In this document: positions 1 through 64,000 of the stretch, in pieces
How the letters are laid out: each line of letters starts with the position of its first letter
Numbering within the stretch: position 1 is the first letter of the stretch
DNA from: Candidatus Iainarchaeum sp.
GTDB taxonomy: Archaea > B1Sed10-29 > WALL01
Reading direction: 5' to 3'
Length of the DNA: 64,000 nt
Assembly (NCBI GenBank): GCA_023129115.1
Contig: JAGMCR010000013.1
Location: 1 to 64,000 of the forward strand
Position numbers and translations under genes: made by a program
The notes under the pieces: model-generated
What the model was told of the DNA's origin: nothing
The model's input: the letters and a program-made list of their open reading frames with translations, nothing else
Databases searched by the model: none

Positions 1-22
1 GGGGGGGGGGGGGGGGGGGGGG
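1..22. other. Poly-G run at window edge
   Basis: Twenty-two consecutive G residues open the window. Nothing else in the window resembles this. It may be a contig-end or sequencing artefact rather than genomic sequence. Confidence 0.6.
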
Positions 23-50
23 TCATTGTTTCCCCCCTAGCGGGCGTGGT

Positions 51-225
51 CCTCTGCTGCGCACTGGCTCTCAGGAGGGGGTGTGGCGGAGCTCCAGCAA
101 ACGCAGGAGCGTGGGGCTCCTGTGCAGCAGAGGAGCCGAGGGTCTAGGGGTCGGTTAGTGTTTGTCTTAGGGGAGGCCCAATACCCAGAGCCCGAGGAAA
201 CGGCTGCTCGCTGGTTTTTTGTTGT
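51..225 (+). ncRNA. Candidate structured RNA, unidentified
   Basis: No credible gene lies in the first 358 bases. Bases 51-63 pair with 121-133 as a 13-bp stem with one G-U. A competing hairpin (CAGGAGC at 104-110 with GCTCCTG at 116-122) and a GAGC/GCTC hairpin near 195-220 also form. I could not match this to RNase P RNA or another family. The strand is a guess and the 5' end may be lost in the poly-G edge. Confidence 0.3.
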
Positions 226-313
226 TGGGAGTGAAGTAGTCGGGTGTGCGCTGTCTGGGTTTTCTTCGTTTTTGTAGTCTTAAAAAAACCAAAAAAAGCT
301 GGTTGGTTTTAAA

Positions 314-336
314 GTTAGGCACTAGGTTTTATATAG
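314..336 (+). promoter_or_regulatory. GTTAGGCACTA word and TATA box
   Basis: The word GTTAGGCACTA (314-324) directly precedes a TATA-like box (about 327-335). The box is centred about 28 nt before the GTG start at 359, so the transcript is probably leaderless. The same word sits in the same place before the paralogous nucleotidyltransferase at 36455, which suggests an operator. Confidence 0.6.
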
Positions 337-358
337 CTCCCCGCTTCCCAACAAAGGC

Positions 359-1282
359 GTGGTATATGTGCGGAAAAAGAGGGTCAAGGGCCACGAGTAT
401 TACTACGAGGTCGAGAGCAAGTGGACCCCCAAAGGGCCGAGGCAGAAGGTGAAAAGGTATTTAGGGAAGGGAGTGATTGCGGTGGGGGGAGCTGACCTAT
501 TTGGCAGAGTCGGGGAAAGGGAGATTAAGAGGGCTGCGGCGCGTACGGGAGTGCCGTACGCCACCATCGAAAAGGATTACGTGCTCTCGTATTTCTTGGC
601 TGTGTTATCCACAAAAAAGTTTTTTGACTACGCCACGTTCAAGGGGGGGACAGCGCTGGCGATGTGCTACCTAAGCCACCACCGGTTCAGTGAAGACCTT
701 GATTTCTCGGCTAATCCAAGGAAGAGGAGGGGGGTAATCAAGGCGGTTAGGTCTGCGGCGGCCGAGCTCGGGCTGCACGTGAAAAAGGAGAGGGACACCA
801 AGCAGTGTTACTTGGCAAAGCTCCAGTACATCGGGCCAAGCGGCCACAAGGACAACATACAAGTGGACGTGCGCTTCAGGAAGGTTGCTCTCGCGCCAGT
901 GGAAAAAAAGCTCAAAGCAGGATACGAGGGAGTGCCGGCGGCAACCGTGAAGGTTTATGACTTGAGAGAGTTGGTCGCCGAGAAAATCGCTGCCATGGTG
1001 GAACGCGCGGAGCCCCGGGACTTCTTTGACGTGTGGTACATCCTGAAGCACAAGAGAGTGAAGCTAAACGAAGTTGGAAAACTAGCCCACGAGAAATGCA
1101 GCTTCTCCATGAAAAAAGTGTTCGAGGGAGAGGAAAAAGTCAAGTTGTTGTGGGAGAGCCGGCTGGGGAGACTGGTGGTGCGGGAAAAGCTCCCCCCGTT
1201 TGATGAAGTGAGGGAGTATCTGAACAAGCGGCTCAGCGTATTTCCAGGAAAGAAAGAAGGCTCTCGTCGCTCACGTTTTTAA
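359..1282 (+). CDS. AbiEii-like nucleotidyltransferase (toxin-like)
   Basis: 307 residues, GTG start. The family motifs KGGTAL (95-100) and SEDLDF (111-116) mark a minimal nucleotidyltransferase fold of the AbiEii/AbiGii toxin family, followed by the usual LRELVAEK and PRDFFDVWYI segments. AbiEii proteins are known to transfer nucleotides and arrest growth when not held by AbiEi. Residues 1-38 form a separate basic, Tyr-rich module (RKKRVKGHEYYYEVES) also found on the gene at 36455 and on both Fic proteins here. The gene converges on an AbiEi-like gene and overlaps its 3' end by 50 bp, unlike the tandem order of classical AbiE operons. The family call is strong; toxicity is inferred. Confidence 0.87.
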   Translation: MVYVRKKRVKGHEYYYEVESKWTPKGPRQKVKRYLGKGVIAVGGADLFGRVGEREIKRAAARTGVPYATIEKDYVLSYFLAVLSTKKFFDYATFKGGTALAMCYLSHHRFSEDLDFSANPRKRRGVIKAVRSAAAELGLHVKKERDTKQCYLAKLQYIGPSGHKDNIQVDVRFRKVALAPVEKKLKAGYEGVPAATVKVYDLRELVAEKIAAMVERAEPRDFFDVWYILKHKRVKLNEVGKLAHEKCSFSMKKVFEGEEKVKLLWESRLGRLVVREKLPPFDEVREYLNKRLSVFPGKKEGSRRSRF

Positions 1283-2039
1283 TCACTTTCCACTTCTTGT
1301 CGGCTTTCCCGTGCGAGCCCGCAAGCGGCTCCAGTAACACGTATTTTTTGTCGCGCTTGGCCACAGCCAAAAGTTTCTTCGGCACAGTCATGCCGAGCAC
1401 GTCCATGCAATAGCCGAGCCTCTTAACAAGTGTTTTGTTCCTCATCCTCAAAGCATAATCCACAAGAATCTTGACACTGACTTCACCTCTTGCATTGTGA
1501 AGTGCCTTGACGCACTCGCTTACGCCGAGGGAGTGCCGGGGCTTGTCAAAACAATCCACAATAGTCTTTTCTTTCGACGCCATGTTGACGGTTTGGCCGC
1601 CCTTGAGCTCTATTTCTTCCCAACCAAAAAACTTGTGCTTTGAAAGAGTTATGAACTCGTACCTCGTGCCCTGGAACTCAACCGCCTTTTTCTGCTTCAC
1701 GGCCGCAACGGCGACCACAACCGGGACCTGTTCCGTGAAACCATGGAAGTGCATTGCAGTAACGTAGGACACGTAGTAGGGGGTTATTAAGTTAGGCACT
1801 ATGTAAAGCGGGTTTTCACTCCACTTATCCACACCCGCCTCAAGCGGAAGAAAGACGTACTTACCCCGTTCCAACCGTTCTATCCATCCCTTGGCAGTCA
1901 AGTTCCGCAGAATCACATCTACAGCGGCTTTGCTACCCAAAATATCCCTGGCTTCACCAGTGGTAAAGACAGTCCGGCCACTGGCGCTAAGCCCCCCCAC
2001 AAGCCTTCCCTCTTTTTCACCCAAACTACGTTTTACCAT
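1233..2039 (-). CDS. AbiEi-like antitoxin/transcription regulator
   Basis: 268 residues. An N-terminal winged-helix region (RNLTAKGWIERLERGKYVF) is followed by the AbiEi C-terminal domain with GFTEQVP, KHKFFGWEE and ASKEKTIVDCFDKP. AbiEi proteins are known repressors of their own operon that neutralise AbiEii. I take ATG 2039 rather than an upstream TTG, because the paralogue at 37364-38185 starts at the matching point. The gene converges on the nucleotidyltransferase with a 50-bp overlap, so the mRNAs are complementary at their 3' ends. The codons for VPNL contain the word TAGTGCCTAAC (1791-1801), the complement of the promoter word at 314. Confidence 0.83.
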   Translation of the reverse strand: MVKRSLGEKEGRLVGGLSASGRTVFTTGEARDILGSKAAVDVILRNLTAKGWIERLERGKYVFLPLEAGVDKWSENPLYIVPNLITPYYVSYVTAMHFHGFTEQVPVVVAVAAVKQKKAVEFQGTRYEFITLSKHKFFGWEEIELKGGQTVNMASKEKTIVDCFDKPRHSLGVSECVKALHNARGEVSVKILVDYALRMRNKTLVKRLGYCMDVLGMTVPKKLLAVAKRDKKYVLLEPLAGSHGKADKKWKVIKNVSDESLLSFLEIR

Positions 2040-2180
2040 TTTTATCAACAAACCGATACAATATAACGATTTAGATATAAAAAAAGTAGTATATAAATGT
2101 TTGGGATATTAACACAAAAACCCAAGGAAGGGAAACCACTTTTCTGCAGCACAGGGGCCACGTGTCTCGAGGCGCTTAAA

Positions 2181-2279
2181 TCAGTCCCTTCCTAGGTGGT
2201 AGTAAATAGTCCGCAGTGGAATATCCATTTGCTTTGATATGTCTTTCACGGCCACGCCTTGCTCCCTCATCTGTTTCAT
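2181..2279 (-). CDS. 32-residue helix-turn-helix microprotein
   Basis: An ATG-initiated frame of 32 residues (starts MKQMREQGVAVKDISKQM) that is essentially one helix-turn-helix: a helix, the turn around KQMDIP, and a recognition-like helix LRTIYYHLGRD. The shape resembles the DNA-binding end of resolvases. It is divergent from the winged-helix gene at 2356, and repeated TATACTATTATA words fill the gap, which fits a regulator. It could also be the surviving fragment of a longer gene. Existence is inferred from sequence only. Confidence 0.5.
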   Translation of the reverse strand: MKQMREQGVAVKDISKQMDIPLRTIYYHLGRD

Positions 2280-2333
2280 TATAGTAAGTTTGAATATACT
2301 ATTATAAAATATTTTCTCTAGTATACTATTATA
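2277..2333. promoter_or_regulatory. Direct repeats between divergent HTH genes
   Basis: The word TATACTATTATA occurs at 2295-2306 and 2322-2333, 27 bp apart, with a related TTATAGTAA beside the microprotein start (2279-2287). The repeats overlap the likely TATA region for the gene at 2356. This is a plausible shared operator for the divergent HTH genes. Confidence 0.5.
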
Positions 2334-2355
2334 GCGCCTGTTTGAAACTTATTAC

Positions 2356-2607
2356 ATGGCTAAACCAAAGAGGCGGAGAAAACGAACGTCCATAGAACTA
2401 AAAAAGGCCATTCTCTCGTTTTTGGAAGAGGCCGAGTTGTGGTGTACGACTGGTGAAGTAGCTAAGGCTACTGGTTTGAATTGGTACGTGGCGGTGACTC
2501 ACCTGAGCCGCTTGAGGGAAGAGGGTGTGGTCTTTCATGGGAAAGTGGGTCGCCAACAGGAGTGGTGCCTGATGGAGAAGTATGAGCATGGGTTTAAGAA
2601 GCGTTAA
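2356..2607 (+). CDS. Small winged-helix protein
   Basis: 83 residues with a very basic start (MAKPKRRRKRTS), then a winged-helix pattern: helices ELKKAILSFLEEAE, TTGEVAKATGL and YVAVTHLSRLREEG, followed by a wing (VVFHGKVGRQQEWCL). This is a likely DNA-binding regulator. It is the first of three small same-strand HTH genes (2356-3104) with gaps of 9 bp or less. The target is unknown; the repeats upstream suggest autoregulation. Confidence 0.6.
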   Translation: MAKPKRRRKRTSIELKKAILSFLEEAELWCTTGEVAKATGLNWYVAVTHLSRLREEGVVFHGKVGRQQEWCLMEKYEHGFKKR

Positions 2608-2616
2608 TGGCCTAAC

Positions 2617-2850
2617 ATGGGTGTGTTGTGTTTGGCGGGGGTGTCAAAAGAGGGGGAAAGAAAGAAAATCGCGCTGAAGAGGTTTGGCGCGCCTTACAAA
2701 GTTATTCTTAAGCAGTTTTATACCCGGGACCAGAAGACAATGGATGAGATAGGGAAACTGTTTTCCATTGATGCCGCCACGATTCATAGGGATTTGCATC
2801 GCTTTGGGGTACCGACTAGGCGGCAAGGTCCCGGAAGAAAATGGATGTAA
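2617..2850 (+). CDS. Small HTH protein
   Basis: 77 residues if started at ATG 2617; a GTG at 2641 (MSKEGERKK) is also credible because homology-like content begins there. The segment MDEIGKLFSIDAATIHRDLHRFG is a clear helix-turn-helix of the homeodomain-like or resolvase type, with a basic tail RRQGPGRKW. It ends inside the start of the next gene (10-bp overlap), so the two are probably translationally coupled. Function beyond DNA binding is not known. Confidence 0.6.
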   Translation: MGVLCLAGVSKEGERKKIALKRFGAPYKVILKQFYTRDQKTMDEIGKLFSIDAATIHRDLHRFGVPTRRQGPGRKWM

Positions 2851-3104
2851 CAAAGGAGGAGCTCGAGTACCTGGTGGCTCGGGGCCTGGGCCTCGGCGAG
2901 ATTGCGTGGCTTTTTAGGGTGTCCTCAGCCACGGTTAGGAACGAGTGCGAGCGACTGGGGCTGGCTCCACCAAAGGGCTGGAAGAATAAGTCGAGCCCCA
3001 AAGAGATTATGGGGCGCGTGAGCCCGGCGCTTAAGAAAAGATTATCAGGAAAGAGGCGTAGCTGGGGGGTCACGGCCGGGCCGGGGAAGCTTCTGGGAAA
3101 GTAA
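2841..3104 (+). CDS. Small HTH protein
   Basis: 87 residues. LGLGEIAWLFRVSSATVRNECERLG is a helix-turn-helix much like the one in the preceding gene, which suggests duplication, followed by a basic low-complexity tail. The ATG overlaps the previous stop by 10 bp. The 3' end runs 35 bp into the convergent surface-protein gene. Probable DNA-binding protein with unknown target. Confidence 0.55.
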   Translation: MDVTKEELEYLVARGLGLGEIAWLFRVSSATVRNECERLGLAPPKGWKNKSSPKEIMGRVSPALKKRLSGKRRSWGVTAGPGKLLGK

Positions 3105-6100
3105 CCGTGTTTTCCTTCAGGTTGACTTCCACTCCCAACACTTCAAAGGCTTCGCCTTCAGGCTCTTCTTCCTCTTCTTCGGGTGTTGGGGGCGAGAGTG
3201 GCAAGACGCCCACTGTGACGCTGTCACTTTTGGTTTGGTTGGTGGGCGTATAAATCAGGAATCCCTTGAGTGTCGCGCTTGAACCTGAGCAAGTAACTTT
3301 CCATGTTGCGAATTGGTAGCCCCCGTTACCCGCGAGAGTTAATACGGTTTGTGGATTGGGATAACCATTCTGAATAGCACACGTGGGCGCGGTTAGGTTG
3401 AGGTCTACTTTACCACAGGTCACGTTTTCTTCGTTGTAGTTGGTTGCATAAACCCGCACTGAAAAAGGCGTACTCATCAACAATGGGTTGGGTGAGATTA
3501 TATCCACCGCGAGGTTAGTAAATATACTCGAAACGTTGACCGTGACGCTTTCTGCGGGGCCGTAGTTGAGCGAGCCGTCGACGCCGCGGATGTAGAGTTT
3601 TGAAACTCCTTCGGGCACGTTGTTGAACTCGTGCTTGTAGACTGTTTCGTTAGCCGCGCTGGTGATGGCGTCCGAGTAACTGGAGCCGTCAAACGAGTAC
3701 TGGAACTTAGTGATGTCCGAGTCGTTGGTGTAGAAGCTCACGTTGATGTCGTCGACAGTGTAATTCAGGTCACCCGTGGGCGCGGTAATGTAAGTCGTGG
3801 GGCCATTCGCGTCCACGTTAATCCAATTGTGTGACACGTTCTCGTTGCCTGCGTAGTCCACTGCTTTGATGTACAAGTACCGCTTCCCATCGCTCAACCC
3901 GCTGAAGGAGGCGGGGCTGCCACCAGGGTCAAGAGTCCAGGGCCCATTGTCTGTTCTTTGGTAGTAAGCCTTCACATCAGTCGCGCTTGAGCTATAGAAC
4001 ATGCTACTGCTACTTACCGTAACGTTGCTGTTGTTTCCTGGCGCGCCAATCGTGATATCAGGCGCAACGGTATCCAGCGTGATGTTGACGTTGACTGCGT
4101 TGCCGACGTTGCCGAGCGCGTCGTACGCACGCACGAAAAGCTGGTGGCTGCCGTCGGAGAGCGTGAAGGTGTGTGTCTCGCCGCTCTCGAATGTCCAGCC
4201 GCCGGCGTTGGCCTTGACTTCGTAGTAGTCGATTCCGGCCTGGTCAGTAGCAGAGTATTCGATTTTAGCGGAGCTAACGTTGTCGCCTTCCGAGGGTGAG
4301 GTGATTGTGGTCACGGGTCCGGTCGTGTCAACCGTGAAGTCCACTTCGGCGGTCTCGCTCCAGTAGGTTCCGTCCGTGCACTTTACGTAGAGCGTGTAAG
4401 TGTTTTCGCTGGTGATATTCGTGATGGATTGGGTTTTGGGTGTGCCGCTGGTGGCGCTGATGTTGCTGCTCCACGCGCCGGCGTCAATCTTGTAAGTGCA
4501 GTTAAGCGCGCTCTGCTGTGGGTCGCTGCCGGTGAAGTTGATCTCGTCCACGAAGCGGTGGTAGCCGCCGTCCACTGGGCTGTTTATCACGACGCTTGGT
4601 GGTGTGTTGGGGGTGGACGTAACGTTTATCCATACGTATGCCTGGCCGGACTCTGTGGAGTCCCACGCCCGTATTTTGAGGTCGTGTGTCCCGAAGGGTA
4701 AGCCGGTGAAGTTGTGGGTGTAGTAGGTGTCTGCCGTGATGCTTGTGATGCCGGTGTCTTTCCAGGTGCCGCTGTCCGTGGCGTGCTCGAATTTTTCGAC
4801 GTCGCCGTGTGGGGTCGAGAAGTTGACTACTACCCACGAGTTGGTTGTGGTGGTGCCGTTGGCTGGCGAAGCAATGTCGATTGTTGGGGCGCCGTCGTTG
4901 ACGTGCACGGTGACGTTGGCTTCTGGGCCTATGTTCTCGAAGAGGTCGACGTACCGCACGTGCAGAACGTGCCAGCCGTCAGTGAGGTTCTTGAACCCTG
5001 TGGGGGACTCGTTGGGGTCTGTGCACCACTGCCTGCCAAAGGTGTCGTTCCAAGTGTTGTTGTACGGCAGCGGGCAGTATGCGCCGTCGTCAAGCATCAT
5101 CAGCGAGTAGTTGATGTCCGTGGCGTTGGTGGTGTAGTACACGCCTATGTTGACGTAAGTGAAAGATGAGCCGTTGGCTGGCTCGGTTATTGTGATGCCT
5201 GGCGCGACCGTGTCCAGCGTGAAGTTGATGGTGTCGGTCGCGGTGTTGCCTACTTTGTCGTAGGCAGTAACGATAATCGTGTGCTTGCCGTCCTCGAGTT
5301 CTTGGTTTTCCGGGCTGGTCGCGGGGGCGATTTCTATTGTGTCGTTGCTTTTTATCTCGACCTTGTAGTAGTCAATCCCACTCCCTACGTCGCCCCCTGT
5401 CCACTGTACCGAGATGTTGGAGTCCGTGAGTTCGGCGTCGTGCAGTGGGTTGGTGATGTTGACGGTTGGGGCCGTGCCGTCGTTGACAATGGTTATTTGT
5501 TTTGTGGTGTCGTCGCTTGCGTAGTCGTCGTCCTTGACGACGAGCGAGACAGTGTACGTTCCTGTTGAGGTGTAGTTGTGGATGACTACTGGTGCCGGGG
5601 TAGTCGTTGTTTTTCCGTCGCCCCACTGCCACTCGTAAGTGGATATGGAGCCGTCGGGGTCAGTGCTGGCAGTGGCGTTGAACGTGATGTTGAAGTATTG
5701 CCCGCCCATGTCCCTCGTGGTGAAGCTGGCGGTTGGCACCTCGTTGGTCGGCGCGTCAACGACTGTGACGTAGCTCCAGTCGTTGTAGCACTTCCCGAGC
5801 TCTACTTTAACGTAGCGGAAGTCCGGGCTGTAGTCGCCAATCGTGTGAGTGCGCGTTGCCCACAACTGGTGGGGCCCGCCGCCCTTGCTGGTGTCGATGC
5901 TGGTCGTGGAAACGCTGTCCGCGAGCACCCAGCCGGTCACGTTGTTGGTGGAGGTATAGACCTTGAGTGTGTCTACGCAGCCGCTGCCGTAGCCGGGCTT
6001 GAAGTCTACGTTGATGCTGACGTTTACGGTTATGAGTGAGCCGAGGTCGTGGACATGGTACTTCTGGTACCAGTTGCAGCAGTCCTTTGTGCCTGCTGCT

Positions 6101-6765
6101 TTACAGTGTGATTCGCCTTGGTTGCTTGAGTAGCCAATGCCGTTGCCGCACGTGTCGCTCCAGAGCGACGTGTGGGCGGCCATTGGGATTGCCCCGCTGC
6201 CAGGGAGTGACGTGACGCTGGTGACCGTGTGGGCGTCCAGTGAGCCGGGCATGACTATCTTGATTTGGGCCAAGGGCTCGTTGGTGACGAGTGTGAACGA
6301 GATTTCGGAGTCCGGGTCGACAACGCTTTTTTCAGTGATTTTGTGGAAGAAGCCGCCGGCGGTTCCGTATACCTCGATTTTTTTGGTGGAGCCGTGGGGC
6401 GTGACCTTGAAGTCGAGCTGCGTGAGGCCCGTGGCCTCGACGCGAATGACGTGCTGGCTCTCAAGCCCACTGCATTCTTCGTTGGGGGCACACGTTATTA
6501 TTTTGTCAACTGGAAGTGTTTTTGGCTGCGGCGCAACTACTATTGGGGGGGGTGTGGGTTCCAGTTTTGGCTCTGGTGTTGGAGTGGCAGAAGGGGTGGG
6601 CGTTGGAGTCGGCGCCGCTTCCGGCGCCTGGATTTCTATCGTGTTCTCGACAGGGTTTACTTTTATTGTTTTGACGAGCTGGCCGAACCCAGGGCCGATG
6701 AAAGCGAATGCAGGAGTAAGGAGAATAATGGACACCATTAGTGCTATCAGGGTCCTCCTCAGCAT
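3070..6765 (-). CDS. Large secreted PKD/Ig-repeat surface protein
   Basis: 1231 residues. A Sec signal peptide (IALMVSIILLTPAFAF) precedes a Pro/Thr stalk (PTPTPTPSATPTPEP). A PKD domain follows around 350-430 (DPDGSISTYEWQWGDG). Then come about seven Ig-like repeats of the VxITxPxxG...DG.H.L.V.AYD..GN type, an acidic stretch EEEEEEPEGE and a short tail. NxS/T sequons are abundant, so glycosylation is likely. No C-terminal membrane anchor is seen. The start of the mature protein (KVNPVENTIEIQAPEAAP) and the C-terminus (VEVNLKENTVTFPEASP) resemble each other, which could reflect a pairing or assembly role. A TATA box near 6787-6796 suggests a leaderless mRNA. Probably a cell-surface or adhesion protein. 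Confidence 0.82.
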   Translation of the reverse strand: MLRRTLIALMVSIILLTPAFAFIGPGFGQLVKTIKVNPVENTIEIQAPEAAPTPTPTPSATPTPEPKLEPTPPPIVVAPQPKTLPVDKIITCAPNEECSGLESQHVIRVEATGLTQLDFKVTPHGSTKKIEVYGTAGGFFHKITEKSVVDPDSEISFTLVTNEPLAQIKIVMPGSLDAHTVTSVTSLPGSGAIPMAAHTSLWSDTCGNGIGYSSNQGESHCKAAGTKDCCNWYQKYHVHDLGSLITVNVSINVDFKPGYGSGCVDTLKVYTSTNNVTGWVLADSVSTTSIDTSKGGGPHQLWATRTHTIGDYSPDFRYVKVELGKCYNDWSYVTVVDAPTNEVPTASFTTRDMGGQYFNITFNATASTDPDGSISTYEWQWGDGKTTTTPAPVVIHNYTSTGTYTVSLVVKDDDYASDDTTKQITIVNDGTAPTVNITNPLHDAELTDSNISVQWTGGDVGSGIDYYKVEIKSNDTIEIAPATSPENQELEDGKHTIIVTAYDKVGNTATDTINFTLDTVAPGITITEPANGSSFTYVNIGVYYTTNATDINYSLMMLDDGAYCPLPYNNTWNDTFGRQWCTDPNESPTGFKNLTDGWHVLHVRYVDLFENIGPEANVTVHVNDGAPTIDIASPANGTTTTNSWVVVNFSTPHGDVEKFEHATDSGTWKDTGITSITADTYYTHNFTGLPFGTHDLKIRAWDSTESGQAYVWINVTSTPNTPPSVVINSPVDGGYHRFVDEINFTGSDPQQSALNCTYKIDAGAWSSNISATSGTPKTQSITNITSENTYTLYVKCTDGTYWSETAEVDFTVDTTGPVTTITSPSEGDNVSSAKIEYSATDQAGIDYYEVKANAGGWTFESGETHTFTLSDGSHQLFVRAYDALGNVGNAVNVNITLDTVAPDITIGAPGNNSNVTVSSSSMFYSSSATDVKAYYQRTDNGPWTLDPGGSPASFSGLSDGKRYLYIKAVDYAGNENVSHNWINVDANGPTTYITAPTGDLNYTVDDINVSFYTNDSDITKFQYSFDGSSYSDAITSAANETVYKHEFNNVPEGVSKLYIRGVDGSLNYGPAESVTVNVSSIFTNLAVDIISPNPLLMSTPFSVRVYATNYNEENVTCGKVDLNLTAPTCAIQNGYPNPQTVLTLAGNGGYQFATWKVTCSGSSATLKGFLIYTPTNQTKSDSVTVGVLPLSPPTPEEEEEEPEGEAFEVLGVEVNLKENTVTFPEASPARP

Positions 6766-7313
6766 TGTAATAATCTTTTGAGGAAAGGGATATATAAATT
6801 GTACTCACTATTGTACTCTTTTTTCAATAGCTTCCTGAATTCTTCTAGGTCTTTTACTGGCTCTTTCAATTTTTCGTTGTTCTCTTCCTCGACGATTTCT
6901 TTGAACAGCTTGTGTACTCCTTCGTCGCCAGTTTCTATATCTCTTATTAGCCTTACTGTGTTATATTCCTCTGATTCGACAGGCGGCAGCATTGTTTTGA
7001 CCCAGCCGCCAGAAGTCCCAGAGATAACGTACCTGCCACCTTCTGTTTTTACTGAAATAACTGAAATCAATTTTTCCGGTGACTCTACTCCAGTCGTACC
7101 CATCTTAATCTTCTTTTTTGGGGTTTCCTTGGGGTACTCCAGGGACGAGCCCGTGGCAAAGTCCACCTGAATTATTCTTGGGTTATTAGCCCCTGCCTCG
7201 ACGTAGTCTGGGTTTATCGCAATTTTGTGCCCAACGCCCGAATGCCAGGTGGGGGGCAACCTACCGTTCTTGTCTATTTCAAGAGTCCAGTGGGCCTCTC
7301 GCTTTTCCATCAT
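6759..7313 (-). CDS. Hypothetical protein upstream of surface protein
   Basis: 184 residues, no family recognised. It is soluble and charged: the first half is beta-rich with Gly turns (VISGTSGGWVKTMLP), the second is helical and acidic (IVEEENNEKLKEPVKDLEEF) ending FLKRLLQC. No signal peptide is visible. Its 3' end overlaps the surface-protein start by 7 bp, so co-transcription is possible, although the latter also has its own TATA box. Its TATA box (7336-7345) is shared with the divergent SRP RNA gene. Confidence 0.7.
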   Translation of the reverse strand: MMEKREAHWTLEIDKNGRLPPTWHSGVGHKIAINPDYVEAGANNPRIIQVDFATGSSLEYPKETPKKKIKMGTTGVESPEKLISVISVKTEGGRYVISGTSGGWVKTMLPPVESEEYNTVRLIRDIETGDEGVHKLFKEIVEEENNEKLKEPVKDLEEFRKLLKKEYNSEYNLYIPFLKRLLQC

Positions 7314-7333
7314 TACTCATTGTTTCTGTACAA

Positions 7334-7346
7334 ATCCTTATAAACC
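7334..7346. promoter_or_regulatory. Bidirectional TATA box
   Basis: CCTTATAAAC reads as a TATA box on both strands. On the minus strand it lies about 27 nt before ATG 7313. On the plus strand it lies about 27 nt before the SRP RNA 5' end at about 7367. One core element may therefore serve both genes. Confidence 0.6.
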
Positions 7347-7366
7347 TCTCTCCTCCAAACTTGTTT

Positions 7367-7634
7367 GGCGGGCTAGCCGGGGGGTCAGCAGTCCCCTGTA
7401 CCCCAAACCTGCTTTAGGGGGGGTGAATGCCGCTTGAGGGCTTCGGCGTCTTCGTTGGTTCCTTGTGGTGCTGTCGACGCTCTGTCCGCATTGGCGTTTG
7501 TATTATGCTAACCCGGCGAGGCGGGGAACCGAGCAGCCGTAACATGTACTTGCGCGCTTTGTGGGTCGCAGAGTTGAGGTGTCATGAGGGTTCAGCCATT
7601 GGGGGCTTCGTGTTCGAGGGTGGATGCTCGCCCC
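7367..7634 (+). ncRNA. Signal recognition particle 7S RNA
   Basis: The 5' part (GGCTAGCCGGGGGGTCAGCA, then TCCCCTGTACCCCAAACC) matches the archaeal SRP RNA Alu domain pattern of helices 2-4. The distal part contains GGCGGGGAACCGAGCAGCCG, the helix 8 region that binds SRP54. The ends pair (GGCGGGC at 7367-7373 with GCTCGCC at 7626-7632), closing helix 5. Length is about 267 nt, slightly shorter than the usual 300 or so. It is the RNA scaffold of the particle that delivers ribosomes to the Sec translocon. The exact 3' end is uncertain. Confidence 0.88.
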
Positions 7635-7698
7635 CCCACATCATTCACGCTAGCCACGCAGTGATGCTGGAAGGTGTCATCGCTCGCCACAAGGACTT

Positions 7699-7722
7699 GG
7701 GGGACGCCAATTGGCGTCCCCC
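7699..7722. repeat. 24-bp palindromic repeat, copy A
   Basis: A perfect 24-bp palindrome with half-site GGGGGACGCCAA. It is followed by CCCATAGGCCGGC, also seen after copy B. Related copies are at 40355-40378 and 44907-44930. It lies between the SRP RNA and the gene at 7777. Confidence 0.75.
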
Positions 7723-7776
7723 CATAGGCCGGCATCCCCCACAAAGCATTTATTCCCTCACTCCCTAGTCTTGTCC

Positions 7777-8910
7777 ATGCCCGCAAAGCCCAAGAAGAAG
7801 GCGTCTGGAGCGAGTGCGAGGAGGGCCAAGGGGTTCATCAAATCGCTTCCTGAATGGCGCTTGAACAATATTCTTGAGAGCAACATAGTGTACGAGCGGT
7901 ACATCGCCTTGAGGGAGCGCCATAACGACGGCACGGTGCCAGCGCAGTGGGAGCGTGAGTGGGGGATAATCAAGAGGATGAAGCGAGAGAGGCAGAGGCA
8001 GAAGGGGGTGGAGAGGAAGCTGTCGCCGTCACAAGTCGCAGAGAAAGAAGAGGCACAGCGCCTCGCCGACGAGGAAAAGCGCCTCGCCGACGAAGAAAAA
8101 CTCCAGAAAAAAGAGGAGGGGGAAGCGGCCCGGGAGCAGGCAGAGCTTGACGAGTACGACAGGAAAATCCGGGAGCACAAGAAGCGCGAAGAAGAAGAAA
8201 GGAAGCAGGAGTGGGCAAAGGTCCGGGACACCATGGAGGGCCACGAGAGGGAGCCCAAGACTGCCAAGGACTTGCGCGGGGAGAGGGGTGACCGCAGGGA
8301 CTGGGAGCAGGAAAAAATGGCGAGGCTGATGAAGCGCCTCGGCAAGGAGTCGCCAGCTCCGGAGCCAATGTACAAAGAATTGCTTTCGTCGATGACCCAA
8401 CAGGAAATCCGGAAGTCCTTGCGGGTCTCGGACAAGCCGCTGAAGGCGGCCAATCCCGCGGAGCAGGACGCGGTGGGGCGGCCGGGCACGTACGAAAAGT
8501 TTTATTACGTTTATTCCCGGGGCAAAAAAGGCAATGTTTTCCTGGGCCACGTGGCTGCGCTGGAGAAGAGTGCGGACGACTTCAAGCGCGAGAGGTCGCC
8601 TTTGCTGGACCGGCTCCTGCACGCTGAGCTGGACCGGCAGAGGGTCGCCAAGAACGACGTGATTGCGCACATTCGTGTGCCGTCCGAGGGCTTGAGGGGG
8701 CTCTTCGTGAAGCACCCGGCGATTGGCAAGCGCGTGGTGGGCGAGGTAATGGACCGCGTGAGGAAGGACTTCAAGGCGGACTGGGCGCTGCTGTCCTCAA
8801 AGTCGCCGAGGCTGAACAAGCTCCACGAGGGGGGGATGAAGAAGTTTTCGGTGGGCAGCAGGGAGCAGGGCGGGCCTGTGCGCCACTTGCTAAAAGAGCT
8901 CCCCAAGTAA
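7777..8910 (+). CDS. Coiled-coil protein of unknown function
   Basis: 377 residues from ATG 7777, chosen because a TATA-like box (AGCATTTATTCCC, about 7745-7753) lies at leaderless distance. Residues about 85-190 form a highly charged coiled coil rich in E, K and R with repeated RLADEEK units. A globular C-terminal domain (about 225-377; KFYYVYSRGKKGNVFLGHV, then LLDRLLHAELDRQ) matches nothing I recognise. No membrane segment is present. It recalls the coiled-coil protein at 57919 in style, but no shared domain is evident. Confidence 0.7.
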   Translation: MPAKPKKKASGASARRAKGFIKSLPEWRLNNILESNIVYERYIALRERHNDGTVPAQWEREWGIIKRMKRERQRQKGVERKLSPSQVAEKEEAQRLADEEKRLADEEKLQKKEEGEAAREQAELDEYDRKIREHKKREEEERKQEWAKVRDTMEGHEREPKTAKDLRGERGDRRDWEQEKMARLMKRLGKESPAPEPMYKELLSSMTQQEIRKSLRVSDKPLKAANPAEQDAVGRPGTYEKFYYVYSRGKKGNVFLGHVAALEKSADDFKRERSPLLDRLLHAELDRQRVAKNDVIAHIRVPSEGLRGLFVKHPAIGKRVVGEVMDRVRKDFKADWALLSSKSPRLNKLHEGGMKKFSVGSREQGGPVRHLLKELPK

Positions 8911-9150
8911 ACGCTTTTAAACCCCGCCACGCAAAACACTGTTTAGCAGGCCACGTTTCTCATTATTTTAGCTTGGCCTACTGTCAAACATGGTTTCAAC
9001 GTTTGCCTCTGGGGGCCTTGTGCCCCCAAGCCTAACGTGCCATGACGTGAATCCCGCAGGACCTGGCGAATCCCACAGGATTGCCGGGGCACCTGGCGAA
9101 TTTCCCAACGGAAAACGCCGGGGGATTCTCGTCTGGGCTGAGTTTCAGCT
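8911..9150. other. Non-coding stretch with hairpin
   Basis: No gene seen. A hairpin GGGGGC/GCCCCC (9011-9027) is followed by AAGCCTAA. A similar unit (CTCTGGG, a GCC/GGC hairpin, CCCAAGCCTA) recurs at 9335-9364, so this is a small dispersed repeat. The remainder shows short imperfect repeats (ACCTGGCGAATCCC and ACCTGGCGAATTTCCC). Confidence 0.5.
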
Positions 9151-9233
9151 GCTGGGGTCGCATAGCGGCTATTGCGGTGGCCTGCTAAGTCACTGTCCTT
9201 CGGGGCACGGGAGTTCGAGTCTCCCCCCCAGCG
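9151..9233 (+). tRNA. tRNA-Ser (anticodon GCU)
   Basis: A class II tRNA. Acceptor GCTGGGG pairs with CCCCAGC. The anticodon arm is GTGGC-CTGCTAA-GTCAC with anticodon GCT. The long variable arm is TGTCC-TTCG-GGGCA. The T arm is GGGAG-TTCGAGT-CTCCC. The discriminator is G and CCA is not encoded. It decodes AGC/AGU serine codons. Copies of its 3' end are scattered downstream to 13346, so it probably served as an integration site. Confidence 0.92.
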
Positions 9234-9334
9234 CTTCAGCCTTTTTCCGCTGGTAGCGGAAAAACCCTGGGGAATGTATTATTGCTCGCCATTGCGGGCG
9301 AGCATTTGCTCGCTTCGCTCGCAGTTTTTTTTGT

Positions 9335-9409
9335 CTCTGGGAGCCGATAGGCTCCCAAGCCTACCTCGCCAGCTCAGGTTTGGGCTGTTAGACGTCTCCC
9401 CCCCAGCGC
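9335..9409. repeat. Repeat cluster and tRNA-Ser 3'-end copy
   Basis: Three units abut. A GGGAGCC/GGCTCCC hairpin (9339-9356) resembles the one at 9011. A 25-bp word (9363-9387) recurs exactly, inverted, at 40451-40475. A 16-bp copy of the tRNA-Ser 3' end, GTCTCCCCCCCAGCGC (9394-9409), is identical to 9219-9234. Confidence 0.7.
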
Positions 9410-9468
9410 CTCTATACTGTGCAGCGCCAGGCCGTATGGCTGTTGTTTCATTTCCTGAAAAACGATAA

Positions 9469-9502
9469 GTTTAAATATATGCAGTTACTGAATTATTCAG
9501 TA
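9469..9502 (+). promoter_or_regulatory. TATA box and inverted-repeat operator
   Basis: TTTAAATATAT (about 9471-9480) is a TATA-like box about 35-40 nt upstream of ATG 9514. A perfect inverted repeat, TACTGAA-TTA-TTCAGTA (9486-9502), lies between box and start, where a repressor would block initiation. Confidence 0.55.
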
Positions 9503-9513
9503 GGTGAATATAT

Positions 9514-10887
9514 ATGAAGTTTGTGAATCGCAAGCTTGAGCTTAAAGAGTTGGAAAAACTCCAGAAATTGTCTAAAAACAAGCTGTTTGTTGTTGCTCTT
9601 TATGGCATTCGCAGGGTTGGCAAGACGAGGCTCATCCTTGAATTCGCAAAAAACAATGGCATTTATTTCTTCGTGAACAAGAACAAGACTCCTCGTGATC
9701 TCCTCATGGAATATGAAAGTATTCTGAAAAGCAGGGGGGTGCTTGGGGAATTAGAGACGCTTGAGTCCTGGGACCAGTTTATAGACCTAATAATCAAAAG
9801 AACCAACCAACTAGTTATTTTCGACGAGTTCCAGAACTTTTATAATATAGAGCCGTCTTTTTTTGGAATGCTTCAAAAGGCAGTAGACTTGAATGAAAAT
9901 GAACCCGGGCTTATTGTAGTTCTTGGCTCTACTTTAGGGCTTATCAAGAAAACTTTTTCAGATTCCAAGGAACCACTTTACGGCAGGATAAAAAAATCAA
10001 TGCGGGTAACACCACTTACTTTGCCTTCATCACTAAAACTGTCGAAAGAATTGGGATTGTTGAAAGAGGATGCGGTGAAGTGCTATTGCTTGTTTGGCGG
10101 GTACCCAAAATACTATGTTTATATCGAGGACTATGATTTGAAGGGCAAGGCCATGGAAGAGATACTAAACACTCTCTTGTTTTCAAGGAATGCCCCTCTG
10201 GAAGATGAAGTCACCGTTATGCTTTCACAGGAGTTTGGGGGGCGGAGCGGCGTGTATTTCTCTATATTGGAAGCCATAGCAACTGGCGATAACACTATTT
10301 CCAAAATTGCTTCTTACTTGGGCATGCCAGCCACTTCACTCACACGGCAAATCAAGGAGTTGAAGGATTATTTTGAGTTCATTGAATATGAAAAGCCGTT
10401 TAGCGGGAAAAAAGGCGTTTACAGGATAAAGCACCCGCTGATGGCGTTCTGGTTTTCAAGCATATACAAAAACCTTTCTGCGTATCTTTCTAGAGACCAG
10501 AAATTCGTGAACAGTCTCAAGAACAACCTACCCAATTATTTCGGCAGGTCATTTGAAGCAGCTGCAACAAAGTTTATTGTTCCCAAGTTAGGGTTAACAG
10601 AGGCGAGACGGCAGTGGGGGAAAATGCCCGGAGCCAAGAAGGGAGAAAATACTTATGAGATTGACTTGATAGGGATGAAAGATAGTATCGCATATGCTTT
10701 TGAGTTCAAATGGAAAAAGCTCAATTTTGCTGAGGCCTCTTCTATACTAAATAACCTTAAAACAAAAACTAAGCTCGTTCAAAACCTGCCTCCTAATGTA
10801 AAACTGGGGTTAGTCGCTAAAAAAATCAATGGAAAAAGAAAACTACAACGCAAAGGCTTCTTGGTATATGACATAACTGACTTCTAG
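9514..10887 (+). CDS. Archaeal ATPase with DUF234-type C-terminus
   Basis: 457 residues. Walker A GIRRVGKT (31-38) and Walker B LVIFDEF (100-106) mark the archaeal ATPase_2 family of STAND-like P-loop proteins. A winged-helix segment follows around 255-290 (NTISKIASYLGMPATSLTRQ). The C-terminal DUF234-like region contains a restriction-nuclease-like pattern: EIDLIGM, then FEFKWKK, matching D...ExK. Such proteins are abundant in archaea, often mobile, and of unproven function; nuclease activity is an inference. The gene is AT-rich compared with its surroundings and lies in the tRNA-Ser island, which suggests transfer. Confidence 0.85.
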   Translation: MKFVNRKLELKELEKLQKLSKNKLFVVALYGIRRVGKTRLILEFAKNNGIYFFVNKNKTPRDLLMEYESILKSRGVLGELETLESWDQFIDLIIKRTNQLVIFDEFQNFYNIEPSFFGMLQKAVDLNENEPGLIVVLGSTLGLIKKTFSDSKEPLYGRIKKSMRVTPLTLPSSLKLSKELGLLKEDAVKCYCLFGGYPKYYVYIEDYDLKGKAMEEILNTLLFSRNAPLEDEVTVMLSQEFGGRSGVYFSILEAIATGDNTISKIASYLGMPATSLTRQIKELKDYFEFIEYEKPFSGKKGVYRIKHPLMAFWFSSIYKNLSAYLSRDQKFVNSLKNNLPNYFGRSFEAAATKFIVPKLGLTEARRQWGKMPGAKKGENTYEIDLIGMKDSIAYAFEFKWKKLNFAEASSILNNLKTKTKLVQNLPPNVKLGLVAKKINGKRKLQRKGFLVYDITDF

Positions 10888-11006
10888 CCCAAACTGTCTA
10901 TTACCATTCCCTGATGCTATACTATCCCGCAGTGTAGCACCAAGCTATTTATAGACGTTTGAGCTAATTATTAAGAACCGCATACCACAACAATGGGGGG
11001 CATCTG

Positions 11007-11567
11007 ATGTTCACTGATGAGAGGAGTAAACAAATAGTTTTGGTATCACATTGTATCTTAAACCAAAACTCAATTTCAGATGGGACTGCAGATTATCCAG
11101 CGGCAATTAATGAAATAGTTGAATTATTACTTAAATCTAACATAGGCGTTATACAAATGCCTTGCCCGGAACTGCTGTGCATAGGATTAGACCGTGGAAA
11201 CATTCATGGTTGTGAAGAGCCAGTCGTTGTAGAAAATACAAGAATTCGGAGTTCCTTGAACAGCCCCTCTTCTACCCAAACAATTAAAACCCTTGTAAAA
11301 CAGCTAGTTTACCAAATAGAAGAGTATAGCCAAAACGGATTTACAGTATTAGGACTTATCGGGATTAATCGCTCTCCTAGTTGCGGCGTGAACACTACAT
11401 CAATGAATAATAGAGAGGTTGATGGTGAAGGGGTTTTTATTAAAGCTCTTCGAGAAGAACTAGAAAAAAAGGATGTCCATATCAAAATGGTCGGTATAAA
11501 AGCATCAGAAATGGAAAAAGCGTTAGTGTCAATAAAGAAGTTAGTTGACAATTCACCACAAAAATGA
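11007..11567 (+). CDS. DUF523/TudS-related putative desulfidase
   Basis: 186 residues. The conserved segments SHCILNQN (C16), MPCPELLC (C53, C58) and NRSPSCGVNTT (C126) give the three-cysteine pattern of the DUF523/TudS family. Characterised members hold a [4Fe-4S] cluster and remove sulfur from thiouracil. The closest subgroup by pattern is the TudS-related one; the true substrate is unknown. The ATG follows a GGGGGG tract that could act as a ribosome-binding site. The gene is AT-rich and inside the tRNA-Ser island. Confidence 0.78.
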   Translation: MFTDERSKQIVLVSHCILNQNSISDGTADYPAAINEIVELLLKSNIGVIQMPCPELLCIGLDRGNIHGCEEPVVVENTRIRSSLNSPSSTQTIKTLVKQLVYQIEEYSQNGFTVLGLIGINRSPSCGVNTTSMNNREVDGEGVFIKALREELEKKDVHIKMVGIKASEMEKALVSIKKLVDNSPQK

Positions 11568-11635
11568 ATCACGTAATTTCTAGCAAATTAGGTGGGGGGA
11601 TGGCATTTGGCGCTCCACGCCACTGCCTTGCCGCG

Positions 11636-11645
11636 CCCCCAGCGC
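11636..11645. repeat. Weak tRNA-Ser 3'-end-like copy
   Basis: CCCCCAGCGC followed by TCTTT resembles the tRNA-Ser terminus but has only five C residues. It lies just before the promoter of the membrane protein at 11682. On its own it could be chance. Confidence 0.3.
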
Positions 11646-11681
11646 TCTTTATTTTATACTACTTATGAGATAGACTGGTTG

Positions 11682-11993
11682 ATGAAAAGTAAGATGCAAA
11701 AAGGAATACTATTGGGCCTTTTGGCAGGCATAGTTGATGTGATTCCAATGATTCTACAGAATCTTAGTTGGGACGCCAATCTATCAGCTTTTACTCATTG
11801 GGTAGTTGCAGGCTTTGTCATTTCTGTTGCGGACATACCGATTAAGGGAGCTGTGAAAGGCTTGGTTTTATCTTTGTTGCTTCTGCTTCCAGTTGCCATT
11901 CTTGTGGGTTGGCAAGAACCCATGAGTTTGATTCCTATTCTAATCATGACCGTGATTTTAGGAAGTGCACTGGGATACTTAATTGATAAGTGA
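11682..11993 (+). CDS. Small membrane protein
   Basis: 103 residues from ATG 11682; a TATA-like box (TTATTTTATAC, about 11649-11659) sits at leaderless distance. Three or four hydrophobic segments are visible (GILLGLLAGIVDVIPMIL, FTHWVVAGFVISV, LVLSLLLLLPVAIL, LIPILIMTVILGSALGYLI). No catalytic motif is seen. It sits in the tRNA-Ser island, between two copies of the tRNA 3' end. Function unknown. Confidence 0.7.
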   Translation: MKSKMQKGILLGLLAGIVDVIPMILQNLSWDANLSAFTHWVVAGFVISVADIPIKGAVKGLVLSLLLLLPVAILVGWQEPMSLIPILIMTVILGSALGYLIDK

Positions 11994-12015
11994 GGCCCAA
12001 CAAAGAATCTCTTTA

Positions 12016-12084
12016 CCCCCCCAGCGCTCAACCCTTTTTCTGTTACTCGCTGCGCTCGCTCGGTGGAAAAGCGTTGATGGAAAA
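12016..12084. repeat. tRNA-Ser 3'-end copy plus stem-loop element, copy 1
   Basis: CCCCCCCAGCGC (12016-12027) copies the tRNA-Ser 3' end and shares its next 12 bases with the copy at 13321. It runs into a stem-loop element (about 12029-12084) with ends ACCCTTTTTCTGTTAC and GTGGAAAAGCGTTGATGG and a CGCTGCGCTCG core. Related elements are at 15951-16011 and 44739-44812. Further small hairpins (AACGCTTCGCGTT) follow up to 12190. Confidence 0.7.
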
Positions 12085-12195
12085 TGGCGCAAACGCTTTG
12101 CGTTTGCTGATTTTCAGCAAGGCCCCGCTTTGCGTGAAAAAGAAGAACTAATTTTCTCAACGCTTCGCGTTGGCTATAATGGCGCTTCACAGATG

Positions 12196-12226
12196 GGTGA
12201 CCACATTCTCGTGTTTTGTGGTCACC
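12196..12226. promoter_or_regulatory. Inverted repeat at the fic-1 3' end
   Basis: GGTGACCAC (12196-12204) and GTGGTCACC (12218-12226) form a perfect 9-bp inverted repeat touching the Fic stop codon. The same word occurs between the Fic TATA box and start (13178-13186). It may act as a terminator hairpin, an operator, or a cassette boundary. Confidence 0.5.
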
Positions 12227-13164
12227 TACTTTTTGTATGTCTTGCGCATTACTCTGTATTCTTTGAGGAGGAATTCGATTGTGGGCCTGAGGTTATGGCT
12301 GAACTCATATTCTCTTAGTGACTCATAGTACGTCCCTCGTCTCGTGAATTCTATGTTTACGGGCGGCAATCCATTCTTAATCAGTATATTGTTTAGTAGT
12401 AATCGCCCTACACGCCCATTGCCATCTGTGAATGGATGTATGTTCTCAAACTGGTTGTGCACGACTGCCCCGAGCACGAGAGGCGAATATTTTTTTCTGT
12501 TTTTATTGTACCAAGTAATAAGCTCTTTTAGTAAGGGAAAGACTTTTTCTGACGGTGCACCCTGGTGTATTACATCGCCGTATCCATCCACTACTGCTAC
12601 TTCTTGGCCTTTTGACCGGAGTTTTCCCGCGAAAGATTTAGAGTTCTTGAATGTGAGCTCATGCAGTTTTTTTATGAGGGCTACTGAAATATGTTCTTTT
12701 GTTTTCTTAGTGTAGTTTATTGCTTCCATCAGCCCATATGTCTCGGCTATGTCCCCCCGGCTCTTTTCTGGCCACTCATTCTTCTCAATTATCTCAGTAA
12801 CCTCACTTTCTGTGACTTGAGACCCTTCTATGGCATTAGTATTGTACGTAAAGCTTTCTGCGAAATCCTGCCACTCTTCTTCTGAGAGATGGAACACTTT
12901 GAACCTCTCTTTCTTCTCTAAATCTTTGATTAATTCTAATTCGTGAGTAGATAGAACTGTAACAAACGGGTCTTTGATTGCTTTGTACACTTTAACTCTG
13001 TTGAGAACCTGTTCCCCGATTACCGGCTTTAACTTTTCTAGCTCTTTTTTTGAGAGGTCAGAGCCCAGGAAACGCCTAATCTTCTCAACTTTTTTCCCAA
13101 CACGGAAAGAGTGGACCAGATAATACTTTATTTTCTTGCCCGATTTTCTTTTCTCTACAAACAT
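12226..13164 (-). CDS. Fic-domain protein (AMP-transferase-like) 1
   Basis: 312 residues from ATG 13164, chosen because a TATA-like box (about 13186-13195) is at leaderless distance and the shared N-terminal module begins there. The catalytic motif HPFTDGNGRVGR is at about 243-254. An N-terminal inhibitory motif T-N-A-I-E-G (109-114) marks class II Fic autoinhibition. Fic enzymes usually attach AMP to proteins; the target here is unknown. Residues 1-34 (KRKSGKKIKYYLVHSFRVGK) match the N-terminal module of the second Fic protein and both AbiEii-like proteins. Low GC and the island setting suggest transfer. Confidence 0.87.
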   Translation of the reverse strand: MFVEKRKSGKKIKYYLVHSFRVGKKVEKIRRFLGSDLSKKELEKLKPVIGEQVLNRVKVYKAIKDPFVTVLSTHELELIKDLEKKERFKVFHLSEEEWQDFAESFTYNTNAIEGSQVTESEVTEIIEKNEWPEKSRGDIAETYGLMEAINYTKKTKEHISVALIKKLHELTFKNSKSFAGKLRSKGQEVAVVDGYGDVIHQGAPSEKVFPLLKELITWYNKNRKKYSPLVLGAVVHNQFENIHPFTDGNGRVGRLLLNNILIKNGLPPVNIEFTRRGTYYESLREYEFSHNLRPTIEFLLKEYRVMRKTYKK

Positions 13165-13177
13165 ACACCCTCTTAGG

Positions 13178-13196
13178 GGTGACCACATTTATATGC
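13178..13196 (-). promoter_or_regulatory. fic-1 promoter with GGTGACCAC operator
   Basis: On the minus strand the TATA-like CATATAAATG is followed directly by GTGGTCACC, about 14 nt before the start codon, where a bound protein would block initiation. The word recurs twice at the gene's 3' end. Confidence 0.5.
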
Positions 13197-13320
13197 TTTT
13201 CTATTATTTTGACTACATTATTTATAAACCTGTGTTTTTTGCTGCTGTTTGAGCCCATAACCATAACCAAATCAATACTGGCAGGTGTTTTGGTTATAAC
13301 TCCACAAAAGCAGCCAGACG

Positions 13321-13346
13321 CCCCCCCCAGCGCTCAACCCTTTTTT
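13321..13346. repeat. tRNA-Ser 3'-end copy, distal
   Basis: A C-run, then AGCGCTCAACCCTTTTTT. It shares 24 bp with the copy at 12016 and the core CCCCCCCAGCGC with the tRNA-Ser gene. It is the last such copy before GC-rich core genes resume at 13372, so it is a candidate right end of the island. Confidence 0.6.
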
Positions 13347-13371
13347 AACCCCCAACCCGTTAGGCATAGCG

Positions 13372-14049
13372 ATGCCCAACCGCTACTGGGAAATCGACGC
13401 CTTGCGCGGGCTCGCAGTGGCCGCCATGATATTGTTCCACTTCGCGTTCGACCTAGAGTACTTCGCAGGCATTAACGTCCTGGCCGGAGACGCATGGTTC
13501 TGGCTCCCGAGAATGATTGGGGGGTTATTTATTTTCCTCGCCGGCACCGCGTTGACGCTAAGCAAGAGCAACCCCCTGAAACGGGGGGCAACCATCCTCG
13601 CTTGGGGAGTTATAATTACTATTATTACTTATGTGGCATTCCCCCACGCCACGATTTGGTTCGGGATACTGCACTCCATCGGGCTAGGCATAATCATTTC
13701 CCAGCCGCTGAAGCGGTACGCCCTGCCAACCGGAGTCCTGTTTATCGCGCTTGGGGTGTGGCTCCAGACAATGGCCTTCACTTTCCCGTGGCTCCTCTGG
13801 CTCGGGCTCGGCCCAAGCGGCATGTACATGTTCGACTACTACCCCCTCCTGCCGTGGCTCGGCGTGATGCTGCTTGGCGTGTACGCAGGGCAAAAGCTCT
13901 ATGCCGGGGAGAGGAGCTTCGGGCTGCCAGAGCTTGGCGGGCTGTTGGGAATCAAACAGCTCTGCCTCATCGGGAAAAACTCGCTCTTGATTTACCTGCT
14001 GCACCAGCCCGTGCTCGTGCTGCTGGTCACGGCCGCGGGATACCTATAA
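13372..14049 (+). CDS. HGSNAT/DUF1624-family membrane acetyltransferase-like protein
   Basis: 225 residues. The N-terminus (RYWEIDALRGLAVAAMILFHFAFD) carries the signature of the heparan-alpha-glucosaminide N-acetyltransferase catalytic family: R-x-x-x-x-D-x-x-R-G then a histidine in the first membrane helix. Six or seven hydrophobic segments follow. Relatives move acetyl groups across membranes; the acceptor here is unknown. It is GC-rich like core genes. Its last codons carry the TATA-like CTATAAATAA used by the next gene. Confidence 0.8.
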   Translation: MPNRYWEIDALRGLAVAAMILFHFAFDLEYFAGINVLAGDAWFWLPRMIGGLFIFLAGTALTLSKSNPLKRGATILAWGVIITIITYVAFPHATIWFGILHSIGLGIIISQPLKRYALPTGVLFIALGVWLQTMAFTFPWLLWLGLGPSGMYMFDYYPLLPWLGVMLLGVYAGQKLYAGERSFGLPELGGLLGIKQLCLIGKNSLLIYLLHQPVLVLLVTAAGYL

Positions 14050-14074
14050 ATAATCCCACTGCTTTTTGTTTGCC

Positions 14075-15943
14075 ATGACAGTCCTTGCAAAGCCCAACAC
14101 CAAAACCGTGCTCCTCGGCAACGAGGCAATTGCCCGCGGAGCGCTCGAGGCGGGGGTGGGAGTGTTCGCCGCGTACCCCGGCACGCCCAGTTCCGAAGTC
14201 CCAATAACCATGGCCCAAGTCGCCAAGAAATGTGGCGTCTATTTCGAGTACTCGACCAACGAAAAAGTCGCGCTCGAGACCGCGGTCGGCGCAGCGTGGA
14301 GCGGCGTCCGCGCCATGACCGCAATGAAGCACTTCGGCCTCAACGTTGCGGCCGACTCAATGGGGCCAATTGCGTACACCGGCGTCAAGGCCGGGCTCGT
14401 CGTAATGGTGTCGGACGACCCGCAGGGATGGTCTTCCGCCCAGAGCGAGCAGGACACCCGCTACTACGCCAAAATGTTCCGCATGCCCATGATTGAGCCG
14501 TCGAACCCACAGGAGTGCCTGGAGTACACCAAAGCCGCTTTCGCGCTCTCAGAAAAATACGGCGTGCCAGTATTCCTCCGCACCACCACCAAGGTAAGCC
14601 ACTCCATTGGCACCGTCAAGGTAGGCAAAATCAAGAAGCCGGTCACAAGAGGCGAGTTCAAAAAAGACTTCGACCGCTACCTGCTGCTCAGGCCCAATCT
14701 CCAGAAGCGGCACCGCGTTGCGGACGAAAGGCTCGCCAAAATAGAAAAAAACTCCAAAAAATTCGTCAAGTCAATTCGCGGCAAGGGCCGTGTGGGCATA
14801 ATCGTGTCCGGCGTCAGCTACGACTACGTGCGTGAGGCCCTCCGCGGCCTCGGGCTTAGCCCGCCAATACTCAAAATCGGGATGGTGCACCCGCTCCCCA
14901 CGCAAGCAATCAAGGCATTCATCAAAAACAAGCGCTCCGTCCTCGTGCTCGAGGAGCTCGAGCCAATCATCGAGGACTTTGTCAACCGCGTGGCGAAGGG
15001 CGCCAACCACAGGCTCGTCGTCCACGGCAAGGACTACTTGCCGCGCTACGGCGAGTACACTGCAGAATTAATTATTCCAGCGCTCGGCAAGGCACTCAAG
15101 AAAAAAGTGCCGAGTTTCGCCGCGCACAAAAAGAATGCCGACAACGCAATCAAGGGCCTCCCGCCGCGCAAGCCCGTGTTTTGCCCGGGCTGCCCGCACC
15201 GCTCGACTTTTTACGCGGTCGAAAAAGTGTTCGGCAAGGACGTGGTGTTCGCGGGCGACGTCGGGTGCTACGTGCTTGGCCTGTTCGAGCCGTTCAGGAT
15301 GCAGGACTTCATGGTCAGCATGGGCGCGAGCCTCGGGATTGCGCACGGCATGACGCGCGTGAGTGACCGGGAAGTGATTGCGTTCGTTGGCGACTCCACG
15401 TTTTTCCACGCCGCGATGCCGGGGCTGGCGAACCTCGCGTTCAACGACGACAAAAGCCCGCTGGTGATAGTGATGGACAACAGCATTACTGCCATGACGG
15501 GGCACCAGCCGAACCCGTCGACGGGCGTCACGGGCATGGGTGACAAGGTACAAAAGCTGCCGATTGAAGACATTGCTTTTGCGATGGGCGCAACTGTCGA
15601 GGTCGCGAACTCGTTCAGCCAGCGCGACCTGCTGGACAAGCTCGGGAAGCTGAGGAAGGCCAAGGGCCTTCGCGTGCTCGTGAGCCGGGGCGAGTGCCGC
15701 CTCATCACCAAGCGCAAGCTGCGCAAGCAGGGCCTGGAGTTCAACACGTTCCAAATCGACCAGGAGAAGTGCAAGAAGTGCGGCATCTGCACAGACCACT
15801 TCGCGTGCCCCGCGATTGTTGAAATCCGCAAGAAAAAGGGCGACGAGCCAAAGTACTGGATTAACCCGGACAACTGCTGGGGCTGCTCGGTGTGCATGCA
15901 AATATGTCCCTACGACGCAATCCGCCCGGGGGTGAAGAAATGA
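14075..15943 (+). CDS. iorA: Indolepyruvate ferredoxin oxidoreductase, alpha subunit
   Basis: 622 residues from ATG 14075; the TATA-like box at 14043-14052 supports a leaderless start. It oxidatively decarboxylates aryl pyruvates to aryl-acetyl-CoA with reduction of ferredoxin, as part of anaerobic amino-acid fermentation. Visible features are an N-terminal pyrimidine-binding domain (AAYPGTPSSEVP), a thiamine diphosphate domain (FAGDVGCYVLG, then FVGDS...VMDNS) and two C-terminal [4Fe-4S] motifs (CKKCGIC...CP and CWGCSVCMQICP). The stop overlaps the beta-subunit start (ATGA), so the subunits are coupled. Confidence 0.93.
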   Translation: MTVLAKPNTKTVLLGNEAIARGALEAGVGVFAAYPGTPSSEVPITMAQVAKKCGVYFEYSTNEKVALETAVGAAWSGVRAMTAMKHFGLNVAADSMGPIAYTGVKAGLVVMVSDDPQGWSSAQSEQDTRYYAKMFRMPMIEPSNPQECLEYTKAAFALSEKYGVPVFLRTTTKVSHSIGTVKVGKIKKPVTRGEFKKDFDRYLLLRPNLQKRHRVADERLAKIEKNSKKFVKSIRGKGRVGIIVSGVSYDYVREALRGLGLSPPILKIGMVHPLPTQAIKAFIKNKRSVLVLEELEPIIEDFVNRVAKGANHRLVVHGKDYLPRYGEYTAELIIPALGKALKKKVPSFAAHKKNADNAIKGLPPRKPVFCPGCPHRSTFYAVEKVFGKDVVFAGDVGCYVLGLFEPFRMQDFMVSMGASLGIAHGMTRVSDREVIAFVGDSTFFHAAMPGLANLAFNDDKSPLVIVMDNSITAMTGHQPNPSTGVTGMGDKVQKLPIEDIAFAMGATVEVANSFSQRDLLDKLGKLRKAKGLRVLVSRGECRLITKRKLRKQGLEFNTFQIDQEKCKKCGICTDHFACPAIVEIRKKKGDEPKYWINPDNCWGCSVCMQICPYDAIRPGVKK

Positions 15944-16602
15944 AAAAGAAGGTTTCCCGCCAGCGCTTTTCCACCGGGCGAGCGAAGCGAGTAACAGGAA
16001 AAGGGCTGAAGTTTAGTGCTTTCTTCATCGGCGTGGGCGGCGAGGGCGTGCTCACGTCTGCTACAATGGTGGCAGAGGCCGCGCACCTCGAGGGCCACTT
16101 TGTCCGCGGCATCCAGCTGCACGGCCTGGCGCAGCGCGGCGGCTCCATCCCGACCATCGTGCGCTTCGGCTCCGAAAAAGACGTTGTGTCCCCCGCAATA
16201 ACCGAGGGCGACGCCGACCTGGTCATAGCGTTCGAGCCGCTCGAGGCCGCCCGGGCGACGCACTACGCCAGCAAGGAAAAGACTGCGTTCATCATCGACG
16301 ACTACCCGTACATGCCTGTTTATGCAAACCTGTTGGACTTGCCTTACCCGCCGATGGCGGAGATAGTCAAGCGCGTGAAGCCGTTCGCAAAGGACTTGAT
16401 GGTGTTCAACGCGCACCACCTCGCGGAGGAAGAGTTCGGCCTCGCTGTCCTGGGGAACACCATGCTGCTCGGCGCGGCAATCGGTGCCGGGGTTCTCCCA
16501 TTGAAGCCCGCGAGCTTCCGCTCGGTCATCAAGGCCATGCCGCGGCGGGCCGACGACAACAGGAAGGCGTTCGACGAGGGCCTGAAGCTGGGGAAGCGCT
16601 AG
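15940..16602 (+). CDS. iorB: Indolepyruvate ferredoxin oxidoreductase, beta subunit with inserted element
   Basis: 220 residues; ATG 15940 overlaps the iorA stop. The gamma-type domain follows the family (GVGGEGVLT, then HGLAQRGGS), with GGQG changed to GGEG. Beta subunits normally begin a few residues before this glycine motif. Here residues about 5-23 (SRQRFSTGRAKRVTGKGLK) are encoded by a stem-loop repeat (15951-16011) related to intergenic copies at 12029 and 44739. No start codon lies after the element, so the extra basic segment must be translated if the gene is used. The reading frame is kept, so the insertion is apparently tolerated. Confidence 0.9.
   Translation: MKKKVSRQRFSTGRAKRVTGKGLKFSAFFIGVGGEGVLTSATMVAEAAHLEGHFVRGIQLHGLAQRGGSIPTIVRFGSEKDVVSPAITEGDADLVIAFEPLEAARATHYASKEKTAFIIDDYPYMPVYANLLDLPYPPMAEIVKRVKPFAKDLMVFNAHHLAEEEFGLAVLGNTMLLGAAIGAGVLPLKPASFRSVIKAMPRRADDNRKAFDEGLKLGKR
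15951..16011. repeat. Stem-loop element, copy 2, inside iorB
   Basis: About 60 bp with ends related to copies 1 and 3: GCGCTTTTCCACC, a core GCGAGCGAAGCGAG, then TAACAGGAAAAGGGCTG. CTTTTCC and GGAAAAG pair. In this strand it is the reverse complement of copy 1. It is read in frame as about 19 codons. Confidence 0.75.
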
Positions 16603-17120
16603 GACAGCTCTGCCTCGGCTAATTCCTTGTGGCCGTTTTCGGCGTGGATGAGGGCGTCGTAAAGATTCTTGACCTTGTCGCTCGTGGCGTTGGCCATGAA
16701 TTCCTTGTACCTGCCCATGGCGCCGGTCTCGAGCTCCTTCGTGCGCTCTAGATCCGCCTTCACGTCGCCACGGCTCTTTTCTCCAACGAACTCTGGCAAA
16801 TCAACGCCAAGGAACTTTGCCGCTACTTCCGCGTGCTCTTTCTCGACGCGGGCAAGCGCCTTGAAAAGCCTCTCGTACTTCTCGTATTTTGTGTTGGCCT
16901 TGGCGACGTCCGTGTAGTACGCGGTCGCGTTGACCTCGAGCACGAGCGTGGCCTCCATGTCGGTCTTTTCCTGTTCCGTGAGCTCGGCGCCCCACAGCGT
17001 GGAGTAGTCCTCAGCCATCTTCAGGTATTTCTTTGGCGCGCCGCAGAACTGGCAGTCCGTGGGCACTTCGTCGGCGAGGTGTGGCTCGCCACAAATTTGG
17101 CATACAAAAAGCTTAAGCAT
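16599..17120 (-). CDS. Rubrerythrin with N-terminal rubredoxin domain
   Basis: 173 residues from ATG 17120. The N-terminal rubredoxin-like knuckles are CQICG and CQFCG (CxxC pairs, residues about 7-26). The ferritin-like domain that follows carries di-iron ligands in the EVNATAYY, RVEKEHAEV, ETGAMGRYKEF and HAENGHKELAE segments. The rubredoxin-first order is that of reverse rubrerythrins, which reduce hydrogen peroxide in anaerobes. Its stop overlaps the iorB stop region by 4 bp (convergent). An upstream in-frame extension is less likely because it does not resemble the family. Confidence 0.88.
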   Translation of the reverse strand: MLKLFVCQICGEPHLADEVPTDCQFCGAPKKYLKMAEDYSTLWGAELTEQEKTDMEATLVLEVNATAYYTDVAKANTKYEKYERLFKALARVEKEHAEVAAKFLGVDLPEFVGEKSRGDVKADLERTKELETGAMGRYKEFMANATSDKVKNLYDALIHAENGHKELAEAELS

Positions 17121-17220
17121 ACTCCTGTCTTTCGCAGAACTCCCTAAAAAGCGTTGCGGGCGTCCAGTTCCCCTGGCAATAGGGCGTAGCCTTAAATAGC
17201 TGGAATAGGTTTTGTTGCTC

Positions 17221-17643
17221 ATGGTAGTGGAAATCCTGCTCAGCCACAACCTTCACATACTCCTGGTGCTCGGCGGATTGTTCTTCCTCCTGGCCACGGC
17301 GTACCACCTGTGGATGATACGCGCCTATACCCTGAACAGCAAGTTCCAGAAAAAGTGGAGCATACTCTTTTGTTTCGTGGTCCTGTTCGTGCTGACTTAC
17401 ACTGCCGCCCTCTACCTGCTCTCCTACCGCTTTGACCTCGTCCAGTGGCTGTTCTTCCTATTTACTTTCGCCCTGTTCGTGGCTGCGGCCTTCGTGCTGT
17501 TCGTCCTCATAACCGTGCACCACATGCTCGAGGACCTGCGCACTTCCCTCCGGCACATAAAGATTCTACGGACCAAGCAGAAAGAGCTCGTCCACTCAAT
17601 CATTTCATTTGTGAAATGGAAGCGCAAAATCGAGTTTAGGTGA
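17221..17643 (+). CDS. Membrane protein, unknown
   Basis: 140 residues from ATG 17221; the TATA-like CTTAAATAG (about 17191-17199) is at leaderless distance. Three hydrophobic helices are visible (LHILLVLGGLFFLLATAYHLW, ILFCFVVLFVLTYTAALYLL, WLFFLFTFALFVAAAFVLFV). A basic cytoplasmic tail follows (LRTSLRHIKILRTKQKEL). No enzymatic motif is seen. The next gene, a DNA glycosylase, begins right after the stop, so they are probably co-transcribed. Confidence 0.7.
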   Translation: MVVEILLSHNLHILLVLGGLFFLLATAYHLWMIRAYTLNSKFQKKWSILFCFVVLFVLTYTAALYLLSYRFDLVQWLFFLFTFALFVAAAFVLFVLITVHHMLEDLRTSLRHIKILRTKQKELVHSIISFVKWKRKIEFR

Positions 17644-17644
17644 T

Positions 17645-18223
17645 GTGCTGGTGCGGGCCCTTCGCCAAGAAATAAGCCGCCTCAAGAAGTCGCCGGTCAA
17701 GCGCTTGGTCGACAAGCGAATCCGCGACTTCAAGAAAAACACGGACTTTTTCAGCGAGCTGTGCTTCTGCCTGCTCACGGCCAACACTTCTGCCGAGCTG
17801 GGCATCAAGTGCCAGAAAGAGTGCAGGGGCTTCAAAACATTCCCCGAGAAGAAGCTGGCCGCGGAATTGAAGTCGGTGGGCTACCGCTTCTACAACCGGC
17901 GCGCCGGGTTCATTGTTGGGGCGAGAGGGCAAGACCTTGTCCTGGACCGTGACTGGCTCGTGAAGAACATCAAAGGAATTGGCATGAAGGAGGCGTCGCA
18001 CTTCCTCCGCAACGTCGGGCTCGACAACTACGCGATTATTGACTTCCATATATTGGACCTTCTCGCGAGGCACGGCTTAATCAAAAAGCCCAAAGCACTC
18101 ACGAAGAAAAAGTACCTCGAAATCGAGAAAAAACTCGCCAAACTGGCCGATTCCACCGGCCTTTCGCCCGCAGAGCTGGACCTGTACCTGTGGCACATGG
18201 AGACCGGGAAGGTATTAAAATAG
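17645..18223 (+). CDS. ogg: 8-oxoguanine DNA glycosylase/lyase, Ogg2 type
   Basis: 192 residues, GTG start next to the previous stop. It excises 8-oxoguanine and cuts the abasic site. The helix-hairpin-helix IKGIGMKEASHFLRNVG carries the catalytic Lys, and the following IIDFHILDLL carries the catalytic Asp, as in the small archaeal Ogg2 enzymes (about 200 residues). The N-terminal segment SELCFCLLTANTSAE also fits that family. A GTG at 17651 is an alternative start. Confidence 0.85.
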   Translation: MLVRALRQEISRLKKSPVKRLVDKRIRDFKKNTDFFSELCFCLLTANTSAELGIKCQKECRGFKTFPEKKLAAELKSVGYRFYNRRAGFIVGARGQDLVLDRDWLVKNIKGIGMKEASHFLRNVGLDNYAIIDFHILDLLARHGLIKKPKALTKKKYLEIEKKLAKLADSTGLSPAELDLYLWHMETGKVLK

Positions 18224-18299
18224 CTTTAAATATCACAAGCGACTATATTCTCTTGCTTGTTTTTCTGGGTGGGTCTTGAAAACCAAGTGGAGGCACTTT

Positions 18300-19304
18300 A
18301 TGATACGCGTAGGTGTAAATGGCTACGGGGTAATCGGCAAAAGGGTTGCCTATGCCGTTACGAAGCAGGACGACATGGAGCTCGCTGGCGTCGCCAAGAC
18401 CAAGCCCGACTTCAGCGCCCAGACCGCGCTCGACAAGGGCCAGCCGCTCTACTGCTCCATCCCCGACAACCTCGGCCTGTTCAAGGAAAAGGGGATGGAC
18501 GTCAGGGGCACCATCGACGACTTGGTCGACGCGTCTGACCTTATCGTGGACTGCACGCCCGGCAAAATCGGGGTGCAGAACAAGCCCATGTACGAGAAAA
18601 AAGGCGTTAAAGCCATTTTCGAGGGCGGCGAGGCCGGCGCCACAGCCGAGTGCTCGTTCAACGCCCTGTGCAACTACAGCGACGCAATCGGCAAGGACTT
18701 CGTGCGCGTCGTCTCGTGCAACACGACCGGCCTCGCCCGCACAATCAAGCCACTCACCGGCCTCGGGGAAACCGGGCGCATCCGCGTCGTCTTAATCCGC
18801 CGCGCAGTGGACCCCGGCGAGTCCAAGAAGGGCCCCATCAACGCAATCATCCCGGTGACCACGGTGCCGTCGCACCACGGCCCGGACCTGAAGACCGTTC
18901 TGCCAGACATTGACATCGTCTCAATGGCGGTCGCCGTGCCGACAACAATAATGCACGTGCACACCCTCATGGTTGAGACGGACATAAAGCGCGACGACTT
19001 TATCGAGGCGCTCCGCAAGACCCCGCGCGTCAAGCTCATTTCTTCCGGGGACGGGTTCCGCTCGACCGCGGAAGTGATGGAGTACGCGCGCTCTCTGGGG
19101 AGGTACATGGGCGACCTGTACGAGATTCCGGTGTGGGAGGACACAATCTCGGCCAAGGGCGGCGAGCTTTACTACATCCAGGCCGTGCACCAGGAGTCCG
19201 ACGTCGTCCCGGAAAACATTGACGCAATACGCGCCATGGCCGGGCTCGAGAAGGACGCCATGAAGTCCATCGAAAAGACCAACAAGTCGCTCGGCATCAA
19301 GTGA
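18300..19304 (+). CDS. gap: Glyceraldehyde-3-phosphate dehydrogenase, class II (archaeal)
   Basis: 334 residues. It converts glyceraldehyde 3-phosphate to 1,3-bisphosphoglycerate with NAD(P). The Rossmann motif VGVNGYGVIGKRVA is at the start. The catalytic Cys140 sits in VSCNTTGL, and the sequence is of archaeal type throughout. ATG 18300 follows a GGAGG tract by about 7 nt, and a TATA-like box (about 18222-18232) lies further upstream, so this gene seems to have a real leader. It overlaps the PGK start by 4 bp (GTGA), giving a gap-pgk operon. Confidence 0.95.
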   Translation: MIRVGVNGYGVIGKRVAYAVTKQDDMELAGVAKTKPDFSAQTALDKGQPLYCSIPDNLGLFKEKGMDVRGTIDDLVDASDLIVDCTPGKIGVQNKPMYEKKGVKAIFEGGEAGATAECSFNALCNYSDAIGKDFVRVVSCNTTGLARTIKPLTGLGETGRIRVVLIRRAVDPGESKKGPINAIIPVTTVPSHHGPDLKTVLPDIDIVSMAVAVPTTIMHVHTLMVETDIKRDDFIEALRKTPRVKLISSGDGFRSTAEVMEYARSLGRYMGDLYEIPVWEDTISAKGGELYYIQAVHQESDVVPENIDAIRAMAGLEKDAMKSIEKTNKSLGIK

Positions 19305-20536
19305 TTCTTATGGAGACCATCCAGTACATGGACGGGATTGACTTCAAGGGAAAAATAGTTCTCGTGAGGATTGACCTTAACCTGCCTTACCTGCGCGAGA
19401 CCGACGAGTTCGGCCACTCCAAGCGCCTCGTGGAGCACGCCAAGACCATTCGCGAGCTCAGCGACAAGGGCGCCAAGGTAGTCGTCCTCGCGCACCAGGG
19501 CCGCCCCGGCAAGACCGACTTCCAGCGCCTCGAGAGCCACGCCGACGCCCTCGAGCAATACGTCGGCAAGCCCGTCAGGTACTGCGACGAAATCATCAGC
19601 AAGCAGGCCGTGCGCTCCATAAGCGAGCTCAAGGACTCGGAAATCCTGCTGCTCGAGAACATCCGCTTCCTCGCCGAGGAAGAAAAAGAGAACGGCGCGG
19701 CGAAGCACGCCGAGAGCATTTTGGTGCGTACGCTCGCGCCACTCGCCGACATCTTTGTCAACGACGCCTACTCGGTGGCGCACAGGCCCCACGCGTCCAT
19801 CATTGGGTTCAGCCACATCCTGCCGACCGTGGCCGGCAGGGTAATGGAAGAGGAAATCAAGGCCAACGCCCACGCCATCAGGCAGGCCGAGCCGCCGAGG
19901 CTCTTCATCGTCGGCGGAGCCAAGCCGGACGACTGTATAAAAGCAGTCAGCAACCTCCTTGAGAAAGGCAGGGTGGACCTGGTCCTGACCGGCGGCGTAA
20001 TCGGCAACCTCTTCCTCGCGGCCGCGGGATACAACGTCGGCAAGGAGACCATGCTCAGGATTGAGGAAGAGGGCAGCGCTGACCACTTCAGCACGGTAAA
20101 GCAGCTCTACGCGGACTACGAGGACAAAATCGAGCTGCCGGTTGACCTGGCGTTCGAGAGGGGCGGCAAGCGCGTGGAAATCGACGTAGAGGACCTGCCC
20201 GCGGACGGCATTGTGTACGACATCGGCACCAAGACCGCCGAGCACTACGCCAAGCTAATCAAGGGCGCGAAGACAATCAACATCAAGGGCCCGCCCGGCT
20301 ACTTCGAGAACAAATTGTTCCGCAGGGGAACAGAAATCGTGTTCAAGGCCATCGCGGACTCCAGCGCCTTCTCCCTCATCGGTGGGGGGCACACCCTGGC
20401 CGCAATCCAAATGTTTAGCCTGCCCGAGGACCGGTTCGGCCACATCACGATGGGCGGGGGCGCGCTGCTCGCGCATTTGTGCGGTGCGACCCTGCCCGGA
20501 GTGGAGTGCCTCAAGAACCCAATTCTTGTAAAATAG
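19301..20536 (+). CDS. pgk: Phosphoglycerate kinase
   Basis: 411 residues from GTG 19301; an in-frame ATG at 19310 is also possible. It transfers the phosphate of 1,3-bisphosphoglycerate to ADP. The substrate-binding VRIDLNLP and AHQGRPG motifs, LLLENIRF, FVNDAYSVAHRPHAS and the nucleotide loop GGGHT are present. AHQGRPG is the archaeal variant. The usual GGAK(V/L)xDK motif reads GGAKPDDC, a mild departure. Coupled to gap. Confidence 0.95.
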   Translation: MILMETIQYMDGIDFKGKIVLVRIDLNLPYLRETDEFGHSKRLVEHAKTIRELSDKGAKVVVLAHQGRPGKTDFQRLESHADALEQYVGKPVRYCDEIISKQAVRSISELKDSEILLLENIRFLAEEEKENGAAKHAESILVRTLAPLADIFVNDAYSVAHRPHASIIGFSHILPTVAGRVMEEEIKANAHAIRQAEPPRLFIVGGAKPDDCIKAVSNLLEKGRVDLVLTGGVIGNLFLAAAGYNVGKETMLRIEEEGSADHFSTVKQLYADYEDKIELPVDLAFERGGKRVEIDVEDLPADGIVYDIGTKTAEHYAKLIKGAKTINIKGPPGYFENKLFRRGTEIVFKAIADSSAFSLIGGGHTLAAIQMFSLPEDRFGHITMGGGALLAHLCGATLPGVECLKNPILVK

Positions 20537-20538
20537 CT

Positions 20539-20796
20539 TTATGGCAGGTAGTTCATGGCCACTGCGCCTGTCTTGGCTATCTCCAGTTCCGCCATTTCGA
20601 ACACGCCGAAGAAAGCCATTGCCACAATCAAGACCACAATCGCGATGGTTGCCCACGTCATGAAGTGGAACGGGTCGTAGAGTATCTTCTGCACGACCCA
20701 CATCACGAAAAGCATTCCCACGGTTATCGCTATGAGAATCAGGAAGTGCGCTATCGTGAACGTGAACGCCAGCCCGCCGAGCTCAAACGTGAACAT
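20539..20796 (-). CDS. Small membrane protein
   Basis: 85 residues from ATG 20796; the TATA-like CTTAAAAAAC on the minus strand (about 20818-20826) is at leaderless distance. Two hydrophobic helices are visible (FTIAHFLILIAITVGMLFVMW and TWATIAIVVLIVAMAFFGVF). No family is recognised. It lies between pgk and enolase, pointing the other way, and ends 2 bp past the pgk stop. Confidence 0.65.
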   Translation of the reverse strand: MFTFELGGLAFTFTIAHFLILIAITVGMLFVMWVVQKILYDPFHFMTWATIAIVVLIVAMAFFGVFEMAELEIAKTGAVAMNYLP

Positions 20797-20875
20797 CACT
20801 AACTACTACGGATTACTGTTTTTTAAGCCTTGCGGCGGCTTACATTTAAATACCCTTTCTGAGTAGCCACAGGCA

Positions 20876-22135
20876 ATGATTGGGAAATACGATATAACAA
20901 GCGTCCGCGCCCGGCAAATCTTCGACTCGCGGGGCAACCCAACCATTGAATGCGACGTATCGTGCGGCAAGGGCTTCGGCCGCGCCTCTGTGCCGTCCGG
21001 CGCAAGCACGGGCAAGCACGAGGCCCTGGAGCTCCGGGACAAGGGCAAGGCCTACCACGGCAAGGGCGTCCTGAAGGCAATCGACAACATTCACCAGCTC
21101 GTCGCCCCCAAACTCATCGCCAAGGACGTCCGCGACCAGGACGGCATCGACAAGCTCATGATTAACGTCGACGGCTCGGCCAACAAGCGCAATCTCGGCG
21201 CCAACGCCACGCTCGCCGTCTCAATCGCGTGCTGCAAGGCCGCCGCGTCCGCCAAGGAAGCCGCGGTGTACGAGCACATAGGGCAAATCTATACCCATTA
21301 CGAGCCCACGTACCACACTCCCGTCCCCTTCTTCAACATAATCAACGGCGGCAAGCACTCCAACAACAAGCTCGACGTCCAGGAGTTCATGATTGTGCCC
21401 AAGGCCAAGACCTTTGGCGAGGCCATGCGCATCGGCTCCGAGACCTACTACGAGCTAAAAAAACTCCTCGAGAAAAAGTTCGGCGTCGTCGGCGTCGGCG
21501 ACGAGGGCGGCTTCTCCCCGCCCCTCAAGAAAACCAGTGAAGCCATCGACTTCATCATGAAGGCCGCCAAGTCCGCGGGCCACTCCAAAAACGTTTCCAT
21601 CGCCCTGGACGTCGCCGCCTCGGAGTTCTACAAGTCCAAGAGGTACCGCATTGACGGCAAGCAGCTCCCCCCCACGAAGCTCATGGACTACTACGAAAAG
21701 CTCGTCGAAAGTTACCCAATCGTTTCAATCGAGGACCCGTTCCACGAGGACGACTTCAAGTCCTTCGCCGGCCTCACCGAGCGAATCGGGCAAGAAGTCC
21801 AAATCGTGGGCGACGACTTGTTCGTCACGAGCACGCAGCGCCTGAAGGAAGGCATCCGCATGTGCGCTGGCAACGCCATGATTCTCAAGGTCAACCAAAT
21901 CGGCACTTTGACCGAGGCATTCGAGGCCGCGGGCCTCGCGTTCCACTCCAGCTACCAAGTCATGGTCTCGCACCGCTCGGCGGACACCACGGACAGCTTC
22001 ATCGCCGACCTCGCGGTGGGCATCGAGGCCAAGCAAATCAAGTCCGGCGCCCCGTGCCGCGGGGAGCGCCTCGCGAAGTACAACCAGCTCCTCCGCATTG
22101 AGGAGCAGGGCGTGCCGTACGCCGAGTGGTTTTGA
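20876..22135 (+). CDS. eno: Enolase
   Basis: 419 residues. It interconverts 2-phosphoglycerate and phosphoenolpyruvate. ARQIFDSRGNPT, SVPSGASTG, NIINGGKHSNN, DEGGFSP, SIEDPF, the K in LKVNQIGT and SHRSADTTDSF are all present. The TATA-like CATTTAAATACC (20842-20853) fits a leaderless start. The last 28 codons plus stop (22049-22135) are repeated at 23370-23456 beyond an inserted gene, with only synonymous differences. Confidence 0.97.
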   Translation: MIGKYDITSVRARQIFDSRGNPTIECDVSCGKGFGRASVPSGASTGKHEALELRDKGKAYHGKGVLKAIDNIHQLVAPKLIAKDVRDQDGIDKLMINVDGSANKRNLGANATLAVSIACCKAAASAKEAAVYEHIGQIYTHYEPTYHTPVPFFNIINGGKHSNNKLDVQEFMIVPKAKTFGEAMRIGSETYYELKKLLEKKFGVVGVGDEGGFSPPLKKTSEAIDFIMKAAKSAGHSKNVSIALDVAASEFYKSKRYRIDGKQLPPTKLMDYYEKLVESYPIVSIEDPFHEDDFKSFAGLTERIGQEVQIVGDDLFVTSTQRLKEGIRMCAGNAMILKVNQIGTLTEAFEAAGLAFHSSYQVMVSHRSADTTDSFIADLAVGIEAKQIKSGAPCRGERLAKYNQLLRIEEQGVPYAEWF

Positions 22136-22185
22136 GAAGCGAGTTTCTTGAGTAGTGACTCATTTTAGTAACGCGCTATTTCCCC

Positions 22186-22218
22186 CGCAGGGCTGTTTTC
22201 CTCTTCCCGGGCCCTGCG
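22186..22218 (+). terminator. Hairpin downstream of enolase
   Basis: CGCAGGGC (22186-22193) pairs perfectly with GCCCTGCG (22211-22218), with a T-rich loop. It lies about 50 nt after the enolase stop. GGGCCCTGCGT recurs at 23492-23502, shortly after the duplicated enolase end, so this may be part of the duplicated context. Confidence 0.4.
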
Positions 22219-22335
22219 TTAAAATCACTGAGAACTAGTAGCATACTTCTTCAAGTACCACTCAGGTTTCCTAGGCCCAGCCGGGGGTAGTGCCCCTTGC
22301 CATAAACCGTCTTCTTCGGGGCTCTATCTACTCAC

Positions 22336-23304
22336 TCATTTCAGCCAATATCTTCTCAAGGCGCTTCCTAATTTTTGGATCAAGTTCCGCGGCTTTTCTG
22401 AACTCTTCTGTTGTTTCTTCATATAGCCTAGGTTGTGGTGTGCGAGTGCTCTGCCATAGTCTATTAATGTGTTGTTTGGGTCTATTTCCAGTGCTTTTTC
22501 GTAGTGGTGTAATGCTTTTTCGTAGTGGTGTAATGCTTTTTTGTGGCGGTGAAATGCTTCTTCATATTGTCCTAGGTAGTAGTGTACGAATGCTTTGTTG
22601 GTGTGTGCTTCTGCGTTGTTTGGGTTTATTTTCAGAGCTGATTCGTGTGCTCGAAGTGCCGGTTCATAAGCCCTTTTTTCACGTAGATTGACACCATGAC
22701 TAGTCCACATTAGCGAAGCAAATTCTGTTTCAGATTGTTCTTCTCCTTTGTGTTTAGTTTTGGTTAAGCCTAGGGCTGGATCGAGTTGTATGCCTTCAGC
22801 AGTAATATAACAATGCCCCACATCTGATGCTTCCACACGCTCTTTTTTTTGTTTTGTTAGTTGTATTAAATCCTTGTTTTCACCCTTGACTCTGAAGTAT
22901 TTTGTTTTGACCCCGCTTTTTTTCAGCATTTGTGCGAGTACTGCAGGTAATGCCACGCAATCTGCTACTTCTCCTAGTCGAAAACGAGGGATAGTTTTGA
23001 CTGTGGGTTCATCAAGCTTACTTCCAAATTTGCTTAATTTTTCAAAAAAAGCATCAAATCTCAACTCTTCATTTCGTTCGTGCACCCATTCACTCAGTTT
23101 AATGGCAAGTTTTTTCTTTGATAATTTCTTGTTTCGTTTTATCCAGTCACCGGGTTGTTCCAACTTTTTTGGTGGCCGTGTTTTGAACAAATCAGGCGTG
23201 GCTTTAATGAATTCGTTCAATAACTTGTTAACAGAAGCAGGGGCAAAGGTTCGCTTAACCAGTTCTTTTTTGGTTAATCCTTTTGGTGGCTTTTTCTTGG
23301 GCAT
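22336..23304 (-). CDS. Transglutaminase-like protein with TPR tail
   Basis: 322 residues. The N-terminal half carries a transglutaminase-like triad: C116 in VADCVALPAVL, H164 in DVGHCYI, D175 in IQLDPA. The C-terminal half is TPR-like (YEPALRAHESALKINPNNAEAHTNKA and two more units). Three tandem 21-bp repeats (about 22500-22562) encode KALHHYE units inside the TPR region, a recent expansion. The lysine-rich N-terminus is basic and no signal peptide is seen. A TATA-like box on the minus strand (about 23330-23339) suggests a leaderless mRNA. The gene lies between the two copies of the enolase 3' end, so it is probably inserted cargo. Confidence 0.78.
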   Translation of the reverse strand: MPKKKPPKGLTKKELVKRTFAPASVNKLLNEFIKATPDLFKTRPPKKLEQPGDWIKRNKKLSKKKLAIKLSEWVHERNEELRFDAFFEKLSKFGSKLDEPTVKTIPRFRLGEVADCVALPAVLAQMLKKSGVKTKYFRVKGENKDLIQLTKQKKERVEASDVGHCYITAEGIQLDPALGLTKTKHKGEEQSETEFASLMWTSHGVNLREKRAYEPALRAHESALKINPNNAEAHTNKAFVHYYLGQYEEAFHRHKKALHHYEKALHHYEKALEIDPNNTLIDYGRALAHHNLGYMKKQQKSSEKPRNLIQKLGSALRRYWLK

Positions 23305-23369
23305 CTAAAATAATTATTGTTTTTGAGACTTTTTAAACACACAGTTTGTTACGGGGTTTTTTGGCCAGA

Positions 23370-23456
23370 GCCCCCTGCCGCGGCGAGCGCCTCGCCAAGT
23401 ACAACCAGCTCCTCCGCATCGAGGAGCAGGGCGTGCCGTACGCCGAGTGGTTTTAG
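23370..23456 (+). pseudogene. Duplicated 3' end of enolase
   Basis: Twenty-eight codons plus stop aligning without gaps to the end of eno (22049-22135). The encoded peptide is identical. Differences are synonymous (CCG/CCC, GGG/GGC, GCG/GCC, ATT/ATC), plus TGA versus TAG. No start or upstream coding part exists. It marks the far side of the insertion carrying the transglutaminase-like gene. Confidence 0.92.
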
Positions 23457-23545
23457 GACCGCTGAAAACCAAGGCGCCACGGCTTAGGCGGGGGCCCTGC
23501 GTAATACTCGTTTTGTGGTGGGTACCCACCACCCTTTTTATATTA

Positions 23546-23566
23546 GTATATACTTAATGTATATAC
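23546..23566 (+). promoter_or_regulatory. Inverted-repeat operator of toxin-antitoxin operon
   Basis: GTATATAC-TTAAT-GTATATAC, a perfect 8-bp inverted repeat whose arms are themselves palindromic. The second arm (23559-23566) is centred about 29 nt before ATG 23592 and can double as the TATA box, as expected for an autoregulated operon. Confidence 0.6.
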
Positions 23567-23591
23567 AACACGTATCAACACTGGTGAACCA

Positions 23592-23858
23592 ATGATTAAG
23601 TACCACGGCAAATGGTTGGTAATAAAGCGGCATCCAGCAAATGAAATGAACAAGCTGGGGCTTGACCCAGAAGACATTGTTAAGTTCCTTGAGAAAGGAA
23701 GGCAATTCGAACACAGAGAAAAAGGCAAGGTGGAGAAGTGGTGTCCACGGGGCGATAAGATATACAATGTCGTGATAGCCGAGTATCAAGATACTCTGGT
23801 ACTAATTCACGTCGGAAGGTTCAAGAAAACAAAAAAACACATGGCAAGATTGAGGTGA
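23592..23858 (+). CDS. Small toxin-like protein (DUF4258/MqsR-like)
   Basis: 88 residues. The basic alpha-plus-beta pattern (HPANEMNKLGLDPEDIVKFL, then KIYNVVIAEYQDTLVLIHVGRF) matches small RelE-fold or DUF4258-type toxins. It is followed after 4 bp by a zinc-finger/AbrB antitoxin-like gene. Ribonuclease activity would be the family expectation but is not shown by sequence. It sits directly beyond the enolase duplication. Confidence 0.65.
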   Translation: MIKYHGKWLVIKRHPANEMNKLGLDPEDIVKFLEKGRQFEHREKGKVEKWCPRGDKIYNVVIAEYQDTLVLIHVGRFKKTKKHMARLR

Positions 23859-23862
23859 ATTC

Positions 23863-24186
23863 ATGAAAAAGAAAGCGGTCTCGCACTCATGCACGGAGTG
23901 TGGAGGCAAAATGGCGTATGTAGAAGACATAAAATTTAGGGGCTATCTACTTGAAGGCCTCCGTTGTAAAAAGTGTGGTGAAGAAGAGATGGATCTAGAG
24001 CAAGTAGGTGGGATAGTCAGACTGGAACGTATGAAAAAGAAAGAAACACTAATGGCAAAAGCCTACAAATCAGGAAACAGCATGTCTCTTAGAATCCCCA
24101 TGGCTCTAGCAAAGGCATTTGGAATAGAGCCAGGTGAAGAGCTCCCCATAACTACCAAGGGCCACACCATAGAAATATTGGCTTAG
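23863..24186 (+). CDS. Antitoxin-like protein: YgiT-type zinc finger plus AbrB domain
   Basis: 107 residues. A CxxC...CxxC zinc ribbon (CTECG, then CKKCG, residues 9-40) as in MqsA/YgiT antitoxins is joined to a SpoVT-AbrB DNA-binding domain (KSGNSMSLRIPMALAKAFGIEPGEEL). It would bind the partner encoded at 23592 and the inverted repeat upstream. The first half resembles MqsA, but the usual HTH is replaced by AbrB. The stop is followed at once by a GTAGTGCCTA/TAGGCACTAC inverted repeat. Confidence 0.78.
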   Translation: MKKKAVSHSCTECGGKMAYVEDIKFRGYLLEGLRCKKCGEEEMDLEQVGGIVRLERMKKKETLMAKAYKSGNSMSLRIPMALAKAFGIEPGEELPITTKGHTIEILA

Positions 24187-24190
24187 AGGT

Positions 24191-24222
24191 GTAGTGCCTA
24201 TGGCTTTGTTCGTAGGCACTAC
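24191..24222. promoter_or_regulatory. GTAGTGCCTA/TAGGCACTAC inverted repeat
   Basis: A perfect 10-bp inverted repeat (24191-24200 and 24213-24222), 4 bp past the antitoxin stop and followed by a T-rich stretch. As RNA it could terminate transcription. The arm TAGGCACTAC is also the core of the word found before both AbiEii-like genes. Confidence 0.55.
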
Positions 24223-24288
24223 AGGGTTATTTAGAGACTGCGCCGCGTTCTCCTCTCCCACGGCCCGCGTCAATTTACTGCCCTTAGT

Positions 24289-24333
24289 TTTATCACTACA
24301 AAATAGGTAGATATATAAATATGTAGTGATAAA
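24289..24333 (+). promoter_or_regulatory. fic-2 promoter within an 11-bp inverted repeat
   Basis: TTTATCACTAC (24289-24299) and GTAGTGATAAA (24323-24333) form a perfect 11-bp inverted repeat around the TATA box ATATATAAAT (about 24311-24320). The start codon follows at 24342. GTAGTGATAAA occurs again at 25326-25336, just after the gene. Confidence 0.65.
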
Positions 24334-24341
24334 ACCTGTTT

Positions 24342-25298
24342 GTGACATACGTAGTAAAGAAAAAGATACACGGGAAGTATTACCACTACGTTGGGCGCTC
24401 TTTCCGGGTGGGCAACAGAGTCATTTCTGTCCAACGGATAATCCCGACACCGAGGGAACCCAAAGAAAAGATAGTGGCCCGGTATGAGGCAGAGCTGGAA
24501 GAAATGGAAAAGAAGTTTTGGAGGCATCGGGCCATGAAGAAATTTAAGGCCAATCACATTTTCACTGGAGAAGAACTGGTCAAGATAGAGGACATGAAAG
24601 TAGAGTACGCGCGGCTGCTGCGGGAGATGGCCAAAGAAGACAGGAAACAATTGTTTGACCGCTTCACTGCCAACTTCACGTATGAGTCAGATGCCATTGA
24701 GGGGAGCACCCTCACCCTGAAGGACGTTGAGATAGTGATGTTCGAGAACAGGGTCCCGAAAGGCGCGGACTTGAGGGAGGTATACGAGACCCGGAACTCG
24801 CGCAGAGTCATGGAACTGATACTCAACAAGAAGTTCAACGTGAGCGAAAAGAGCATCAAGAAGATGCATAAGATGCTGATGAAGGACATAGACGCGCGAG
24901 GCGGATACAAGCGGTTCCCGAACGCCATACCTGGAGCCAGATTCAAGACCACTCCCCCGGAAAGAGTGGCTGGAGAAATGAAGGGGCTCATGGAATGGCA
25001 CGCGAAAAACAAGGAAAAAATGAGCCCGGTGATGCTTGCCACACACTTGCACGGAAAGTTCGAAAAAATCCATCCCTTCGCGGACGGCAACGGGCGGGTC
25101 GGCCGGTGGCTCACCACAGTCATCCTAGTCAACGAGGACTACCCACCACTCATCATCAGGAAAACACAGAAGGGCTCTTACCGGGCAGCGCTAAGCGCTT
25201 TTGACTATAAACACGCGGACAAGCTAGAGAGGTTCTTTCTGGACAAGTACAAGAAGACGTACAGGTCGTTCTTCAAAGAGTACCACAAGTATTTATAA
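24342..25298 (+). CDS. Fic-domain protein (AMP-transferase-like) 2
   Basis: 318 residues, GTG start at leaderless distance from its TATA box. The catalytic motif HPFADGNGRVGR is at 244-255, with the inhibitory S-D-A-I-E-G motif at 116-121 (class II). The N-terminus (KKKIHGKYYHYVGRSFRVGN) matches the module on Fic 1 and on the AbiEii-like proteins. No antitoxin gene is adjacent, in keeping with built-in inhibition. Target unknown. It lies in the accessory block after the enolase duplication. Confidence 0.88.
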   Translation: MTYVVKKKIHGKYYHYVGRSFRVGNRVISVQRIIPTPREPKEKIVARYEAELEEMEKKFWRHRAMKKFKANHIFTGEELVKIEDMKVEYARLLREMAKEDRKQLFDRFTANFTYESDAIEGSTLTLKDVEIVMFENRVPKGADLREVYETRNSRRVMELILNKKFNVSEKSIKKMHKMLMKDIDARGGYKRFPNAIPGARFKTTPPERVAGEMKGLMEWHAKNKEKMSPVMLATHLHGKFEKIHPFADGNGRVGRWLTTVILVNEDYPPLIIRKTQKGSYRAALSAFDYKHADKLERFFLDKYKKTYRSFFKEYHKYL

Positions 25299-25325
25299 CT
25301 ACGAAATACTAAGAATAACTATATT

Positions 25326-25336
25326 GTAGTGATAAA
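25326..25336. repeat. GTAGTGATAAA word after fic-2
   Basis: A third copy of the fic-2 operator word, 28 bp beyond the stop codon and upstream of gpmI. It may mark the cassette end or bind the same regulator. Confidence 0.5.
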
Positions 25337-25476
25337 CTATTGGTGGGCTGTTTGATAAAGATTTGCCTTTCCGCGGGCACTTCCATTGCAAAAACCACTA
25401 TGAAAAGGCCCCCCACACCTATTTTGCTAAAACCATTAAATATACAGTGTTCTTCTTGTTTGCTGAGGTAATCCCA

Positions 25477-26865
25477 GTGACTTTTGGCTTGATTGTTCTT
25501 GATGGTTGGGGCCATTCCAAGAAGAAAGAGAAAAACGCGGTGCTTGCTGCAAAGACACCTAATTTTGACAGGCTGTGGGATGGATACCCCCACACGCTTT
25601 TGAAGGCGCACGGTGAGGCAGTTGGCCTGCCAAAAGGGTTCCAGGGCGGCTCGGAGGTCGGGCACCTGCATCTCGGCGCCGGGAGGCTAATCCCGCAGAA
25701 AATGGTCGAAATCGATGGCTATATAACAGATGGGAGCTTTTTCAGGAACCGCCATCTGGTAAGTGCATGCAAGCGGAAAAGGGTGCACTTCATTGGGCTG
25801 CTTTCCGACCAGGGCGTGCATTCCCACATACGGCACCTGAAAGCATTGCTGAAGATGAGGCCGGACGCGTTTGTCCACGCGTTTCTTGACGGCAGGGACA
25901 CTCCACCAAAAAGCGCTCTGAAATACGTCCGCCAGTTTAGGAATATCGCAACCGTTTCGGGAAGGTATTATGCAATGGACCGGGACGGGCGGTGGAAGAG
26001 GATACAAAAAGCATTTGATTGCATGACAAAAGGGAAGGGCAGGGAAGCAAAAACCGCAGAGCAGGCAGTGCTGGACGCATACAAACGGGGTGAGACCGAT
26101 GAGTTTGTGTCCCCTACTTTGGTGAACCCGGATGGGGTCATCCGGGAGGGGGACGCGGTCGTTTTTTTCAATTTCCGTGCTGACAGGGCAAGGCAACTCA
26201 CAAAAAAGTTCCTTGAGGAGACAAAGACCTACTTCGTGTCGATGTCTGAGTATGATAAGGCTCTGGAGGAGCGGATTGCATTCAAGCCCCATTATGTCGA
26301 GGACTCGCTGGGAGAAGTGCTTAGCATGGCCGGCAAGACCCAGCTGAGAATAGCGGAGACTGAGAAGTATGCACACGTCACGTTTTTTTTCTCTGGAGAA
26401 AGGGAAAAACCTTTCAAAGGCGAGGACAGGGTTCTTGTCCGCTCTCCCAGGGTTGCGACCTATGACCTGAAACCCGAAATGAGCGCCTATGAAGTCACGG
26501 ACAAACTTGTAAAAGCGGCAAAGAAGTACGACTTTGTGATAATCAATTATGCGAATGGCGACATGGTTGGGCATACCGGGATTTTCAGGGCGGCAGTCAA
26601 AGCAGTAGAATCAGTTGATAAGTGCGTTGGGAAAATCATACCCCTGTTTGATGAGTGCATCATACTTGCAGACCACGGAAACTGCGAGGCCATGACGGGC
26701 AAAACAAAAACATCACACACCCTTAACCCAGTTCCCTGCATACTGGTCACCGAAAGAAAAATTAAGCTCAAGAAGGGCTCACTTTACAACATAGCCCCCA
26801 CAATTCTTGAGCTGATGGGCATCAAAAAGCCGGGGAAAATGGCGGATAGCCTCGTTGTGCACTAA
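25477..26865 (+). CDS. gpmI: 2,3-bisphosphoglycerate-independent phosphoglycerate mutase (GpmI type)
   Basis: 462 residues from GTG 25477, chosen because GAGGT lies 7 nt upstream and the family begins at this point (TFGLIVLDGWG). It interconverts 3- and 2-phosphoglycerate using two manganese ions. Metal ligand D9, catalytic S59 (GGSEVGHLHLGAGR), HAFLDGRDTPP and the C-terminal NYANGDMVGHTG and ADHGNCEAM motifs are intact. It is somewhat shorter than the usual 510 residues. GC content and codon use look lower than in the neighbouring glycolytic genes, and it follows an accessory block, so it may be a bacterial-type acquisition. Confidence 0.92.
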   Translation: MTFGLIVLDGWGHSKKKEKNAVLAAKTPNFDRLWDGYPHTLLKAHGEAVGLPKGFQGGSEVGHLHLGAGRLIPQKMVEIDGYITDGSFFRNRHLVSACKRKRVHFIGLLSDQGVHSHIRHLKALLKMRPDAFVHAFLDGRDTPPKSALKYVRQFRNIATVSGRYYAMDRDGRWKRIQKAFDCMTKGKGREAKTAEQAVLDAYKRGETDEFVSPTLVNPDGVIREGDAVVFFNFRADRARQLTKKFLEETKTYFVSMSEYDKALEERIAFKPHYVEDSLGEVLSMAGKTQLRIAETEKYAHVTFFFSGEREKPFKGEDRVLVRSPRVATYDLKPEMSAYEVTDKLVKAAKKYDFVIINYANGDMVGHTGIFRAAVKAVESVDKCVGKIIPLFDECIILADHGNCEAMTGKTKTSHTLNPVPCILVTERKIKLKKGSLYNIAPTILELMGIKKPGKMADSLVVH

Positions 26866-26897
26866 GCTTAAATACTTGGTTTTTGTTAGTTCGCTTA

Positions 26898-28121
26898 ATG
26901 AAATGTCTTTTTATAGTGGCGTCTGGCGCGGGCGACCGCCCCATCAAGCGGCTGGGCAACAAGACGCCCTACCAATTGGCGCACACCCCCAACCTTGACC
27001 ACTTGTCGGAAATCGGTGAGGACGGGCTCATGGACCCGATTGCGCCAGGCATCTGGCCGGGCAGCGACACCAGCCACCTGCAATTATTTGGCTACGACCC
27101 ACACGAGTACTACTTCGGCCGGGGCCCAATCGAGGCACTTGGCGCGGGAATGGAACTGCAGGAGGGCGACATTGCGTTCCGCTGCAACTTCGCCACTGTC
27201 AAGGACGGCGTTATCGTGGACCGCCGCGCGGGGCGAATCAAGGAAGGAACTGCCGAGCTCGCGCGGGCGCTGAACGAAATCGCCATCACAACTGTTCCCG
27301 GCGTCCAACTCATCTTCAAGGAGTCGACCGAGCACCGCGCCGTCTTGGTCCTCCGCGGCACGAGCCTGTCCCCCCAAATAATCGACAACGACCCGCACGA
27401 CGACGGCCTCCCCCCCACGAAAATCACTGCGCTGGAGCACACGGACGCAGCCATCCGCACGGCCAAGGCCTTGAGCGAGTTCATCGACAAGGCCCACAAA
27501 ATCCTGCGCAGCCATCCCCTCAACCGCGAGCGCGAGCTGCCGGCGAACTACATTCTTTGCCGCGGCGCGGGCGTCCTGAAGCGCCCGCCCACGTTCGAAG
27601 AAAAGTACGGGTTCAAGGGCGCCGTAGTCGCCGCGTCGGGAATGATTATTGGCGTCGGGCGCCTCCTCGGCATGGACGTCATAATCCCGCCGGGCGCCAC
27701 GGGCGGCTACGACACCGACTTGACCGCGAAGGCAGACGCCGCGCTCGAGGCGCTCAAAACCCACGACTACGTCTTCCTCCACATCAAGTGCACTGACCTC
27801 GCGGGCCACGACGGCGACCCCGAGAAAAAAATCGAGCTCATCGAAAAAGTTGATGAAATGGTCGGCTACATAACCCGTAACATTGACCTCGAGAACACGA
27901 TTATTGCTTTCACGAGCGACCACTCGACGCCGTGCTCGGTCCGCAACCACTCGGCCGACCCCGTGCCCCTCGTAATCGCCGGGGGGGACGTGCGCTTCGA
28001 CTACGTGAAGCACTTCGACGAGCTGAGCGCGACGCAGGGCGCGCTCTTCAAGATTTCCGGCAAGGACTTGTTCCCCATCCTCCTGGACTTCATGGGGCGG
28101 GCAAAGAAATACGGTGCCTAG
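26898..28121 (+). CDS. apgM: Archaeal-type phosphoglycerate mutase (ApgM), altered metal site
   Basis: 407 residues from ATG 26898, with a TATA-like box (CTTAAATAC, about 26869-26877) at leaderless distance. It belongs to the archaeal independent mutase family: NKTPYQLAHTPNLDHL, PGSDTSHLQLFGYDP with catalytic S56, HIKCTDLAGHDGD and TSDHSTPCSVRNHSADPVP. The first metal-binding motif, normally LDG(M/L)GDRP, reads VASGAGDRP, so the expected Asp9 is Ser. This may weaken or abolish activity. An intact GpmI is encoded immediately upstream, which would relax selection. The rest is well conserved, so it may be recently impaired or repurposed. Confidence 0.9.
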   Translation: MKCLFIVASGAGDRPIKRLGNKTPYQLAHTPNLDHLSEIGEDGLMDPIAPGIWPGSDTSHLQLFGYDPHEYYFGRGPIEALGAGMELQEGDIAFRCNFATVKDGVIVDRRAGRIKEGTAELARALNEIAITTVPGVQLIFKESTEHRAVLVLRGTSLSPQIIDNDPHDDGLPPTKITALEHTDAAIRTAKALSEFIDKAHKILRSHPLNRERELPANYILCRGAGVLKRPPTFEEKYGFKGAVVAASGMIIGVGRLLGMDVIIPPGATGGYDTDLTAKADAALEALKTHDYVFLHIKCTDLAGHDGDPEKKIELIEKVDEMVGYITRNIDLENTIIAFTSDHSTPCSVRNHSADPVPLVIAGGDVRFDYVKHFDELSATQGALFKISGKDLFPILLDFMGRAKKYGA

Positions 28122-28122
28122 A

Positions 28123-28623
28123 ATGACAAACTACAAGGGCCACTTCATTGGCGGGATGCTGGTCTGGCTGCTCTCGCTCGGGCTGTTCTGGCACCAGTAC
28201 TCGTCCCTCCCGCTGCAGCAGCTCCTCCCGTTTGCGCTGACGACTTTCTTCATCTGCTTCCTTGGCTCGCTGCTGCCGGACACTGACACCCCCAAGTCAA
28301 AAATCGGCGGCCTCCTGCAGCTCACAGTGATTGTGACAGCGCTTTTGTTCGGCTTCACGCGGTTCTTCCGCGACTTCAGCAACCCTGTCGCCAGCGCAAT
28401 CAACACGGCAATCGTGGGGATAGCGGTCTTCATGGTTTTCGTGCTGGCCCGCCCGCGACACCGCGGCGCGACGCACACGCTCCGCGCCAATCTGATTTAC
28501 GGCCTCGTCGTGTTCTTATTTTTCTTTTTGTCGGCGGGCCTTTACGACGCGGCGTTTTTTGGCGTGCTTGCGTTCCTTAGCTATTTTTCGCATCTCGTGC
28601 TTGACCGCCAGGTCACGTTCTGA
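28123..28623 (+). CDS. YdjM-like membrane-bound metal-dependent hydrolase
   Basis: 166 residues from ATG 28123, 1 nt after the apgM stop; an in-frame GTG at 28114 would overlap it. Four hydrophobic segments surround the family motifs: GHFIGG, GSLLPDTDTPKSKIGG, RHRGATHTL and YFSHLVLD. The clustered His and Asp residues suggest metal binding at the membrane. The bacterial relative is a LexA-regulated inner-membrane protein; the substrate is unknown. Its last 108 bp overlap the end of the convergent antiporter gene. Confidence 0.8.
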   Translation: MTNYKGHFIGGMLVWLLSLGLFWHQYSSLPLQQLLPFALTTFFICFLGSLLPDTDTPKSKIGGLLQLTVIVTALLFGFTRFFRDFSNPVASAINTAIVGIAVFMVFVLARPRHRGATHTLRANLIYGLVVFLFFFLSAGLYDAAFFGVLAFLSYFSHLVLDRQVTF

Positions 28624-29769
28624 CTGCTTTATGCGCGCGGTGAGCTGCCTCATCACGAGCGGCGCGGTAAGCGTGGTAACAATCGAGAGGGCGACGAGCG
28701 CGGTTATCGTGGCGTTGTCCAGCAGCCCGAAGCCGAGCGCGGCGAACGCCGCGGCCAGCGTCGTGGAGAGCTGCGGCGTGGTCGCGAACCCCATCAGCAG
28801 GCTCTCGGTTTTACTGAAGTTCGTTAGCCTGCCAGCGACGTATCCGCTCACGACCTTCGAGACAATGAGCCCGAACACCACCAGCCCGACGAACAAGTAG
28901 CTCTCGGCCGACACCAGCACGCTCAAGTCCAGCTTGGTGCCAATCAAAATGAAGAAAGTCGGGATAAACAGTCCGTACGACAGCGTGCGTATTTTGACCA
29001 TCAATCGCTCGTGGCGCACTGTTTCAGCAAGCAGCAGCCCAATGATGAACCCCGCGACAATGGAGTGCACGCCCAATGCCTCGAAATAAATCGCAGTGCC
29101 AACGAGTATCATGAAGAAGAACAGCAGGTCGCGCTCGAACTGGTCGCGCTCGCCAATCAGCTTGTGGTATGTTTTGCTTATTGTCGGCAGCGCGAGCTTC
29201 ATCACTACTACGGACAGCAGCAGTATCACGTAGTACGCGATTATCGGCAGCTGCGTCTTGGGCATCATTGTCTGAAGCGCCATCGACAAGAGCAGCAGCG
29301 ACCCGAGGTCCTCAAAGATTGCGGCGGTCAGTATGTTCTGCCCCAGCTCTTTCTTTATCAGCCCGCTTTTCTCGAGCTGCGGGATAATGACTGCCACGGA
29401 CGAAGAAATAAACACGATTCCGAGCACGAGCGCGCTCATTATGCCGTACCCGAACACCGTCGCGATGCAGAACCCCGTGAGGAACGGCAGTATCGAGTTC
29501 AGCGTTATCAGGAGGAACGCGTTCCGCGTCAAGTACTTCTTGTGCTTGACGTTTACTTCCAGCCCAGCCATGAACATGAGGAAGATGACCCCAATTGCGG
29601 CGATGGCCTCAATCGTGGGGTCCGGGGTGAATATGTTGAGGGCGTACGGCCCAATCACTATTCCGGAAAGGATTAGTGCGGTGACGTACGGGATTTGGAT
29701 TCTGCTGAGTAGCCCAGAGAACACGACGCCGGCCGTAATCACGATGAGGAAGTTTATGAAGTCGGTCAT
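28516..29769 (-). CDS. Cation:proton antiporter, CPA2/Kef type
   Basis: 417 residues from ATG 29769, which overlaps the stop of the upstream methyltransferase (ATGA). It has about twelve membrane segments, with LILSGIVIGPYAL, FLMFMAGLEVN and SSSVAVIIPQLEKSG as in Na+/H+ or K+/H+ exchangers. ILTAAIFEDLGSLLLL gives the ED pair in place of the usual DD. The C-terminal tail is very basic (KKRRVVKARRQ) and there is no TrkA-N domain. It probably handles ion and pH homeostasis. The 3' end overlaps the YdjM-like gene by 108 bp on the opposite strand. Confidence 0.88.
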   Translation of the reverse strand: MTDFINFLIVITAGVVFSGLLSRIQIPYVTALILSGIVIGPYALNIFTPDPTIEAIAAIGVIFLMFMAGLEVNVKHKKYLTRNAFLLITLNSILPFLTGFCIATVFGYGIMSALVLGIVFISSSVAVIIPQLEKSGLIKKELGQNILTAAIFEDLGSLLLLSMALQTMMPKTQLPIIAYYVILLLSVVVMKLALPTISKTYHKLIGERDQFERDLLFFFMILVGTAIYFEALGVHSIVAGFIIGLLLAETVRHERLMVKIRTLSYGLFIPTFFILIGTKLDLSVLVSAESYLFVGLVVFGLIVSKVVSGYVAGRLTNFSKTESLLMGFATTPQLSTTLAAAFAALGFGLLDNATITALVALSIVTTLTAPLVMRQLTARIKQSERDLAVKHEMRKIAKERKHAKKRRVVKARRQKEK

Positions 29770-30758
29770 CTCTTCAACCCCACTTTGTAGCCCCATCCTT
29801 TTACATGCACATTCTTCCCTGCCTTGAGTGCGTTAGAGTCTTTCCGCAGTACGGTGAAATACCTCTCTTTTTTCTTGAGGGATTCCTCGTGCACGAACCC
29901 TTGTTCCTCAAAGCTCTTGATGAGGTCCTTTATGGGCGTCTCTTTTGGGTCCCCGTGGTGCGTGAAGACGAATTTCCCGCCTTCCCTGAGCGCCTTTTTC
30001 AGTTCCCACACAAGCGAAACGTTTGCGGTTACCGCCGAGAGCCAGCCAATGGAGTCAATCATCAACGCCTTGTCGAACTCTTGTTTCCTGACTTCTTTCG
30101 GGAATGGCAGGCTTTCTTGGAGTATCTGAAAAATATTGTTCACCTTGCCTTGCTTGAACTTGCCCTTGTACAAGTCCAGGTCGGCCTGAATGAACTCAAC
30201 GTTCTTCATGTCCTTGTTGTGCTCTTTCGCTATCTTCAGCGGCTCTTCGTGCTTGTCGACGCCAACTACTCTCCCTTTTTCACCCACAATCTTCCCGACT
30301 TCTTTCGTGAGTATCCCTGTGCCGCTGCACAAGTCAAGGATTTTCTCGCCTTTTTCGATTGGGATTTCTTTCCACGCGTCCTTGAATTCTTCCAGCGCGA
30401 AATTCTTCCGGAAGAATGCCTCGACAGGCGCCATGGAACCATAAATGACTGCCCCCGGCTCTTCGAACCTGTGCTCTTGGAAAGTCCTTACAAACTCTTC
30501 CACAACGCCCTGGAACTTCTTGTCTTTGATGAGCTCTTCTGTAACGTTATTGTATGTGTTCAGTCTGTACTGGTCAAGCAATACATACGTGGGGATGTTG
30601 ACCTTCAATTCCTTGTCGCCAAACTTTATCTCCACAAGATTTTTCTCGTCGTTCAGCTCGCCGCTGTCCAGCAGTGAATCAGCGTAGTCCATTAGCTCAA
30701 AGCTCCCCACGTCCTCCAGGCCCTTGCGTATCTTCACGAGCTTTATCGGCCTTTTCAT
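29766..30758 (-). CDS. SAM-dependent methyltransferase
   Basis: 330 residues. The class I motif I is ILDLCSGTGILTKEVG (around residue 140), followed by GRVVGVDKHEEPLKIA and VEFIQADLDLY. An N-terminal region of about 110 residues precedes it and is not recognised. The acceptor is unknown. It starts one base after the aspS stop and is coupled to the antiporter downstream, so aspS, this gene and the antiporter form one minus-strand operon. Confidence 0.85.
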   Translation of the reverse strand: MKRPIKLVKIRKGLEDVGSFELMDYADSLLDSGELNDEKNLVEIKFGDKELKVNIPTYVLLDQYRLNTYNNVTEELIKDKKFQGVVEEFVRTFQEHRFEEPGAVIYGSMAPVEAFFRKNFALEEFKDAWKEIPIEKGEKILDLCSGTGILTKEVGKIVGEKGRVVGVDKHEEPLKIAKEHNKDMKNVEFIQADLDLYKGKFKQGKVNNIFQILQESLPFPKEVRKQEFDKALMIDSIGWLSAVTANVSLVWELKKALREGGKFVFTHHGDPKETPIKDLIKSFEEQGFVHEESLKKKERYFTVLRKDSNALKAGKNVHVKGWGYKVGLKR

Positions 30759-30759
30759 C

Positions 30760-32043
30760 CTACGGCACCAGCCTGGTTTTGTCCCTCGGGAAAAGCACTG
30801 CCTCGCGCACGTTCGCCAGCCCCAGCAATTTCTGCACTAACCTGTCGACTCCAAGCCCAACGCCGCCGTGTGGCGGCATGCCGTACTTGAACGCGCTTAG
30901 GTAAAACCTAAAATCCTTGGGCTTTAATTTCAGCTTTTTCATCCGCGCCTCGAGCTCGCCGTGCCTGTGCTCCCTCTGCCCGCCGCTCGCCAATTCCAGC
31001 CCCAAATACCCCAAATCAAACGATTGCGAGAACTCGCCGTCTTCCATGATGTAAAACGGCTTTTCGGCGTGAGGGAACCCAGTGATGAAGTAAAACTCTT
31101 CGCCCACCAATTCGCCAAGCAATTTTTCTGCCTCGCTGTCCAGGTCGTTCCCAATTTCCTTGCCCTCCTTGGCCAGCATGTCCTTGGCCTCGGTGAACGT
31201 TATCCTCTTGAACGGCGTCTTTGGCACCACAACGTCCTTGCCAAGCAACTCCAATTCTTCCGCCGCCTCTTTCTTGGTGTGCTTGATTGCGGCCGCAACC
31301 ATTTCTTCGGTGGCGCGCATCACGTCTTCCTGTGACTCAATGAACGCCATCTCGAAGTCCAGCGAAATGAACTCGCTCACGTGCTTGGTGGTCGCGCTTG
31401 GTTCCGCGCGAAACGCCGGCGCAATCTCATAGACCTTGTCCAGCCCCGTCGCCATCAAGGCCTGCTTGAACAATTGCGGGCTCTGCGTCAAGAAAGCTTT
31501 CTTGCCGAAGTAGTCGATTGGGAACAGTGTCGCGCCGCCCTCGGCGCCGGCCTCCACTATTTTTGGGGTGTGCACTTCGACGAACCCCTCGCCCTCGAGG
31601 TATTCCCTTATGCCCGTGAGCAGCGAGTCGCGCACCGTGAACACTGCCGTCACGGCGGGCTGCCTGAGGTCCATGAACCGCGAGTCCAGCCGTGTCTCTA
31701 ATTCGCTCGTGATTTTTCCCGAGACGTCCATGGGGAGCGGCACTTCTGCCTTGGACAGTACCTCAATCGTGTCCGGTATGATTTCCCTGCCGCCGGGCGC
31801 GTCCTTGTTTTGCTTGAGCTCGCCCTTGACTGCAATCACGCTTTCCTTGGTGAGCTGCGCGGCCTCGTCGTAGATGACGCCGACTTTGGACTTTGGCATG
31901 GTCACTTGCACAGTGCCGTACCTGTCCCTTAATACAATAAACCCGATTTTCCCGAGCATCCGCAGCTGGTCGACCCAGCCCGCGACAGTAACCCCCCTGC
32001 CTTCCTGGCCCTCGAGCTCGTTGGTGTAGTGCGTACGCTTCAT
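30760..32043 (-). CDS. aspS: Aspartyl-tRNA synthetase (archaeal type)
   Basis: 427 residues. An N-terminal OB-fold anticodon-binding domain (VTVAGWVDQLRMLGKIGFIVLRD) is followed by the class II core. Motif 2 lies around FRAEPSATTKHVSEFISLDFEM, and motif 3 is GLGVDRLVQKLLGLANVREAVLFPRD. Length is typical of archaeal enzymes. Whether it also charges tRNA-Asn cannot be judged here. Leads the operon with the methyltransferase and antiporter. Confidence 0.95.
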   Translation of the reverse strand: MKRTHYTNELEGQEGRGVTVAGWVDQLRMLGKIGFIVLRDRYGTVQVTMPKSKVGVIYDEAAQLTKESVIAVKGELKQNKDAPGGREIIPDTIEVLSKAEVPLPMDVSGKITSELETRLDSRFMDLRQPAVTAVFTVRDSLLTGIREYLEGEGFVEVHTPKIVEAGAEGGATLFPIDYFGKKAFLTQSPQLFKQALMATGLDKVYEIAPAFRAEPSATTKHVSEFISLDFEMAFIESQEDVMRATEEMVAAAIKHTKKEAAEELELLGKDVVVPKTPFKRITFTEAKDMLAKEGKEIGNDLDSEAEKLLGELVGEEFYFITGFPHAEKPFYIMEDGEFSQSFDLGYLGLELASGGQREHRHGELEARMKKLKLKPKDFRFYLSAFKYGMPPHGGVGLGVDRLVQKLLGLANVREAVLFPRDKTRLVP

Positions 32044-32079
32044 GAAAGAGACTAAAACAAAGAGGGTTTTTATGGGTTT

Positions 32080-32574
32080 CTACTTGACCTCGAGCACGAC
32101 TGCCTTGTCCATGATGGTGTTCGCGGCCTTTTGGAGGGTCTCGAGGTTGGTGATGAGCTTGTACTTGTCCTCGCGCGAGATAATGGCCTTGGTCTCCTCG
32201 CCACCGGGCTTGTAAACGATGTTTATTCCCTGTATCCTCGCCGGCGCCACGAGGTCCCTCAGCGCGGTCTTGTCGTCCAGCGTGCTCACAACCCGGACCT
32301 TGCGGTTGAATTCCTTGCTGAGCAAGCGAATCACGCGCCCGCCCTTCCCCACGAGCGGCCCGACCTTGCCCTTCGTCGTAATCACCAGCAGCCCGTTGAT
32401 GTCAAAAATCCTTTCGAAAGAAGCGCCGCGCACCAGGTCCCTCTGCTCAAGCTTCTGCAGCAGGCGCGCTAGCTGTATGTCGAGTTCGCCTATTTCCCCG
32501 TTACGCTGTTTCTCGGCGCACCCGTCACAAAGAATTCCACTCTTGACGCACTCCTCGCATAATGGGCCCTTCAT
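32080..32574 (-). CDS. NusA-like KH-domain protein with zinc knuckle
   Basis: 164 residues. An N-terminal CxxC pair (CEEC, CDGC) is followed by a KH-type RNA-binding segment (GKVGPLVGKGGRVIRLLSKEF) and a second segment (DLVAPARIQGINIVYKPGG) that resembles the other half of archaeal NusA-like proteins. It probably binds RNA in transcription or rRNA processing. It lies 15 bp downstream of the Alba gene on the same strand, which suggests co-transcription. Confidence 0.85.
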   Translation of the reverse strand: MKGPLCEECVKSGILCDGCAEKQRNGEIGELDIQLARLLQKLEQRDLVRGASFERIFDINGLLVITTKGKVGPLVGKGGRVIRLLSKEFNRKVRVVSTLDDKTALRDLVAPARIQGINIVYKPGGEETKAIISREDKYKLITNLETLQKAANTIMDKAVVLEVK

Positions 32575-32589
32575 AGGGGGCTGCCCCCT

Positions 32590-32868
32590 TTACCTGCTGA
32601 GGGTGATTTCAATCGCCGAAACCCTGTTCGACTCGCCGCCGTCCGACGACAGCTCTTCCGTGCTGATGGATATGTCTTTGACCTTGGTGTCGGCCAGGAA
32701 CCGGTGCCTCACGATTTCCGTCACGTCCACCGCGCGGCTAATCGCTTTCCCACGGGCTTTTACGGTCACTTCCTTCACGCCCGTGTTGAACTGCGTGACC
32801 ACCGCAAGGACGTAGCTCATGACGCCCTTCTTGCCGATGAAGACCTGGTTCTCAGCGCTATCCGCCAT
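32590..32868 (-). CDS. albA: Alba chromatin protein
   Basis: 92 residues. [21 protein letters not shown] is the Alba signature with the DNA-binding loop lysines; [24 protein letters not shown] continues the fold. Alba dimers coat archaeal DNA and RNA. The acidic insertion ([12 protein letters not shown]) before the last strand is typical. First gene of a two-gene unit with the KH protein. Confidence 0.95.
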
Positions 32869-32959
32869 CTGACACCCTCACCTACTATTGTAAACGCTCT
32901 GCTATAAAAAATTTACATCCAGCGCAATGCTTAAAAGCCCCGCACCCGTCTTTAGGGGC

Positions 32960-34621
32960 ATGGACTTCGCCGCCGTGGCAGAAACCCTTTCCACTCTCGA
33001 AGAGACGCCGTCCCGCCTCGAAATGACCGAGATAGTGGCGTCCCTCCTCAAAAGCAGTGGCAGGGACCTCCGCACAGTAGTCCTCTTCATCCGGGGCCGC
33101 GTCTTCCCGCCGTGGGACCCCCGCGAAATTGGCGTCGCCCAAAAGTCCATGATAAAGTGCGTCTCCACAGCCACCGGCACCCCAGCAAAAAAAGTCGAGG
33201 AAACAATCGCGGCGCTCGGCGACACCGGCCTCGCCGCCGAAGCACTCTTCACGAAAAAGCCGCAGACCACGCTCACCAAGAAAAAAATGTCCCTCGCCGA
33301 AATACATTCCTCGCTCGAAAAAATGGCTTCGTGGGAGGGCAAGGGCACCCAGGAAAAAAAGGGCAGGCACGTCATCGAGCTCCTCAACTCCGTTTCCCCG
33401 AACGAAGTAAAGTACCTTGTCCGCCTCGTGCTCGGCGAAATGCGCGTCGGCGTCGGCGAAGGAATCATGCGCGACGCCATTGCCAAGGCGTTCGGCGTCC
33501 CTGCCGCAGAAGCAGAGCGCGCGTTTTCACTAATCAACGACTACTCCGAGGTCGCCGAAATCGCGCGCACCAAGGGCGAGGCCGGGCTAAAGAAAATCGG
33601 CATTTTATTGTTCCGCCCGCTGCGGCCAATGCTCGCACAAACAGTGCACTCTGTCCAGGAGGCATTGGACAACGGTTGCAGGGCTTGGGAATATAAATAC
33701 GATGGAATGAGAATACAGGCCCACATCAAAAACGGCGAGGTCCGCGTCTTCACGCGCCGCCTCGACGACGTCACCCACCAGTTCCCGGACGTCGCCGAAG
33801 CCATCAAAAACACCGTAACCGCCAAGGAGGCAATCATCGAGGGCGAGACAGTCGCCGTCGACGAGTCCGAGCGCCCGCGCCCGTTCCAGTTCCTGTCGCG
33901 CCGCATCAAGCGCAAGTACAAAATCGACGAAATGGTGCGCGACATTCCCGTCATTACCTACTTGTTCGACTGCATGTACCTCGACGGCAAGAACCTCACC
34001 ACCCAAAAAATGAAGGGGCGCCGCGCGGCGCTCAACAAAATTGTCACAGAAGGCAACCACGTGAAGTTCTCGAGGACGCTCATCACAAACTCTGCCGACA
34101 AGGCCGAGTCCTTCTACAAAGAATCACTAAAACTCGGCCACGAGGGGGTGATGGCCAAGAACCTGGGCGCCGCGTACAAGCCGGGCTCGCGGGTCGGGTA
34201 CATGTACAAATTAAAGCCCGTCACCGAGACCCTTGACTTGGTCATCGTGGCTGCGGAGTGGGGCGAGGGGCGGAGAGCCAACTGGCTCGGCTCTTACCTC
34301 CTGGCCTGCCGCGACCCGGACACGAACGAGTTCCTCTCGATTGGCCGAATGGCGACTGGAGCCAAGGACGAGCAGCTCCAGTACCTCACTGACACGCTAA
34401 AGCCCACAATCGAGTTCCAGAAGGGCAAGTTCGTCAAGCTGAGGCCCACTCTCGTCGTCGAGGCCGGCTACCAGGAAATCCAGAAGTCGCCCACGTACGA
34501 GAGCGGCTACGCGCTGCGCTTCCCCCGCTTAATCACAATCCGCGAGGACCGCGCCCCCGAGGAATGCGACTCGCTGGACCGGGTTGCGTCTTTGCACGAG
34601 CGGTTCACTGCGAAGAAATAG
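32960..34621 (+). CDS. lig: ATP-dependent DNA ligase (archaeal)
   Basis: 553 residues from ATG 32960, because a TATA-like box (CTTAAAAG, about 32930-32937) lies 25-28 nt upstream and the family begins MDFxxVAExxxxLE. An upstream ATG at 32927 precedes this box. It seals nicks during replication and repair. The N-terminal DNA-binding domain is followed by the adenylation motif EYKYDGMRIQ with nucleophile K246, then KLGHEGVMAKNL and YKLKP. The last 34 codons plus stop (34517-34621) recur at 35389-35493. Confidence 0.96.
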   Translation: MDFAAVAETLSTLEETPSRLEMTEIVASLLKSSGRDLRTVVLFIRGRVFPPWDPREIGVAQKSMIKCVSTATGTPAKKVEETIAALGDTGLAAEALFTKKPQTTLTKKKMSLAEIHSSLEKMASWEGKGTQEKKGRHVIELLNSVSPNEVKYLVRLVLGEMRVGVGEGIMRDAIAKAFGVPAAEAERAFSLINDYSEVAEIARTKGEAGLKKIGILLFRPLRPMLAQTVHSVQEALDNGCRAWEYKYDGMRIQAHIKNGEVRVFTRRLDDVTHQFPDVAEAIKNTVTAKEAIIEGETVAVDESERPRPFQFLSRRIKRKYKIDEMVRDIPVITYLFDCMYLDGKNLTTQKMKGRRAALNKIVTEGNHVKFSRTLITNSADKAESFYKESLKLGHEGVMAKNLGAAYKPGSRVGYMYKLKPVTETLDLVIVAAEWGEGRRANWLGSYLLACRDPDTNEFLSIGRMATGAKDEQLQYLTDTLKPTIEFQKGKFVKLRPTLVVEAGYQEIQKSPTYESGYALRFPRLITIREDRAPEECDSLDRVASLHERFTAKK

Positions 34622-34954
34622 CTATGCCGTAATGGGGATGGGTATCGAGTCCTGGAGCGGTTCTTTGTAAATGGACAACAGCTTGAAGCCCACGACCAGG
34701 TTGTCCCCTTTTATGTTGTACTTTAGCTCTGCCGCTTTTATTCCTTCCAATGCTTTTTCTGTTTGTGCGGTTGTCAAGTCTACCCCAATCACTTCAGAAG
34801 CGTCAAATATTTCCAGCCCACTCACTCTGTCTTTGTCGTCCATATCCACGACGAATATATCATCGGCCGAAACCAAGGAGTACTGTGATTTTCTCCCCTT
34901 CACGTTTAGCAGTAGTATGTCTTCGTCCTTGTTGTATACCCATTCCGCTTTCAT
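34622..34954 (-). CDS. DUF2283-like protein (antitoxin-like)
   Basis: 110 residues from ATG 34954, which overlaps the stop of the upstream gene (ATGA). The start WVYNKDEDILLLNVKG and GLEIFDASEVIG are typical of DUF2283 proteins, which commonly accompany DUF4258-type toxins. The stop codon abuts the ligase stop on the other strand. The pair lies between the two copies of the ligase 3' end. Confidence 0.72.
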   Translation of the reverse strand: MKAEWVYNKDEDILLLNVKGRKSQYSLVSADDIFVVDMDDKDRVSGLEIFDASEVIGVDLTTAQTEKALEGIKAAELKYNIKGDNLVVGFKLLSIYKEPLQDSIPIPITA

Positions 34955-35310
34955 TTCTTCTTCGCCTCCGGTATCCGCCTTTTGTTGAACCGTGACTTCC
35001 GCTTCTTCTTCCGCAACCAATTATACGAGATGACTATTAAATGGTTATCCCTGAATCTCACAACCACTCTTAAATCGTAAGTCCTGCTGCCATGGAACAC
35101 AAGTAGCGTTCGTCCTTTTCTGGCTTTCTCCGCTTTTTTTAGCCCAGTGAGCCGGTTCTCAAAAAAGTCCAAAACTTTTTCCTTGGGTGGCCGCCCCTGC
35201 CTTTCCTCGATTTCGGTGACGTGTGGGGTGAACACTATAACGGATTGGCGTATCCTCTCCCGTGTTTCCTTGATGTCAAGGGGCTCTTTTTTCAGGGCAT
35301 CAATTCTCAT
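34951..35310 (-). CDS. DUF4258-like small protein (toxin-like)
   Basis: 119 residues. The beta-rich core GRTLLVFHGSRTYDLRVVVRFRDNHLIVISY precedes a strongly basic tail (KKKRKSRFNKRR), as in RelE-fold RNA-cleaving toxins. The family call is tentative and rests partly on the DUF2283-like partner. A TATA-like box on the minus strand (about 35331-35340) is at leaderless distance from ATG 35310 and lies inside a 39-bp repeat shared with 38346-38385. Confidence 0.6.
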   Translation of the reverse strand: MRIDALKKEPLDIKETRERIRQSVIVFTPHVTEIEERQGRPPKEKVLDFFENRLTGLKKAEKARKGRTLLVFHGSRTYDLRVVVRFRDNHLIVISYNWLRKKKRKSRFNKRRIPEAKKK

Positions 35311-35334
35311 CCCACTCTTTAGTATGTCCGCTCA

Positions 35335-35373
35335 GTATAAAAACCGCTTCTGCTACGGCCTGCCGAGAAAAAA
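35335..35373. repeat. 39-bp terminal-like repeat, copy 1
   Basis: Starts GTATAAAAACCGC and ends CTACGGCCTGCCGAG plus a run of A. A similar unit (31 of 39 positions) lies at 38346-38385. The two bracket the second accessory block after ligase, so they may be element ends. The CTACGGC-TGCCGAG part can fold. Confidence 0.6.
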
Positions 35374-35388
35374 GAGTTGGGTGGGCCA

Positions 35389-35493
35389 CGCTTCCCCCGC
35401 TTAATCACAATCCGCGAGGACCGCGCGCCCGAGGAGTGCGACTCGCTGGACCGGGTTGCCGCTCTGCACGAGCGGTTCACCGCGAAGAAGTAG
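35389..35493 (+). pseudogene. Duplicated 3' end of DNA ligase
   Basis: Thirty-four codons plus stop aligning without gaps to the end of lig (34517-34621). Differences are almost all synonymous (GCC/GCG, GAA/GAG, GCG/GCC, TTG/CTG, ACT/ACC, AAA/AAG); one changes Ser to Ala. No upstream coding part is present. The next gene's stop (35477, minus strand) lies inside it. Confidence 0.93.
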
Positions 35494-36313
35494 GTGTTCT
35501 TGTCACTTCTTTCATCATGAAGGCGTCTATCGGGGCGTCGTGCGCGTAGTAGTCCCGCATTTCCCTCAGCTCTTTGTCCCTGATGTGGGGGTGCTTTGCC
35601 AGGTAATTGAAGAAGGTCAGGTACTCGTTTTCCGGGGTCACGTGCTTTATCCTGTTCCTGAACATTATGGTTAGGGCGTCCTGGAGAGCGTGTGCCGTTG
35701 GGTTTTTGGTCGCGAACTTAATCGCTGATTCTTTGTCCAGTATCCGTGTTTTCGTTTCTTTGGAGGCGGTTTTGACTTCTACTTTCAGTGATTTTTCTTC
35801 CATTTTCTGGTAATCCGAGTTAGGCACTACGTTGATGTAGAAGTCAAGCTTCCTGGCCTTCAATAGGCGAAAAGTAACCCGCTTGGCTTTCAGCTTTTTC
35901 TCAATCTTTTTGATGTTGTCTTCGACAGTCACGAGCTCCACGTTTTTGCCCATGCGGTACTCTGCATAGACAATGGTTGTTATAGGCCTGTTGACCAGGG
36001 CCAGGCCTTTTATTTCGTCCAATAGCTCAATCATGGCATTTGCTATTTCCGGCAGCTCCGCGCGTTCCAATGGCTTCCTGCCCGCTTTCTCTTTTTTGCG
36101 GATAACTGCTATTTGCCTATCCGTTAGTGCTTTCCTGGCTTCTTTGGTTATCTCGGTGTTTGGTGTCACAACAACGGTTTTCAATCTCTTAAACCGCTCA
36201 AGTTTTTTGGTTGCCCCGATGCCCACGTAATTGTTAAATTTGACACTAGTGATATTGTTAGGGAGTCCTACCAGGTCGTCACTGTTTCGTATGTAGTCCA
36301 TGCCAAGCCTCAT
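35477..36313 (-). CDS. Hypothetical protein in ligase-linked accessory block
   Basis: 278 residues from ATG 36313; no family recognised. It is a mixed alpha/beta, charged, soluble protein. A strand-rich first part (TSVKFNNYVGIGATKK, LKTVVVTPNTEI) is followed by a helical, lysine-rich middle and a C-terminal part (AHALQDALTIMFRNRIKHV, then LAKHPHIRDKELREMRDYYAHDAP). Its codons for VVPNS contain TAGTGCCTAAC (35819-35829), the word also found before the AbiEii-like genes. The stop lies inside the duplicated ligase end, so it entered with, or was fused onto, that junction. It may be a third component of the adjacent AbiE-like cassette. Confidence 0.6.
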   Translation of the reverse strand: MRLGMDYIRNSDDLVGLPNNITSVKFNNYVGIGATKKLERFKRLKTVVVTPNTEITKEARKALTDRQIAVIRKKEKAGRKPLERAELPEIANAMIELLDEIKGLALVNRPITTIVYAEYRMGKNVELVTVEDNIKKIEKKLKAKRVTFRLLKARKLDFYINVVPNSDYQKMEEKSLKVEVKTASKETKTRILDKESAIKFATKNPTAHALQDALTIMFRNRIKHVTPENEYLTFFNYLAKHPHIRDKELREMRDYYAHDAPIDAFMMKEVTRTPTSSR

Positions 36314-36360
36314 CAATCATGATGTATCACTATGCTCACTAGTATCACGATAGTCACTAT

Positions 36361-36376
36361 TATGCAAATTTGCATA
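36361..36376. promoter_or_regulatory. 16-bp palindrome in divergent promoter region
   Basis: TATGCAAATTTGCATA is a perfect palindrome between the hypothetical gene (start 36313, minus) and the AbiEii-like gene (start 36455, plus). It is a probable binding site for a dimeric regulator. Confidence 0.5.
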
Positions 36377-36411
36377 TTTATGTATTTTTATAGAAATCCA
36401 ATTTTATTTGG

Positions 36412-36430
36412 GTTAGGCACTATATTTTTA
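36412..36430 (+). promoter_or_regulatory. GTTAGGCACTA word and TATA box
   Basis: GTTAGGCACTA (36412-36422) runs into the TATA-like TATATTTTTATA. The box is centred about 28 nt before ATG 36455. The arrangement matches that at 314-335 before the paralogous gene. Confidence 0.6.
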
Positions 36431-36454
36431 TAGTTGGGTGCCAGGAGTACACCC

Positions 36455-37390
36455 ATGGCCTACACACGCAAAAAGACGATCAAGGGCCACGAATACGCTT
36501 ACATGGTCAAGAGCGTGAGGACCCCCAAAGGGCCGAGGCAGAAGGTAGTGGAGTACTTGGGCGCTGCCCAGAGCGGCGTGCTCGGGGCGGGTCGCCTGGG
36601 CGGGGTGAGGTTTGGCACTGGTTTTTCTGTGCCGGCTGATGAGGTCAGGGCGTTGGCCAGGGAGCAGGGTGCGTCCCTTGGGATGGCTGAAAAGGACTTC
36701 ATGCTATCTGTTTTCTTGAAGTACTTGTACCTCGTTCCTGGCTCTGAAGTGCTGGTCTTCAAGGGCGGCACTGCCCTGTCAAAGGTTTACGTCAAGGGCT
36801 ACCGATTGAGCGAGGACTTGGACTTCACTGCCATGATAAAGGACAAGAAAGCCGTCAGGGAACTCCTCCGCAGGGCCGCACGCGAGCTGGGGTTTGTCAT
36901 CAAGCGCGAGAACATGACCTCGCGGAGTTACACGATACGCTTGGGTTTTGTGGGCATGCTGATGACGCCGAACAGCATCCACATTGACGTTGACTTCACG
37001 CGCACGCCAGTGCTGAAGCCCAAGCACGTAAAAAAGAAGCTGCCGTACAAGGGGCTTGGGTATGCCACGATGGTTGTGTACGACCTGCGCGAGTTGTTTG
37101 CCGAAAAGGTTATGGCCTTATCGCATCGTAAGAAGCCAAGGGACTTCTACGATATTTGGTACCTGTTCAAACACAAGCGCTTCAACCGCTCCGAGATAGC
37201 CAAAATCGTCAAGGCGAAGGGCCGAGAGTTTCCGCCCGGGCTTGATGTGCCAGGCATTTTCTCGGGGACTGACGCGGCCAGGCGGCAGTGGAAGAACAGG
37301 CTCGTGGAACTCATGCACGATGTGCCGGACTTTGACGTGGTCTTGGCAGAGCTGCGGCCCAAGCTAGAAGCCCTCGAGAAAGCCAAATAA
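36455..37390 (+). CDS. AbiEii-like nucleotidyltransferase (toxin-like), second copy
   Basis: 311 residues from ATG 36455; this start matches the N-terminal module of its paralogue and fits the TATA spacing, whereas the in-frame TTG at 36434 does not. KGGTAL (105-110 region) and SEDLDF about 16 residues later carry the catalytic Ser and Asp residues. LRELFAEKVMAL and PRDFYDIWYL follow. Residues 1-36 (RKKTIKGHEYAYMVKSVR) are the module shared with both Fic proteins. It converges on an AbiEi-like gene with a 27-bp overlap. Toxicity is inferred. Confidence 0.86.
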   Translation: MAYTRKKTIKGHEYAYMVKSVRTPKGPRQKVVEYLGAAQSGVLGAGRLGGVRFGTGFSVPADEVRALAREQGASLGMAEKDFMLSVFLKYLYLVPGSEVLVFKGGTALSKVYVKGYRLSEDLDFTAMIKDKKAVRELLRRAARELGFVIKRENMTSRSYTIRLGFVGMLMTPNSIHIDVDFTRTPVLKPKHVKKKLPYKGLGYATMVVYDLRELFAEKVMALSHRKKPRDFYDIWYLFKHKRFNRSEIAKIVKAKGREFPPGLDVPGIFSGTDAARRQWKNRLVELMHDVPDFDVVLAELRPKLEALEKAK

Positions 37391-38185
37391 CTGCTTGTCC
37401 TCGATGTTCTTGATTACCTTCCACTTCTTGTCTATGCCCCCCCTTCTTTCGGCAAAGGTGGAGAGGGGGACAGCTGTTGTGTCACGCTTTATGGCTTCGT
37501 GGAGGGGCTTCGTGGGCCTGACCCCCAGCTTGTCCATTACGTAGCCCAGGCGCTTTACCAGTGTCTTGTTGCGCATTTTGAGCGCGTATTCACAGAGCTT
37601 CTTGGCGTTGATTTCGCGCCTGGCGAAGTAGAGGGCCTTGGCGCACTCGGCGACGCCCAGGGAGTACTGTGGCTTGTCAAAGCAGTCCACAACAGTTTTT
37701 TCTTTCGACGCCATGTTGATGGCCGGGCCGCCCTTGAGCTCTACCTCTTCCCAACCAAAAAACTTGTGCTTGGACAGCGTGACGAACTTGTAGTCCACTC
37801 CATGGAACCGTGTTATGTCCTTTTTTTGTTTAGTGGTTGCTACGTAAACCGAAATAGGTATTTGCTCGGTGAATCCCCAGAAGTTCATGGCGCTCACATA
37901 GGACACGTAGTAAGGTGAGACCAAGTTAGGCACTATGAGCCACTGGTGCTCCCACCAACCTTCTTCACCCGCCTTTGTGGGTATGAGCACGTACTTGTCC
38001 CGTTCTAGCCTATCGAACCACCCCCCCTTTGTGAGGCGGTGCATCAAGTCCCTTGCCACGCGCTTCTTGCCACCCACTATTTTTCGCACGTCAGCCATGC
38101 TAACGACTGCCTTGCCCTCACGCTCTAGGCGCGACACTAGCCTAAAGCCCTTTTTGCCCAATGTCTTGCCTTTATTTTTTCTCAT
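37364..38185 (-). CDS. AbiEi-like antitoxin/transcription regulator, second copy
   Basis: 273 residues. Winged-helix segment LMHRLTKGGWFDRLERDKYVL, then GFTEQIPISV, KHKFFGWEE and ASKEKTVVDCFDKP. It is clearly homologous to the gene at 1233-2039. A TATA-like GTTATATAG (about 38209-38217) lies at leaderless distance, and an ATAATCGC/GCGATTAT inverted repeat lies between box and start, which suggests autorepression. The VPNL codons again contain the 11-bp word (37925-37935). Confidence 0.83.
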   Translation of the reverse strand: MRKNKGKTLGKKGFRLVSRLEREGKAVVSMADVRKIVGGKKRVARDLMHRLTKGGWFDRLERDKYVLIPTKAGEEGWWEHQWLIVPNLVSPYYVSYVSAMNFWGFTEQIPISVYVATTKQKKDITRFHGVDYKFVTLSKHKFFGWEEVELKGGPAINMASKEKTVVDCFDKPQYSLGVAECAKALYFARREINAKKLCEYALKMRNKTLVKRLGYVMDKLGVRPTKPLHEAIKRDTTAVPLSTFAERRGGIDKKWKVIKNIEDKQLFGFLEGF

Positions 38186-38186
38186 T

Positions 38187-38217
38187 ATAATCGCCTATTA
38201 CGCGATTATCTATATAA
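38187..38217 (-). promoter_or_regulatory. Operator and TATA box of second AbiEi-like gene
   Basis: ATAATCGC (38187-38194) and GCGATTAT (38202-38209) form a perfect 8-bp inverted repeat with a 7-nt loop. It is directly followed by the TATA-like box, read on the minus strand. It is not present at the first AbiEi-like gene, so the operators have diverged. Confidence 0.6.
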
Positions 38218-38313
38218 CAAAACAAGTATAAATACCTTGCTGTGGCACAGCCTAAAAGTAGCCCACACCCAAAAAAAGTGTTGACGCAGGGTTGGTGGGG
38301 GGCTATCCCATCA

Positions 38314-38385
38314 GTTAGGCACTACATTTTATTGGAATGCCCTCGGTATAAAAAGCGTCCACTCTACGGCTTGCCGAGAAAAAAA
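38314..38385. repeat. GTTAGGCACTA word and 39-bp terminal-like repeat, copy 2
   Basis: GTTAGGCACTA is at 38314-38324. Then a 40-bp unit (38346-38385) starts GTATAAAAAGCG and ends CTACGGCTTGCCGAG plus A-run, matching 35335-35373. This is the far end of the accessory block; the core-like gene at 38399 follows. Confidence 0.55.
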
Positions 38386-38398
38386 TAATTAGCCTGGG

Positions 38399-39286
38399 CT
38401 ACACTGCTTTGGTAGCCCAGTTGATTATGTTCCTGAACAGGTCTTCCTGGTTCAGTTCAATCGGGTTGTACGCGAGGTAGACAATGCGGCCGCCCGTGGC
38501 CCCGGCGTCGTACGCGATGAATCCCGCGGTGCTCTGGCCCTTGCCGCTCCCGTCCGTCCACTCAATCCAAGCGACTTTGTTGCTTGCGTACGGCTCGTTC
38601 ACCAGCGTCACGCCACTGAAGGACGCGTAGTTTGCAATATTGATTTTGAAGGGTGCAGTTATGCCGGCGCGTGTGAGAATTTGGTGCTTGTACTGCGTCG
38701 GCACGAACTGGACATCGCTCATGTCGCTCGGCAGCACAGTCACTGCGCCGATGGTGTTGCAGTTAGTGAAGGACGGGCACGCGGGCTCGAACTTGACTAT
38801 CTTGGCCATGTCGTCCACGGCCCACCCAAACGTGTACTCGCTTATGGAGCCGTCCGTGTTCATCTGGTTCAGGCCAGCGCCACGCACAATGATTAGCGCG
38901 CCGCCCGAGTTGACGTAGTCCGTGATTTCGTTTCTTGCCTCGGTCGTCAGTGCCGTGCTGTCGCCGTAGAGAATCACGAGGTCGTAGTCATTGCTTGTTA
39001 TCGCGCCCGCACGGATGTGCTGCTGCACGTTGTTGTCAATCACCGGCGTTATCTTGGTCACGCGGCTGCTTATGTCGGTGCCAAAAGTCTTGGCGGCGTC
39101 GTAGTCACTGGGGTTTGTGATGATGAGGGTCTGGACGCTCTCGCCCGCACAGAGGAAGCTCAGGAAGGAGGGGCATATCCCCATGAACTGGGTGGCGACC
39201 ACCACCAGCACCAAGGCGACCAACACTATTGGTATGGCCATCTCGGCGAACTGCTTTTGTCCTCCTCCGCGCGGATAGAACGCCAT
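38399..39286 (-). CDS. Membrane-anchored GATase-like-fold protein
   Basis: 295 residues. A short cytoplasmic N-terminus and one membrane helix (MAIPIVLVALVLVVVATQF) precede an extracytoplasmic domain. The pattern TLIITNPSDYDAAKTF, YDLVILYGD, ITDYVNSGGALIIVRGAG and RIVYLAYNPIELNQEDLFRNIINW resembles the class I glutamine-amidotransferase-like fold seen in DUF4350-type proteins. No catalytic Cys-His pair is obvious, so it may be a binding domain. A GAGGTG ribosome-binding site precedes ATG 39286. It is coupled to a paralogue at 39299. Confidence 0.72.
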   Translation of the reverse strand: MAFYPRGGGQKQFAEMAIPIVLVALVLVVVATQFMGICPSFLSFLCAGESVQTLIITNPSDYDAAKTFGTDISSRVTKITPVIDNNVQQHIRAGAITSNDYDLVILYGDSTALTTEARNEITDYVNSGGALIIVRGAGLNQMNTDGSISEYTFGWAVDDMAKIVKFEPACPSFTNCNTIGAVTVLPSDMSDVQFVPTQYKHQILTRAGITAPFKINIANYASFSGVTLVNEPYASNKVAWIEWTDGSGKGQSTAGFIAYDAGATGGRIVYLAYNPIELNQEDLFRNIINWATKAV

Positions 39287-39298
39287 TTCTTTTTCACC

Positions 39299-40174
39299 TC
39301 ACGCACTCTGGTACCCGGTGGCCCCGATGATGTAGGCAATCGTGTTGATGACGATGCCTTCCTCGACGTTCATGTCGATGTTCTCGGTCGTCGGGTTAAA
39401 GCTCATCCACACGACGCTTCCGCCTGCCACGTCGCCCATCTCGGCAACGCCGGGGTAGACGTCCCCGGTCTGGCCGGCCTTGACCTCTGCGCCGGACGGG
39501 AATCCGCCGATGTAGAGGATGTGCGAAGCCGTCACCGGGATGTTGGCCACGTTGATGCTGCCGTTGCCCGCGGTGAGGGGTGTGGCTGTGTCAACGTTCT
39601 TGGCGAGGCCGTTGTCGAACATGCCCTGCCTGATGTACATGGTTGGCGCGTAGACCTGCTCGTAGACCCCGGAGCAGTCGCCCAGCGGGCAGCTGACGGG
39701 CATGACGCTCGAGAGCTCTGCCCACCGGCCGTTGGCCTGGGTGCCGCCCGTGCCAATCACGAGCATATTGCCTCCGCCGGCCACCCAGTTCTTGAGGATG
39801 ACCTGCATTGACGGGGTCAGGTCGGTCGCGGTAAGCATAACGACGTCGTAGCCCTGGCTGTCGAGCCAGTCCGCAGAGCTGATTTTGTTGTACTGCGCGT
39901 CCGTCATTACTTCAACGTTCAGCGGGTTACCGAACACTTGCAGTGCCAGGTTCCCAGAGAGGTGCGCCCTCCAGTCGTTGGCCTCGCTGGCAGACTCTCC
40001 GATAATCAGCACGTTGACTGCAGAGCCGCCAAAGAGGTCGCCGAGAATTGGAACCCCGCGGACGAGGCTCGGGTTGAGAGCAATTACCCCTATAATAAGT
40101 AATAGAATAATCAAGACGGGAATAGCCGCCTCGAATTGTCGCTTGAATCCCTGTTCGTAATACTGTTGTGGCAT
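39299..40174 (-). CDS. Membrane-anchored GATase-like-fold protein, paralogue
   Basis: 291 residues. One N-terminal membrane helix (AAIPVLIILLLIIGVIAL) is followed by the same fold as the neighbouring gene: VNVLIIGES, YDVVMLTATD, LKNWVAGGGNMLVIGTGG and GSVVWMSFNPTTENID...VINTIAYI. A strong GGAGGAG Shine-Dalgarno-like tract lies about 7 nt before ATG 40174. It probably assembles at the cell surface with the products at 38399 and 40517. Function unknown. Confidence 0.72.
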   Translation of the reverse strand: MPQQYYEQGFKRQFEAAIPVLIILLLIIGVIALNPSLVRGVPILGDLFGGSAVNVLIIGESASEANDWRAHLSGNLALQVFGNPLNVEVMTDAQYNKISSADWLDSQGYDVVMLTATDLTPSMQVILKNWVAGGGNMLVIGTGGTQANGRWAELSSVMPVSCPLGDCSGVYEQVYAPTMYIRQGMFDNGLAKNVDTATPLTAGNGSINVANIPVTASHILYIGGFPSGAEVKAGQTGDVYPGVAEMGDVAGGSVVWMSFNPTTENIDMNVEEGIVINTIAYIIGATGYQSA

Positions 40175-40294
40175 ATGCCGCTCCTCCTGTTGAACACCAT
40201 TATTCAGCCCCGCCTTTTAAAGCTTTCGCAGCCCCGGCACAGCTGCATAATTAGTTGACATAATCCCTTTTAAGCCTTTGCATAAATTGTCCCT

Positions 40295-40402
40295 AGTGGG
40301 GGACGAACAAAACGCAGTTGGTTACTCGGCCCCTATGGCAAGCAAACTGGACTAGGGGGATGCCAATTGGCACCCCCCTTAGGCCGGCTCGAGTCCCCCA
40401 CT
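40295..40402. repeat. Palindromic repeat, copy B, inside larger inverted repeat
   Basis: AGTGGGGGAC (40295-40304) and GTCCCCCACT (40393-40402) are perfect inverted repeats. They enclose a near-perfect 24-bp palindrome (40355-40378, half GGGGGATGCCAA). Relative to copy A, one C-G pair has become T-A on both sides, which preserves the stem. The right arm abuts a duplicated gene end. The region otherwise holds no gene. Confidence 0.7.
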
Positions 40403-40440
40403 CAGTAGAGCATGAACTCAATCAAGTTCTTCACGAACAC
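40402..40440 (-). pseudogene. Duplicated 3' end of the gene at 40517
   Basis: Twelve codons plus stop (VFVKNLIEFMLY) matching 40517-40555. Five codons differ, all synonymously (CTG/TTG, GAA/GAG, TTT/TTC, CTG/CTC, TAT/TAC). No upstream coding part is present. About 76 bp separate the two copies. Confidence 0.88.
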
Positions 40441-40450
40441 AGCTTAAACT

Positions 40451-40475
40451 CAGCCCAAACCTGAGCTGGCGAGGT
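40451..40475 (-). repeat. 25-bp dispersed repeat
   Basis: An exact inverted copy of 9363-9387, core CAGCTCAGGTTTGGGCTG. Here it lies between the duplicated and native 3' ends of the gene at 40517; at 9363 it lies 15 bp from a tRNA-Ser end copy. Confidence 0.8.
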
Positions 40476-40516
40476 GGACTAAGGCGGCATCAGCAGATGC
40501 CGCGAATAGGCCTGCC

Positions 40517-42511
40517 TCAATACAGCATAAATTCAATCAGGTTCTTCACGAACACTTCGTCTGTCTCTGGCGGGAACGCGTAATAGACGACCACGCCCCT
40601 GCCGAAGATGTGGCTCGCGAACTTCGGGTCCTTCACCGTAATCCCCGGCCACGTGTTCGCGTTCCGGTACGCCGGCGTCACGTGCAGCTGCACCACCTCG
40701 TGCGAGTTGACGTCGTTCGTCTCCACCAGCACGAACGGGACAGGCAAGTCATTTTTCTTCAAGTCCTTCGCGCGCGTCACCCCTTGCACCAATGGGTGCT
40801 TGACGTCCGCTACCTGCATCACCGCCAGTGCCTCGCTCTCCGTCGCCGGGTCGAGCCGCACTTCCTGCGCAGCCTCAATCGCCGCTGCCGCCGAGTTCAT
40901 TCCCTCGGCAAACCCATCGCCGCACTTGAGCGACATGTCCCTGAGCCCGCGCGCAAGCGCCGCCCATTCGCTGCCCTGCGCAGTGCGGATGAAGTCCACC
41001 GCACCGTTCTCGTCCACAAGCGGCGACGAATAAGCAATCAGCGTGTTCAATTCCTCGATGTGCCCGGTCTCCGCCGAAATGGCCTCGGCCACGTTCCCGA
41101 CCTCATCCTCCTCGCACGAATTGTACTCGTTAGCGTCACTCCGCAGCTTTGCCGCAGCGGCCTCGATGTCGGAGACCCTCGACCCCAGCAGCGAAATGTG
41201 GGAGTCATAGTTCGACTTCACGACCGCGTCTTCTTCACTCGCCCTCAGCGACTCAAGCGACGACTTCGCGCCCGCGACTTTCGTGGCAATGCCCTCAATC
41301 GCGGTTATCTCCATGCTTGTGGGCACGCCATCAGGGATAACAACGGCCTCAATATCGTCGATGTACCCCTCCATCTTCGTTGCGGCAGAACTCACCGCGC
41401 TGGACGACTCGCCCCTCGCGTCCTTCTGCTGCGCCAGCGACTTCAGCGTCGTCACCACGCCGCCCAAATCAGTCTTGGCGCCGCTCTTCTCGTTCTCCAG
41501 GCCCGCGAGGCCCGCGTTAACGGCGGCAAGCGCCGCCGTGGGGCTGCACCCGCCCTCGCCGCCGAGCGCGTTGTGGCACACGACAAACCCTGCGTGCGCG
41601 CTCGCCAGGCCTTCCATGACAGTGTCAATCCCCGCGTAGTACCTGTCGAACTCTGCCACGGCATAATCGTCCGCCACGAAGCCGACGCCGAGCACGCTCT
41701 TGCCGAAGTCAATCCCGCCCTCGGTGCCCTCGGCAGTGATTTTTTCGTACTCGCCCCTTGCCCACGGGTTCGCCGTGGTCCTGAAGCCTTGCTCGTTGTC
41801 CCACCTGAAGTAAATGTCCTGGTAGCTCCCGCCCTCGCACGGGTAGCCCTTTGTGCCGCTCACGCCAAGCGTCCCGTCGAACGCGTCCGCGCAGATGCCC
41901 TCGATGTGCTCGAGCGCGCCGGCGATTAGCGCTTCCTTTTTGATTGCGAACGCCTCGCTCGCCATGGCGTCGGACGGCGTGCTTACCTCGCTTTCCTTGA
42001 CGCAGATTTCTTCTTCGTATTCCTGGATGCGCTTGCCGCCCTCGTCGCGCCACTCGGCGGTGTACTCCATGGTCCTGCACGTTTGGTCGCTCGACGAGCC
42101 GATTGTCCCGGCGTCTCCGACCCAGACCAGTCTCCCCATGTCCTCGAACAAGTAGTTGTAGAACACCTTGAGCTTTTCCGTCGGTATTTCGCGCGCGTGC
42201 TCAACGATAATCAGTGAATAGTCCTGGATATTGCCCTTGGACACTTGGTCGACGCGCAGCTTCTGCACGGGCAGCTGGTACTGCGTCTCAATCATTCGTG
42301 CGAGCGTGTCGGGCGAGCCCATTCCCTCGTCGCCCCTGATAATCAGTATGGTCGGCTTCCCGAGCACGGAATAATAAATGTCGCAGTATCCCTGGCCGAG
42401 CGACGAGCAACCCACGAGCCCGGTCTTGGTCGCGACAATAAGCAGCGCGAAGACCAGCACTCCAATAGCAATCAAGTGGGGCAGGTTCTTCTGCAGGTCT
42501 TGGGACGCCAT
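40517..42511 (-). CDS. Large membrane-anchored GATase-like protein with coiled-coil insertion
   Basis: 664 residues. One N-terminal membrane helix (LIAIGVLVFALLIVATKTGLVG) is followed by the first half of the fold seen in the two neighbours (KPTILIIRGDEG, YSLIIVEHARE, GRLVWVGDAG). A Cys-containing middle with long helical segments (about 180-560) follows, then the second half (VKHPLVQGVTRAKDL, GRGVVVYYAFPPETDEVFVKNLIEFML). The insertion makes it more than twice as long as its paralogues. A TATA-like ATATAAATAC (about 42531-42541, minus strand) gives a leaderless start. Probably a surface assembly factor; function unknown. Confidence 0.72.
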   Translation of the reverse strand: MASQDLQKNLPHLIAIGVLVFALLIVATKTGLVGCSSLGQGYCDIYYSVLGKPTILIIRGDEGMGSPDTLARMIETQYQLPVQKLRVDQVSKGNIQDYSLIIVEHAREIPTEKLKVFYNYLFEDMGRLVWVGDAGTIGSSSDQTCRTMEYTAEWRDEGGKRIQEYEEEICVKESEVSTPSDAMASEAFAIKKEALIAGALEHIEGICADAFDGTLGVSGTKGYPCEGGSYQDIYFRWDNEQGFRTTANPWARGEYEKITAEGTEGGIDFGKSVLGVGFVADDYAVAEFDRYYAGIDTVMEGLASAHAGFVVCHNALGGEGGCSPTAALAAVNAGLAGLENEKSGAKTDLGGVVTTLKSLAQQKDARGESSSAVSSAATKMEGYIDDIEAVVIPDGVPTSMEITAIEGIATKVAGAKSSLESLRASEEDAVVKSNYDSHISLLGSRVSDIEAAAAKLRSDANEYNSCEEDEVGNVAEAISAETGHIEELNTLIAYSSPLVDENGAVDFIRTAQGSEWAALARGLRDMSLKCGDGFAEGMNSAAAAIEAAQEVRLDPATESEALAVMQVADVKHPLVQGVTRAKDLKKNDLPVPFVLVETNDVNSHEVVQLHVTPAYRNANTWPGITVKDPKFASHIFGRGVVVYYAFPPETDEVFVKNLIEFMLY

Positions 42512-42536
42512 AGCAAAAGATTAGGGCGGCGAGTAT

Positions 42537-42644
42537 TTATATGTTTATCACGGTGCCCAGCCAGCCAAAAAGCCCAAGCCCAATAACCACTGCCATGCCG
42601 ATAAACATTCCAGTAGCCATCAAAAGCTGCCTTCCACATCTCAT
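42537..42644 (-). CDS. 35-residue membrane peptide
   Basis: An ATG frame of 35 residues: a basic start (MRCGRQLLM) and one glycine-rich hydrophobic helix (TGMFIGMAVVIGLGLFGWLG). A TATA-like ATTAAAAG on the minus strand (about 42668-42674) lies 25-28 nt before the start, as at proven genes here. It lies between the HD-domain gene and the large membrane protein, same strand. Existence is inferred. Confidence 0.5.
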   Translation of the reverse strand: MRCGRQLLMATGMFIGMAVVIGLGLFGWLGTVINI

Positions 42645-42682
42645 GCCAAAAGAAACAGCGCCCCGGCTTTTAATGCTTTTCC

Positions 42683-43450
42683 TCAAAGCGTGAACTTCGT
42701 GAGGATGTGCTTTTCCTTGGCCTGGACCACTGCCTCTACCTCAATGTATTTCCCCAATCCGGACAATGCAATCCTCGGCCGCAGCAATTGGTCGAGCTGG
42801 AACACGCCCGCCGAGTTGTTCATCTTCACCAGAATCTTGACCGGCTTCTTCGTGCCCTTTTTTATACTAACATCATCAATGGCCTGCGCCGATACAGCAT
42901 GAATGTCTTTCTTCCCCATGTCAAACGGAATCCGGCTCCGCCCCTTGCTCATGTCCGTCGCGTCCGCGACGCGCACGACCCCAGCCTCGACGGTGAACGG
43001 CGCCAATTCCTTGCTGTAATGCGGCAGCGCGTGCAGTATCTCGGACTGCATCACGACCTGCTCCTCGACAGAATAGCCGCCCAGTAATTCCGGCAATAGC
43101 TGCGGCGCCAGAATGATGCTGAACAATTCGTGGTTGTGCCGGTGCACGGTCATCCCGATGTCGTGCAGCGAGGCCGCCAAAACAACAACGACTTCTGCGT
43201 CATCAACCGTCATCTTATGGTTCTTCACAATACTCGGCTTCACGCCCCCTGCGACGAGCAGGCGCAGCATCTGCAGCGCGGCGTTCGCCACAATCTGTAT
43301 GTGCACGGGCCCGTGGTCGTTGTAGCCAAGCCGGTCAATCGAGTTGACGTTCGAGCACTTCCACATCGCGGCGAGCCGCTTGCTCGCGCGGACTTTCTTG
43401 ACCACCGACCCCAGTTTTTTGTTCCCCTTCACGGGAATGTTGAACCTCAT
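42683..43450 (-). CDS. HD-domain phosphohydrolase-like protein
   Basis: 255 residues from ATG 43450, overlapping the upstream stop (ATGA). Metal-binding HD motif: the early His in GYNDHGPVHIQIV, the HD pair in VLAASLHDIGMTVHRHNHE, later His in ILHALPHYSKE and Asp in VRVADATDMSKGR. Archaeal relatives are metal-dependent phosphohydrolases of unknown substrate. It is coupled to the sugar nucleotidyltransferase, which suggests nucleotide-sugar or nucleotide metabolism. Confidence 0.84.
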   Translation of the reverse strand: MRFNIPVKGNKKLGSVVKKVRASKRLAAMWKCSNVNSIDRLGYNDHGPVHIQIVANAALQMLRLLVAGGVKPSIVKNHKMTVDDAEVVVVLAASLHDIGMTVHRHNHELFSIILAPQLLPELLGGYSVEEQVVMQSEILHALPHYSKELAPFTVEAGVVRVADATDMSKGRSRIPFDMGKKDIHAVSAQAIDDVSIKKGTKKPVKILVKMNNSAGVFQLDQLLRPRIALSGLGKYIEVEAVVQAKEKHILTKFTL

Positions 43451-44730
43451 TTCTTCAGCCTCTTCATCAGCCCAAGCTTGGCACTGGGGTCGAACCCGCT
43501 CCGCAGCTTTTTCTTCTGCCACTGCTGCGCCAGCAGGACCACGGTGTGCGGCTCAATGCTCTCCCGCAGCACGATGCCCGGCCCGATGAACGAGTACTCC
43601 CCAATCTTTATCCCGGGATAAATGCTGCTGTTGATTCCGGTCTTGCAGTTCGCGCCCACGATGCACCCGAACTTGTTCGCCCCGGTGCCGACCTTCTCGC
43701 CGCCGACCTCCATGTACACCTCTTTCTCGTCGAACCGGAAGTTCGCCGTGACACACCCCGAGCCGAACATCGAGTTGTCCATCACGACAGAGTCGCCCAC
43801 GTAATTGTTGTGGAACCAAACGTTGCAGCCCACGTAGCTCCGCGCGAGCTCGGTCGAAAAGCCGACCACGCTGTTGTCGTCGACGTGGCTCTCGCGCACC
43901 AATGCGTTGTTCGCGACGACCGCGTCCCTCCCGATGTACGAGTCAACAATGACCGCGTTCTCGAACACGCTCGCGCCGTCCTCAATAACCGTGTTGCCTT
44001 TTATCACCGCGCTGGCCGCGATGCTCGCCTTCTTCGAGACGCGCGGCTCCATCTTCGACAGGAAGTGCCTGCTCACCCCGAGGATGTGGAACGGGTACTT
44101 GATTGCGCCCCAGTACCCGGTGTACGGCACAGCAACCACTTCTTTTTCGCCGCACATCTTCGTGAGCGCGACTTCGTACACGTCGTCCCTGCTGCTCGAC
44201 GCGAACTCCAGGCACTCCACCAGGCCCTCGCCGCTCTTGTACTTGTGGAACACGACGTTCACTAGGTCGCTTGGCTCGTTGCCCTCGCCCGGCTTCTCCA
44301 TTATCCCCGTTACCCTGCTTCCATCGGTCACGAGGTAGCCGCCAGGGAAATACTTGGTCACCTTCACAGCCAGAATTGCCGCGTCCCCCTTGGCCTTCTT
44401 GATGGACTCGTAGGCGCTTTCCTCGAACACGTCGTTCGCGCCGATGATTACGACTTCTCCCCTCAGGAACTTTTTCGCGGACAATACTGCGTCCGCCATT
44501 CCCCTAGGCTCTTCCTGGATTGCGTACTCTGCCCTGTCCCCCACCACTTTTTTGATGTCCTCAATATTGAGGGGCGAGCATATGAGCACTGGCTTGCCCT
44601 CGGCGTATTTTTCGGCGAGCTCGAGCTGGCGCAGCACAAGCTCCTTGCCGCAGAACCTAAGCAGGCCCTTGTCCTTGGTAATCGGCATCATTCTCTTGCC
44701 GATTCCGCCGCACAGGAATATTGCTCTCAT
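43447..44730 (-). CDS. Sugar-1-phosphate nucleotidyltransferase with beta-helix (GlmU-like)
   Basis: 427 residues. The N-terminal nucleotidyltransferase domain (FLCGGIGKRMMPITKDKGLL) has a shortened G-G-x-G-x-R loop, EPRGMADAV and IIGANDVFEE. It is followed by a left-handed beta-helix of hexapeptide repeats (ASIAASAVIKGNTVIEDGASV onward). It probably makes a UDP- or dTDP-sugar for surface glycans. The first 8 codons and ATG are duplicated exactly 105 bp upstream (44811-44836), on the far side of a stem-loop element, so the present 5' end has been rebuilt next to an insertion. Confidence 0.88.
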   Translation of the reverse strand: MRAIFLCGGIGKRMMPITKDKGLLRFCGKELVLRQLELAEKYAEGKPVLICSPLNIEDIKKVVGDRAEYAIQEEPRGMADAVLSAKKFLRGEVVIIGANDVFEESAYESIKKAKGDAAILAVKVTKYFPGGYLVTDGSRVTGIMEKPGEGNEPSDLVNVVFHKYKSGEGLVECLEFASSSRDDVYEVALTKMCGEKEVVAVPYTGYWGAIKYPFHILGVSRHFLSKMEPRVSKKASIAASAVIKGNTVIEDGASVFENAVIVDSYIGRDAVVANNALVRESHVDDNSVVGFSTELARSYVGCNVWFHNNYVGDSVVMDNSMFGSGCVTANFRFDEKEVYMEVGGEKVGTGANKFGCIVGANCKTGINSSIYPGIKIGEYSFIGPGIVLRESIEPHTVVLLAQQWQKKKLRSGFDPSAKLGLMKRLKK

Positions 44731-44738
44731 TCAATCAC

Positions 44739-44836
44739 CTTTTCCATCGACGCTTTTCCACTGTTCAGGGGTTGAGCAGGCAAGCGAAACCCCTGTAACA
44801 GAAAAAGGGTCGCCGCACAGGAATATTGCTCTCATT
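44739..44836. repeat. Stem-loop element, copy 3, with flanking 26-bp duplication
   Basis: The element (about 44739-44812) ends in CGCTTTTCCACTG and GTAACAGAAAAAGGG, like copies 1 and 2, with a different core (CAGGGGTT...AACCCCTG pairs). It is flanked by exact 26-bp direct repeats at 44706-44731 and 44811-44836 that carry the ATG and first 8 codons of the nucleotidyltransferase gene. Confidence 0.75.
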
Positions 44837-44857
44837 ATCGTCACCTTGTCATGCTTC

Positions 44858-44956
44858 TGGGGAGTGCCACGAGGACAAGCCGCAAGGGCTTGGGGGGAAA
44901 GGAATTGGGGGACGCCAGTTGGCGTCCCCCCAGATGCCGGTTGTGGCACCCCCCCA
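44858..44956. repeat. Palindromic repeat, copy C, inside larger inverted repeat
   Basis: A near-perfect 24-bp palindrome (44907-44930, half GGGGGACGCCAG). It lies between outer arms TGGGGAGTGCCAC (44858-44870) and GTGGCACCCCCCCA (44943-44956). ATAGGCCG follows, as after copies A and B. No gene is seen between 44850 and 45071. Confidence 0.7.
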
Positions 44957-45071
44957 TAGGCCGATGCTACCGCCCCCGCGAAAGGATTGTTTCGCTATCC
45001 TGAGTCTCTCGCATTAGTTTTCCGCAAACCATTTATATATAGTTAGTGTATTTACCGCGGGTGCCTTTGCG

Positions 45072-46781
45072 ATGAACCGAACCATCATACTCGTCCTGCT
45101 CTTGCTTGCCGCCGCGTTCGCGGCAGAAATAGAGTTCGAGAAAGGCTCATGGCTGCTGGCCACGAACATTTTTGGGTCTGGGCCGGACGAAATCACGCCG
45201 GAGCTGAACTATAACGGCGACCTCAGGCTTACGCTGGACTCGACGGCCAAGAGCCGCGCGTTCTTCAAGATGATTACGGTGTTCAACACGCCCACCAACT
45301 TGTCCTACGACATCGAGTTCGAGGCGCGCGTGAACGCGCCCGGGATTGACCTGGACTACAGCAAGGACTTTGGCAGCGGCGAGCAGGAGGACAACGACGG
45401 GCCGAACCTGTTCGCCTTCGCGTACGGCTTCGAGAACGCAACGCTCGAGGACCCGCCCATCAGCATCACGTCGCTTTCCTTTTACGACCGCAAGAAGTCA
45501 CTGTGCCACTGGCACATGGAGTGCAACTGGATGGGCGACCCCGACTCTGCCTACGGCTTCTACTGCTCGAGCGAGACGACGGCGTCGGGCTGGGTCTATG
45601 ACGCCAAGACGTTCGGCACCGCAGTGAAGGTGAACGAGGTCGGCGCCGAGGCGTTCCAGGACAACGACTGGAAAATGATTCGCCTGAACATGGACGCGGG
45701 CGAGTGCGGGGGCAAGAACACGACGCTCATGATAATGGGGGTGGACCCGTTCGCGGACTACCCATACACGTGGGAGTTCAAGGACTTCCGCCTCGTGACC
45801 ACCGAAACGATTGAGATGCCGCTCGACTACATTTATGTCCTGGAGGACGGCGAGTACAGCCGGCTCCCCAAGCCCATCTACTGCGGCGACGGCGCCAAGG
45901 AAGGCACTGAAGAGTGCGACGGCGACGACGGCGTCGAGCCCGGGTGGACGTGCACGTCGAGCTGCAAGCTCGAGAGCATCTGCGGCGACAACAAGATTGT
46001 CGGCGACGAGGTGTGCGACGGCTCGGCACGCACGCCGGGCTTTTCTTGCTCTTCGGACTGCAAGACGGAGACGCCAATTTGCGGCGACAACCTGATTGTG
46101 GCGGACGAGGTGTGCGACGGGACAGAGACCCTTCCCGGGTTCGCGTGCGCGGCGGACTGCAAGAGCATGTCCGCGGTGTGCGGGGACGGCGTCGTGGTCG
46201 GGGCCGAGGAGTGCGACGGCGTGAACGGCACTGACGCGCAGCACGGGTGCACGCAGCAGTGCACGCTTTACCGGCTGCTGACCGAGGACGAGCAGGAGGC
46301 AGTCGACGCGTTCGTGTCGCTCATCGAGAGCACGGACCCCGGGCTGCCCGCGACCGCTAAGCTGAACATACCAAAGGGGCTTTACACTTCAAGGGACATC
46401 AAGGACCAGTTCATACTTGCGGGCAACCCGCTGGACGCCAATGTCTCGTTCTGTGCCGTGGGCGTGACGGCGTGCGAGGCACGGTACATCTTTGTCGAGG
46501 ACGCGATGGCGACTGCCACGCAATTCGAGCCCGTGGACGTGATGAAGGGCGTGGCCAAGGTGTACGAGACCGACGACAACGGCACCACGCACTACTACAT
46601 TGGGTTCAAGGGCGGCGTGGGGTGGATGCCGTACATCGAGATGGACACGACGATGTGGATAATCGTGGGCCTGCTCGTGTTCCTGGTGCTCGGCGCGGGC
46701 GTTGTCCTGCTGTTGATACTGGGCGGGTTCGCCTATATCTCGAAGCGGGGCGGCTTCCAGTTCCGAAGAATTTTTAAATAA
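45072..46781 (+). CDS. Secreted, membrane-anchored Cys-rich repeat protein
   Basis: 569 residues. Signal peptide (RTIILVLLLLAAAFA), then a beta-rich domain (about 20-260). Four DUF4215-type cysteine repeats follow (CGDG..EGTEECD...CTSSC, then CGDN..VGDEVCD...CSSDC, and so on, about 275-400). A further domain precedes a C-terminal helix (TTMWIIVGLLVFLVLGAGVVLLLIL) and short basic tail. It is probably displayed on the cell surface with disulfides. A TATA-like TTTATATATAG (about 45032-45042) lies 30-40 nt upstream. The CGD...ECD...C repeats are common in extracellular metazoan, bacterial and DPANN proteins of unknown role. Confidence 0.8.
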   Translation: MNRTIILVLLLLAAAFAAEIEFEKGSWLLATNIFGSGPDEITPELNYNGDLRLTLDSTAKSRAFFKMITVFNTPTNLSYDIEFEARVNAPGIDLDYSKDFGSGEQEDNDGPNLFAFAYGFENATLEDPPISITSLSFYDRKKSLCHWHMECNWMGDPDSAYGFYCSSETTASGWVYDAKTFGTAVKVNEVGAEAFQDNDWKMIRLNMDAGECGGKNTTLMIMGVDPFADYPYTWEFKDFRLVTTETIEMPLDYIYVLEDGEYSRLPKPIYCGDGAKEGTEECDGDDGVEPGWTCTSSCKLESICGDNKIVGDEVCDGSARTPGFSCSSDCKTETPICGDNLIVADEVCDGTETLPGFACAADCKSMSAVCGDGVVVGAEECDGVNGTDAQHGCTQQCTLYRLLTEDEQEAVDAFVSLIESTDPGLPATAKLNIPKGLYTSRDIKDQFILAGNPLDANVSFCAVGVTACEARYIFVEDAMATATQFEPVDVMKGVAKVYETDDNGTTHYYIGFKGGVGWMPYIEMDTTMWIIVGLLVFLVLGAGVVLLLILGGFAYISKRGGFQFRRIFK

Positions 46782-46803
46782 AGCGTGCCATAAGTGAGGA
46801 GCG

Positions 46804-46968
46804 ATGAAGGTAAGCCAGGGACCAGCAGTGAGCGGGCCAATGAGCTCCGCCGGCCTAGTGCGCTATTTTGACACCTCGGGCGGCGGCCTCCAGATAACTC
46901 CCGAGCTCGTGCTCGGCCTCGCCATGTTCTTCCTCATCACAGAGGCACTGATTTCGTACGTTTTTTAA
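46804..46968 (+). CDS. secG: Preprotein translocase Sec61-beta subunit
   Basis: 54 residues. MSSAGLVRYFDTSGGGLQITPELVLGLAMFFLITEALISY is the archaeal Sec61-beta pattern: a Ser/Gly-rich start, AGLVRYF, and one C-terminal membrane helix. It is a small subunit of the SecY channel. A TATA-like TTTTTAAATAAA (about 46769-46780) and a GGAG tract precede ATG 46804. It lies among genes for secreted proteins. Confidence 0.9.
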   Translation: MKVSQGPAVSGPMSSAGLVRYFDTSGGGLQITPELVLGLAMFFLITEALISYVF

Positions 46969-47034
46969 ACTGGCTTTTTAGGCAAAAACCTTTTAAAGCT
47001 AGCCACCGTAATTTGTAACTATACAGTGAGTACT

Positions 47035-47607
47035 ATGAAGCGAGGTGTTCTGCTCACTCTTTTGCTGCTTGCAGCGGCTTCGGCCAGCCTGTTCGCTGTC
47101 GAGCACTCGCCGGGCCTCGTGGTGGGCGAGGACCAGGGCTACGTAATCACGCTCACCGACGCCAACAACGGCACCCCGGTTGAAGCGGCTTTGGTCGAGG
47201 CATACGGCGACGAGGGCGTCATCGCCCAAGGGGCCACCGGCGCCGACGGCAGCGTGCACTTCTTCCTGCACCCCGGGTCCCCGGGCTTCATCGCGTTCCG
47301 CGCGACTGCAGACGGCTACAACGAGTACGTCGTGGTGGAAGAAGTCACTGTGCCCGACGAGCCGGCGCCAGCCTACTCCACACCCACTCCAAAGCCGAAC
47401 GTGGCCACCAACCCAATAACCGGCTTCATCACACTTAACCCCACCGAAAGCTCAATCTTTTACTTCGGGTTCGCCGCGGTAATCGCGTCCCTGTTCGGCG
47501 CGACCTACATCTTTTACCTGAACTACATCATGGAAGAAGAAACAGAGGCCGCGTGGGACGTGACGCGCGTCATCGAGTCCGCGGCCGCGTGGCTGAAGGG
47601 CGACTAA
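47035..47607 (+). CDS. Secreted membrane-anchored Ig-like protein
   Basis: 190 residues from ATG 47035; an upstream GTG at 47026 is less likely. Signal peptide (RGVLLTLLLLAAASASLFA), then a carboxypeptidase-regulatory or Ig-like beta sandwich (YVITLTDANNGTPVEAALVEAYGD...GADGSVHFFLHPGSPGFIAFRA), a Pro/Thr linker, one membrane helix (FYFGFAAVIASLFGATYIFYL) and an acidic cytoplasmic tail. Probably a cell-envelope protein. Its end overlaps the convergent orc1 gene by 4 bp. Confidence 0.75.
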   Translation: MKRGVLLTLLLLAAASASLFAVEHSPGLVVGEDQGYVITLTDANNGTPVEAALVEAYGDEGVIAQGATGADGSVHFFLHPGSPGFIAFRATADGYNEYVVVEEVTVPDEPAPAYSTPTPKPNVATNPITGFITLNPTESSIFYFGFAAVIASLFGATYIFYLNYIMEEETEAAWDVTRVIESAAAWLKGD

Positions 47608-48620
47608 GACGCCAGCTCGTACTCCCTTCCGGTCAGCTCGCCTTTTGCCTTAATCAATCCCAGCCGCGCCAAGTGGTTCATGTAGTTGCGGTAGCTCCTC
47701 TGGCTCGCCGGCTTCTTGTCGGCCTTCACGTATTTCTCCCACAATTCCTTGGTGCCGATTTTCTTGTGCTTTTCCATTAGCTGGTACAGCGCCTGCTCGT
47801 GCTCGTTCAGCTTCTTGAGCGCATCACTCCTCCGCAGCATTCCCGTGGAGCCGAACGCTTTCTTGACGTCGTCGCCGGTGATTCTTTCCTGCTCCTTGTC
47901 CTCTGCCACGAGCGCCGCGCGCCGCAGCGTCTCAATCGCTATCCGCGCGTCGCCGTTCGAGAGGCGCGCAATCGTCTTCAAGTCGTTTTCCTTTGCCGCC
48001 CCGGGGACCAACCCGTACTTCGCGCGCACCTTGACTATCCCAAAGACTTCTTCGTCAGTGTACATCGGGAACTCGATTCCTTCGGCGTTGACCGAGCTCT
48101 TTATCCGGGGGTCCATGTCCACCATTGCGTACGCGTCGTTCGACACCAGGACGAGCCCAACGCCGGAGCGGCTCAAGTCGTACAGCAATTCGCTCGTCTC
48201 CAGCGAGTCGACTTCGTCGAGGCAAACGACGACCTGCTTCTTCGCCGCCTCTTTCTCCAGCAATTTCAGCAGGTCGGTCGCGGCCTGCCGGTAGTTGACA
48301 TAGATGTCGAGCTGGCTAAGTATCTCGGTGAGCGCGGCGTGCGTTGTGTTCCTCTTCCAGCAGTTCACGTACGCCGTCCTCGCCCTCGAGGTGTGCCCCT
48401 CCAATTCCCGCAACAGCCACTGGACCAGCAGCGTCTTGCCCGTTCCGCACGGGCCGTACAAGAACGCGTTCCTCGGCTTGCGGTTCACCGTCACGGGCCG
48501 CAGGCACTCGGCCAATTCCTGCTTCTGGCCGTCGCGGTGCGTCACGCTCTCGGGAATGAAGTACTCCAAGAGCGGCTGCTCGTCCCGAATCAATACAACT
48601 TTTTTGTCGAAAATGCTCAT
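47604..48620 (-). CDS. cdc6: Orc1/Cdc6 replication initiator
   Basis: 338 residues from ATG 48620, overlapping the previous stop (ATGA). AAA+ ATPase with Walker A GPCGTGKT (56-63), Walker B VVCLDEVD (about 133-140), sensor 1 (GLVLVSNDAY), sensor 2 (SNGDARIAIETLRRAA) and a C-terminal winged helix (YRNYMNHLARLGLIKAKGEL). It recognises origins and loads MCM. No clear origin repeats are visible nearby, so it may not be origin-linked or may be a paralogue. Co-transcribed with a GNAT-like gene. Confidence 0.93.
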   Translation of the reverse strand: MSIFDKKVVLIRDEQPLLEYFIPESVTHRDGQKQELAECLRPVTVNRKPRNAFLYGPCGTGKTLLVQWLLRELEGHTSRARTAYVNCWKRNTTHAALTEILSQLDIYVNYRQAATDLLKLLEKEAAKKQVVVCLDEVDSLETSELLYDLSRSGVGLVLVSNDAYAMVDMDPRIKSSVNAEGIEFPMYTDEEVFGIVKVRAKYGLVPGAAKENDLKTIARLSNGDARIAIETLRRAALVAEDKEQERITGDDVKKAFGSTGMLRRSDALKKLNEHEQALYQLMEKHKKIGTKELWEKYVKADKKPASQRSYRNYMNHLARLGLIKAKGELTGREYELAS

Positions 48621-49093
48621 AGCTCCACCACGTAATGCCTTTTTTCGCCTTCGCGCACTTTTTCCCACTTGATGCCCTTGATTTTGCTTAGTATCGACTC
48701 CAGCCGGAGCGGGTTCACGTCGCCGTATTTCTTGCCGTGGAACATGCCGCTCATTTCACTGACTTCTTTCAGCACGACTTTTTTCATGCCGCTCTCCCTC
48801 GCGCCTTTGATGAAGTGCTCCAACACTTTGTAGCCTATTCCTTCGCCCTCGGGGTCAACCAGCAAGTCGGTAATGATGGTTGCCTTCCCATCACGCAATT
48901 CAACTTTGTGGCCTACCATCACATGGCCGATGGGGCTCCCCCCCACCCGGATGTGGTAGAAGACAGAGTCAAAGCCAACGCCGCCGTAACTGTCTTTGTA
49001 CGTATACGGCTTCCCTTCAAGGCTACTGGACCTGCATAGCGCAAGCGTCTTCCCACCGTGCTTTCCAATAGCTTCTTCAGGTGCCTTAGGCAT
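48617..49093 (-). CDS. GNAT-like acetyltransferase
   Basis: 158 residues. ATIITDLLVDPEGEGIGYKVLEHFIKGARESGMKKVVL fits the GNAT acetyl-CoA loop region (E-G-x-G-x-G/K variant) and following helix. The first 60 residues are less typical. Substrate unknown. Coupled to orc1/cdc6 by a 4-bp overlap. Confidence 0.7.
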   Translation of the reverse strand: MPKAPEEAIGKHGGKTLALCRSSSLEGKPYTYKDSYGGVGFDSVFYHIRVGGSPIGHVMVGHKVELRDGKATIITDLLVDPEGEGIGYKVLEHFIKGARESGMKKVVLKEVSEMSGMFHGKKYGDVNPLRLESILSKIKGIKWEKVREGEKRHYVVEL

Positions 49094-49128
49094 GTCGGAA
49101 CTTATTCATTGCCGAGAATAAAAGCCTT

Positions 49129-49380
49129 TCACTTCTTTCGTTTCGCCAGGCGCTCAAAACCCAGTGAAATTGTTTTGTCAATGCTGCTCAGCTTTTCGTT
49201 CATGTTCCAAAGGAAGCTGAGAACGAGAATAAGTAGGGATAATTGAAGCCCCAGCCCTATTTCAATAGGTGTCAGGGAATGGCCTTGGGGGGAGTTAATA
49301 ATCTGCCATATGAGCCACAAGAATATGATGATGGCGATTATCCGAAGGACTTCGTCCATGCGTATTTTGGTTTTTCCCAT
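49129..49380 (-). CDS. Small membrane protein
   Basis: 83 residues. A charged start, then two hydrophobic helices (LRIIAIIIFLWLIWQII and GLGLQLSLLILVLSFLWNM) and a basic amphipathic tail (SSIDKTISLGFERLAKRKK). Its ATG shares one base with the stop of the 28-residue peptide gene upstream (TAATG), so the two are translationally coupled. Function unknown. Confidence 0.68.
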   Translation of the reverse strand: MGKTKIRMDEVLRIIAIIIFLWLIWQIINSPQGHSLTPIEIGLGLQLSLLILVLSFLWNMNEKLSSIDKTISLGFERLAKRKK

Positions 49381-49466
49381 TATCCCACCGTCAACAAGTA
49401 CAGGAACAGCAGAACGGCGATTACAGCAATAACAACCACGACGGTGTTGAGAAGCTCTTTTTTCAT
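49380..49466 (-). CDS. 28-residue membrane peptide
   Basis: MKKELLNTVVVVIAVIAVLL begins a 28-residue frame that is almost entirely one hydrophobic helix with a basic start. A TATA-like GATTTATAAG on the minus strand (about 49490-49499) is at leaderless distance from ATG 49466, and the stop overlaps the next ATG. Spacing and coupling support a real gene. It may be a subunit or regulator of the 83-residue membrane protein. Confidence 0.62.
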   Translation of the reverse strand: MKKELLNTVVVVIAVIAVLLFLYLLTVG

Positions 49467-49633
49467 GAAATCATCTTCCGCGCCCGTGGCTTATAAATCT
49501 TTTGTTCGGCCATTGGCTTGTCTTAATTGCTGCTGTGGTTTAATAAACGGGGAGTATACAACTTGCCGAGATAAGTTACCTTTTTATACCTTTTCGCCAG
49601 AATCATGGGCACAACCACACCAGGTGTTAGAAA

Positions 49634-50017
49634 ATGGTTGATTACACAACAATAAAGTCGACTGAAATCAAGTACGGAAACAACAACTTCCTGGAAGTTG
49701 CACGAAAGGAGATCGAGGGCAACGAGTTCATCTCGCTGTCCAAGGGCTATTTCCTCCCGAACGGGAACAAGCGCTACAAGAGTGGCATCGGGTTCCCGGA
49801 CGAGAACGCACTGCCCCAGCAGCTCGCAGACGCCATCCTGCAGATGGCTTCCACCACGAAGACCATCAAGGAAACCGCAAAAGAGCTCGCTGCAGAAACA
49901 ACGGAAGTAGCTGAAGCGGCGCCCGCCGAAGAAAAGAAGGAAGAGGCGCCCGCCGAGGAAGCCCCCGAAGAGGAGGCTCCTGCCGAAGAGGCCCCGGCCG
50001 AAGAGGCTTCGGAATAA
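49634..50017 (+). CDS. PC4/PurA-like single-strand nucleic-acid-binding protein with acidic tail
   Basis: 127 residues. The N-terminal part (TEIKYGNNNFLEVARKEIEGNEFISLSKGY, then KRYKSGIGFP) has the beta-strand pattern of small PC4- or PurA-like ssDNA/RNA-binding domains. The tail from about residue 85 is low-complexity, rich in Glu, Ala and Pro (EEAPAEEAPEEEAPAEE). A TATA-like box lies about 49581-49590, so this mRNA may have a leader of some 20 nt. The family call is tentative; nucleic-acid binding is inferred. Confidence 0.6.
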   Translation: MVDYTTIKSTEIKYGNNNFLEVARKEIEGNEFISLSKGYFLPNGNKRYKSGIGFPDENALPQQLADAILQMASTTKTIKETAKELAAETTEVAEAAPAEEKKEEAPAEEAPEEEAPAEEAPAEEASE

Positions 50018-50061
50018 GATACCGGTACCGGTCGAGGTGCCAGGGGACTCCGGCTTTGGTC

Positions 50062-50095
50062 GGAGCCAATCTGCGCCTCGGCTCCCTATTTTTTT
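50062..50095 (+). terminator. Hairpin and T-run after the PC4-like gene
   Basis: GGAGCC (50062-50067) pairs with GGCTCC (50080-50085), followed by CTATTTTTTT. The T-run overlaps the stop of the convergent gene at 50086. Confidence 0.5.
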
Positions 50096-51447
50096 GCCAG
50101 GAATGGGTTCTTCCTCACCAGCGTCTTGTACACATTCCACCAGCCGTCAGCGTCACTCAGGTGCCTCCCGGCCTCGGCTTCCTTTCCCTTCTTCTCGTGC
50201 TTCAGCTTTGCCTTGGCCTTGCCCGTCGGCACCTCGAACTTCGTGGGGTGCCCCCACGTCGTCTGGCCGTGGTACTCCCTCTTCCCCTTCAGCGAATGCC
50301 TTGCCTTCTCATAGCTAAGCTTTGCCCACGCGTGATGCATGTGTGTAAACCACGCCTTCAGCATTTCCTCTCCCGCCTTCTCGACCTTCCGCGCCTCGTA
50401 ATCATCCCTGGACTCGCCCTCCTCCCGCGGCACGATTTTGTAGACCTTTTTCATGTGCTCGAGCGCGTCCTTCCGCGCTGCGTCAAACGGCAGCTCGTAG
50501 TCCTCAAGCCTCACGGCCTCGCCCTGCTGCTTCCGCTCCGCCAGGTCAAACATGGCGTATACCAGGTGATTCACCCCGGGCACGACGCTGTGCAGCGGCC
50601 ACCCGACTTCTAACCACGCAGTGCTTCCTGCAGTCGCGGCGTGGACGCCGGGCTCGGACTTCCTCAGCTCGTAAAGCTCCCTCAGCACATCGGAAAAGTT
50701 TTTTTGGGTCTTTTTTATCTCTCTCTCGTGCTCCGGTGTCCCAATCTTCCCGAGCAGCTTTATGTCGCGGTCCAGCCGCGCCAGGTCGCTCTCAATCGAG
50801 TGCTCGGTGAACGCCTCGCACACCCGCCGCGTCTTGCCGTAGTCAAGCTCGCCCCGATGCTTCAGCGCAAGCGCCCTCATGAAGTCGCCCCGCCGCGACG
50901 CGACGACCTGCTCCGGAACAGTCTCCTTGTTCCCGACCGGCAAAAACGCGTACGACAAGGCAATCAAGTCACCCTTCAGCGTCTCGTACCCCACCCTCTT
51001 TGCCTTAGGCTTGCCCTTGTTCCACTCCACCGCAAAGTCATTCAGGGCGTCCTTCCGAATCTTCTGGCGATTCTCGTACAGGTAGCCCACCATTTTCTGC
51101 ATCCGCTTCACGCGGCTGCCAATGAACGTCTGCCGCAGCTGCATGTTGAAGTGGTGAGCGATTGCGCCCGCGAGCACGTTCTTCTTGAAGCTCTTCCGCT
51201 TCCGAATTGTGTCCACGATTGCCTCGGCCTCGTGGCTTCGCCGTCCCTTCAGCAGGGGGTGCCGCGGCGCCAGCACGCGCGAGAAGTCAAGGAACTGGCC
51301 CCAGTATTCTCCGTCCCTGGCACCGTCGCGCTGCTCCCGCTTATGTATCCACTCGCGGATGCTGCCGTCCCTGATTTGCCCTGGCTTCCTGGCGATTTCG
51401 CCGAAAAAGTCGAACTTCCGCCTGAATTCCAGCTCCATCTTGGGCAT
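50086..51447 (-). CDS. Large hypothetical protein divergent from HerA-like gene
   Basis: 453 residues from ATG 51447, the start that fits the TATA-like box about 26 nt away (ATTATATAC on the minus strand, about 51469-51477). The protein is basic, soluble and mainly helical, rich in K, R and aromatic residues, with no recognised domain. Possible clusters are FKKNVLAGAIAHHFNMQLRQTF and WFTHMHHAWAKLSYEKARHSLKG (several His). It shares a 36-bp divergent promoter region with the HerA-like ATPase, which suggests joint control. Nucleic-acid binding is a guess. Confidence 0.7.
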   Translation of the reverse strand: MPKMELEFRRKFDFFGEIARKPGQIRDGSIREWIHKREQRDGARDGEYWGQFLDFSRVLAPRHPLLKGRRSHEAEAIVDTIRKRKSFKKNVLAGAIAHHFNMQLRQTFIGSRVKRMQKMVGYLYENRQKIRKDALNDFAVEWNKGKPKAKRVGYETLKGDLIALSYAFLPVGNKETVPEQVVASRRGDFMRALALKHRGELDYGKTRRVCEAFTEHSIESDLARLDRDIKLLGKIGTPEHEREIKKTQKNFSDVLRELYELRKSEPGVHAATAGSTAWLEVGWPLHSVVPGVNHLVYAMFDLAERKQQGEAVRLEDYELPFDAARKDALEHMKKVYKIVPREEGESRDDYEARKVEKAGEEMLKAWFTHMHHAWAKLSYEKARHSLKGKREYHGQTTWGHPTKFEVPTGKAKAKLKHEKKGKEAEAGRHLSDADGWWNVYKTLVRKNPFLAKK

Positions 51448-51483
51448 CACCTATTTATACGCTTATTCCGTATATAATCCTGC
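51448..51483. promoter_or_regulatory. Interleaved divergent promoters
   Basis: Only 36 bp separate ATG 51447 (minus) and ATG 51484 (plus). The plus-strand TATA-like ATTTATAC (about 51452-51459) lies closer to the minus gene, and the minus-strand TATATAAT (about 51471-51478) closer to the plus gene. Each is about 26 nt from its own start. Transcription in one direction should exclude the other. Confidence 0.65.
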
Positions 51484-53847
51484 ATGGAATTCAAGCCAAG
51501 GGTCAACTCCCCCCTGGACGCGCTGGAAGACGCCGCAGGCCGCAGCATTTTCGTGGGCCGCAGCCAGGCCCTCCACCGCAAGTACGGCCGCGAGGGCGCC
51601 CTGCTGCTGGGCAAAGTCGCGGAACAGGAAAAATACGGCGAGTTCGTCTACCTCGACGCATTGATGCCCCACACCATTTTCGTGTGCGGTTCAAAAGGCT
51701 CTGGCAAAAGCTATTCGATATCAATCATCGCCGAGGAATTGATTTACAAGAACCCAAATGTCGCAGTCGTAATCATCGACCCCATCGGCATCTTTTGGTC
51801 CATGAAGTACCCAAACCAGGAAGAGTCCGAGCTCGACGAATTGATTCGCATGGGCCTCGCGCCGCGCGGCGTCGCCGAGACGCGAGTCTTCGTCCCGTAC
51901 GGTGTCCGCAACACTTTGCCGCGCGACACCTACGACAAGACGTACGCACTGCGCCCCGCCGACTTGAACGTGGACGACTGGTGCATCACTTTCGACATCG
52001 ACCGGTTCTCCCCAACCGGCCTGCTCCTCGAAAAAACGCTCGAAAAAGTGTTCAACGGCTACAAGACCACGGACAAAAAGCACGTGAACCCCAACCCGGA
52101 CTACGGCCTCGAAGAAATAATCAACTGCCTCAACAACGACGCAGAGCTTTCCTCGAAGACCAAGGGCTTCAAGACGGACTCGCGCCGCGCGCTGACGTCC
52201 CGCTTCGAGTCGGCAAAGTCGTGGGGCATTTTTTCCGCGAGCGGCACTCCGCTCGTCGAATTGTGCCAGGAGGGCAAGGTCTCTGTAATCGACGTCTCGT
52301 TCCTTGACGAAAAAGTCAACGCGCTCGTCATCGGGCTGCTCGCGCGAAAGATTCTTAACGCGCGCAAGCTCGCGACGCGCAAGACCGCGATGAAGCGGCT
52401 CGCCGTGTCCATGGAGGAAGTCCTGGAGACCGGCATCCCGCCGACGTGGCTGTTCATCGACGAGGCCCACACCCTGATTCCCTCGGGCTCGCAGAAGACC
52501 GCCGCCTCGGACGCGCTCATTGAGTACGTGAAGCAGGGCCGCCGCCCGGGATGCTCGCTCGTGATGGCGACGCAGCAGCCCGCCGCGCTCGACACCAAAG
52601 TCCTCTCGCAGCTCGACCTGCTGGTCTGCCACAAGCTCACGTTCGACGACGACATCAAGGCCGTGTTCAAGCGAATGCCCGCGGGCATCCCCAAGGAGTA
52701 TTCCGCCCGATTCATCAAGACGCTCCCAATCGGGTATTGCTTGATTGGCGACAGGAGCGACCACACGAACAGGGTGTTCGCCGCCAAAATGCGGCCGCGG
52801 TTCTCGCAGCACGAGGGCCGCGAGACGCGGAGCGTCGACTTCGAGGAGACCCTGTCCGCGGAACAGGTGGAAGAGCTTGTCGTAAAGATGGTCAAGAAGC
52901 AATTGGTCGACTTCGGCCGCGTGAACCTTTCCAAAATAGACCAATTGGCCCGCACCATCAACAAGCGCTACGGCACCAAAGTCTCTGCCAAGTCAGTGGT
53001 CAAGGCAATCGAGGGCGCGGCGGTGGACAACGAGCAGCTCGTGCTGAAGGAAATCCTTGAGCAGGAGCAGGCCGCGGCCGAGGACTTGCCTGAAGAGCCG
53101 GCGCCCGAGGCGCCGAGCGGCGAGAACCTGCTGGCGTTCACTTCCCAAATCAGCGCGGAGCGGGCGAAGGGCCTGGCATTGAAGCAGCGCAAGGCGAAAT
53201 TATTCGGCTTGTTCGGGGACGAGGAGTCCTTGAAGGACCTGCGCATCGAGTACTGGCCGGTGTACAAGGTGGAGTACGACTATTACCAGGGCAAGGGCTT
53301 CAAGCGCTTGGTGTGCTACGTGGACGGCATGAACGGCGAATTGTTGAGCGTCGGCAGGGCGGGGATGGCCTCGACGCGCGGCGTGGGCCGCTTGACCACA
53401 ATGAACAAGAGCAAGCGCAAGATAATCGCGGCCCTGCGCAAGGGCAAGCAGGCGAGCGCGAAGGGAATCGCGGGCGTCGCCGAAATCACCGAGACGACCG
53501 CGCGGGCGAACGCGGAGGAATTGGCCGAGGACGGCCTGCTCTCTTATCGCGACGACGGCCGCGCCCGGACTTACGTGCTGAAGGAGCAGTTCGACCTGCC
53601 GCAGAAAATCAATGTGCCGGAGTACACTACTCTTGAGTCGCAATTAACGATGGGCGAGGCGAGCGGGTTTGTCCCCACGCCCCGCATCACACAGGAGTCT
53701 GTTTCCGACATCCCCGCGATTTTCGGCGAAGTAAAAATCAAGTCTGTTTCTTTCGTGTACCGCCCGGTCTACCACGCCTCGTTTGCCTCCACGAAGGGCC
53801 CCCGCGACGTCTACATAGACGGCATTGACGGGGCGGTGGCAAGATGA
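51484..53847 (+). CDS. HerA/VirB4-like ATPase with C-terminal wHTH and repeat domains
   Basis: 787 residues. RecA-fold pump-type ATPase: Walker A GSKGSGKS (69-76), Walker B WLFIDEAHTLIP (D326, E327), and VMATQQPAALDTKVLSQLD, as in HerA, FtsK and conjugation ATPases. A winged helix follows around 650-700 (KIIAALRKGKQASAKGIAGVAEIT). It is flanked by two related units, YWPVYKVEYDYYQGKG...CYVDGMNGE and YRPVYHASFASTKGP...YIDGIDGA. This build occurs in archaeal HerA-like proteins lacking NurA partners; none is adjacent here. It probably moves DNA or a polymer. Coupled to the next gene by overlap. Confidence 0.87.
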   Translation: MEFKPRVNSPLDALEDAAGRSIFVGRSQALHRKYGREGALLLGKVAEQEKYGEFVYLDALMPHTIFVCGSKGSGKSYSISIIAEELIYKNPNVAVVIIDPIGIFWSMKYPNQEESELDELIRMGLAPRGVAETRVFVPYGVRNTLPRDTYDKTYALRPADLNVDDWCITFDIDRFSPTGLLLEKTLEKVFNGYKTTDKKHVNPNPDYGLEEIINCLNNDAELSSKTKGFKTDSRRALTSRFESAKSWGIFSASGTPLVELCQEGKVSVIDVSFLDEKVNALVIGLLARKILNARKLATRKTAMKRLAVSMEEVLETGIPPTWLFIDEAHTLIPSGSQKTAASDALIEYVKQGRRPGCSLVMATQQPAALDTKVLSQLDLLVCHKLTFDDDIKAVFKRMPAGIPKEYSARFIKTLPIGYCLIGDRSDHTNRVFAAKMRPRFSQHEGRETRSVDFEETLSAEQVEELVVKMVKKQLVDFGRVNLSKIDQLARTINKRYGTKVSAKSVVKAIEGAAVDNEQLVLKEILEQEQAAAEDLPEEPAPEAPSGENLLAFTSQISAERAKGLALKQRKAKLFGLFGDEESLKDLRIEYWPVYKVEYDYYQGKGFKRLVCYVDGMNGELLSVGRAGMASTRGVGRLTTMNKSKRKIIAALRKGKQASAKGIAGVAEITETTARANAEELAEDGLLSYRDDGRARTYVLKEQFDLPQKINVPEYTTLESQLTMGEASGFVPTPRITQESVSDIPAIFGEVKIKSVSFVYRPVYHASFASTKGPRDVYIDGIDGAVAR

Positions 53848-54887
53848 TGCGGGAGCTGGCGAGGCAGCATTACATTGAGACCATGAGGCGGCTCCCGAAG
53901 TATGAGGGCGTCGGCGAGAGCTTCCACGACAGGGAGGCGGAGCGCTACGCAGACTTTTACACGCTCGGCCCCCGGCAGGGCGCGACCCTGGCGAACCTGC
54001 GGGAGCACGGCAGCGAAGAGCACCCCGAGGGCCTGAACGAGAAGAGGGTCACCGAGTGGCTCGCCTCAAAGTTCGTGGATGAGCAGGCCATGGCGCTGAG
54101 GCTTGTGCCGGGCCTTGCCCCGGACCCCGAGTTCAAGAAGATGGCCGACGTCATGGCGCACTGCCGCGAAATCATCAGGAACAAGTTCGGCGAGGGCACC
54201 AAGGAGTTCAAGAGCTTCCGGCTCAAGCACCTCCGCAACACGCTGGTTGACTATACCAACATGTACTTGTACGGCCCGAGGGGCAAGGTCGACCGGGGCT
54301 GGCTCAAGAGCAGGATTGAAAGGTTCGACTACTTGTGGGCAGTGCCCGGCTGGGACCCGCACCCCGAGTTCGCGGGCGTGGGCGAGCCAATCAGGCGGCT
54401 TCGGGAGAGGCAGGAACAGGCCGGCGCAACGCTCGATGAGCCACTGGCGCCAAGGGCTTCGTCGCTGCTCCGCGCCGTCAAGCCCGGGGAAACAACTCCT
54501 ACTCCAACACCAGAACTGGGGGTGTCGCCAGAACAGTCTCCGACGCCAACCGGGGGGACGCCAAAACCGGGGACGCCTGCTCCAACGCAAGAACCGGGGG
54601 TGTCGCCAGAATCGGCGACACCCCCAATTGCTGAGGCTGGGGAACCCGAGAAGCCAATTCCCGTGCTGAAGCAGGAAGAGGAAGAAGACGTGCTTTCCCT
54701 GCTGAAAAAGGAGACCCAAAATGACCTGCTCATCCACGCCCGCACCCTGGCCATGCTCAAGCCAGGAAAAAAGGTGACCATGGGAGACGTGGACCTATTG
54801 TCGTCTAAGATTATGGACCGCGGCATTGGCTACGAGGACGCGAAGAAGATAGCCAGGAAAATCATGGAGCAGGCAAGGCAGGGGTAG
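53844..54887 (+). CDS. Novel protein with Pro/Thr linker and shared C-terminal module
   Basis: 347 residues, starting at overlapping ATGs (53844/53847) on the HerA-like stop. The N-terminal helical domain (1-205) is not recognised. A linker (about 213-275, TPTPTPELGVSPEQSPTPTGG) follows, encoded by short DNA repeats including a perfect 12-bp inverted repeat (54596-54625). The last 55 residues (HARTLAMLKPGKKV...RGIGYEDAKKIARKIME) match the C-termini of the proteins at 55886 and 57919. Translational coupling suggests that it works with the ATPase. Confidence 0.7.
   Translation: MMRELARQHYIETMRRLPKYEGVGESFHDREAERYADFYTLGPRQGATLANLREHGSEEHPEGLNEKRVTEWLASKFVDEQAMALRLVPGLAPDPEFKKMADVMAHCREIIRNKFGEGTKEFKSFRLKHLRNTLVDYTNMYLYGPRGKVDRGWLKSRIERFDYLWAVPGWDPHPEFAGVGEPIRRLRERQEQAGATLDEPLAPRASSLLRAVKPGETTPTPTPELGVSPEQSPTPTGGTPKPGTPAPTQEPGVSPESATPPIAEAGEPEKPIPVLKQEEEEDVLSLLKKETQNDLLIHARTLAMLKPGKKVTMGDVDLLSSKIMDRGIGYEDAKKIARKIMEQARQG
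54596..54625. repeat. Palindromic repeat within coding linker
   Basis: GGGGGTGTCGCC and GGCGACACCCCC are perfect 12-bp arms with a 6-nt loop. Just upstream, at about 54552-54563, GGGGGACGCCAA repeats the half-site of the 24-bp palindromes at 7699 and 44907. Confidence 0.7.
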
Positions 54888-54892
54888 TTGCC

Positions 54893-55819
54893 ATGAAGGC
54901 GAAGAGCAGCAGGCACAGGGTTGAGGAAGGCATTCGCGGCTCCCCCAAGAACCGGACTGAGCAGGTCGTCCATTTCCTGGAGCCAGGCAAGGACCTCCAC
55001 ATCAAGGACATAACCCAAGAGGCCTACAAATATTTCGACATTGACCGCAAGCAGGTCCTGTCCACACTCATGCAGGGGGCAAAGGGGCCCGGCGCTTTTT
55101 TCGAGAGGATTAAGCCCGCCCATTACCGCCTGACGCCCCTGGGCAAAGAGCTCCAGAAGCTGGTCGAGCTGCCGCCCATGCGCGAGCTCCCGCCCGAGCC
55201 AGAGCCCGAGCCGCCGAAGAGCATTGAGGAAGCGCTGGAAGAGGAGTACTTCAGCATCACGGGCAAGAACCGCTCCAGCAAGCGCGTGCAGGATTCGGCA
55301 AAGCGCTTCAGGAACCTTTTTTTGACGGGCGTGTGGGCAACCGCGGAAAGCGAGGCGCCCAAGGGCTCGACCAGCGGCGTGGTGCGCAGGAAGAGGAGGC
55401 GCATCCTGTCCTGGATTAGCACCCACAAGCGGAACGCTTCGGAGCTCGCGAGGCTTGTGCAGGGCGAGCGCGAGTTTATGTACCCCGAGCTCATGAAGGA
55501 CGCCAAGCCACACCCCGAGCTCGCGGAAAAAATGACTGTGCCAGTGAAAAAGCAGGCTGTCGAGCGCTGGGACTTGGGTGCGAAGTACGACGACGCCATT
55601 TTCGCGGTGTGCAGGGAAAGGGAGTGCACGCCCCAGTTCCAGGACCCGCGCTTCACGGCGAGCGACACCAGCCGCCACCTATTGCTGGCCATGCTGGTGA
55701 GGGACGCCCGGGAAGAGGTCGAGTCATGGGAAAACCCACCCAAGGCCTACGAAAAGGACAAGCTCGGCTATCTGAGGAAAATTGTCGAGAACTGGGTCAA
55801 AAACAAGCACAAGGGTTGA
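54893..55819 (+). CDS. Novel protein with N-terminal winged-helix-like domain
   Basis: 308 residues. Residues 15-85 look like a winged helix (TEQVVHFLEPGKDLHIKDITQEAYKYFDI...YRLTPLGKELQKLVE). A Pro/Glu linker (PPEPEPEPPKS) and a helical C-terminal region follow (VRRKRRRILSWISTHKRNASELARL, then TSRHLLLAMLVRDAREEVESW). No known family. It lies 5 bp after the preceding gene in the same operon as the HerA-like ATPase, which favours a DNA-linked role. Confidence 0.68.
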   Translation: MKAKSSRHRVEEGIRGSPKNRTEQVVHFLEPGKDLHIKDITQEAYKYFDIDRKQVLSTLMQGAKGPGAFFERIKPAHYRLTPLGKELQKLVELPPMRELPPEPEPEPPKSIEEALEEEYFSITGKNRSSKRVQDSAKRFRNLFLTGVWATAESEAPKGSTSGVVRRKRRRILSWISTHKRNASELARLVQGEREFMYPELMKDAKPHPELAEKMTVPVKKQAVERWDLGAKYDDAIFAVCRERECTPQFQDPRFTASDTSRHLLLAMLVRDAREEVESWENPPKAYEKDKLGYLRKIVENWVKNKHKG

Positions 55820-55822
55820 TTC

Positions 55823-55882
55823 TGTCTAGACGTTTAGATTAAAACCCTACTATTTTATAAACTGTCTAGACATTTAAATTAA
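55823..55882 (+). promoter_or_regulatory. Double TGTCTAGAC operator, copy 1
   Basis: TGTCTAGACGTTTAGATTAA (55823-55842) and TGTCTAGACATTTAAATTAA (55863-55882) are direct repeats 40 bp apart that flank the TATA-like ATTTTATAA. The second covers the likely transcription start, just before ATG 55886. The same layout precedes the gene at 57919. Confidence 0.75.
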
Positions 55883-55885
55883 TTA

Positions 55886-57853
55886 ATGGAGAAGCGCGGC
55901 AGGAAGAAGGGCTACAGGTACACGAAGTACGACCCCAAGCGCTATTACTCTCCTGGCGACGCCCGCATCGAGGTTTGGAAGCGCATCGAGAAAAAGGAGT
56001 TTGAGAAGGGCTTCTTCTCGTACAAGGAGAACCGTGTGCTCGCCATCCAGATGCTCGTCGCGAAGCTCGTGCGGGACAAGGGCCTCCAGGTAAGCGAAAT
56101 CACGAGGGACCACTTCAGGGAACACGGCATGGACTGCCTGATTACTTATTTCAAGTCCAAGGAAAAGGCGCTCCGCGCCGCGGGGTTTTCCGACGAGTTA
56201 ATCACGACCAAGCCGGCGGAGCACGACGTCAGGGACATTCGGAGGGCCGTCCGGCTCATCAAGGGCGTGAAGGCCTCGGAAGACATTGACGACACCTTGG
56301 ACGGGCTGCACCGCAAAGTCTTCGGCAATGTGCCCAAAAAGATTGGCTACCGCTATCTCCTGAAACTCGCGGAGGAGCACACCGGAATTAAATACCGCAC
56401 GCTTTACCAGCTCTTCAACCCGAATTACGCGCGCTTCAAGAAGTACAGCCCCCGGCTCCGGGAGGAAATCCACGCCATCCGCGAGCAGTGGGGCCTCGAG
56501 GGAGAGACGGAGCCGGGCGAAGTGAAGCGCCCGGTGCACGTCCCGGGAGAAAGCCCGTTCAAGATGAGGGGCCTGACCGCCGAGGAAAAAACGCTCCTGC
56601 AGGACATACGCACGGGCTTCAGGAACTGGGACTTGACCTTCCTCTCGAGGAAGAAAAAGATTCCTGGCAATGTATGGACTGTCCTGATACTCCCCGAGGT
56701 CAGGAAGCTTTCGAAAGAGCTGCTCAAGAAAAGCCCTGAGCACGAGCCCAGGCTGCTGAGGATGCTCCGCAGGATGTACAAGCGCTCAAGCCACCGCACG
56801 CGGGGCGACAAGCTCCTCGAGAGAGTCAAGGAGTCCCTCGAGAGGGAAATGCTCCTCGGCGGGCCAGAGACAGGAAAAACGCGGGAGCTCCGGCTGCCGG
56901 CAGGCGTGCTGGACAAGCTGCTCCCGTTCATGACACCGAACCGCCGCCTCCAGGAAGTGCTCGAGGAGGCACAGCAGTACTTTCCCGAGTTGAGTTTCCC
57001 CCAGGCCGAGGCCGCGGTCTATCTCGACAGGAGCAGTATTGACCCCCACATCAACCTGTCTTTCTTTGGCGGCGATTACGTGCGGACCAAGAAGGGCGAG
57101 GAGGCAGCGGCGTCCATTCTCCTGCCGCCGAAGCTTGGGACCCCGGCGAGGGAAGGGCTCGACCAAAAGCGCCTGCAGGAAGAGTCGGCCCGCGAGGAAG
57201 TGGAGCGGCTGAAGCGCGTGGCCGAAGAGGAATTGACCCCGGAGGAGAAAGAAGAACTGTTTGCCGACAAGGCACTGGAGGACTTCACCAGCGCCACCGG
57301 CGTCAAGGGCATGGTCGCCCAGCGGTTCAGGAACTATGTCAGGGCAGGCCCAGAGCATGATGTCAAGACACCGTCGGAGCACGCCACGAAGGAAGAGTTC
57401 AGGCTGCTGGGGCAGGAGATCCCCAAAGCCGGAATCGGCTTCAAGCAATGGCAAATCAAGCAGTGGCTCTCGAGGTACCTTGCGCACCCCGAGCTCAAGA
57501 AGTACCGGCGGGAGGACGAGCCGCTCCATGAAGTCGAGGAAGAGCCGCCCGAGATTCCGGTCCCAAAGACCAAAAAAAGGAAGAAAATCGGGCCGCCAGA
57601 GCCAAAGAAAGAAGAAGAGCCCCCGAAGCCCGCCGGCCGGCCCAGGGAGGTAAAGTCCCTGCTCGAGGGCCTCTCGGCGGCGGACCGGAAGAACTTTGAC
57701 AGCCAGGCCCGCGGCCTCCTCAGGCAATGCGGTGGAGACGCCAGAAAGGCGACGGACCTGCTGGCCCAGAGCGTTTCGCGCCTGGGCTACGGCCCCCGCG
57801 AGGCCAGCAGGATAGCAGCCAAAATAGTCGAAATAGAGAAAAAACTCTACTAA
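55886..57853 (+). CDS. Novel multidomain DNA-binding-like protein (paralogue A)
   Basis: 655 residues. An N-terminal domain of about 210 residues contains a unit like the homing-endonuclease-associated repeat (VSEITRDHFREHGMDCLITY, FKSKEKALRAAGFS), then GYRYLLKLAEEHTGIKYRTLYQLFNP. A central domain (about 228-330, EEKTLLQDIRTGFRNWDLTF) and the C-terminal module (SQARGLLRQ...LGYGPREASRIAAKI) also occur in the paralogue at 57919. A charged middle and Pro/Lys linker lie between. No nuclease motif is seen. Expression is probably controlled by the double operator upstream. Confidence 0.75.
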   Translation: MEKRGRKKGYRYTKYDPKRYYSPGDARIEVWKRIEKKEFEKGFFSYKENRVLAIQMLVAKLVRDKGLQVSEITRDHFREHGMDCLITYFKSKEKALRAAGFSDELITTKPAEHDVRDIRRAVRLIKGVKASEDIDDTLDGLHRKVFGNVPKKIGYRYLLKLAEEHTGIKYRTLYQLFNPNYARFKKYSPRLREEIHAIREQWGLEGETEPGEVKRPVHVPGESPFKMRGLTAEEKTLLQDIRTGFRNWDLTFLSRKKKIPGNVWTVLILPEVRKLSKELLKKSPEHEPRLLRMLRRMYKRSSHRTRGDKLLERVKESLEREMLLGGPETGKTRELRLPAGVLDKLLPFMTPNRRLQEVLEEAQQYFPELSFPQAEAAVYLDRSSIDPHINLSFFGGDYVRTKKGEEAAASILLPPKLGTPAREGLDQKRLQEESAREEVERLKRVAEEELTPEEKEELFADKALEDFTSATGVKGMVAQRFRNYVRAGPEHDVKTPSEHATKEEFRLLGQEIPKAGIGFKQWQIKQWLSRYLAHPELKKYRREDEPLHEVEEEPPEIPVPKTKKRKKIGPPEPKKEEEPPKPAGRPREVKSLLEGLSAADRKNFDSQARGLLRQCGGDARKATDLLAQSVSRLGYGPREASRIAAKIVEIEKKLY

Positions 57854-57856
57854 TTC

Positions 57857-57915
57857 TGTCTAGACGTTACGATTAATACCACTAGCTTTATATAATGTCT
57901 AGACGTTACGATTAA
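57857..57915 (+). promoter_or_regulatory. Double TGTCTAGAC operator, copy 2
   Basis: TGTCTAGACGTTACGATTAA occurs at 57857-57876 and 57896-57915, 39 bp apart, flanking the TATA-like CTTTATATA (about 57886-57894). ATG 57919 follows. It is nearly identical in design to 55823-55882, so one factor probably controls both paralogues. Confidence 0.75.
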
Positions 57916-57918
57916 TCA

Positions 57919-60900
57919 ATGCCCAAGGGTTTGGAGGAAAGGAAGCTCGGCCGCAAGCCCGGCTTTAAGTTCCCGAAGGTCGAGCCGGACAAGCTGCGGC
58001 CAATAATCAAGGATTATCTTGAGAAGAAAAGGGATTCGCTCGCGGACGGCTTCTGGACGCACGAGGACCAGGCGGCGACTGCGGTGCGCATGATGGTCGG
58101 GAAGCTCGTGCGGGACCGCGGCCTGCAGGTGAGCGAAGTCACTCAAGACCATTTCCCTGAGTTTGGCATGGGGAGCGCGCTTAGGGTTTTCGGCTCGAAG
58201 GAAAACGCGCTCAAGGCCGCGGGGTTTTCTGACGAGCTAATCAATACAAAGCCGGCGGAGCACGATGTCGCGAGCATTCGAAACGCGGTCCGCTTGATTG
58301 AGGGCGTCAAGGGCCCGGGGGACATTGACGAGGCTTTGCACAACTTGCACCGCAGGGTGTTCGGTGATTCTCCCAAGCGGGTCAGCTATCGTTATTTGCT
58401 GAAGCTCGCGGAAGAATACACGGACATCAATTATCGCACGCTTTACCAGCTCTTCAACCCGAAGTATTCCCGGTTCAAGGATTTCGACAAGGGCCTCAAG
58501 GACGGCATAAAAGCAATCCGCAGGCACTGGCGCATCGGGGAAAAAGTGGCGGTGAAGCGTGAAGTGTACTCGCCGCTTGACCGCGGTTTGCTGGAGAAGC
58601 GAAAGCGGGCGAGTGCCGACGAGCGAAAGGCGGCTCACTGGTTTAACGTTAATCTCAAGGATGCTAGTACTGCTTCCGTCGGGGGGCTGAGGCGCGGCCT
58701 CACGGTATTGCCGCTGCTTTCGCACGAGGTGCGTGTGGCAATCCTCGCGCGCCTTAAGCCTGAGAACTATGACTATCGCGTGTCTTTCAGGAAAGGCGTC
58801 GTGGGGTTGACTACGAAGGAGCGGGAGGCGATAAGGCCGCACGTGCCCCCCGGGCTCAAGGAGCTTTTTGACGAAATCCCGCTTGGCGGAGTGGACCTGG
58901 AGCTGCCTTCGGCAAAGGCGGCTGAGGAAGACTTGTGGGAGAAGCAGAGGGAGCTCCAGAGGCTGGAGACCCAGAAACTGATTGAGGAGTGGAAGGAAGA
59001 GCTGCTGGAAGAGGGGGAGAGGCAATTGCGGGAGAAGGCGAGGGACGAGCAGGACTACCAGAAAATGCGTAGGGCAGAGGAAGAAAAGCTGGAGAGGCAG
59101 CGCAAGGCGGAGACGTGGAGGCGCTTGCTGAAGGAGAAGAGGGCGGAGCAGGAAAGGGAGGGGAGGGAGAAGGCGCTTGAGGAAAAGAAGAGGCAGCGCC
59201 AGGAAATGAAGCAGAAGCTGTTCGAGGAAAAAGAGGAAAAGAAGCGCTTGGGGATGGAGGCGAAGCGGCTCAAGAAGCAAAAGGAAGAGCAGGAGCGCGA
59301 GGCGCAGAAGGAATGGGAAAAGCAGCAAAAAGAATTGCAGAAACAGAAAGAAGCCGCGGAAGTTGTCGAGAAAGGCGTTGCCTTCTTGGAGGAGTCGGCT
59401 GAGGGAGAGGGTTGGTTCGTTAGTTCTAAGGAGCGTGTGGACCGGGTCCCGCTTTCGTTCTTGTCGGGGGAGCTAGACAAGCCTGGCCCGAGACTAGGGA
59501 AGTATTTTGATGGCATGTCCTCCGAGCAGCTGGAGCGCGTGAAGGCGGCTGCAGACAAAAACGCGGCAAAGCAGGCGGCGAAGAAGGCGGTGAAGCAAAG
59601 GGCGGTGGAAGAGCAGGAGCTGGCGAGGCGGGAGGCCTGGGCGAAGAGACAGGCGGAAATGGAGAAGGCTCGGGCGAAGAGAAAAGAGGAAGTGGAGAAG
59701 GCTCTGGAAGCGAAAGCCGGGGAGGAAGCGAGGCTAATCAAGGAGCTCACCGAAGCCAGCGCCCCAGACCTCCCTGCCATGACACATACCCAGAAGATTT
59801 ACGAGTTCGGCCGCACGCACAAGGGCTTCAGGACAAACGAATTGATGGCGTGGCTGGAGGCACGCGATCCAACCATCTCGCGCAATCGCCATGGCGTGTA
59901 CTATGCTATTGGGCGAATGTACAGGAACAAAAAAGAGCTGTCCAAGACGGACAGCGTCTACACTTTTACTCCGGAGGGGGAGCGCAGCATCAAGCTCCAC
60001 GAGGGCCTCAAGGGGAAGAGAACCCCAGAGACCATGGCCGAAAGAATCTTCTCTTTGGTAGAGCCGGGAGTGGGGTATTCAAGCCACTGGCTTATCGAGA
60101 ACCTGTCCAAGCATTACAAGGAAGACAAGGACCTGGACTCCAAGACGTTCAGCACCAAGATTCACGCCAGCCTGCACACCGGCCTTCTCTTCGAAAGGCC
60201 GGACTATGTTTATTTCCTGACGCCCAGGGGGGTCGAGAACAGGAAGCCGATTGCGTCCGTCCATGACCTCAAGGAAGCGCTGGGCGAGCCCCCCGCAGAA
60301 ATTGCCGGCGAGGCCGTTGAGCTGGAGATTGGCGGCAAGCCCAGAAGGGTCGTGCTCACCCCCAAAGAAAAGGAGATCCTGGGCAAGCTCCGTGGCGGCT
60401 TCGAGAAAAAGACTTTGCGCTTTGTCGCCACCGAAAGGTTCCTCCAGGCTTACGGCAATTTGATAGTGCCGGAGGTGGAAAAGCTGGCACTGAAGTTCCT
60501 CAGGGACAACCCGACTGCCGGGGCACTTGAGACCCTGCGCGTTATAGTGGGCACCATGTACGCGGACCCCAAGACGGCGAGTGCCGGCAGGATTATCAGC
60601 AACGTAAGGGCAGAGCTCGCCAAGGAAGGCATTGAAGTAAAAGAGCCAGCCCCGCAGAAGGCGGTTGCGCCCGAGGGGCCCAGCGCCACGGAGGAAGAGC
60701 TCTGGGCGGAAATAATTGCGCGGCAGAAAGAAGAGGAGAAACAAAAGAAGAAAGAAGAGCCAAAAAAGCCTTCAGGCGCGGGGAAGCCGGGCAGGGCAAA
60801 ATTCGGGGAAGAGCGCCCGCCCGTGTCGCTGAAGGACTTGCCGGCCACAGAACAGTACAACCTCGCTGTCCAGGCCCGCAACCTGCGCAAGAAGTTCAGC

Positions 60901-61008
60901 CCCAGCCAAGCCGTGCGATTCCTGGCCGAGCAGATAGAGGCCAAGGGCTACGGCAAGGCCGACGCAGTAAGAATAGCAAAGGAAATCCTGGAGAAAGAAA
61001 AGCAATAG
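57919..61008 (+). CDS. Novel giant coiled-coil DNA-binding-like protein (paralogue B)
   Basis: 1029 residues. Residues about 1-200 match paralogue A (VSEVTQDHFPEFGMGSALRV, then FGSKENALKAAGFS, GYRYLL replaced by SYRYLL). A long charged coiled coil spans about 330-615 (EKQRELQRLETQKLIEEWKE onward). Two winged-helix-like units follow about 620-770 (MTHTQKIYEFGRTHKGFRTN and MAERIFSLVEPGVGYSSHWL). The second shared domain is near 815-905 (KEKEILGKLRGGFEKKTLRF). The C-terminal module (AVQARNLRKKFS...KGYGKADAVRIAKEIL) ends it. The layout suggests an elongated DNA-bridging or structural protein; function unknown. Confidence 0.75.
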   Translation: MPKGLEERKLGRKPGFKFPKVEPDKLRPIIKDYLEKKRDSLADGFWTHEDQAATAVRMMVGKLVRDRGLQVSEVTQDHFPEFGMGSALRVFGSKENALKAAGFSDELINTKPAEHDVASIRNAVRLIEGVKGPGDIDEALHNLHRRVFGDSPKRVSYRYLLKLAEEYTDINYRTLYQLFNPKYSRFKDFDKGLKDGIKAIRRHWRIGEKVAVKREVYSPLDRGLLEKRKRASADERKAAHWFNVNLKDASTASVGGLRRGLTVLPLLSHEVRVAILARLKPENYDYRVSFRKGVVGLTTKEREAIRPHVPPGLKELFDEIPLGGVDLELPSAKAAEEDLWEKQRELQRLETQKLIEEWKEELLEEGERQLREKARDEQDYQKMRRAEEEKLERQRKAETWRRLLKEKRAEQEREGREKALEEKKRQRQEMKQKLFEEKEEKKRLGMEAKRLKKQKEEQEREAQKEWEKQQKELQKQKEAAEVVEKGVAFLEESAEGEGWFVSSKERVDRVPLSFLSGELDKPGPRLGKYFDGMSSEQLERVKAAADKNAAKQAAKKAVKQRAVEEQELARREAWAKRQAEMEKARAKRKEEVEKALEAKAGEEARLIKELTEASAPDLPAMTHTQKIYEFGRTHKGFRTNELMAWLEARDPTISRNRHGVYYAIGRMYRNKKELSKTDSVYTFTPEGERSIKLHEGLKGKRTPETMAERIFSLVEPGVGYSSHWLIENLSKHYKEDKDLDSKTFSTKIHASLHTGLLFERPDYVYFLTPRGVENRKPIASVHDLKEALGEPPAEIAGEAVELEIGGKPRRVVLTPKEKEILGKLRGGFEKKTLRFVATERFLQAYGNLIVPEVEKLALKFLRDNPTAGALETLRVIVGTMYADPKTASAGRIISNVRAELAKEGIEVKEPAPQKAVAPEGPSATEEELWAEIIARQKEEEKQKKKEEPKKPSGAGKPGRAKFGEERPPVSLKDLPATEQYNLAVQARNLRKKFSPSQAVRFLAEQIEAKGYGKADAVRIAKEILEKEKQ

Positions 61009-61077
61009 TAGTTTCATCCGTATTCAATATCTCCCGCAAACAAAGGTCTTTATAAACTACTCCTGCGTTTATTGCGT

Positions 61078-64000
61078 ATGCCCAAGCGCGGAAAGAAAAA
61101 GCGTGGCTCCAGGTTCAGCGTCGACAAGGCGGTTGTCCATCTCGAGAGCCGCATCGATTCCGGCGAGGGCTGGCCGCTCACACAAGGGAGGAGGCGGCCT
61201 GATGGCTTGCCGGCCTCTTTTTTGGGCAAGAAGTTTGGCGTTAGCACGGCCACGGTTTTACGCCACTTCGAAGGCATCAGCGCCGGGCACAAGAAGCGCC
61301 TTGCAACAACAGTCAAGAAAAACGCAGCAATCCAGGCAGCGAAGCGCGAGAGCGGCGAAGTAGGCAAGCTCTTCAAGAGGAGGGGGGACGCAATCCTCCA
61401 CATAGAGCAGCTCGTCCAGTCCGGCGAGGGCTGGCCGATTACCGATGGCGTACCAAGTAAGTATGGCATACCAATCCACGGGCTGGCGAGGCGCTTTGGA
61501 GTCGCCCCCGAGACTGTGAGGGCGTGGTTCGATACAATGTCTGCCACGCACACAAAACAAATCAAGGCAGCAGTGAAGAAAAACGAAAGAATCCAAAAAA
61601 AGAAGCGCGAGACCGAAGGCCAGGCGACGGCGTGGACAAAGAAAAATCTTGACGCCGCCCTTAATCACTTGGACGGGCTCGTCCAGTCCGGCGAGGGCTG
61701 GCCGTTGGGCAAGGGCAGGAGGCGCGCCGATGGGGCGCCGCTCACTCTCCTGGCAGCGCAGCTTGGCTATTCCCACAAGGGGGTGACTCACTGGTTTGAC
61801 AACATCACTCCCAGGCACGCGGCTCGCTTGGCAAAGATTGTCGCGAAAAACAATGCCGTCCAAGAAAAAAAGAAGGCGGCCGGCGAGCCCAGGCTGTCGG
61901 CAGCGGGGATAAACTGCGAGGCTGCCCTGTCCCATTTGGAGTCGCTTGTTAAGTCTGGTGCCGGGTGGAGCCTGCACTACGTAAGGCGCTCCGACAGCGT
62001 GCCGACCAGTATTGTGGCCAATCACTTGGGGGTTTCTTATTCGACGGCCATGCGCTTGTTTGAGAAGCTTCACCCCAGCCACGAGAAGCGCGTGAAGAAA
62101 GTCGTGAATGCAAACAAGCGGCTGCAGAAGAAGCTGGAAAAGCTCTATGGGCCGCTTAATCCCAAAACTCGGGCGCAGCTCGAAAAGGCCCTCGGCCACT
62201 TGGACTCGCTTGTGAAGTCGGGCGAGGGGTGGGAGCTGGCCGGCGGCAGGCCGCCGAAGCATGGTGTCCCCTACGGCGTTTTGGCCGATAAGTTCAACAT
62301 GACGAACGCAGGCGTGCGCGTGTGGTTCACCAATATGGGGAGCGTCCACGCGAAGCGGCTGAAAAAGATTGTTGCGGCGAATGACCGGATTCGGAAGAAA
62401 AAACTGGGGACCGAGGGGGTCTCGCGGGCGGAGGCGGTAATGCGGCGGGAGGCCGCCATCGAGCACCTTGAAGAGCGCGTCAATTCCGGGGAGGGCTGGT
62501 CTATTAAGGGGCGGAGGACGGCTGACGCGATTCCTTTCACGCTTTTGGGCAAGAAGTTCAACAGGCGCGCCAATATTGTTGCGGCATGGTTCAAGAACAT
62601 GCCTGCAGGCCACAAGAAGCGCGTGGAAAGGGTGCTCAGGAAGAACGCTAAGCTGTGGGAGAGGACGGGAGAATCCACGTTGCACAAGAACCGCGGGCAA
62701 GCAATTTCTTATCTCGAGTCCCGCGTGGAGTCGGGCGAGGGCTGGGACACTGCCTATGTCAAGCATGCGCTGGGCGTTCCCCTCCAGCTTTTGGTCGAGC
62801 ACTTTAAGACAAGCGTGACCACGCCGGGGAAGTGGTTCGCGGACGTGCCGGCTGCCCACAAGAAGCGCATCAAGAAGGTCGTGAAAGAGAATGATGCGCT
62901 TCAGTACGAAAACGTGGATACTGTCGGCCGCTGGGCACAGGACAGGCACGAGGCGTTGTCCCACTTGGAGAATCGTGTGAAGTCCGGCGAGGGCTGGCCG
63001 TTGCGCGGCAGGAAGTGGGGCAAGCCCCCGTATACTCTATTGGCGGAGCATTTCAATGTCGCCTCGCCCACTGTAAAGCGTTGGTTCGAAAAAATTGGTG
63101 AATCGCACCACGCGCGCCTCAACAAAGTGTTGACGGAGAACACAGTTCTCCAAAAGAAAAAGGGGGAGGGTGTGCTCTCCCCACAAGAATTGAGGAAGCT
63201 TGAGAAATCACTCGCCTTCCTCGAGGGCCGTGTTGGGTCGGGCGAGGGCTGGTCCAGGCGCTACGGCCGCAGGCACCCCGACCGCTTGCCGGTCATGCTT
63301 CTGGCCGACGGGCTTAATGCAAGCAAGGAGAAGGTCAAGCAGTGGTTCTCGAAGGCCACTCCAGGCCATGTAGAGCGCTTGGCGAAAGTCGTTGAGGCGA
63401 ACGACGAGCTCCAGGACGCGAAGCCCCCACAGAAGTCCAGCACGTCCAGTGTCGTGGTACTCAAGAAAATCAACGCGGCCATGGGCCGCCTAGACGAATT
63501 GCTGGAGGAGGGCGGGTGGCGCCCCTCTTGGCGCGCGGACGGTGTGCCTGTTTCCGTCATCGCGAAGGAGATGAAGAAGAGTGGCCCAACAGTGAGGTAC
63601 TGGCTGGAGAGGATGACCGAGGAACAAAAGGCGCGGTTGACCGCACAAGTGAAAAAGAATGCTGGGATTCAGGCCGCGAGAGCTGAAGAATCGAAGAGGC
63701 AGGCAGAAGAAATCAAAAAGGCGAAGGCGGCCGAGCGCGGGAGGCAGAAGCAAGCCGAGCGGCTTGCGGAGAGGGAGAAAAAGATTGATGATTCACTTGA
63801 CCACTTGAAAACATTGCTTGGGGGGGATGGCTGGTCGCTGAAGCACGGAAGAAACCGGGTGGACCGGGCGCCGGTTCGCATTATGGGCAAGCTTCACGGC
63901 GTCAGCCGGCTGACCGCCGCCTCGTGGATGAACAACGCGACCGAAGAGCAGAAGCAGCGGCTCGCGGTTCTCGTGGGGGAGAATGACGCAATCCAGGCGG
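61078..64000 (+). CDS. Giant tandem HTH-repeat protein (SGEGW repeats), 3' end beyond window
   Basis: An open frame from ATG 61078 to the window end, 974 codons without a stop. A TATA-like CTTTATAAAC (about 61049-61058) is at leaderless distance. At least eleven repeats of 82-104 residues are present. Each has the form HLExxVxSGEGW-PL-GRR-DG-P, then a helix-turn-helix (LLAKKFGVSxxTVxxWFxxM) and H-KRLxKVVKKNxxIQxKK. The SGEGW-type motifs start at 61159, 61420, 61687, 61954, 62218, 62485, 62731, 62983, 63238, 63508 and 63820; the last two are degenerate. No catalytic domain is seen yet. It probably coats or counts DNA sites; I know of no described family with this layout. Confidence 0.82.
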   Translation, partial: MPKRGKKKRGSRFSVDKAVVHLESRIDSGEGWPLTQGRRRPDGLPASFLGKKFGVSTATVLRHFEGISAGHKKRLATTVKKNAAIQAAKRESGEVGKLFKRRGDAILHIEQLVQSGEGWPITDGVPSKYGIPIHGLARRFGVAPETVRAWFDTMSATHTKQIKAAVKKNERIQKKKRETEGQATAWTKKNLDAALNHLDGLVQSGEGWPLGKGRRRADGAPLTLLAAQLGYSHKGVTHWFDNITPRHAARLAKIVAKNNAVQEKKKAAGEPRLSAAGINCEAALSHLESLVKSGAGWSLHYVRRSDSVPTSIVANHLGVSYSTAMRLFEKLHPSHEKRVKKVVNANKRLQKKLEKLYGPLNPKTRAQLEKALGHLDSLVKSGEGWELAGGRPPKHGVPYGVLADKFNMTNAGVRVWFTNMGSVHAKRLKKIVAANDRIRKKKLGTEGVSRAEAVMRREAAIEHLEERVNSGEGWSIKGRRTADAIPFTLLGKKFNRRANIVAAWFKNMPAGHKKRVERVLRKNAKLWERTGESTLHKNRGQAISYLESRVESGEGWDTAYVKHALGVPLQLLVEHFKTSVTTPGKWFADVPAAHKKRIKKVVKENDALQYENVDTVGRWAQDRHEALSHLENRVKSGEGWPLRGRKWGKPPYTLLAEHFNVASPTVKRWFEKIGESHHARLNKVLTENTVLQKKKGEGVLSPQELRKLEKSLAFLEGRVGSGEGWSRRYGRRHPDRLPVMLLADGLNASKEKVKQWFSKATPGHVERLAKVVEANDELQDAKPPQKSSTSSVVVLKKINAAMGRLDELLEEGGWRPSWRADGVPVSVIAKEMKKSGPTVRYWLERMTEEQKARLTAQVKKNAGIQAARAEESKRQAEEIKKAKAAERGRQKQAERLAEREKKIDDSLDHLKTLLGGDGWSLKHGRNRVDRAPVRIMGKLHGVSRLTAASWMNNATEEQKQRLAVLVGENDAIQA

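What the first reader, a model, noticed from the sequence alone, without database searches (positions are those of the whole stretch)
50086..64000. A 14-kb cluster of novel proteins around a HerA-like ATPase
HerA-like ATPase, a coupled linker protein, a winged-helix protein, two large paralogues and the repeat protein are collinear, with a divergent large hypothetical sharing the promoter. No NurA nuclease, relaxase or capsid gene is present. Multi-domain DNA-binding-like subunits plus a translocase could form a new DNA-translocation, chromosome-organisation or defence complex.
Basis: inference. Interest (0 to 1): 0.8.

Follow-up and report, generated by a model that had tools for sequence, protein, structure and literature searches.

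The report
Fast-evolving DNA-binding gene cassette beside HerA
In an uncultured tiny-genome archaeon, a conserved DNA-pumping enzyme of the HerA family sits beside a block of five unusual, mostly large, fast-changing DNA-binding-like proteins that only its closest relatives have in any form, some of which carry their own private control sequence; what the block does is unknown, and its link to the pump is suggested by position, not shown.

Summary
The cluster is real. The window lies in a 1.25-Mb DPANN archaeal genome. Two layers of different age sit side by side. (1) An old core: a second HerA-type ATPase (HerA2, distinct from the canonical NurA-HerA pair elsewhere in this genome) found in most of the phylum and widely in Diapherotrites. 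Within the order it is flanked by a divergent HTH-bearing protein (P1), often Orc1/Cdc6, and a convergent 95-aa gene. (2) A young cassette, P3-P7, lying exactly between HerA2 and the 95-aa gene. Related cassettes occur in 4 of 5 genomes of its family; three order relatives have HerA2 and the 95-aa gene end to end instead. Cassette proteins are mosaics of shared modules. P7 has twelve HTH repeats, and a different wHTH array fills the equivalent protein of another genus. A 22-bp element (TGTCTAGACRTTAnnATTAA) precedes P5 and P6, and cassette genes in two other genera; good matches are essentially confined to the cassette in these three genomes. Defence and mobile-element readings are not supported. 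Most likely: lineage-specific, self-regulated, chromosome-binding proteins that work with, or simply beside, a HerA-type translocase. Physical coupling to HerA2 is inferred only.

The parts
47604..48668 (-). Orc1/Cdc6-like AAA+ ATPase, part of the order-level conserved neighbourhood
   Evidence: Pfam AAA_22, Cdc6_lid; also beside HerA2/P1 in G002, G005, G007, and beside P1's other contig piece in G008
49634..50017 (+). 127-aa protein with acidic tail, conserved between Orc1/Cdc6 and P1 in G002, G005, G008; function unknown
   Evidence: tblastn 52-67% identity; no Pfam family
50086..51450 (-). P1, 454-aa basic protein with a conserved HTH-like stretch (SYETLKxDL), divergent partner of HerA2
   Evidence: translation; family in 10 of 25 genomes searched; alignment
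51451..51483 (.). 33-bp divergent intergenic region with facing TATA-like boxes
   Evidence: sequence read directly
51484..53847 (+). HerA2: HerA/FtsK-superfamily ATPase (1-453) with C-terminal wHTH (about 640-704) flanked by two similar beta-rich segments
   Evidence: DUF87 E 7.8e-16; AF2 pLDDT 84.7; VIA Z 34.0 to S. solfataricus HerA; alignment of 25
53844..54887 (+). P3, 347 aa, overlaps the HerA2 stop by 4 bp; C-terminal module shared with P5 and P6
   Evidence: held-out HMM of P5+P6 hits P3, domain E 3.6e-4
54893..55819 (+). P4, 308 aa, winged-helix-like module shared with P6 and a G001 protein
55822..55843 (+). 22-bp element copy 1 (CTGTCTAGACGTTTAGATTAAA)
55854..55861 (+). TATA-like box of P5 between the two element copies
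55862..55883 (+). 22-bp element copy 2, ending 2 bp before the P5 start codon
55886..57853 (+). P5, 655 aa, class-B cassette protein (N-terminal module, middle module, C-terminal module)
57856..57877 (+). 22-bp element copy 3
57895..57916 (+). 22-bp element copy 4, ending 2 bp before the P6 start codon
57919..61008 (+). P6, 1029 aa, class-B paralogue of P5 with an inserted charged stretch, one P7-type repeat and wH modules
61072..64000 (+). P7, 1284 aa (continues to contig position 64926): 12 HTH repeats of ~80-90 aa, pI 10.2; its stop overlaps that of the convergent 95-aa gene (contig 64923-65210)

Best explanation
HerA2 is a housekeeping ring-type double-stranded-DNA translocase of this DPANN phylum and of Diapherotrites, separate from the NurA-HerA end-resection pair. 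In one family of the phylum a block of mostly large, basic, modular HTH/winged-helix proteins (P3-P7 here) has accumulated in the gap between HerA2 and a convergent 95-aa gene. These proteins probably coat or bridge chromosomal DNA through many HTH units in tandem and may act as lineage-specific adaptors for the translocase in chromosome handling (organisation, segregation or repair). Some cassette genes form a small closed regulon: a 22-bp partly palindromic element, present twice at each of the P5 and P6 promoters on both sides of the TATA box, is most simply an autorepressor operator; the class-B N-terminal module is the best candidate binder. Shown: anatomy, module sharing, distribution, cassette-restricted element, HerA fold. 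Inferred: DNA binding, repression, functional coupling to HerA2.
For: HerA fold and motifs. HerA2 in 18 of 19 phylum genomes and widely in Diapherotrites. Separate NurA-HerA pair in this genome. HerA2 and the 95-aa gene side by side or bracketing inserted genes in 9 of 9 order members where both could be seen; 4- to 11-bp overlap or 10-bp gap in G009, G008, G010, cassette between them in G000, G003, G004. Class-B proteins only in G000, G001, G003, G004. Module sharing. Element matrix built on G000 sites alone finds its best sites in the G003 and G004 loci in cassette gaps, same orientation, and no strong site in G002, G005, G008, G009 loci; genome-wide, all four G000 matches with 0-1 mismatch and all five G004 matches (up to 3) are in the cassette. 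P3 overlaps the HerA2 stop.
Against: The element is absent from the HerA2 promoter, so cassette and ATPase need not be co-regulated. HerA2 persists without the cassette in every other lineage, and in G002 of the same family a related gene lies beyond the 95-aa gene. No direct evidence of binding, complex formation or chromosomal role; histone, SMC-type and Rad50-type proteins are all present, so nothing obvious is being replaced.
Confidence: 0.4

Rival explanations
1. The cassette is an independent, self-regulated island of DNA-binding proteins that merely sits and diversifies at a tolerant site between HerA2 and the 95-aa gene; it has no functional tie to HerA2.
For: The 22-bp element precedes cassette genes but not HerA2; P5, P6, P7 have their own promoters; HerA2 is widespread without it; in G002 a related gene lies on the other side of the 95-aa gene.
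Against: Where class-B proteins occur they are next to HerA2 (G000, G001, G004) or on a contig whose end overlaps the HerA2 contig by 127 bp (G003); P3 overlaps the HerA2 stop codon.
Confidence: 0.33
2. It is a defence or conflict system: HerA motor plus rapidly diversifying DNA-recognition subunits aimed at foreign DNA.
For: HerA motors drive several anti-phage systems and match here by fold; the cassette is fast-evolving and modular: HerA2 79% identical between G000 and G001, the next class-B protein ~23-27% over shared parts.
Against: No nuclease, SIR2, DUF4297 or other effector found in P1, P3-P7; HerA2 is a core gene, not patchy.
Confidence: 0.12
3. It is an integrated or decaying mobile element that brought its own DNA-binding proteins.
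For: Clean insertion between two genes that abut in relatives; lineage-restricted unnamed genes.
Against: No integrase or transposase gene; no relatives of class-B N-terminus or HerA2 in IMG/VR, nor of P5/P7 in phage or P6 in plasmid records, in the searches run; codon usage among the closest on the contig to the background; large intact frames; the same cassette type kept in three or four genera.
Confidence: 0.07
4. HerA2 and its partners form a DNA import/export or cell-to-cell transfer motor (Ced/TraB/VirB4-like).
For: Weak profile similarity to CedB/CedD, TraB, VirB4; VIA Z about 27 to VirB4.
Against: All FtsK-HerA ATPases share this core; no membrane channel or pilus gene in the cluster; HerA relatives score higher.
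Confidence: 0.05

Closest known systems
HerA (archaeal bipolar DNA translocase, NurA partner; 4d2i, 9x1m)
   Same: Same ATPase fold and motifs over residues ~1-453 (Z 34.0 and 29.6); DUF87
   Different: No NurA next to it; far below the NCBIfam HerA equivalog cut-offs (46-47 bits against 800-970); ~65 residues before Walker A; C-terminal ~330 aa with a wHTH between two similar beta segments
Defence HerA systems (SIR2-HerA/Nezha, HerA-DUF4297, MADS mad8)
   Same: Homologous motor; PADLOC HerA E 1.6e-24, mad8 E 1.6e-19
   Different: No effector partner recognised; gene is core, not patchy
FtsK, and the proposal that HerA is its archaeal functional analogue (Iyer et al. 2004, discussed in PMC2958812)
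   Same: Same ATPase superfamily; a C-terminal winged helix after the motor, as in FtsK's DNA-reading gamma domain (analogy)
   Different: No room for an N-terminal membrane domain before the motor; no evidence for directing sequences or Xer coupling
HNH_repeat / homing-endonuclease-associated repeat (PF18780)
   Same: One stretch of the class-B N-terminus in G003 matches weakly (E 0.0016)
   Different: Below gathering score; no nuclease domain recognised; the P5/P6 versions do not match
Archaeal 'dark matter islands' (PMC4158269)
   Same: Cluster of fast-evolving unnamed genes with a HerA-like ATPase
   Different: Here the ATPase is a core gene, several proteins are giant and DNA-binding-like, and no viral/mobile hallmark is found

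Membership tests
HerA/FtsK superfamily (HerA branch) | HerA central domain with Walker A and Walker B and HerA-like fold | tested here: met
   DUF87 E 7.8e-16; GxxGSGKS and WLFIDEAH conserved in alignment of 25; VIA Z 34.0
Canonical NurA-HerA end-resection pair | HerA linked to NurA | tested here: not met
   No NurA at the locus; NurA PF09376 lies beside another HerA on contig C13; low score to HerA equivalogs
Defence HerA systems | Adjacent effector (SIR2, DUF4297, nuclease) | tested here: not met
   No such match in P1, P3-P7 in PADLOC, Pfam, PHROGs, NCBIfam
MADS (mad8) | mad1-mad8 gene set | tested here: not met
   Only mad8 matches the ATPase; one weak HTH-level mad1 hit on a P7 repeat
FtsK chromosome pump | Membrane domain plus motor plus gamma winged helix | tested here: not met
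   Only ~65 aa precede Walker A; the C-terminal wHTH is weakly matched (DUF7342 E 5e-4 below cut-off; AdcR chain E 1.6e-4)
HTH DNA-binding repeats (P7) | Recognisable helix-turn-helix units in tandem | tested here: met
   HTH_Tnp_4, HTH_23, HTH_28 etc. above Pfam cut-off; 12 repeats; all-helical two-repeat AF2 model, pLDDT 81.6
Homing-endonuclease-associated repeat (class-B N-terminus) | PF18780 above gathering score | tested here: inconclusive
   G003 member 19.2 bits against 26; none in P5/P6
Mobile element | Integrase/transposase or virus/plasmid relatives | tested here: not met
   None found in the searches run
HerA2 hexameric translocation on dsDNA | ATP-driven translocation by a hexamer | not testable with these tools
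   Needs biochemistry

The most novel reading that the evidence does not exclude
A new type of sequence-guided chromosome-handling machine: a HerA-family DNA pump whose loading or direction is set by lineage-specific arrays of a dozen or more HTH units, evolving as fast as centromere-binding proteins do and kept in dose by their own private operators.
Probability: 0.15. Interest if true: 0.85.

Novelty: new variant of a known kind. Interest (0 to 1): 0.5.

Why it matters
Archaea lack FtsK, and HerA has been proposed as its functional analogue (PMC2958812 citing Iyer et al. 2004). A second, core HerA family in DPANN archaea, often beside Orc1/Cdc6 in this order, is a concrete candidate. In one family it has gained giant tandem-HTH neighbours with cassette-restricted control elements and a repeat type that differs between genera. 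If the two are coupled, this is a tractable case of fast-evolving chromosome-binding proteins attached to a conserved DNA pump, in organisms with very small genomes.

Tried and rejected
Defence: PADLOC, Pfam, PHROGs and NCBIfam on all cluster proteins gave no effector. Mobile origin: IMG/VR scans with the class-B N-terminus and HerA2 found no relatives; alignments of the P7 repeat and of P1 were too variable for that tool; phage/plasmid tblastn negative; codon usage host-like. Replacement of histones or SMC: both present. Large genes right downstream of HerA2 in G011 and G014 looked like a parallel case but have a signal-peptide-like start and Asn/Ser/Thr-rich body, are homologous only to each other and share no module with the cassette. 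An exact match of the element in G008 lies inside a coding gene in a ribosomal-protein neighbourhood: chance. Fold search with the two-repeat P7 model gave no significant PDB match. A PC4-like reading of the 127-aa protein, from memory, was not supported by Pfam. Papers on HerA in Diapherotrites/DPANN: nothing on this locus. The middle module of P5/P6 and the P5/P7 C-terminal similarity are weak (E about 1e-4 to 1e-3 in a small set) and not relied on.

Full report
WHAT IS THERE. The window is contig C5:1-64000 of a 1.25-Mb archaeal genome of 19 contigs. Close relatives are named as Diapherotrites, Micrarchaeota or 'DPANN group' archaea. The last gene, P7, runs past the window to 64926 and its stop overlaps that of a convergent 95-aa gene at 64923-65210. 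HerA2-P3-P4 are tightly packed (4-bp overlap, 5-bp gap), while P5, P6 and P7 each follow a 63-66 bp gap with a TATA-like box.

THE ATPase. P0002 has the HerA central domain (DUF87 E 7.8e-16) and intact Walker motifs conserved across 25 homologues. An AlphaFold2 model (pLDDT 84.7) matches Sulfolobus HerA with Z 34.0 over residues 2-453. Residues 454-787 carry a weakly matched winged helix (about 640-704) between two similar beta-rich segments; this part was not tested by itself. The genome also holds a canonical NurA-HerA pair on contig C13 (NurA PF09376 E 1.7e-4 beside a 520-aa HerA), so P0002 is a second HerA type, here called HerA2. Full or partial HerA2 is in 18 of the 19 phylum genomes (G013 shows only a weak match) and widely in Diapherotrites; shorter relatives occur in other DPANN and Methanosarcina. 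In Diapherotrites at large its neighbours are often housekeeping genes such as the GlmM- and GlmS-like genes downstream (names read from sequence). In several relatives the gene holds a ~600-aa insertion at Walker A with intein-like ends.

THE OLD NEIGHBOURHOOD. In the order, HerA2 is next to the convergent 95-aa gene, directly or with genes between, in all nine genomes where both could be seen (G000, G002, G003, G004, G005, G007-G010). P1 lies divergently beside HerA2 in G000, G001, G002, G003, G005, G006, G008 and G009. Orc1/Cdc6 is near in G000, G002, G005 and G007, and in G008 on a contig that ends inside P1. A 127-aa acidic-tailed gene lies between Orc1/Cdc6 and P1 in G000, G002, G005 and G008. 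P1 relatives also occur away from HerA2 in G013 and G014, and a DUF460 gene accompanies P1 in G006 and G009.

THE YOUNG CASSETTE. P3-P7 fill the gap between HerA2 and the 95-aa gene. In G009, G008 and G010 those two genes overlap by a few bases or lie about 10 bp apart. G004 has genes of 335, 895, 1128 and 79 aa plus one reversed 281-aa gene between them. G003 has two giant genes: its HerA2 contig and contig C30 share an exact 127-bp end overlap, and together give a gene of roughly 1300 aa followed by a 1424-aa gene and then the 95-aa gene. G001 has a gene of at least 694 aa directly after HerA2 before its contig ends. G002 has none between, but a 421-aa relative of the G003/G004 first large gene lies just past the 95-aa gene. 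Class-B proteins (P5, P6, G004 1128 aa, G003 1424 aa, part of G001 694 aa) are absent from the other 15 phylum genomes; G003's and G004's are alike over ~430 aa (E 7.5e-43).

MODULES. The cassette proteins are mosaics. P5 and P6 share N-terminal, middle and C-terminal modules; the C-terminal module is also in P3 (domain E 3.6e-4 with P3 held out). P7 has twelve HTH repeats (pI 10.2 for the whole protein); one copy is in P6 (E 1e-10 with P6 held out) and a weaker one in the G001 protein. A wH module links P4, P6 and the G001 protein (E 4e-9 with the latter held out). P7-type repeats are found nowhere else in 25 genomes searched. G003's 1424-aa protein instead has six copies of a different ~95-aa wHTH-like repeat. 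Two genera thus carry tandem HTH arrays of different kinds in this cassette. Between G000 and G001 HerA2 is 79% identical and P1 52%, while the cassette proteins align at only ~23-33% over parts.

THE 22-bp ELEMENT. TGTCTAGACRTTAnnATTAA occurs twice before P5 and twice before P6, 39-40 bp apart, one copy upstream of the TATA-like box and one between it and the start codon. A matrix made from these four sites alone picks, as best sites of the G003 and G004 loci, positions before their cassette genes in the same orientation: 25.2 bits in G003 C6, 17.0 and 15.7 in C30, 22.9, 16.6 and 15.4 in G004. The best scores in loci of G002, G005, G008 and G009 are 11.8, 9.9, 14.7 and 13.4. The lower G003/G004 scores overlap what shuffled sequence can reach with a similar matrix (up to 17), so it is the position and orientation that carry them. 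Genome-wide, all four G000 hits with up to one mismatch, and all five G004 hits with up to three, are in the cassette; in G003 three of the four hits with up to two mismatches are. G001 has only poor matches. The layout resembles a repressor operator around an archaeal TATA box (inference). HerA2's own promoter lacks it.

HOW IT MOST LIKELY WORKS. HerA2 is most likely a ring translocase on double-stranded DNA (fold supported by model; activity inferred from the family). The cassette proteins most likely bind DNA through many HTH units (HTH shown by profile and an all-helical model; binding inferred). That the two act together is suggested by position and the P3 overlap only. HerA has been suggested as an archaeal FtsK analogue (PMC2958812), which would fit a chromosome-handling role, but histone, SMC-type and Rad50-type proteins are all present, so the cassette replaces none of them. 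An independent self-regulated island is nearly as likely. Defence and mobile-element origins are less likely on the tests made.

NOVELTY. The ATPase belongs to a known superfamily; P1, P3-P6 and the 95-aa protein have no family in the libraries searched, and P7 is known only as an HTH array. No paper on the locus was found.

Noticed in passing
L037:1367-5662, L088, L104 (HerA2 of G003, G015, G017): HerA2 genes in several relatives are about 1300-1480 codons long, with a ~600-aa insertion at the Walker A motif; in G003 it begins with Cys and ends in HN followed by Ser: probable inteins.
   Followed up: partly
window 9514-13188 and 22336-23304; contig C5 78098-79567: Islets of ~40% GC with codon usage unlike the rest of the contig; possible recent acquisitions.
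   Followed up: no
window 49634-50017: Short protein with a repetitive acidic tail, conserved between Orc1/Cdc6 and P1 in four genomes; no Pfam family.
   Followed up: partly
L164:7987-9093, L166:8074-9351: P1-family members away from HerA2, beside or near thermosome and RNase HII-like genes in G013 and G014.
   Followed up: partly
L061:7864-8715, L109:1749-2606: A DUF460 (PF04312) gene sits next to P1 and HerA2 in family f3 relatives.
   Followed up: partly
L043:13383-16547, L045:11055-14243: In G011 and G014 the gene after HerA2 is a ~1055-aa protein that looks secreted (N-terminal hydrophobic stretch, Asn/Ser/Thr-rich), unrelated to the cassette.
   Followed up: yes
contig C5 around 50-52 kb: Cumulative GC skew reaches its minimum near the P1/HerA2 divergent promoter, about 3 kb from Orc1/Cdc6; gene direction changes at the same place, so this may not mark an origin.
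   Followed up: partly

Follow-up and report, generated by a model that had tools for sequence, protein, structure and literature searches.

The last gene of the window, as we call the whole analysed stretch of 64,000 nucleotides from a Candidatus Iainarchaeum sp. contig, raises the question of what a giant protein built from serial helix-turn-helix (HTH) domains does behind a HerA-like ATPase in an archaeon. This host belongs among DPANN archaea of the Diapherotrites/Iainarchaeota type, and an archaeal SRP RNA lies within the window. The open reading frame begins at 61072, with an ATG at 61078. Extension along the contig (G000:C5, 90,725 bases), which the sequence-only reading had recommended, places the stop codon 926 bases past the window end (Table 1). 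The encoded protein comprises 1,282 aa (143 kDa) and is very basic (pI 10.2), and its C-terminal module (1212-1283) is common to the 655-aa protein (466-543) encoded upstream.

Table 1. Coordinates of the features of the HerA-headed locus (window positions unless a contig or locus is named)
Feature	Position	Strand	Details
454-aa gene	50086..51450	-	divergent from HerA; synteny with HerA, on its upstream side, kept in several genomes of the order
HerA-like ATPase, 787 aa	51484..53847	+	DUF87 above cut-off; Walker A GSKGSGKS, Walker B WLFIDEAH in sequence
347-aa protein	53844..54887	+	4-base overlap of its start with the HerA-like stop; C-terminal domain common to 655-/1,029-aa proteins
308-aa protein	54893..55819	+	winged-HTH-like domain common to sister-genome protein B694
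Operator-like element TGTCTAGACGTTTAGATTAA	55823..55842	+	upstream of 655-aa TATA box
Operator-like element, second copy	55863..55882	+	between 655-aa TATA box and ATG
655-aa protein	55886..57853	+	paralogue of 1,029-aa protein
Operator-like element TGTCTAGACGTTACGATTAA	57857..57876	+	upstream of 1,029-aa TATA box
Operator-like element, second copy	57896..57915	+	between 1,029-aa TATA box and ATG
1,029-aa neighbour	57919..61008	+	N-terminal domain common to 655-aa protein; C-terminal domain common to 347-/655-aa proteins
Giant TATA box TTTATAAA	61049..61056	+	29 to 22 bases before ATG
Giant HTH-array protein gene	61078..64000 in window; stop at contig position 64926	+	ORF call
Repeat R1	61117..61353	+	profile A1, E 9.4e-32
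Repeat R2	61375..61614	+	repeat profile
Repeat R3	61642..61878	+	repeat profile
Repeat R4	61912..62142	+	repeat profile
Repeat R5	62176..62409	+	repeat profile
Repeat R6	62443..62673	+	repeat profile
Repeat R7	62686..62919	+	repeat profile
Repeat R8	62941..63168	+	repeat profile
Repeat R9	63196..63429	+	repeat profile
Repeat R10, diverged	63463..63690	+	repeat profile
Repeat R11, diverged	63778..64011, cut by window end at 64000	+	repeat profile
Repeat R12	64441-64668, contig positions outside window	+	repeat profile
G003 1,424-aa winged-HTH array	L145:2850-7124 (G003:C30)		repeats 279-288 nt apart for five, sixth 1,263 nt on

The giant protein holds twelve repeats, each scoring 82-104 bits against a profile built from its own repeats; eleven start inside the window, in agreement with an earlier count of at least eleven. 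A unit consists of about 80 residues and four helices, and units lie about 88 residues apart, the repeat length first proposed. Starts lie 81-105 residues apart from R1 to R11 and 221 apart from R11 to R12, the latter gap holding an unrelated linker in which a winged-HTH-like stretch was recognized by eye. Pairwise identity is 25-43% among R1-R9 and 22-43% among all units, with R10-R12 more diverged; unequal spacing and degenerate late repeats had been described before. The same profile places a thirteenth copy in the upstream 1,029-aa neighbour (59365-59592). Five residues are invariant (G17, G19, W20, P33 and N70): the two glycines and the tryptophan form a GxGW turn, the proline precedes the HTH and the asparagine lies in the last helix. 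Of the SGEGW motif, initially called invariant, this GxGW core holds throughout, but the full motif does not, as R4 reads SGAGW, R10 EGGW and R11 GGDGW.

The invariant glycines, proline and asparagine are encoded by differing codons in different repeats, and pN is lower than pS in all 36 pairs of R1-R9 (mean 0.44 vs 0.64), a register-shifted control giving a pN of 0.71-0.76. The repeats are under purifying selection. Tandem Repeats Finder sees no DNA-level tandem array in the giant gene, which rules out an assembly artefact or a recent DNA amplification.

For a single repeat, AF2 with a 13-row alignment (pLDDT 87.9) predicts helices at residues 3-16, 34-41, 45-53 and 57-80. The second and third are joined by the three-residue turn GVS, giving the canonical HTH signature LA..FGVS..TV..WF, and are followed by a long basic helix. 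A two-unit model (pLDDT 80.5, pTM 0.56) returns the same four helices per unit, their mutual orientation being unreliable. Both models thus contain the HTH and adjoining basic helix that the sequence-only reading had described, and not the HTH-free structure it had named as counter-evidence. Pfam searches point the same way: the whole protein matches HTH_Tnp_4 (5e-12) and HTH_23 (7e-9), and single repeats, which mostly fall below Pfam cut-offs, reach 2e-4 at best, their best matches being HTH models of transposases and homeodomains. The best solved-structure match of the repeat profile is the engrailed homeodomain, at its HTH (E 0.03, not significant alone). A Foldseek search of the PDB with the single-repeat model gave no significant match (best E 1.1), which is usual when the domain is small and helical; its top matches, all at E >= 1.1, are mostly HTH regulators and sigma factors, and the doublet model returned nothing informative. 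Other helical repeat families were also considered: Pfam finds no PPR or mTERF model in the giant, whose period and helix pattern differ from the 30-35-residue helical hairpins of those proteins. Taken together, Pfam profiles and the predicted fold support the identification of the repeat as an HTH. The repeat shares its helical core and signature with the transposase and homeodomain HTHs (HTH_Tnp_4, HTH_23, Homeodomain), but it adds a conserved SGEGW-P loop and a long fourth helix, and it occurs as 12 copies in series without a catalytic domain.

The HTH fold, the strong basic charge, the DNA-binding-like neighbours and the DNA motor that heads the locus make DNA binding by the array likely. 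Its HTH folds could instead form a protein- or RNA-binding scaffold that does not read DNA, since some HTH-fold domains bind proteins or RNA and packing could be the role of the conserved W, N and Q. This alternative is distinctly improbable, as the giant has a pI above 10, its fourth helix is basic and well conserved, its best matches are DNA-binding HTH families, and DNA-binding-like modules cluster beside a DNA motor. The most economical mechanism for a DNA-binding array would be a flexible HTH chain that grips or bridges long stretches of double-stranded DNA, and we infer that binding is multivalent. Each of the twelve HTH domains in series would insert its recognition helix into the major groove, and the long basic fourth helix would contact the backbone or pack against the next unit.

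Repeat-to-repeat variation of the recognition helix, proposed earlier as a check, bears on whether such a chain might also read sequence. Residue 1 of this helix differs in 12/12 repeats, for which the composition of the protein itself gives a P of about 0.003, and its column is the only one in which all repeats differ. Residues 1, 2 and 6 vary more than other exposed helix positions (P 0.004), exposed HTH positions vary more than exposed H1/H4 positions (P 0.009), and the scaffold residues G, G, W, P, N, R and Q are kept. The repeats differ most where the recognition helix would touch bases. The four most variable positions of the helix (45, 46, 49 and 50) are spaced i, i+1, i+4, i+5. In surveyed HTH-DNA complexes (PMC4653904) the four protein positions with most DNA contacts have this spacing too, a comparison made without superposing the two numberings. 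These features are consistent with a sequence-reading array, TALE-like in logic and not in fold, in which each HTH would read a few base pairs and the whole array would specify one long target. It would represent a new natural class of sequence-reading proteins made of whole HTH domains, and not of TALE or zinc-finger units, that arose by amplification and recognition-helix diversification at a HerA-linked DPANN locus, a sister lineage having done likewise with a winged-HTH unit. As a joint claim this is unlikely, if worth keeping in view: there are only 12 repeats, unconstrained exposed sites vary too, the irregular spacing is poor for strict in-register reading, and the array is absent from close relatives. 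The recognition-helix pattern would fit repeats with different preferences and, equally, relaxed surface positions.

TALE-type repeats are 33-35 residues long and have two helices, whereas the giant's unit is of about 88 residues and four helices, with irregular linkers, 22-43% identity and no regular period. Myb and multi-homeodomain proteins, which carry about 2-5 HTH units, place serial HTH domains on adjacent DNA sites, as is proposed for the giant; the latter differs in having 12 units, an archaeal host and an unrelated repeat family. Serial HTH proteins are thus already on record, and the known natural DNA-reading arrays are few, comprising zinc fingers, TALE-like proteins and the families of a 2024 survey. 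We know of no HTH protein of the giant's length or with its repeat, and its twelve full HTH domains are the longest HTH series known to us. TALE, BurrH and STAR proteins (PMC4066763, PMC11417379) are tandem arrays like the giant, which may share with them the combination of a conserved scaffold and a few hypervariable residues at presumed DNA-facing positions. Neither HTH nor archaea come up in the main text of the 2024 survey, which covers DNA-binding tandem repeat proteins (PMC11417379) and notes that some 71% of novel repeat clusters are orphans, chiefly owing to the poor sequencing of neighbouring species. This fits an array without relatives outside its own locus lineage.

The full twelve-repeat array is known from one genome. 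No relative of it was found in 394 archaeal genomes, 19 genomes of the phylum, GTDB contigs, IMG/VR, phages or plasmids, in keeping with the original remark that no similar HTH array could be recognized; the scan of genome contigs rests on exact peptide patterns, alignments A1 and A2 being too variable for degenerate ones. Single divergent copies of the repeat occur only in the same archaeal family, directly behind the HerA-like ATPase: those in genomes G003 and G004 are probable (first-pass E 0.06-0.5), and a sister genome has a weak copy. An additional HTH-like stretch in the 1,128-aa protein of G004 (aa 439-489) reaches E 2.7 only. The G003 locus, joined from two contigs that overlap by 127 identical bases, encodes a protein of 1,424 aa in which a winged-HTH repeat of 93-96 residues occurs six times (67-88% DNA identity). 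HTH arrays therefore grew twice, in two genera of one family, from different modules at the same locus.

What the array serves may be indicated by the genes that precede it. The HerA-like ATPase reported nearby heads the cluster; it scores 59.3 bits against DUF87 (cut-off 23.2), contains both Walker motifs and has an HTH-like stretch near its C-terminus. HerA-like ATPases belong to a hexameric DNA-translocase family. The proteins between this enzyme and the giant, previously described as paralogous DNA-binding-like proteins, are real relatives by their shared domains. The interior of the 1,029-aa protein combines a K/E-rich coiled-coil-like stretch, its single repeat copy and a winged-HTH-like stretch. 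Large modular proteins lie directly 3' of HerA in 5/5 genomes of the window's family, and only there, and modules are reshuffled among them, including the N-terminal domain (with a weak HNH_repeat match), the SGEGW HTH, the winged-HTH-like domain and the C-terminal helical domain. Judged by their sequences, the cluster proteins are a fast-evolving, module-shuffled set of DNA-binding-like proteins behind a HerA-like ATPase. The divergent 454-aa gene upstream also belongs to a fast-evolving family, one with no Pfam or NCBIfam match.

The HerA-like gene itself has a match in 19/19 genomes of the phylum and is thus a core chromosomal gene, and for this reason a mobile element or virus was rejected as the source of the locus. 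Its closest relatives are DPANN proteins, from MAGs labelled DPANN, Diapherotrites or Candidatus ainarchaeum. Close relatives L077, L081 and L095 come from MAGs labelled Falkowbacteria and Chloroflexi and are probably mis-binned archaeal contigs. In the orthologues L050 (G003), L057 (G015), L058 (G017), L113 and L125 a long insert splits the P-loop; in L113 and L125, whose frames span 1,300-1,580 aa, the sequence GSGK-CVTGDT... resembles an intein start.

A DNA-delivery machine, one of the roles first suggested, would make the cluster part of a conjugation apparatus, for which the upstream HerA-family ATPase and a very weak HMM similarity to CedB/CedD could be cited. It is highly improbable: transmembrane-like segments are absent from all cluster proteins (hydropathy over 19 residues peaks at 1.55), phages, plasmids and IMG/VR hold no relatives, and the HerA-like gene is chromosomal throughout the phylum and does not belong to a transfer element. 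A defence or conflict locus, in which variable HTH proteins would recognize invading DNA and the HerA-like ATPase would act on the invader, could account for the fast divergence, the module shuffling and the lineage-specific arrays, and the HerA-like protein matches PADLOC HerA models. Such a match is expected of any HerA relative, however, and the phylum-wide chromosomal setting, the lack of a mobile-element context and the lack of any effector among the cluster proteins, be it a nuclease, Sir2 or another (Pfam, NCBIfam, PADLOC), leave defence a rather unlikely role. MADS, considered because of mad1/mad8 matches in PADLOC, was rejected as these were too weak. The locus shares its HerA/DUF87 core with HerA-NurA and with HerA defence systems, but the cluster offers no nuclease or Sir2 partner, and a PF09376 search found no NurA in the genome (88.6% complete).

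On balance we lean towards reading the giant as a cytoplasmic protein of the HerA locus that binds DNA multivalently and serves the HerA-like ATPase. The cluster set might mark, organize or load DNA for the HerA motor in chromosome organization, segregation or repair, and a DNA-organizing role of the giant itself is possible. Joint action of the giant and HerA is what we infer from gene order, its only basis; a separate TATA box before the giant gene and the absence there of the operator-like element described below speak against it. In these archaea, whose genomes are tiny, a second HerA-like ATPase that occurs phylum-wide stands out as the anchor of a DNA-binding-like locus that evolves rapidly.

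Archaeal TATA boxes lie 27-32 bases before the start codons of the HerA, 655-aa, 1,029-aa and giant genes, and the giant gene has its own promoter, probably a leaderless one. In the 655- and 1,029-aa promoters a TCTAGAC-type element (TCTAGACRTTAANATTAA, TGTCTAGACRTTWMGATTAA) stands on either side of the TATA box, with 39-40 bases from copy to copy. Beyond these four operator-like copies the 1.25-Mb genome has none at <=3 mismatches. Both G003 and G004 have related elements before their cluster genes, and the G001 gene is preceded by a version that diverges more. At <=3 mismatches, a five-genome search yielded 12 matches, of which 10 fall at the cluster, and a reversed control gave 7; at <=2 mismatches none occurred in a 1.1 Mb background of other loci. 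Duplication may account for part of the likeness between the 655- and 1,029-aa promoters, although conservation of the element in other genera speaks against duplication explaining all of it. In the window genome, its confinement to the locus implies a locus-specific DNA-binding regulator. The element co-occurs with the cluster's N-terminal domain in the same four genomes, the domain not being found in G002, which makes the N-terminal-domain proteins (655 and 1,029 aa) the best candidates to bind it. An operator-like element of its own opens a route to the function of the HerA-anchored locus.

The surroundings of the cluster show further features. An Orc1/Cdc6 gene lies close upstream of the HerA-like gene in several genomes, and an arginyl-tRNA synthetase gene lies downstream in the window genome, as it does in G003, where it was recognized by eye on the contig that continues from the locus. 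The sister-genome contigs of G001 and G002 end inside the cluster, and three of the five family assemblies (G001:C25, G002:C89 and G003:C6) break there immediately behind HerA, a pattern suggestive of repeats or of variation between strains at this point. On the opposite strand, 3' of the giant gene (L002:8367-11618), NikR-like, HicB-like and HEPN/nucleotidyltransferase-like toxin-antitoxin pair genes were recognized by eye from sequence.
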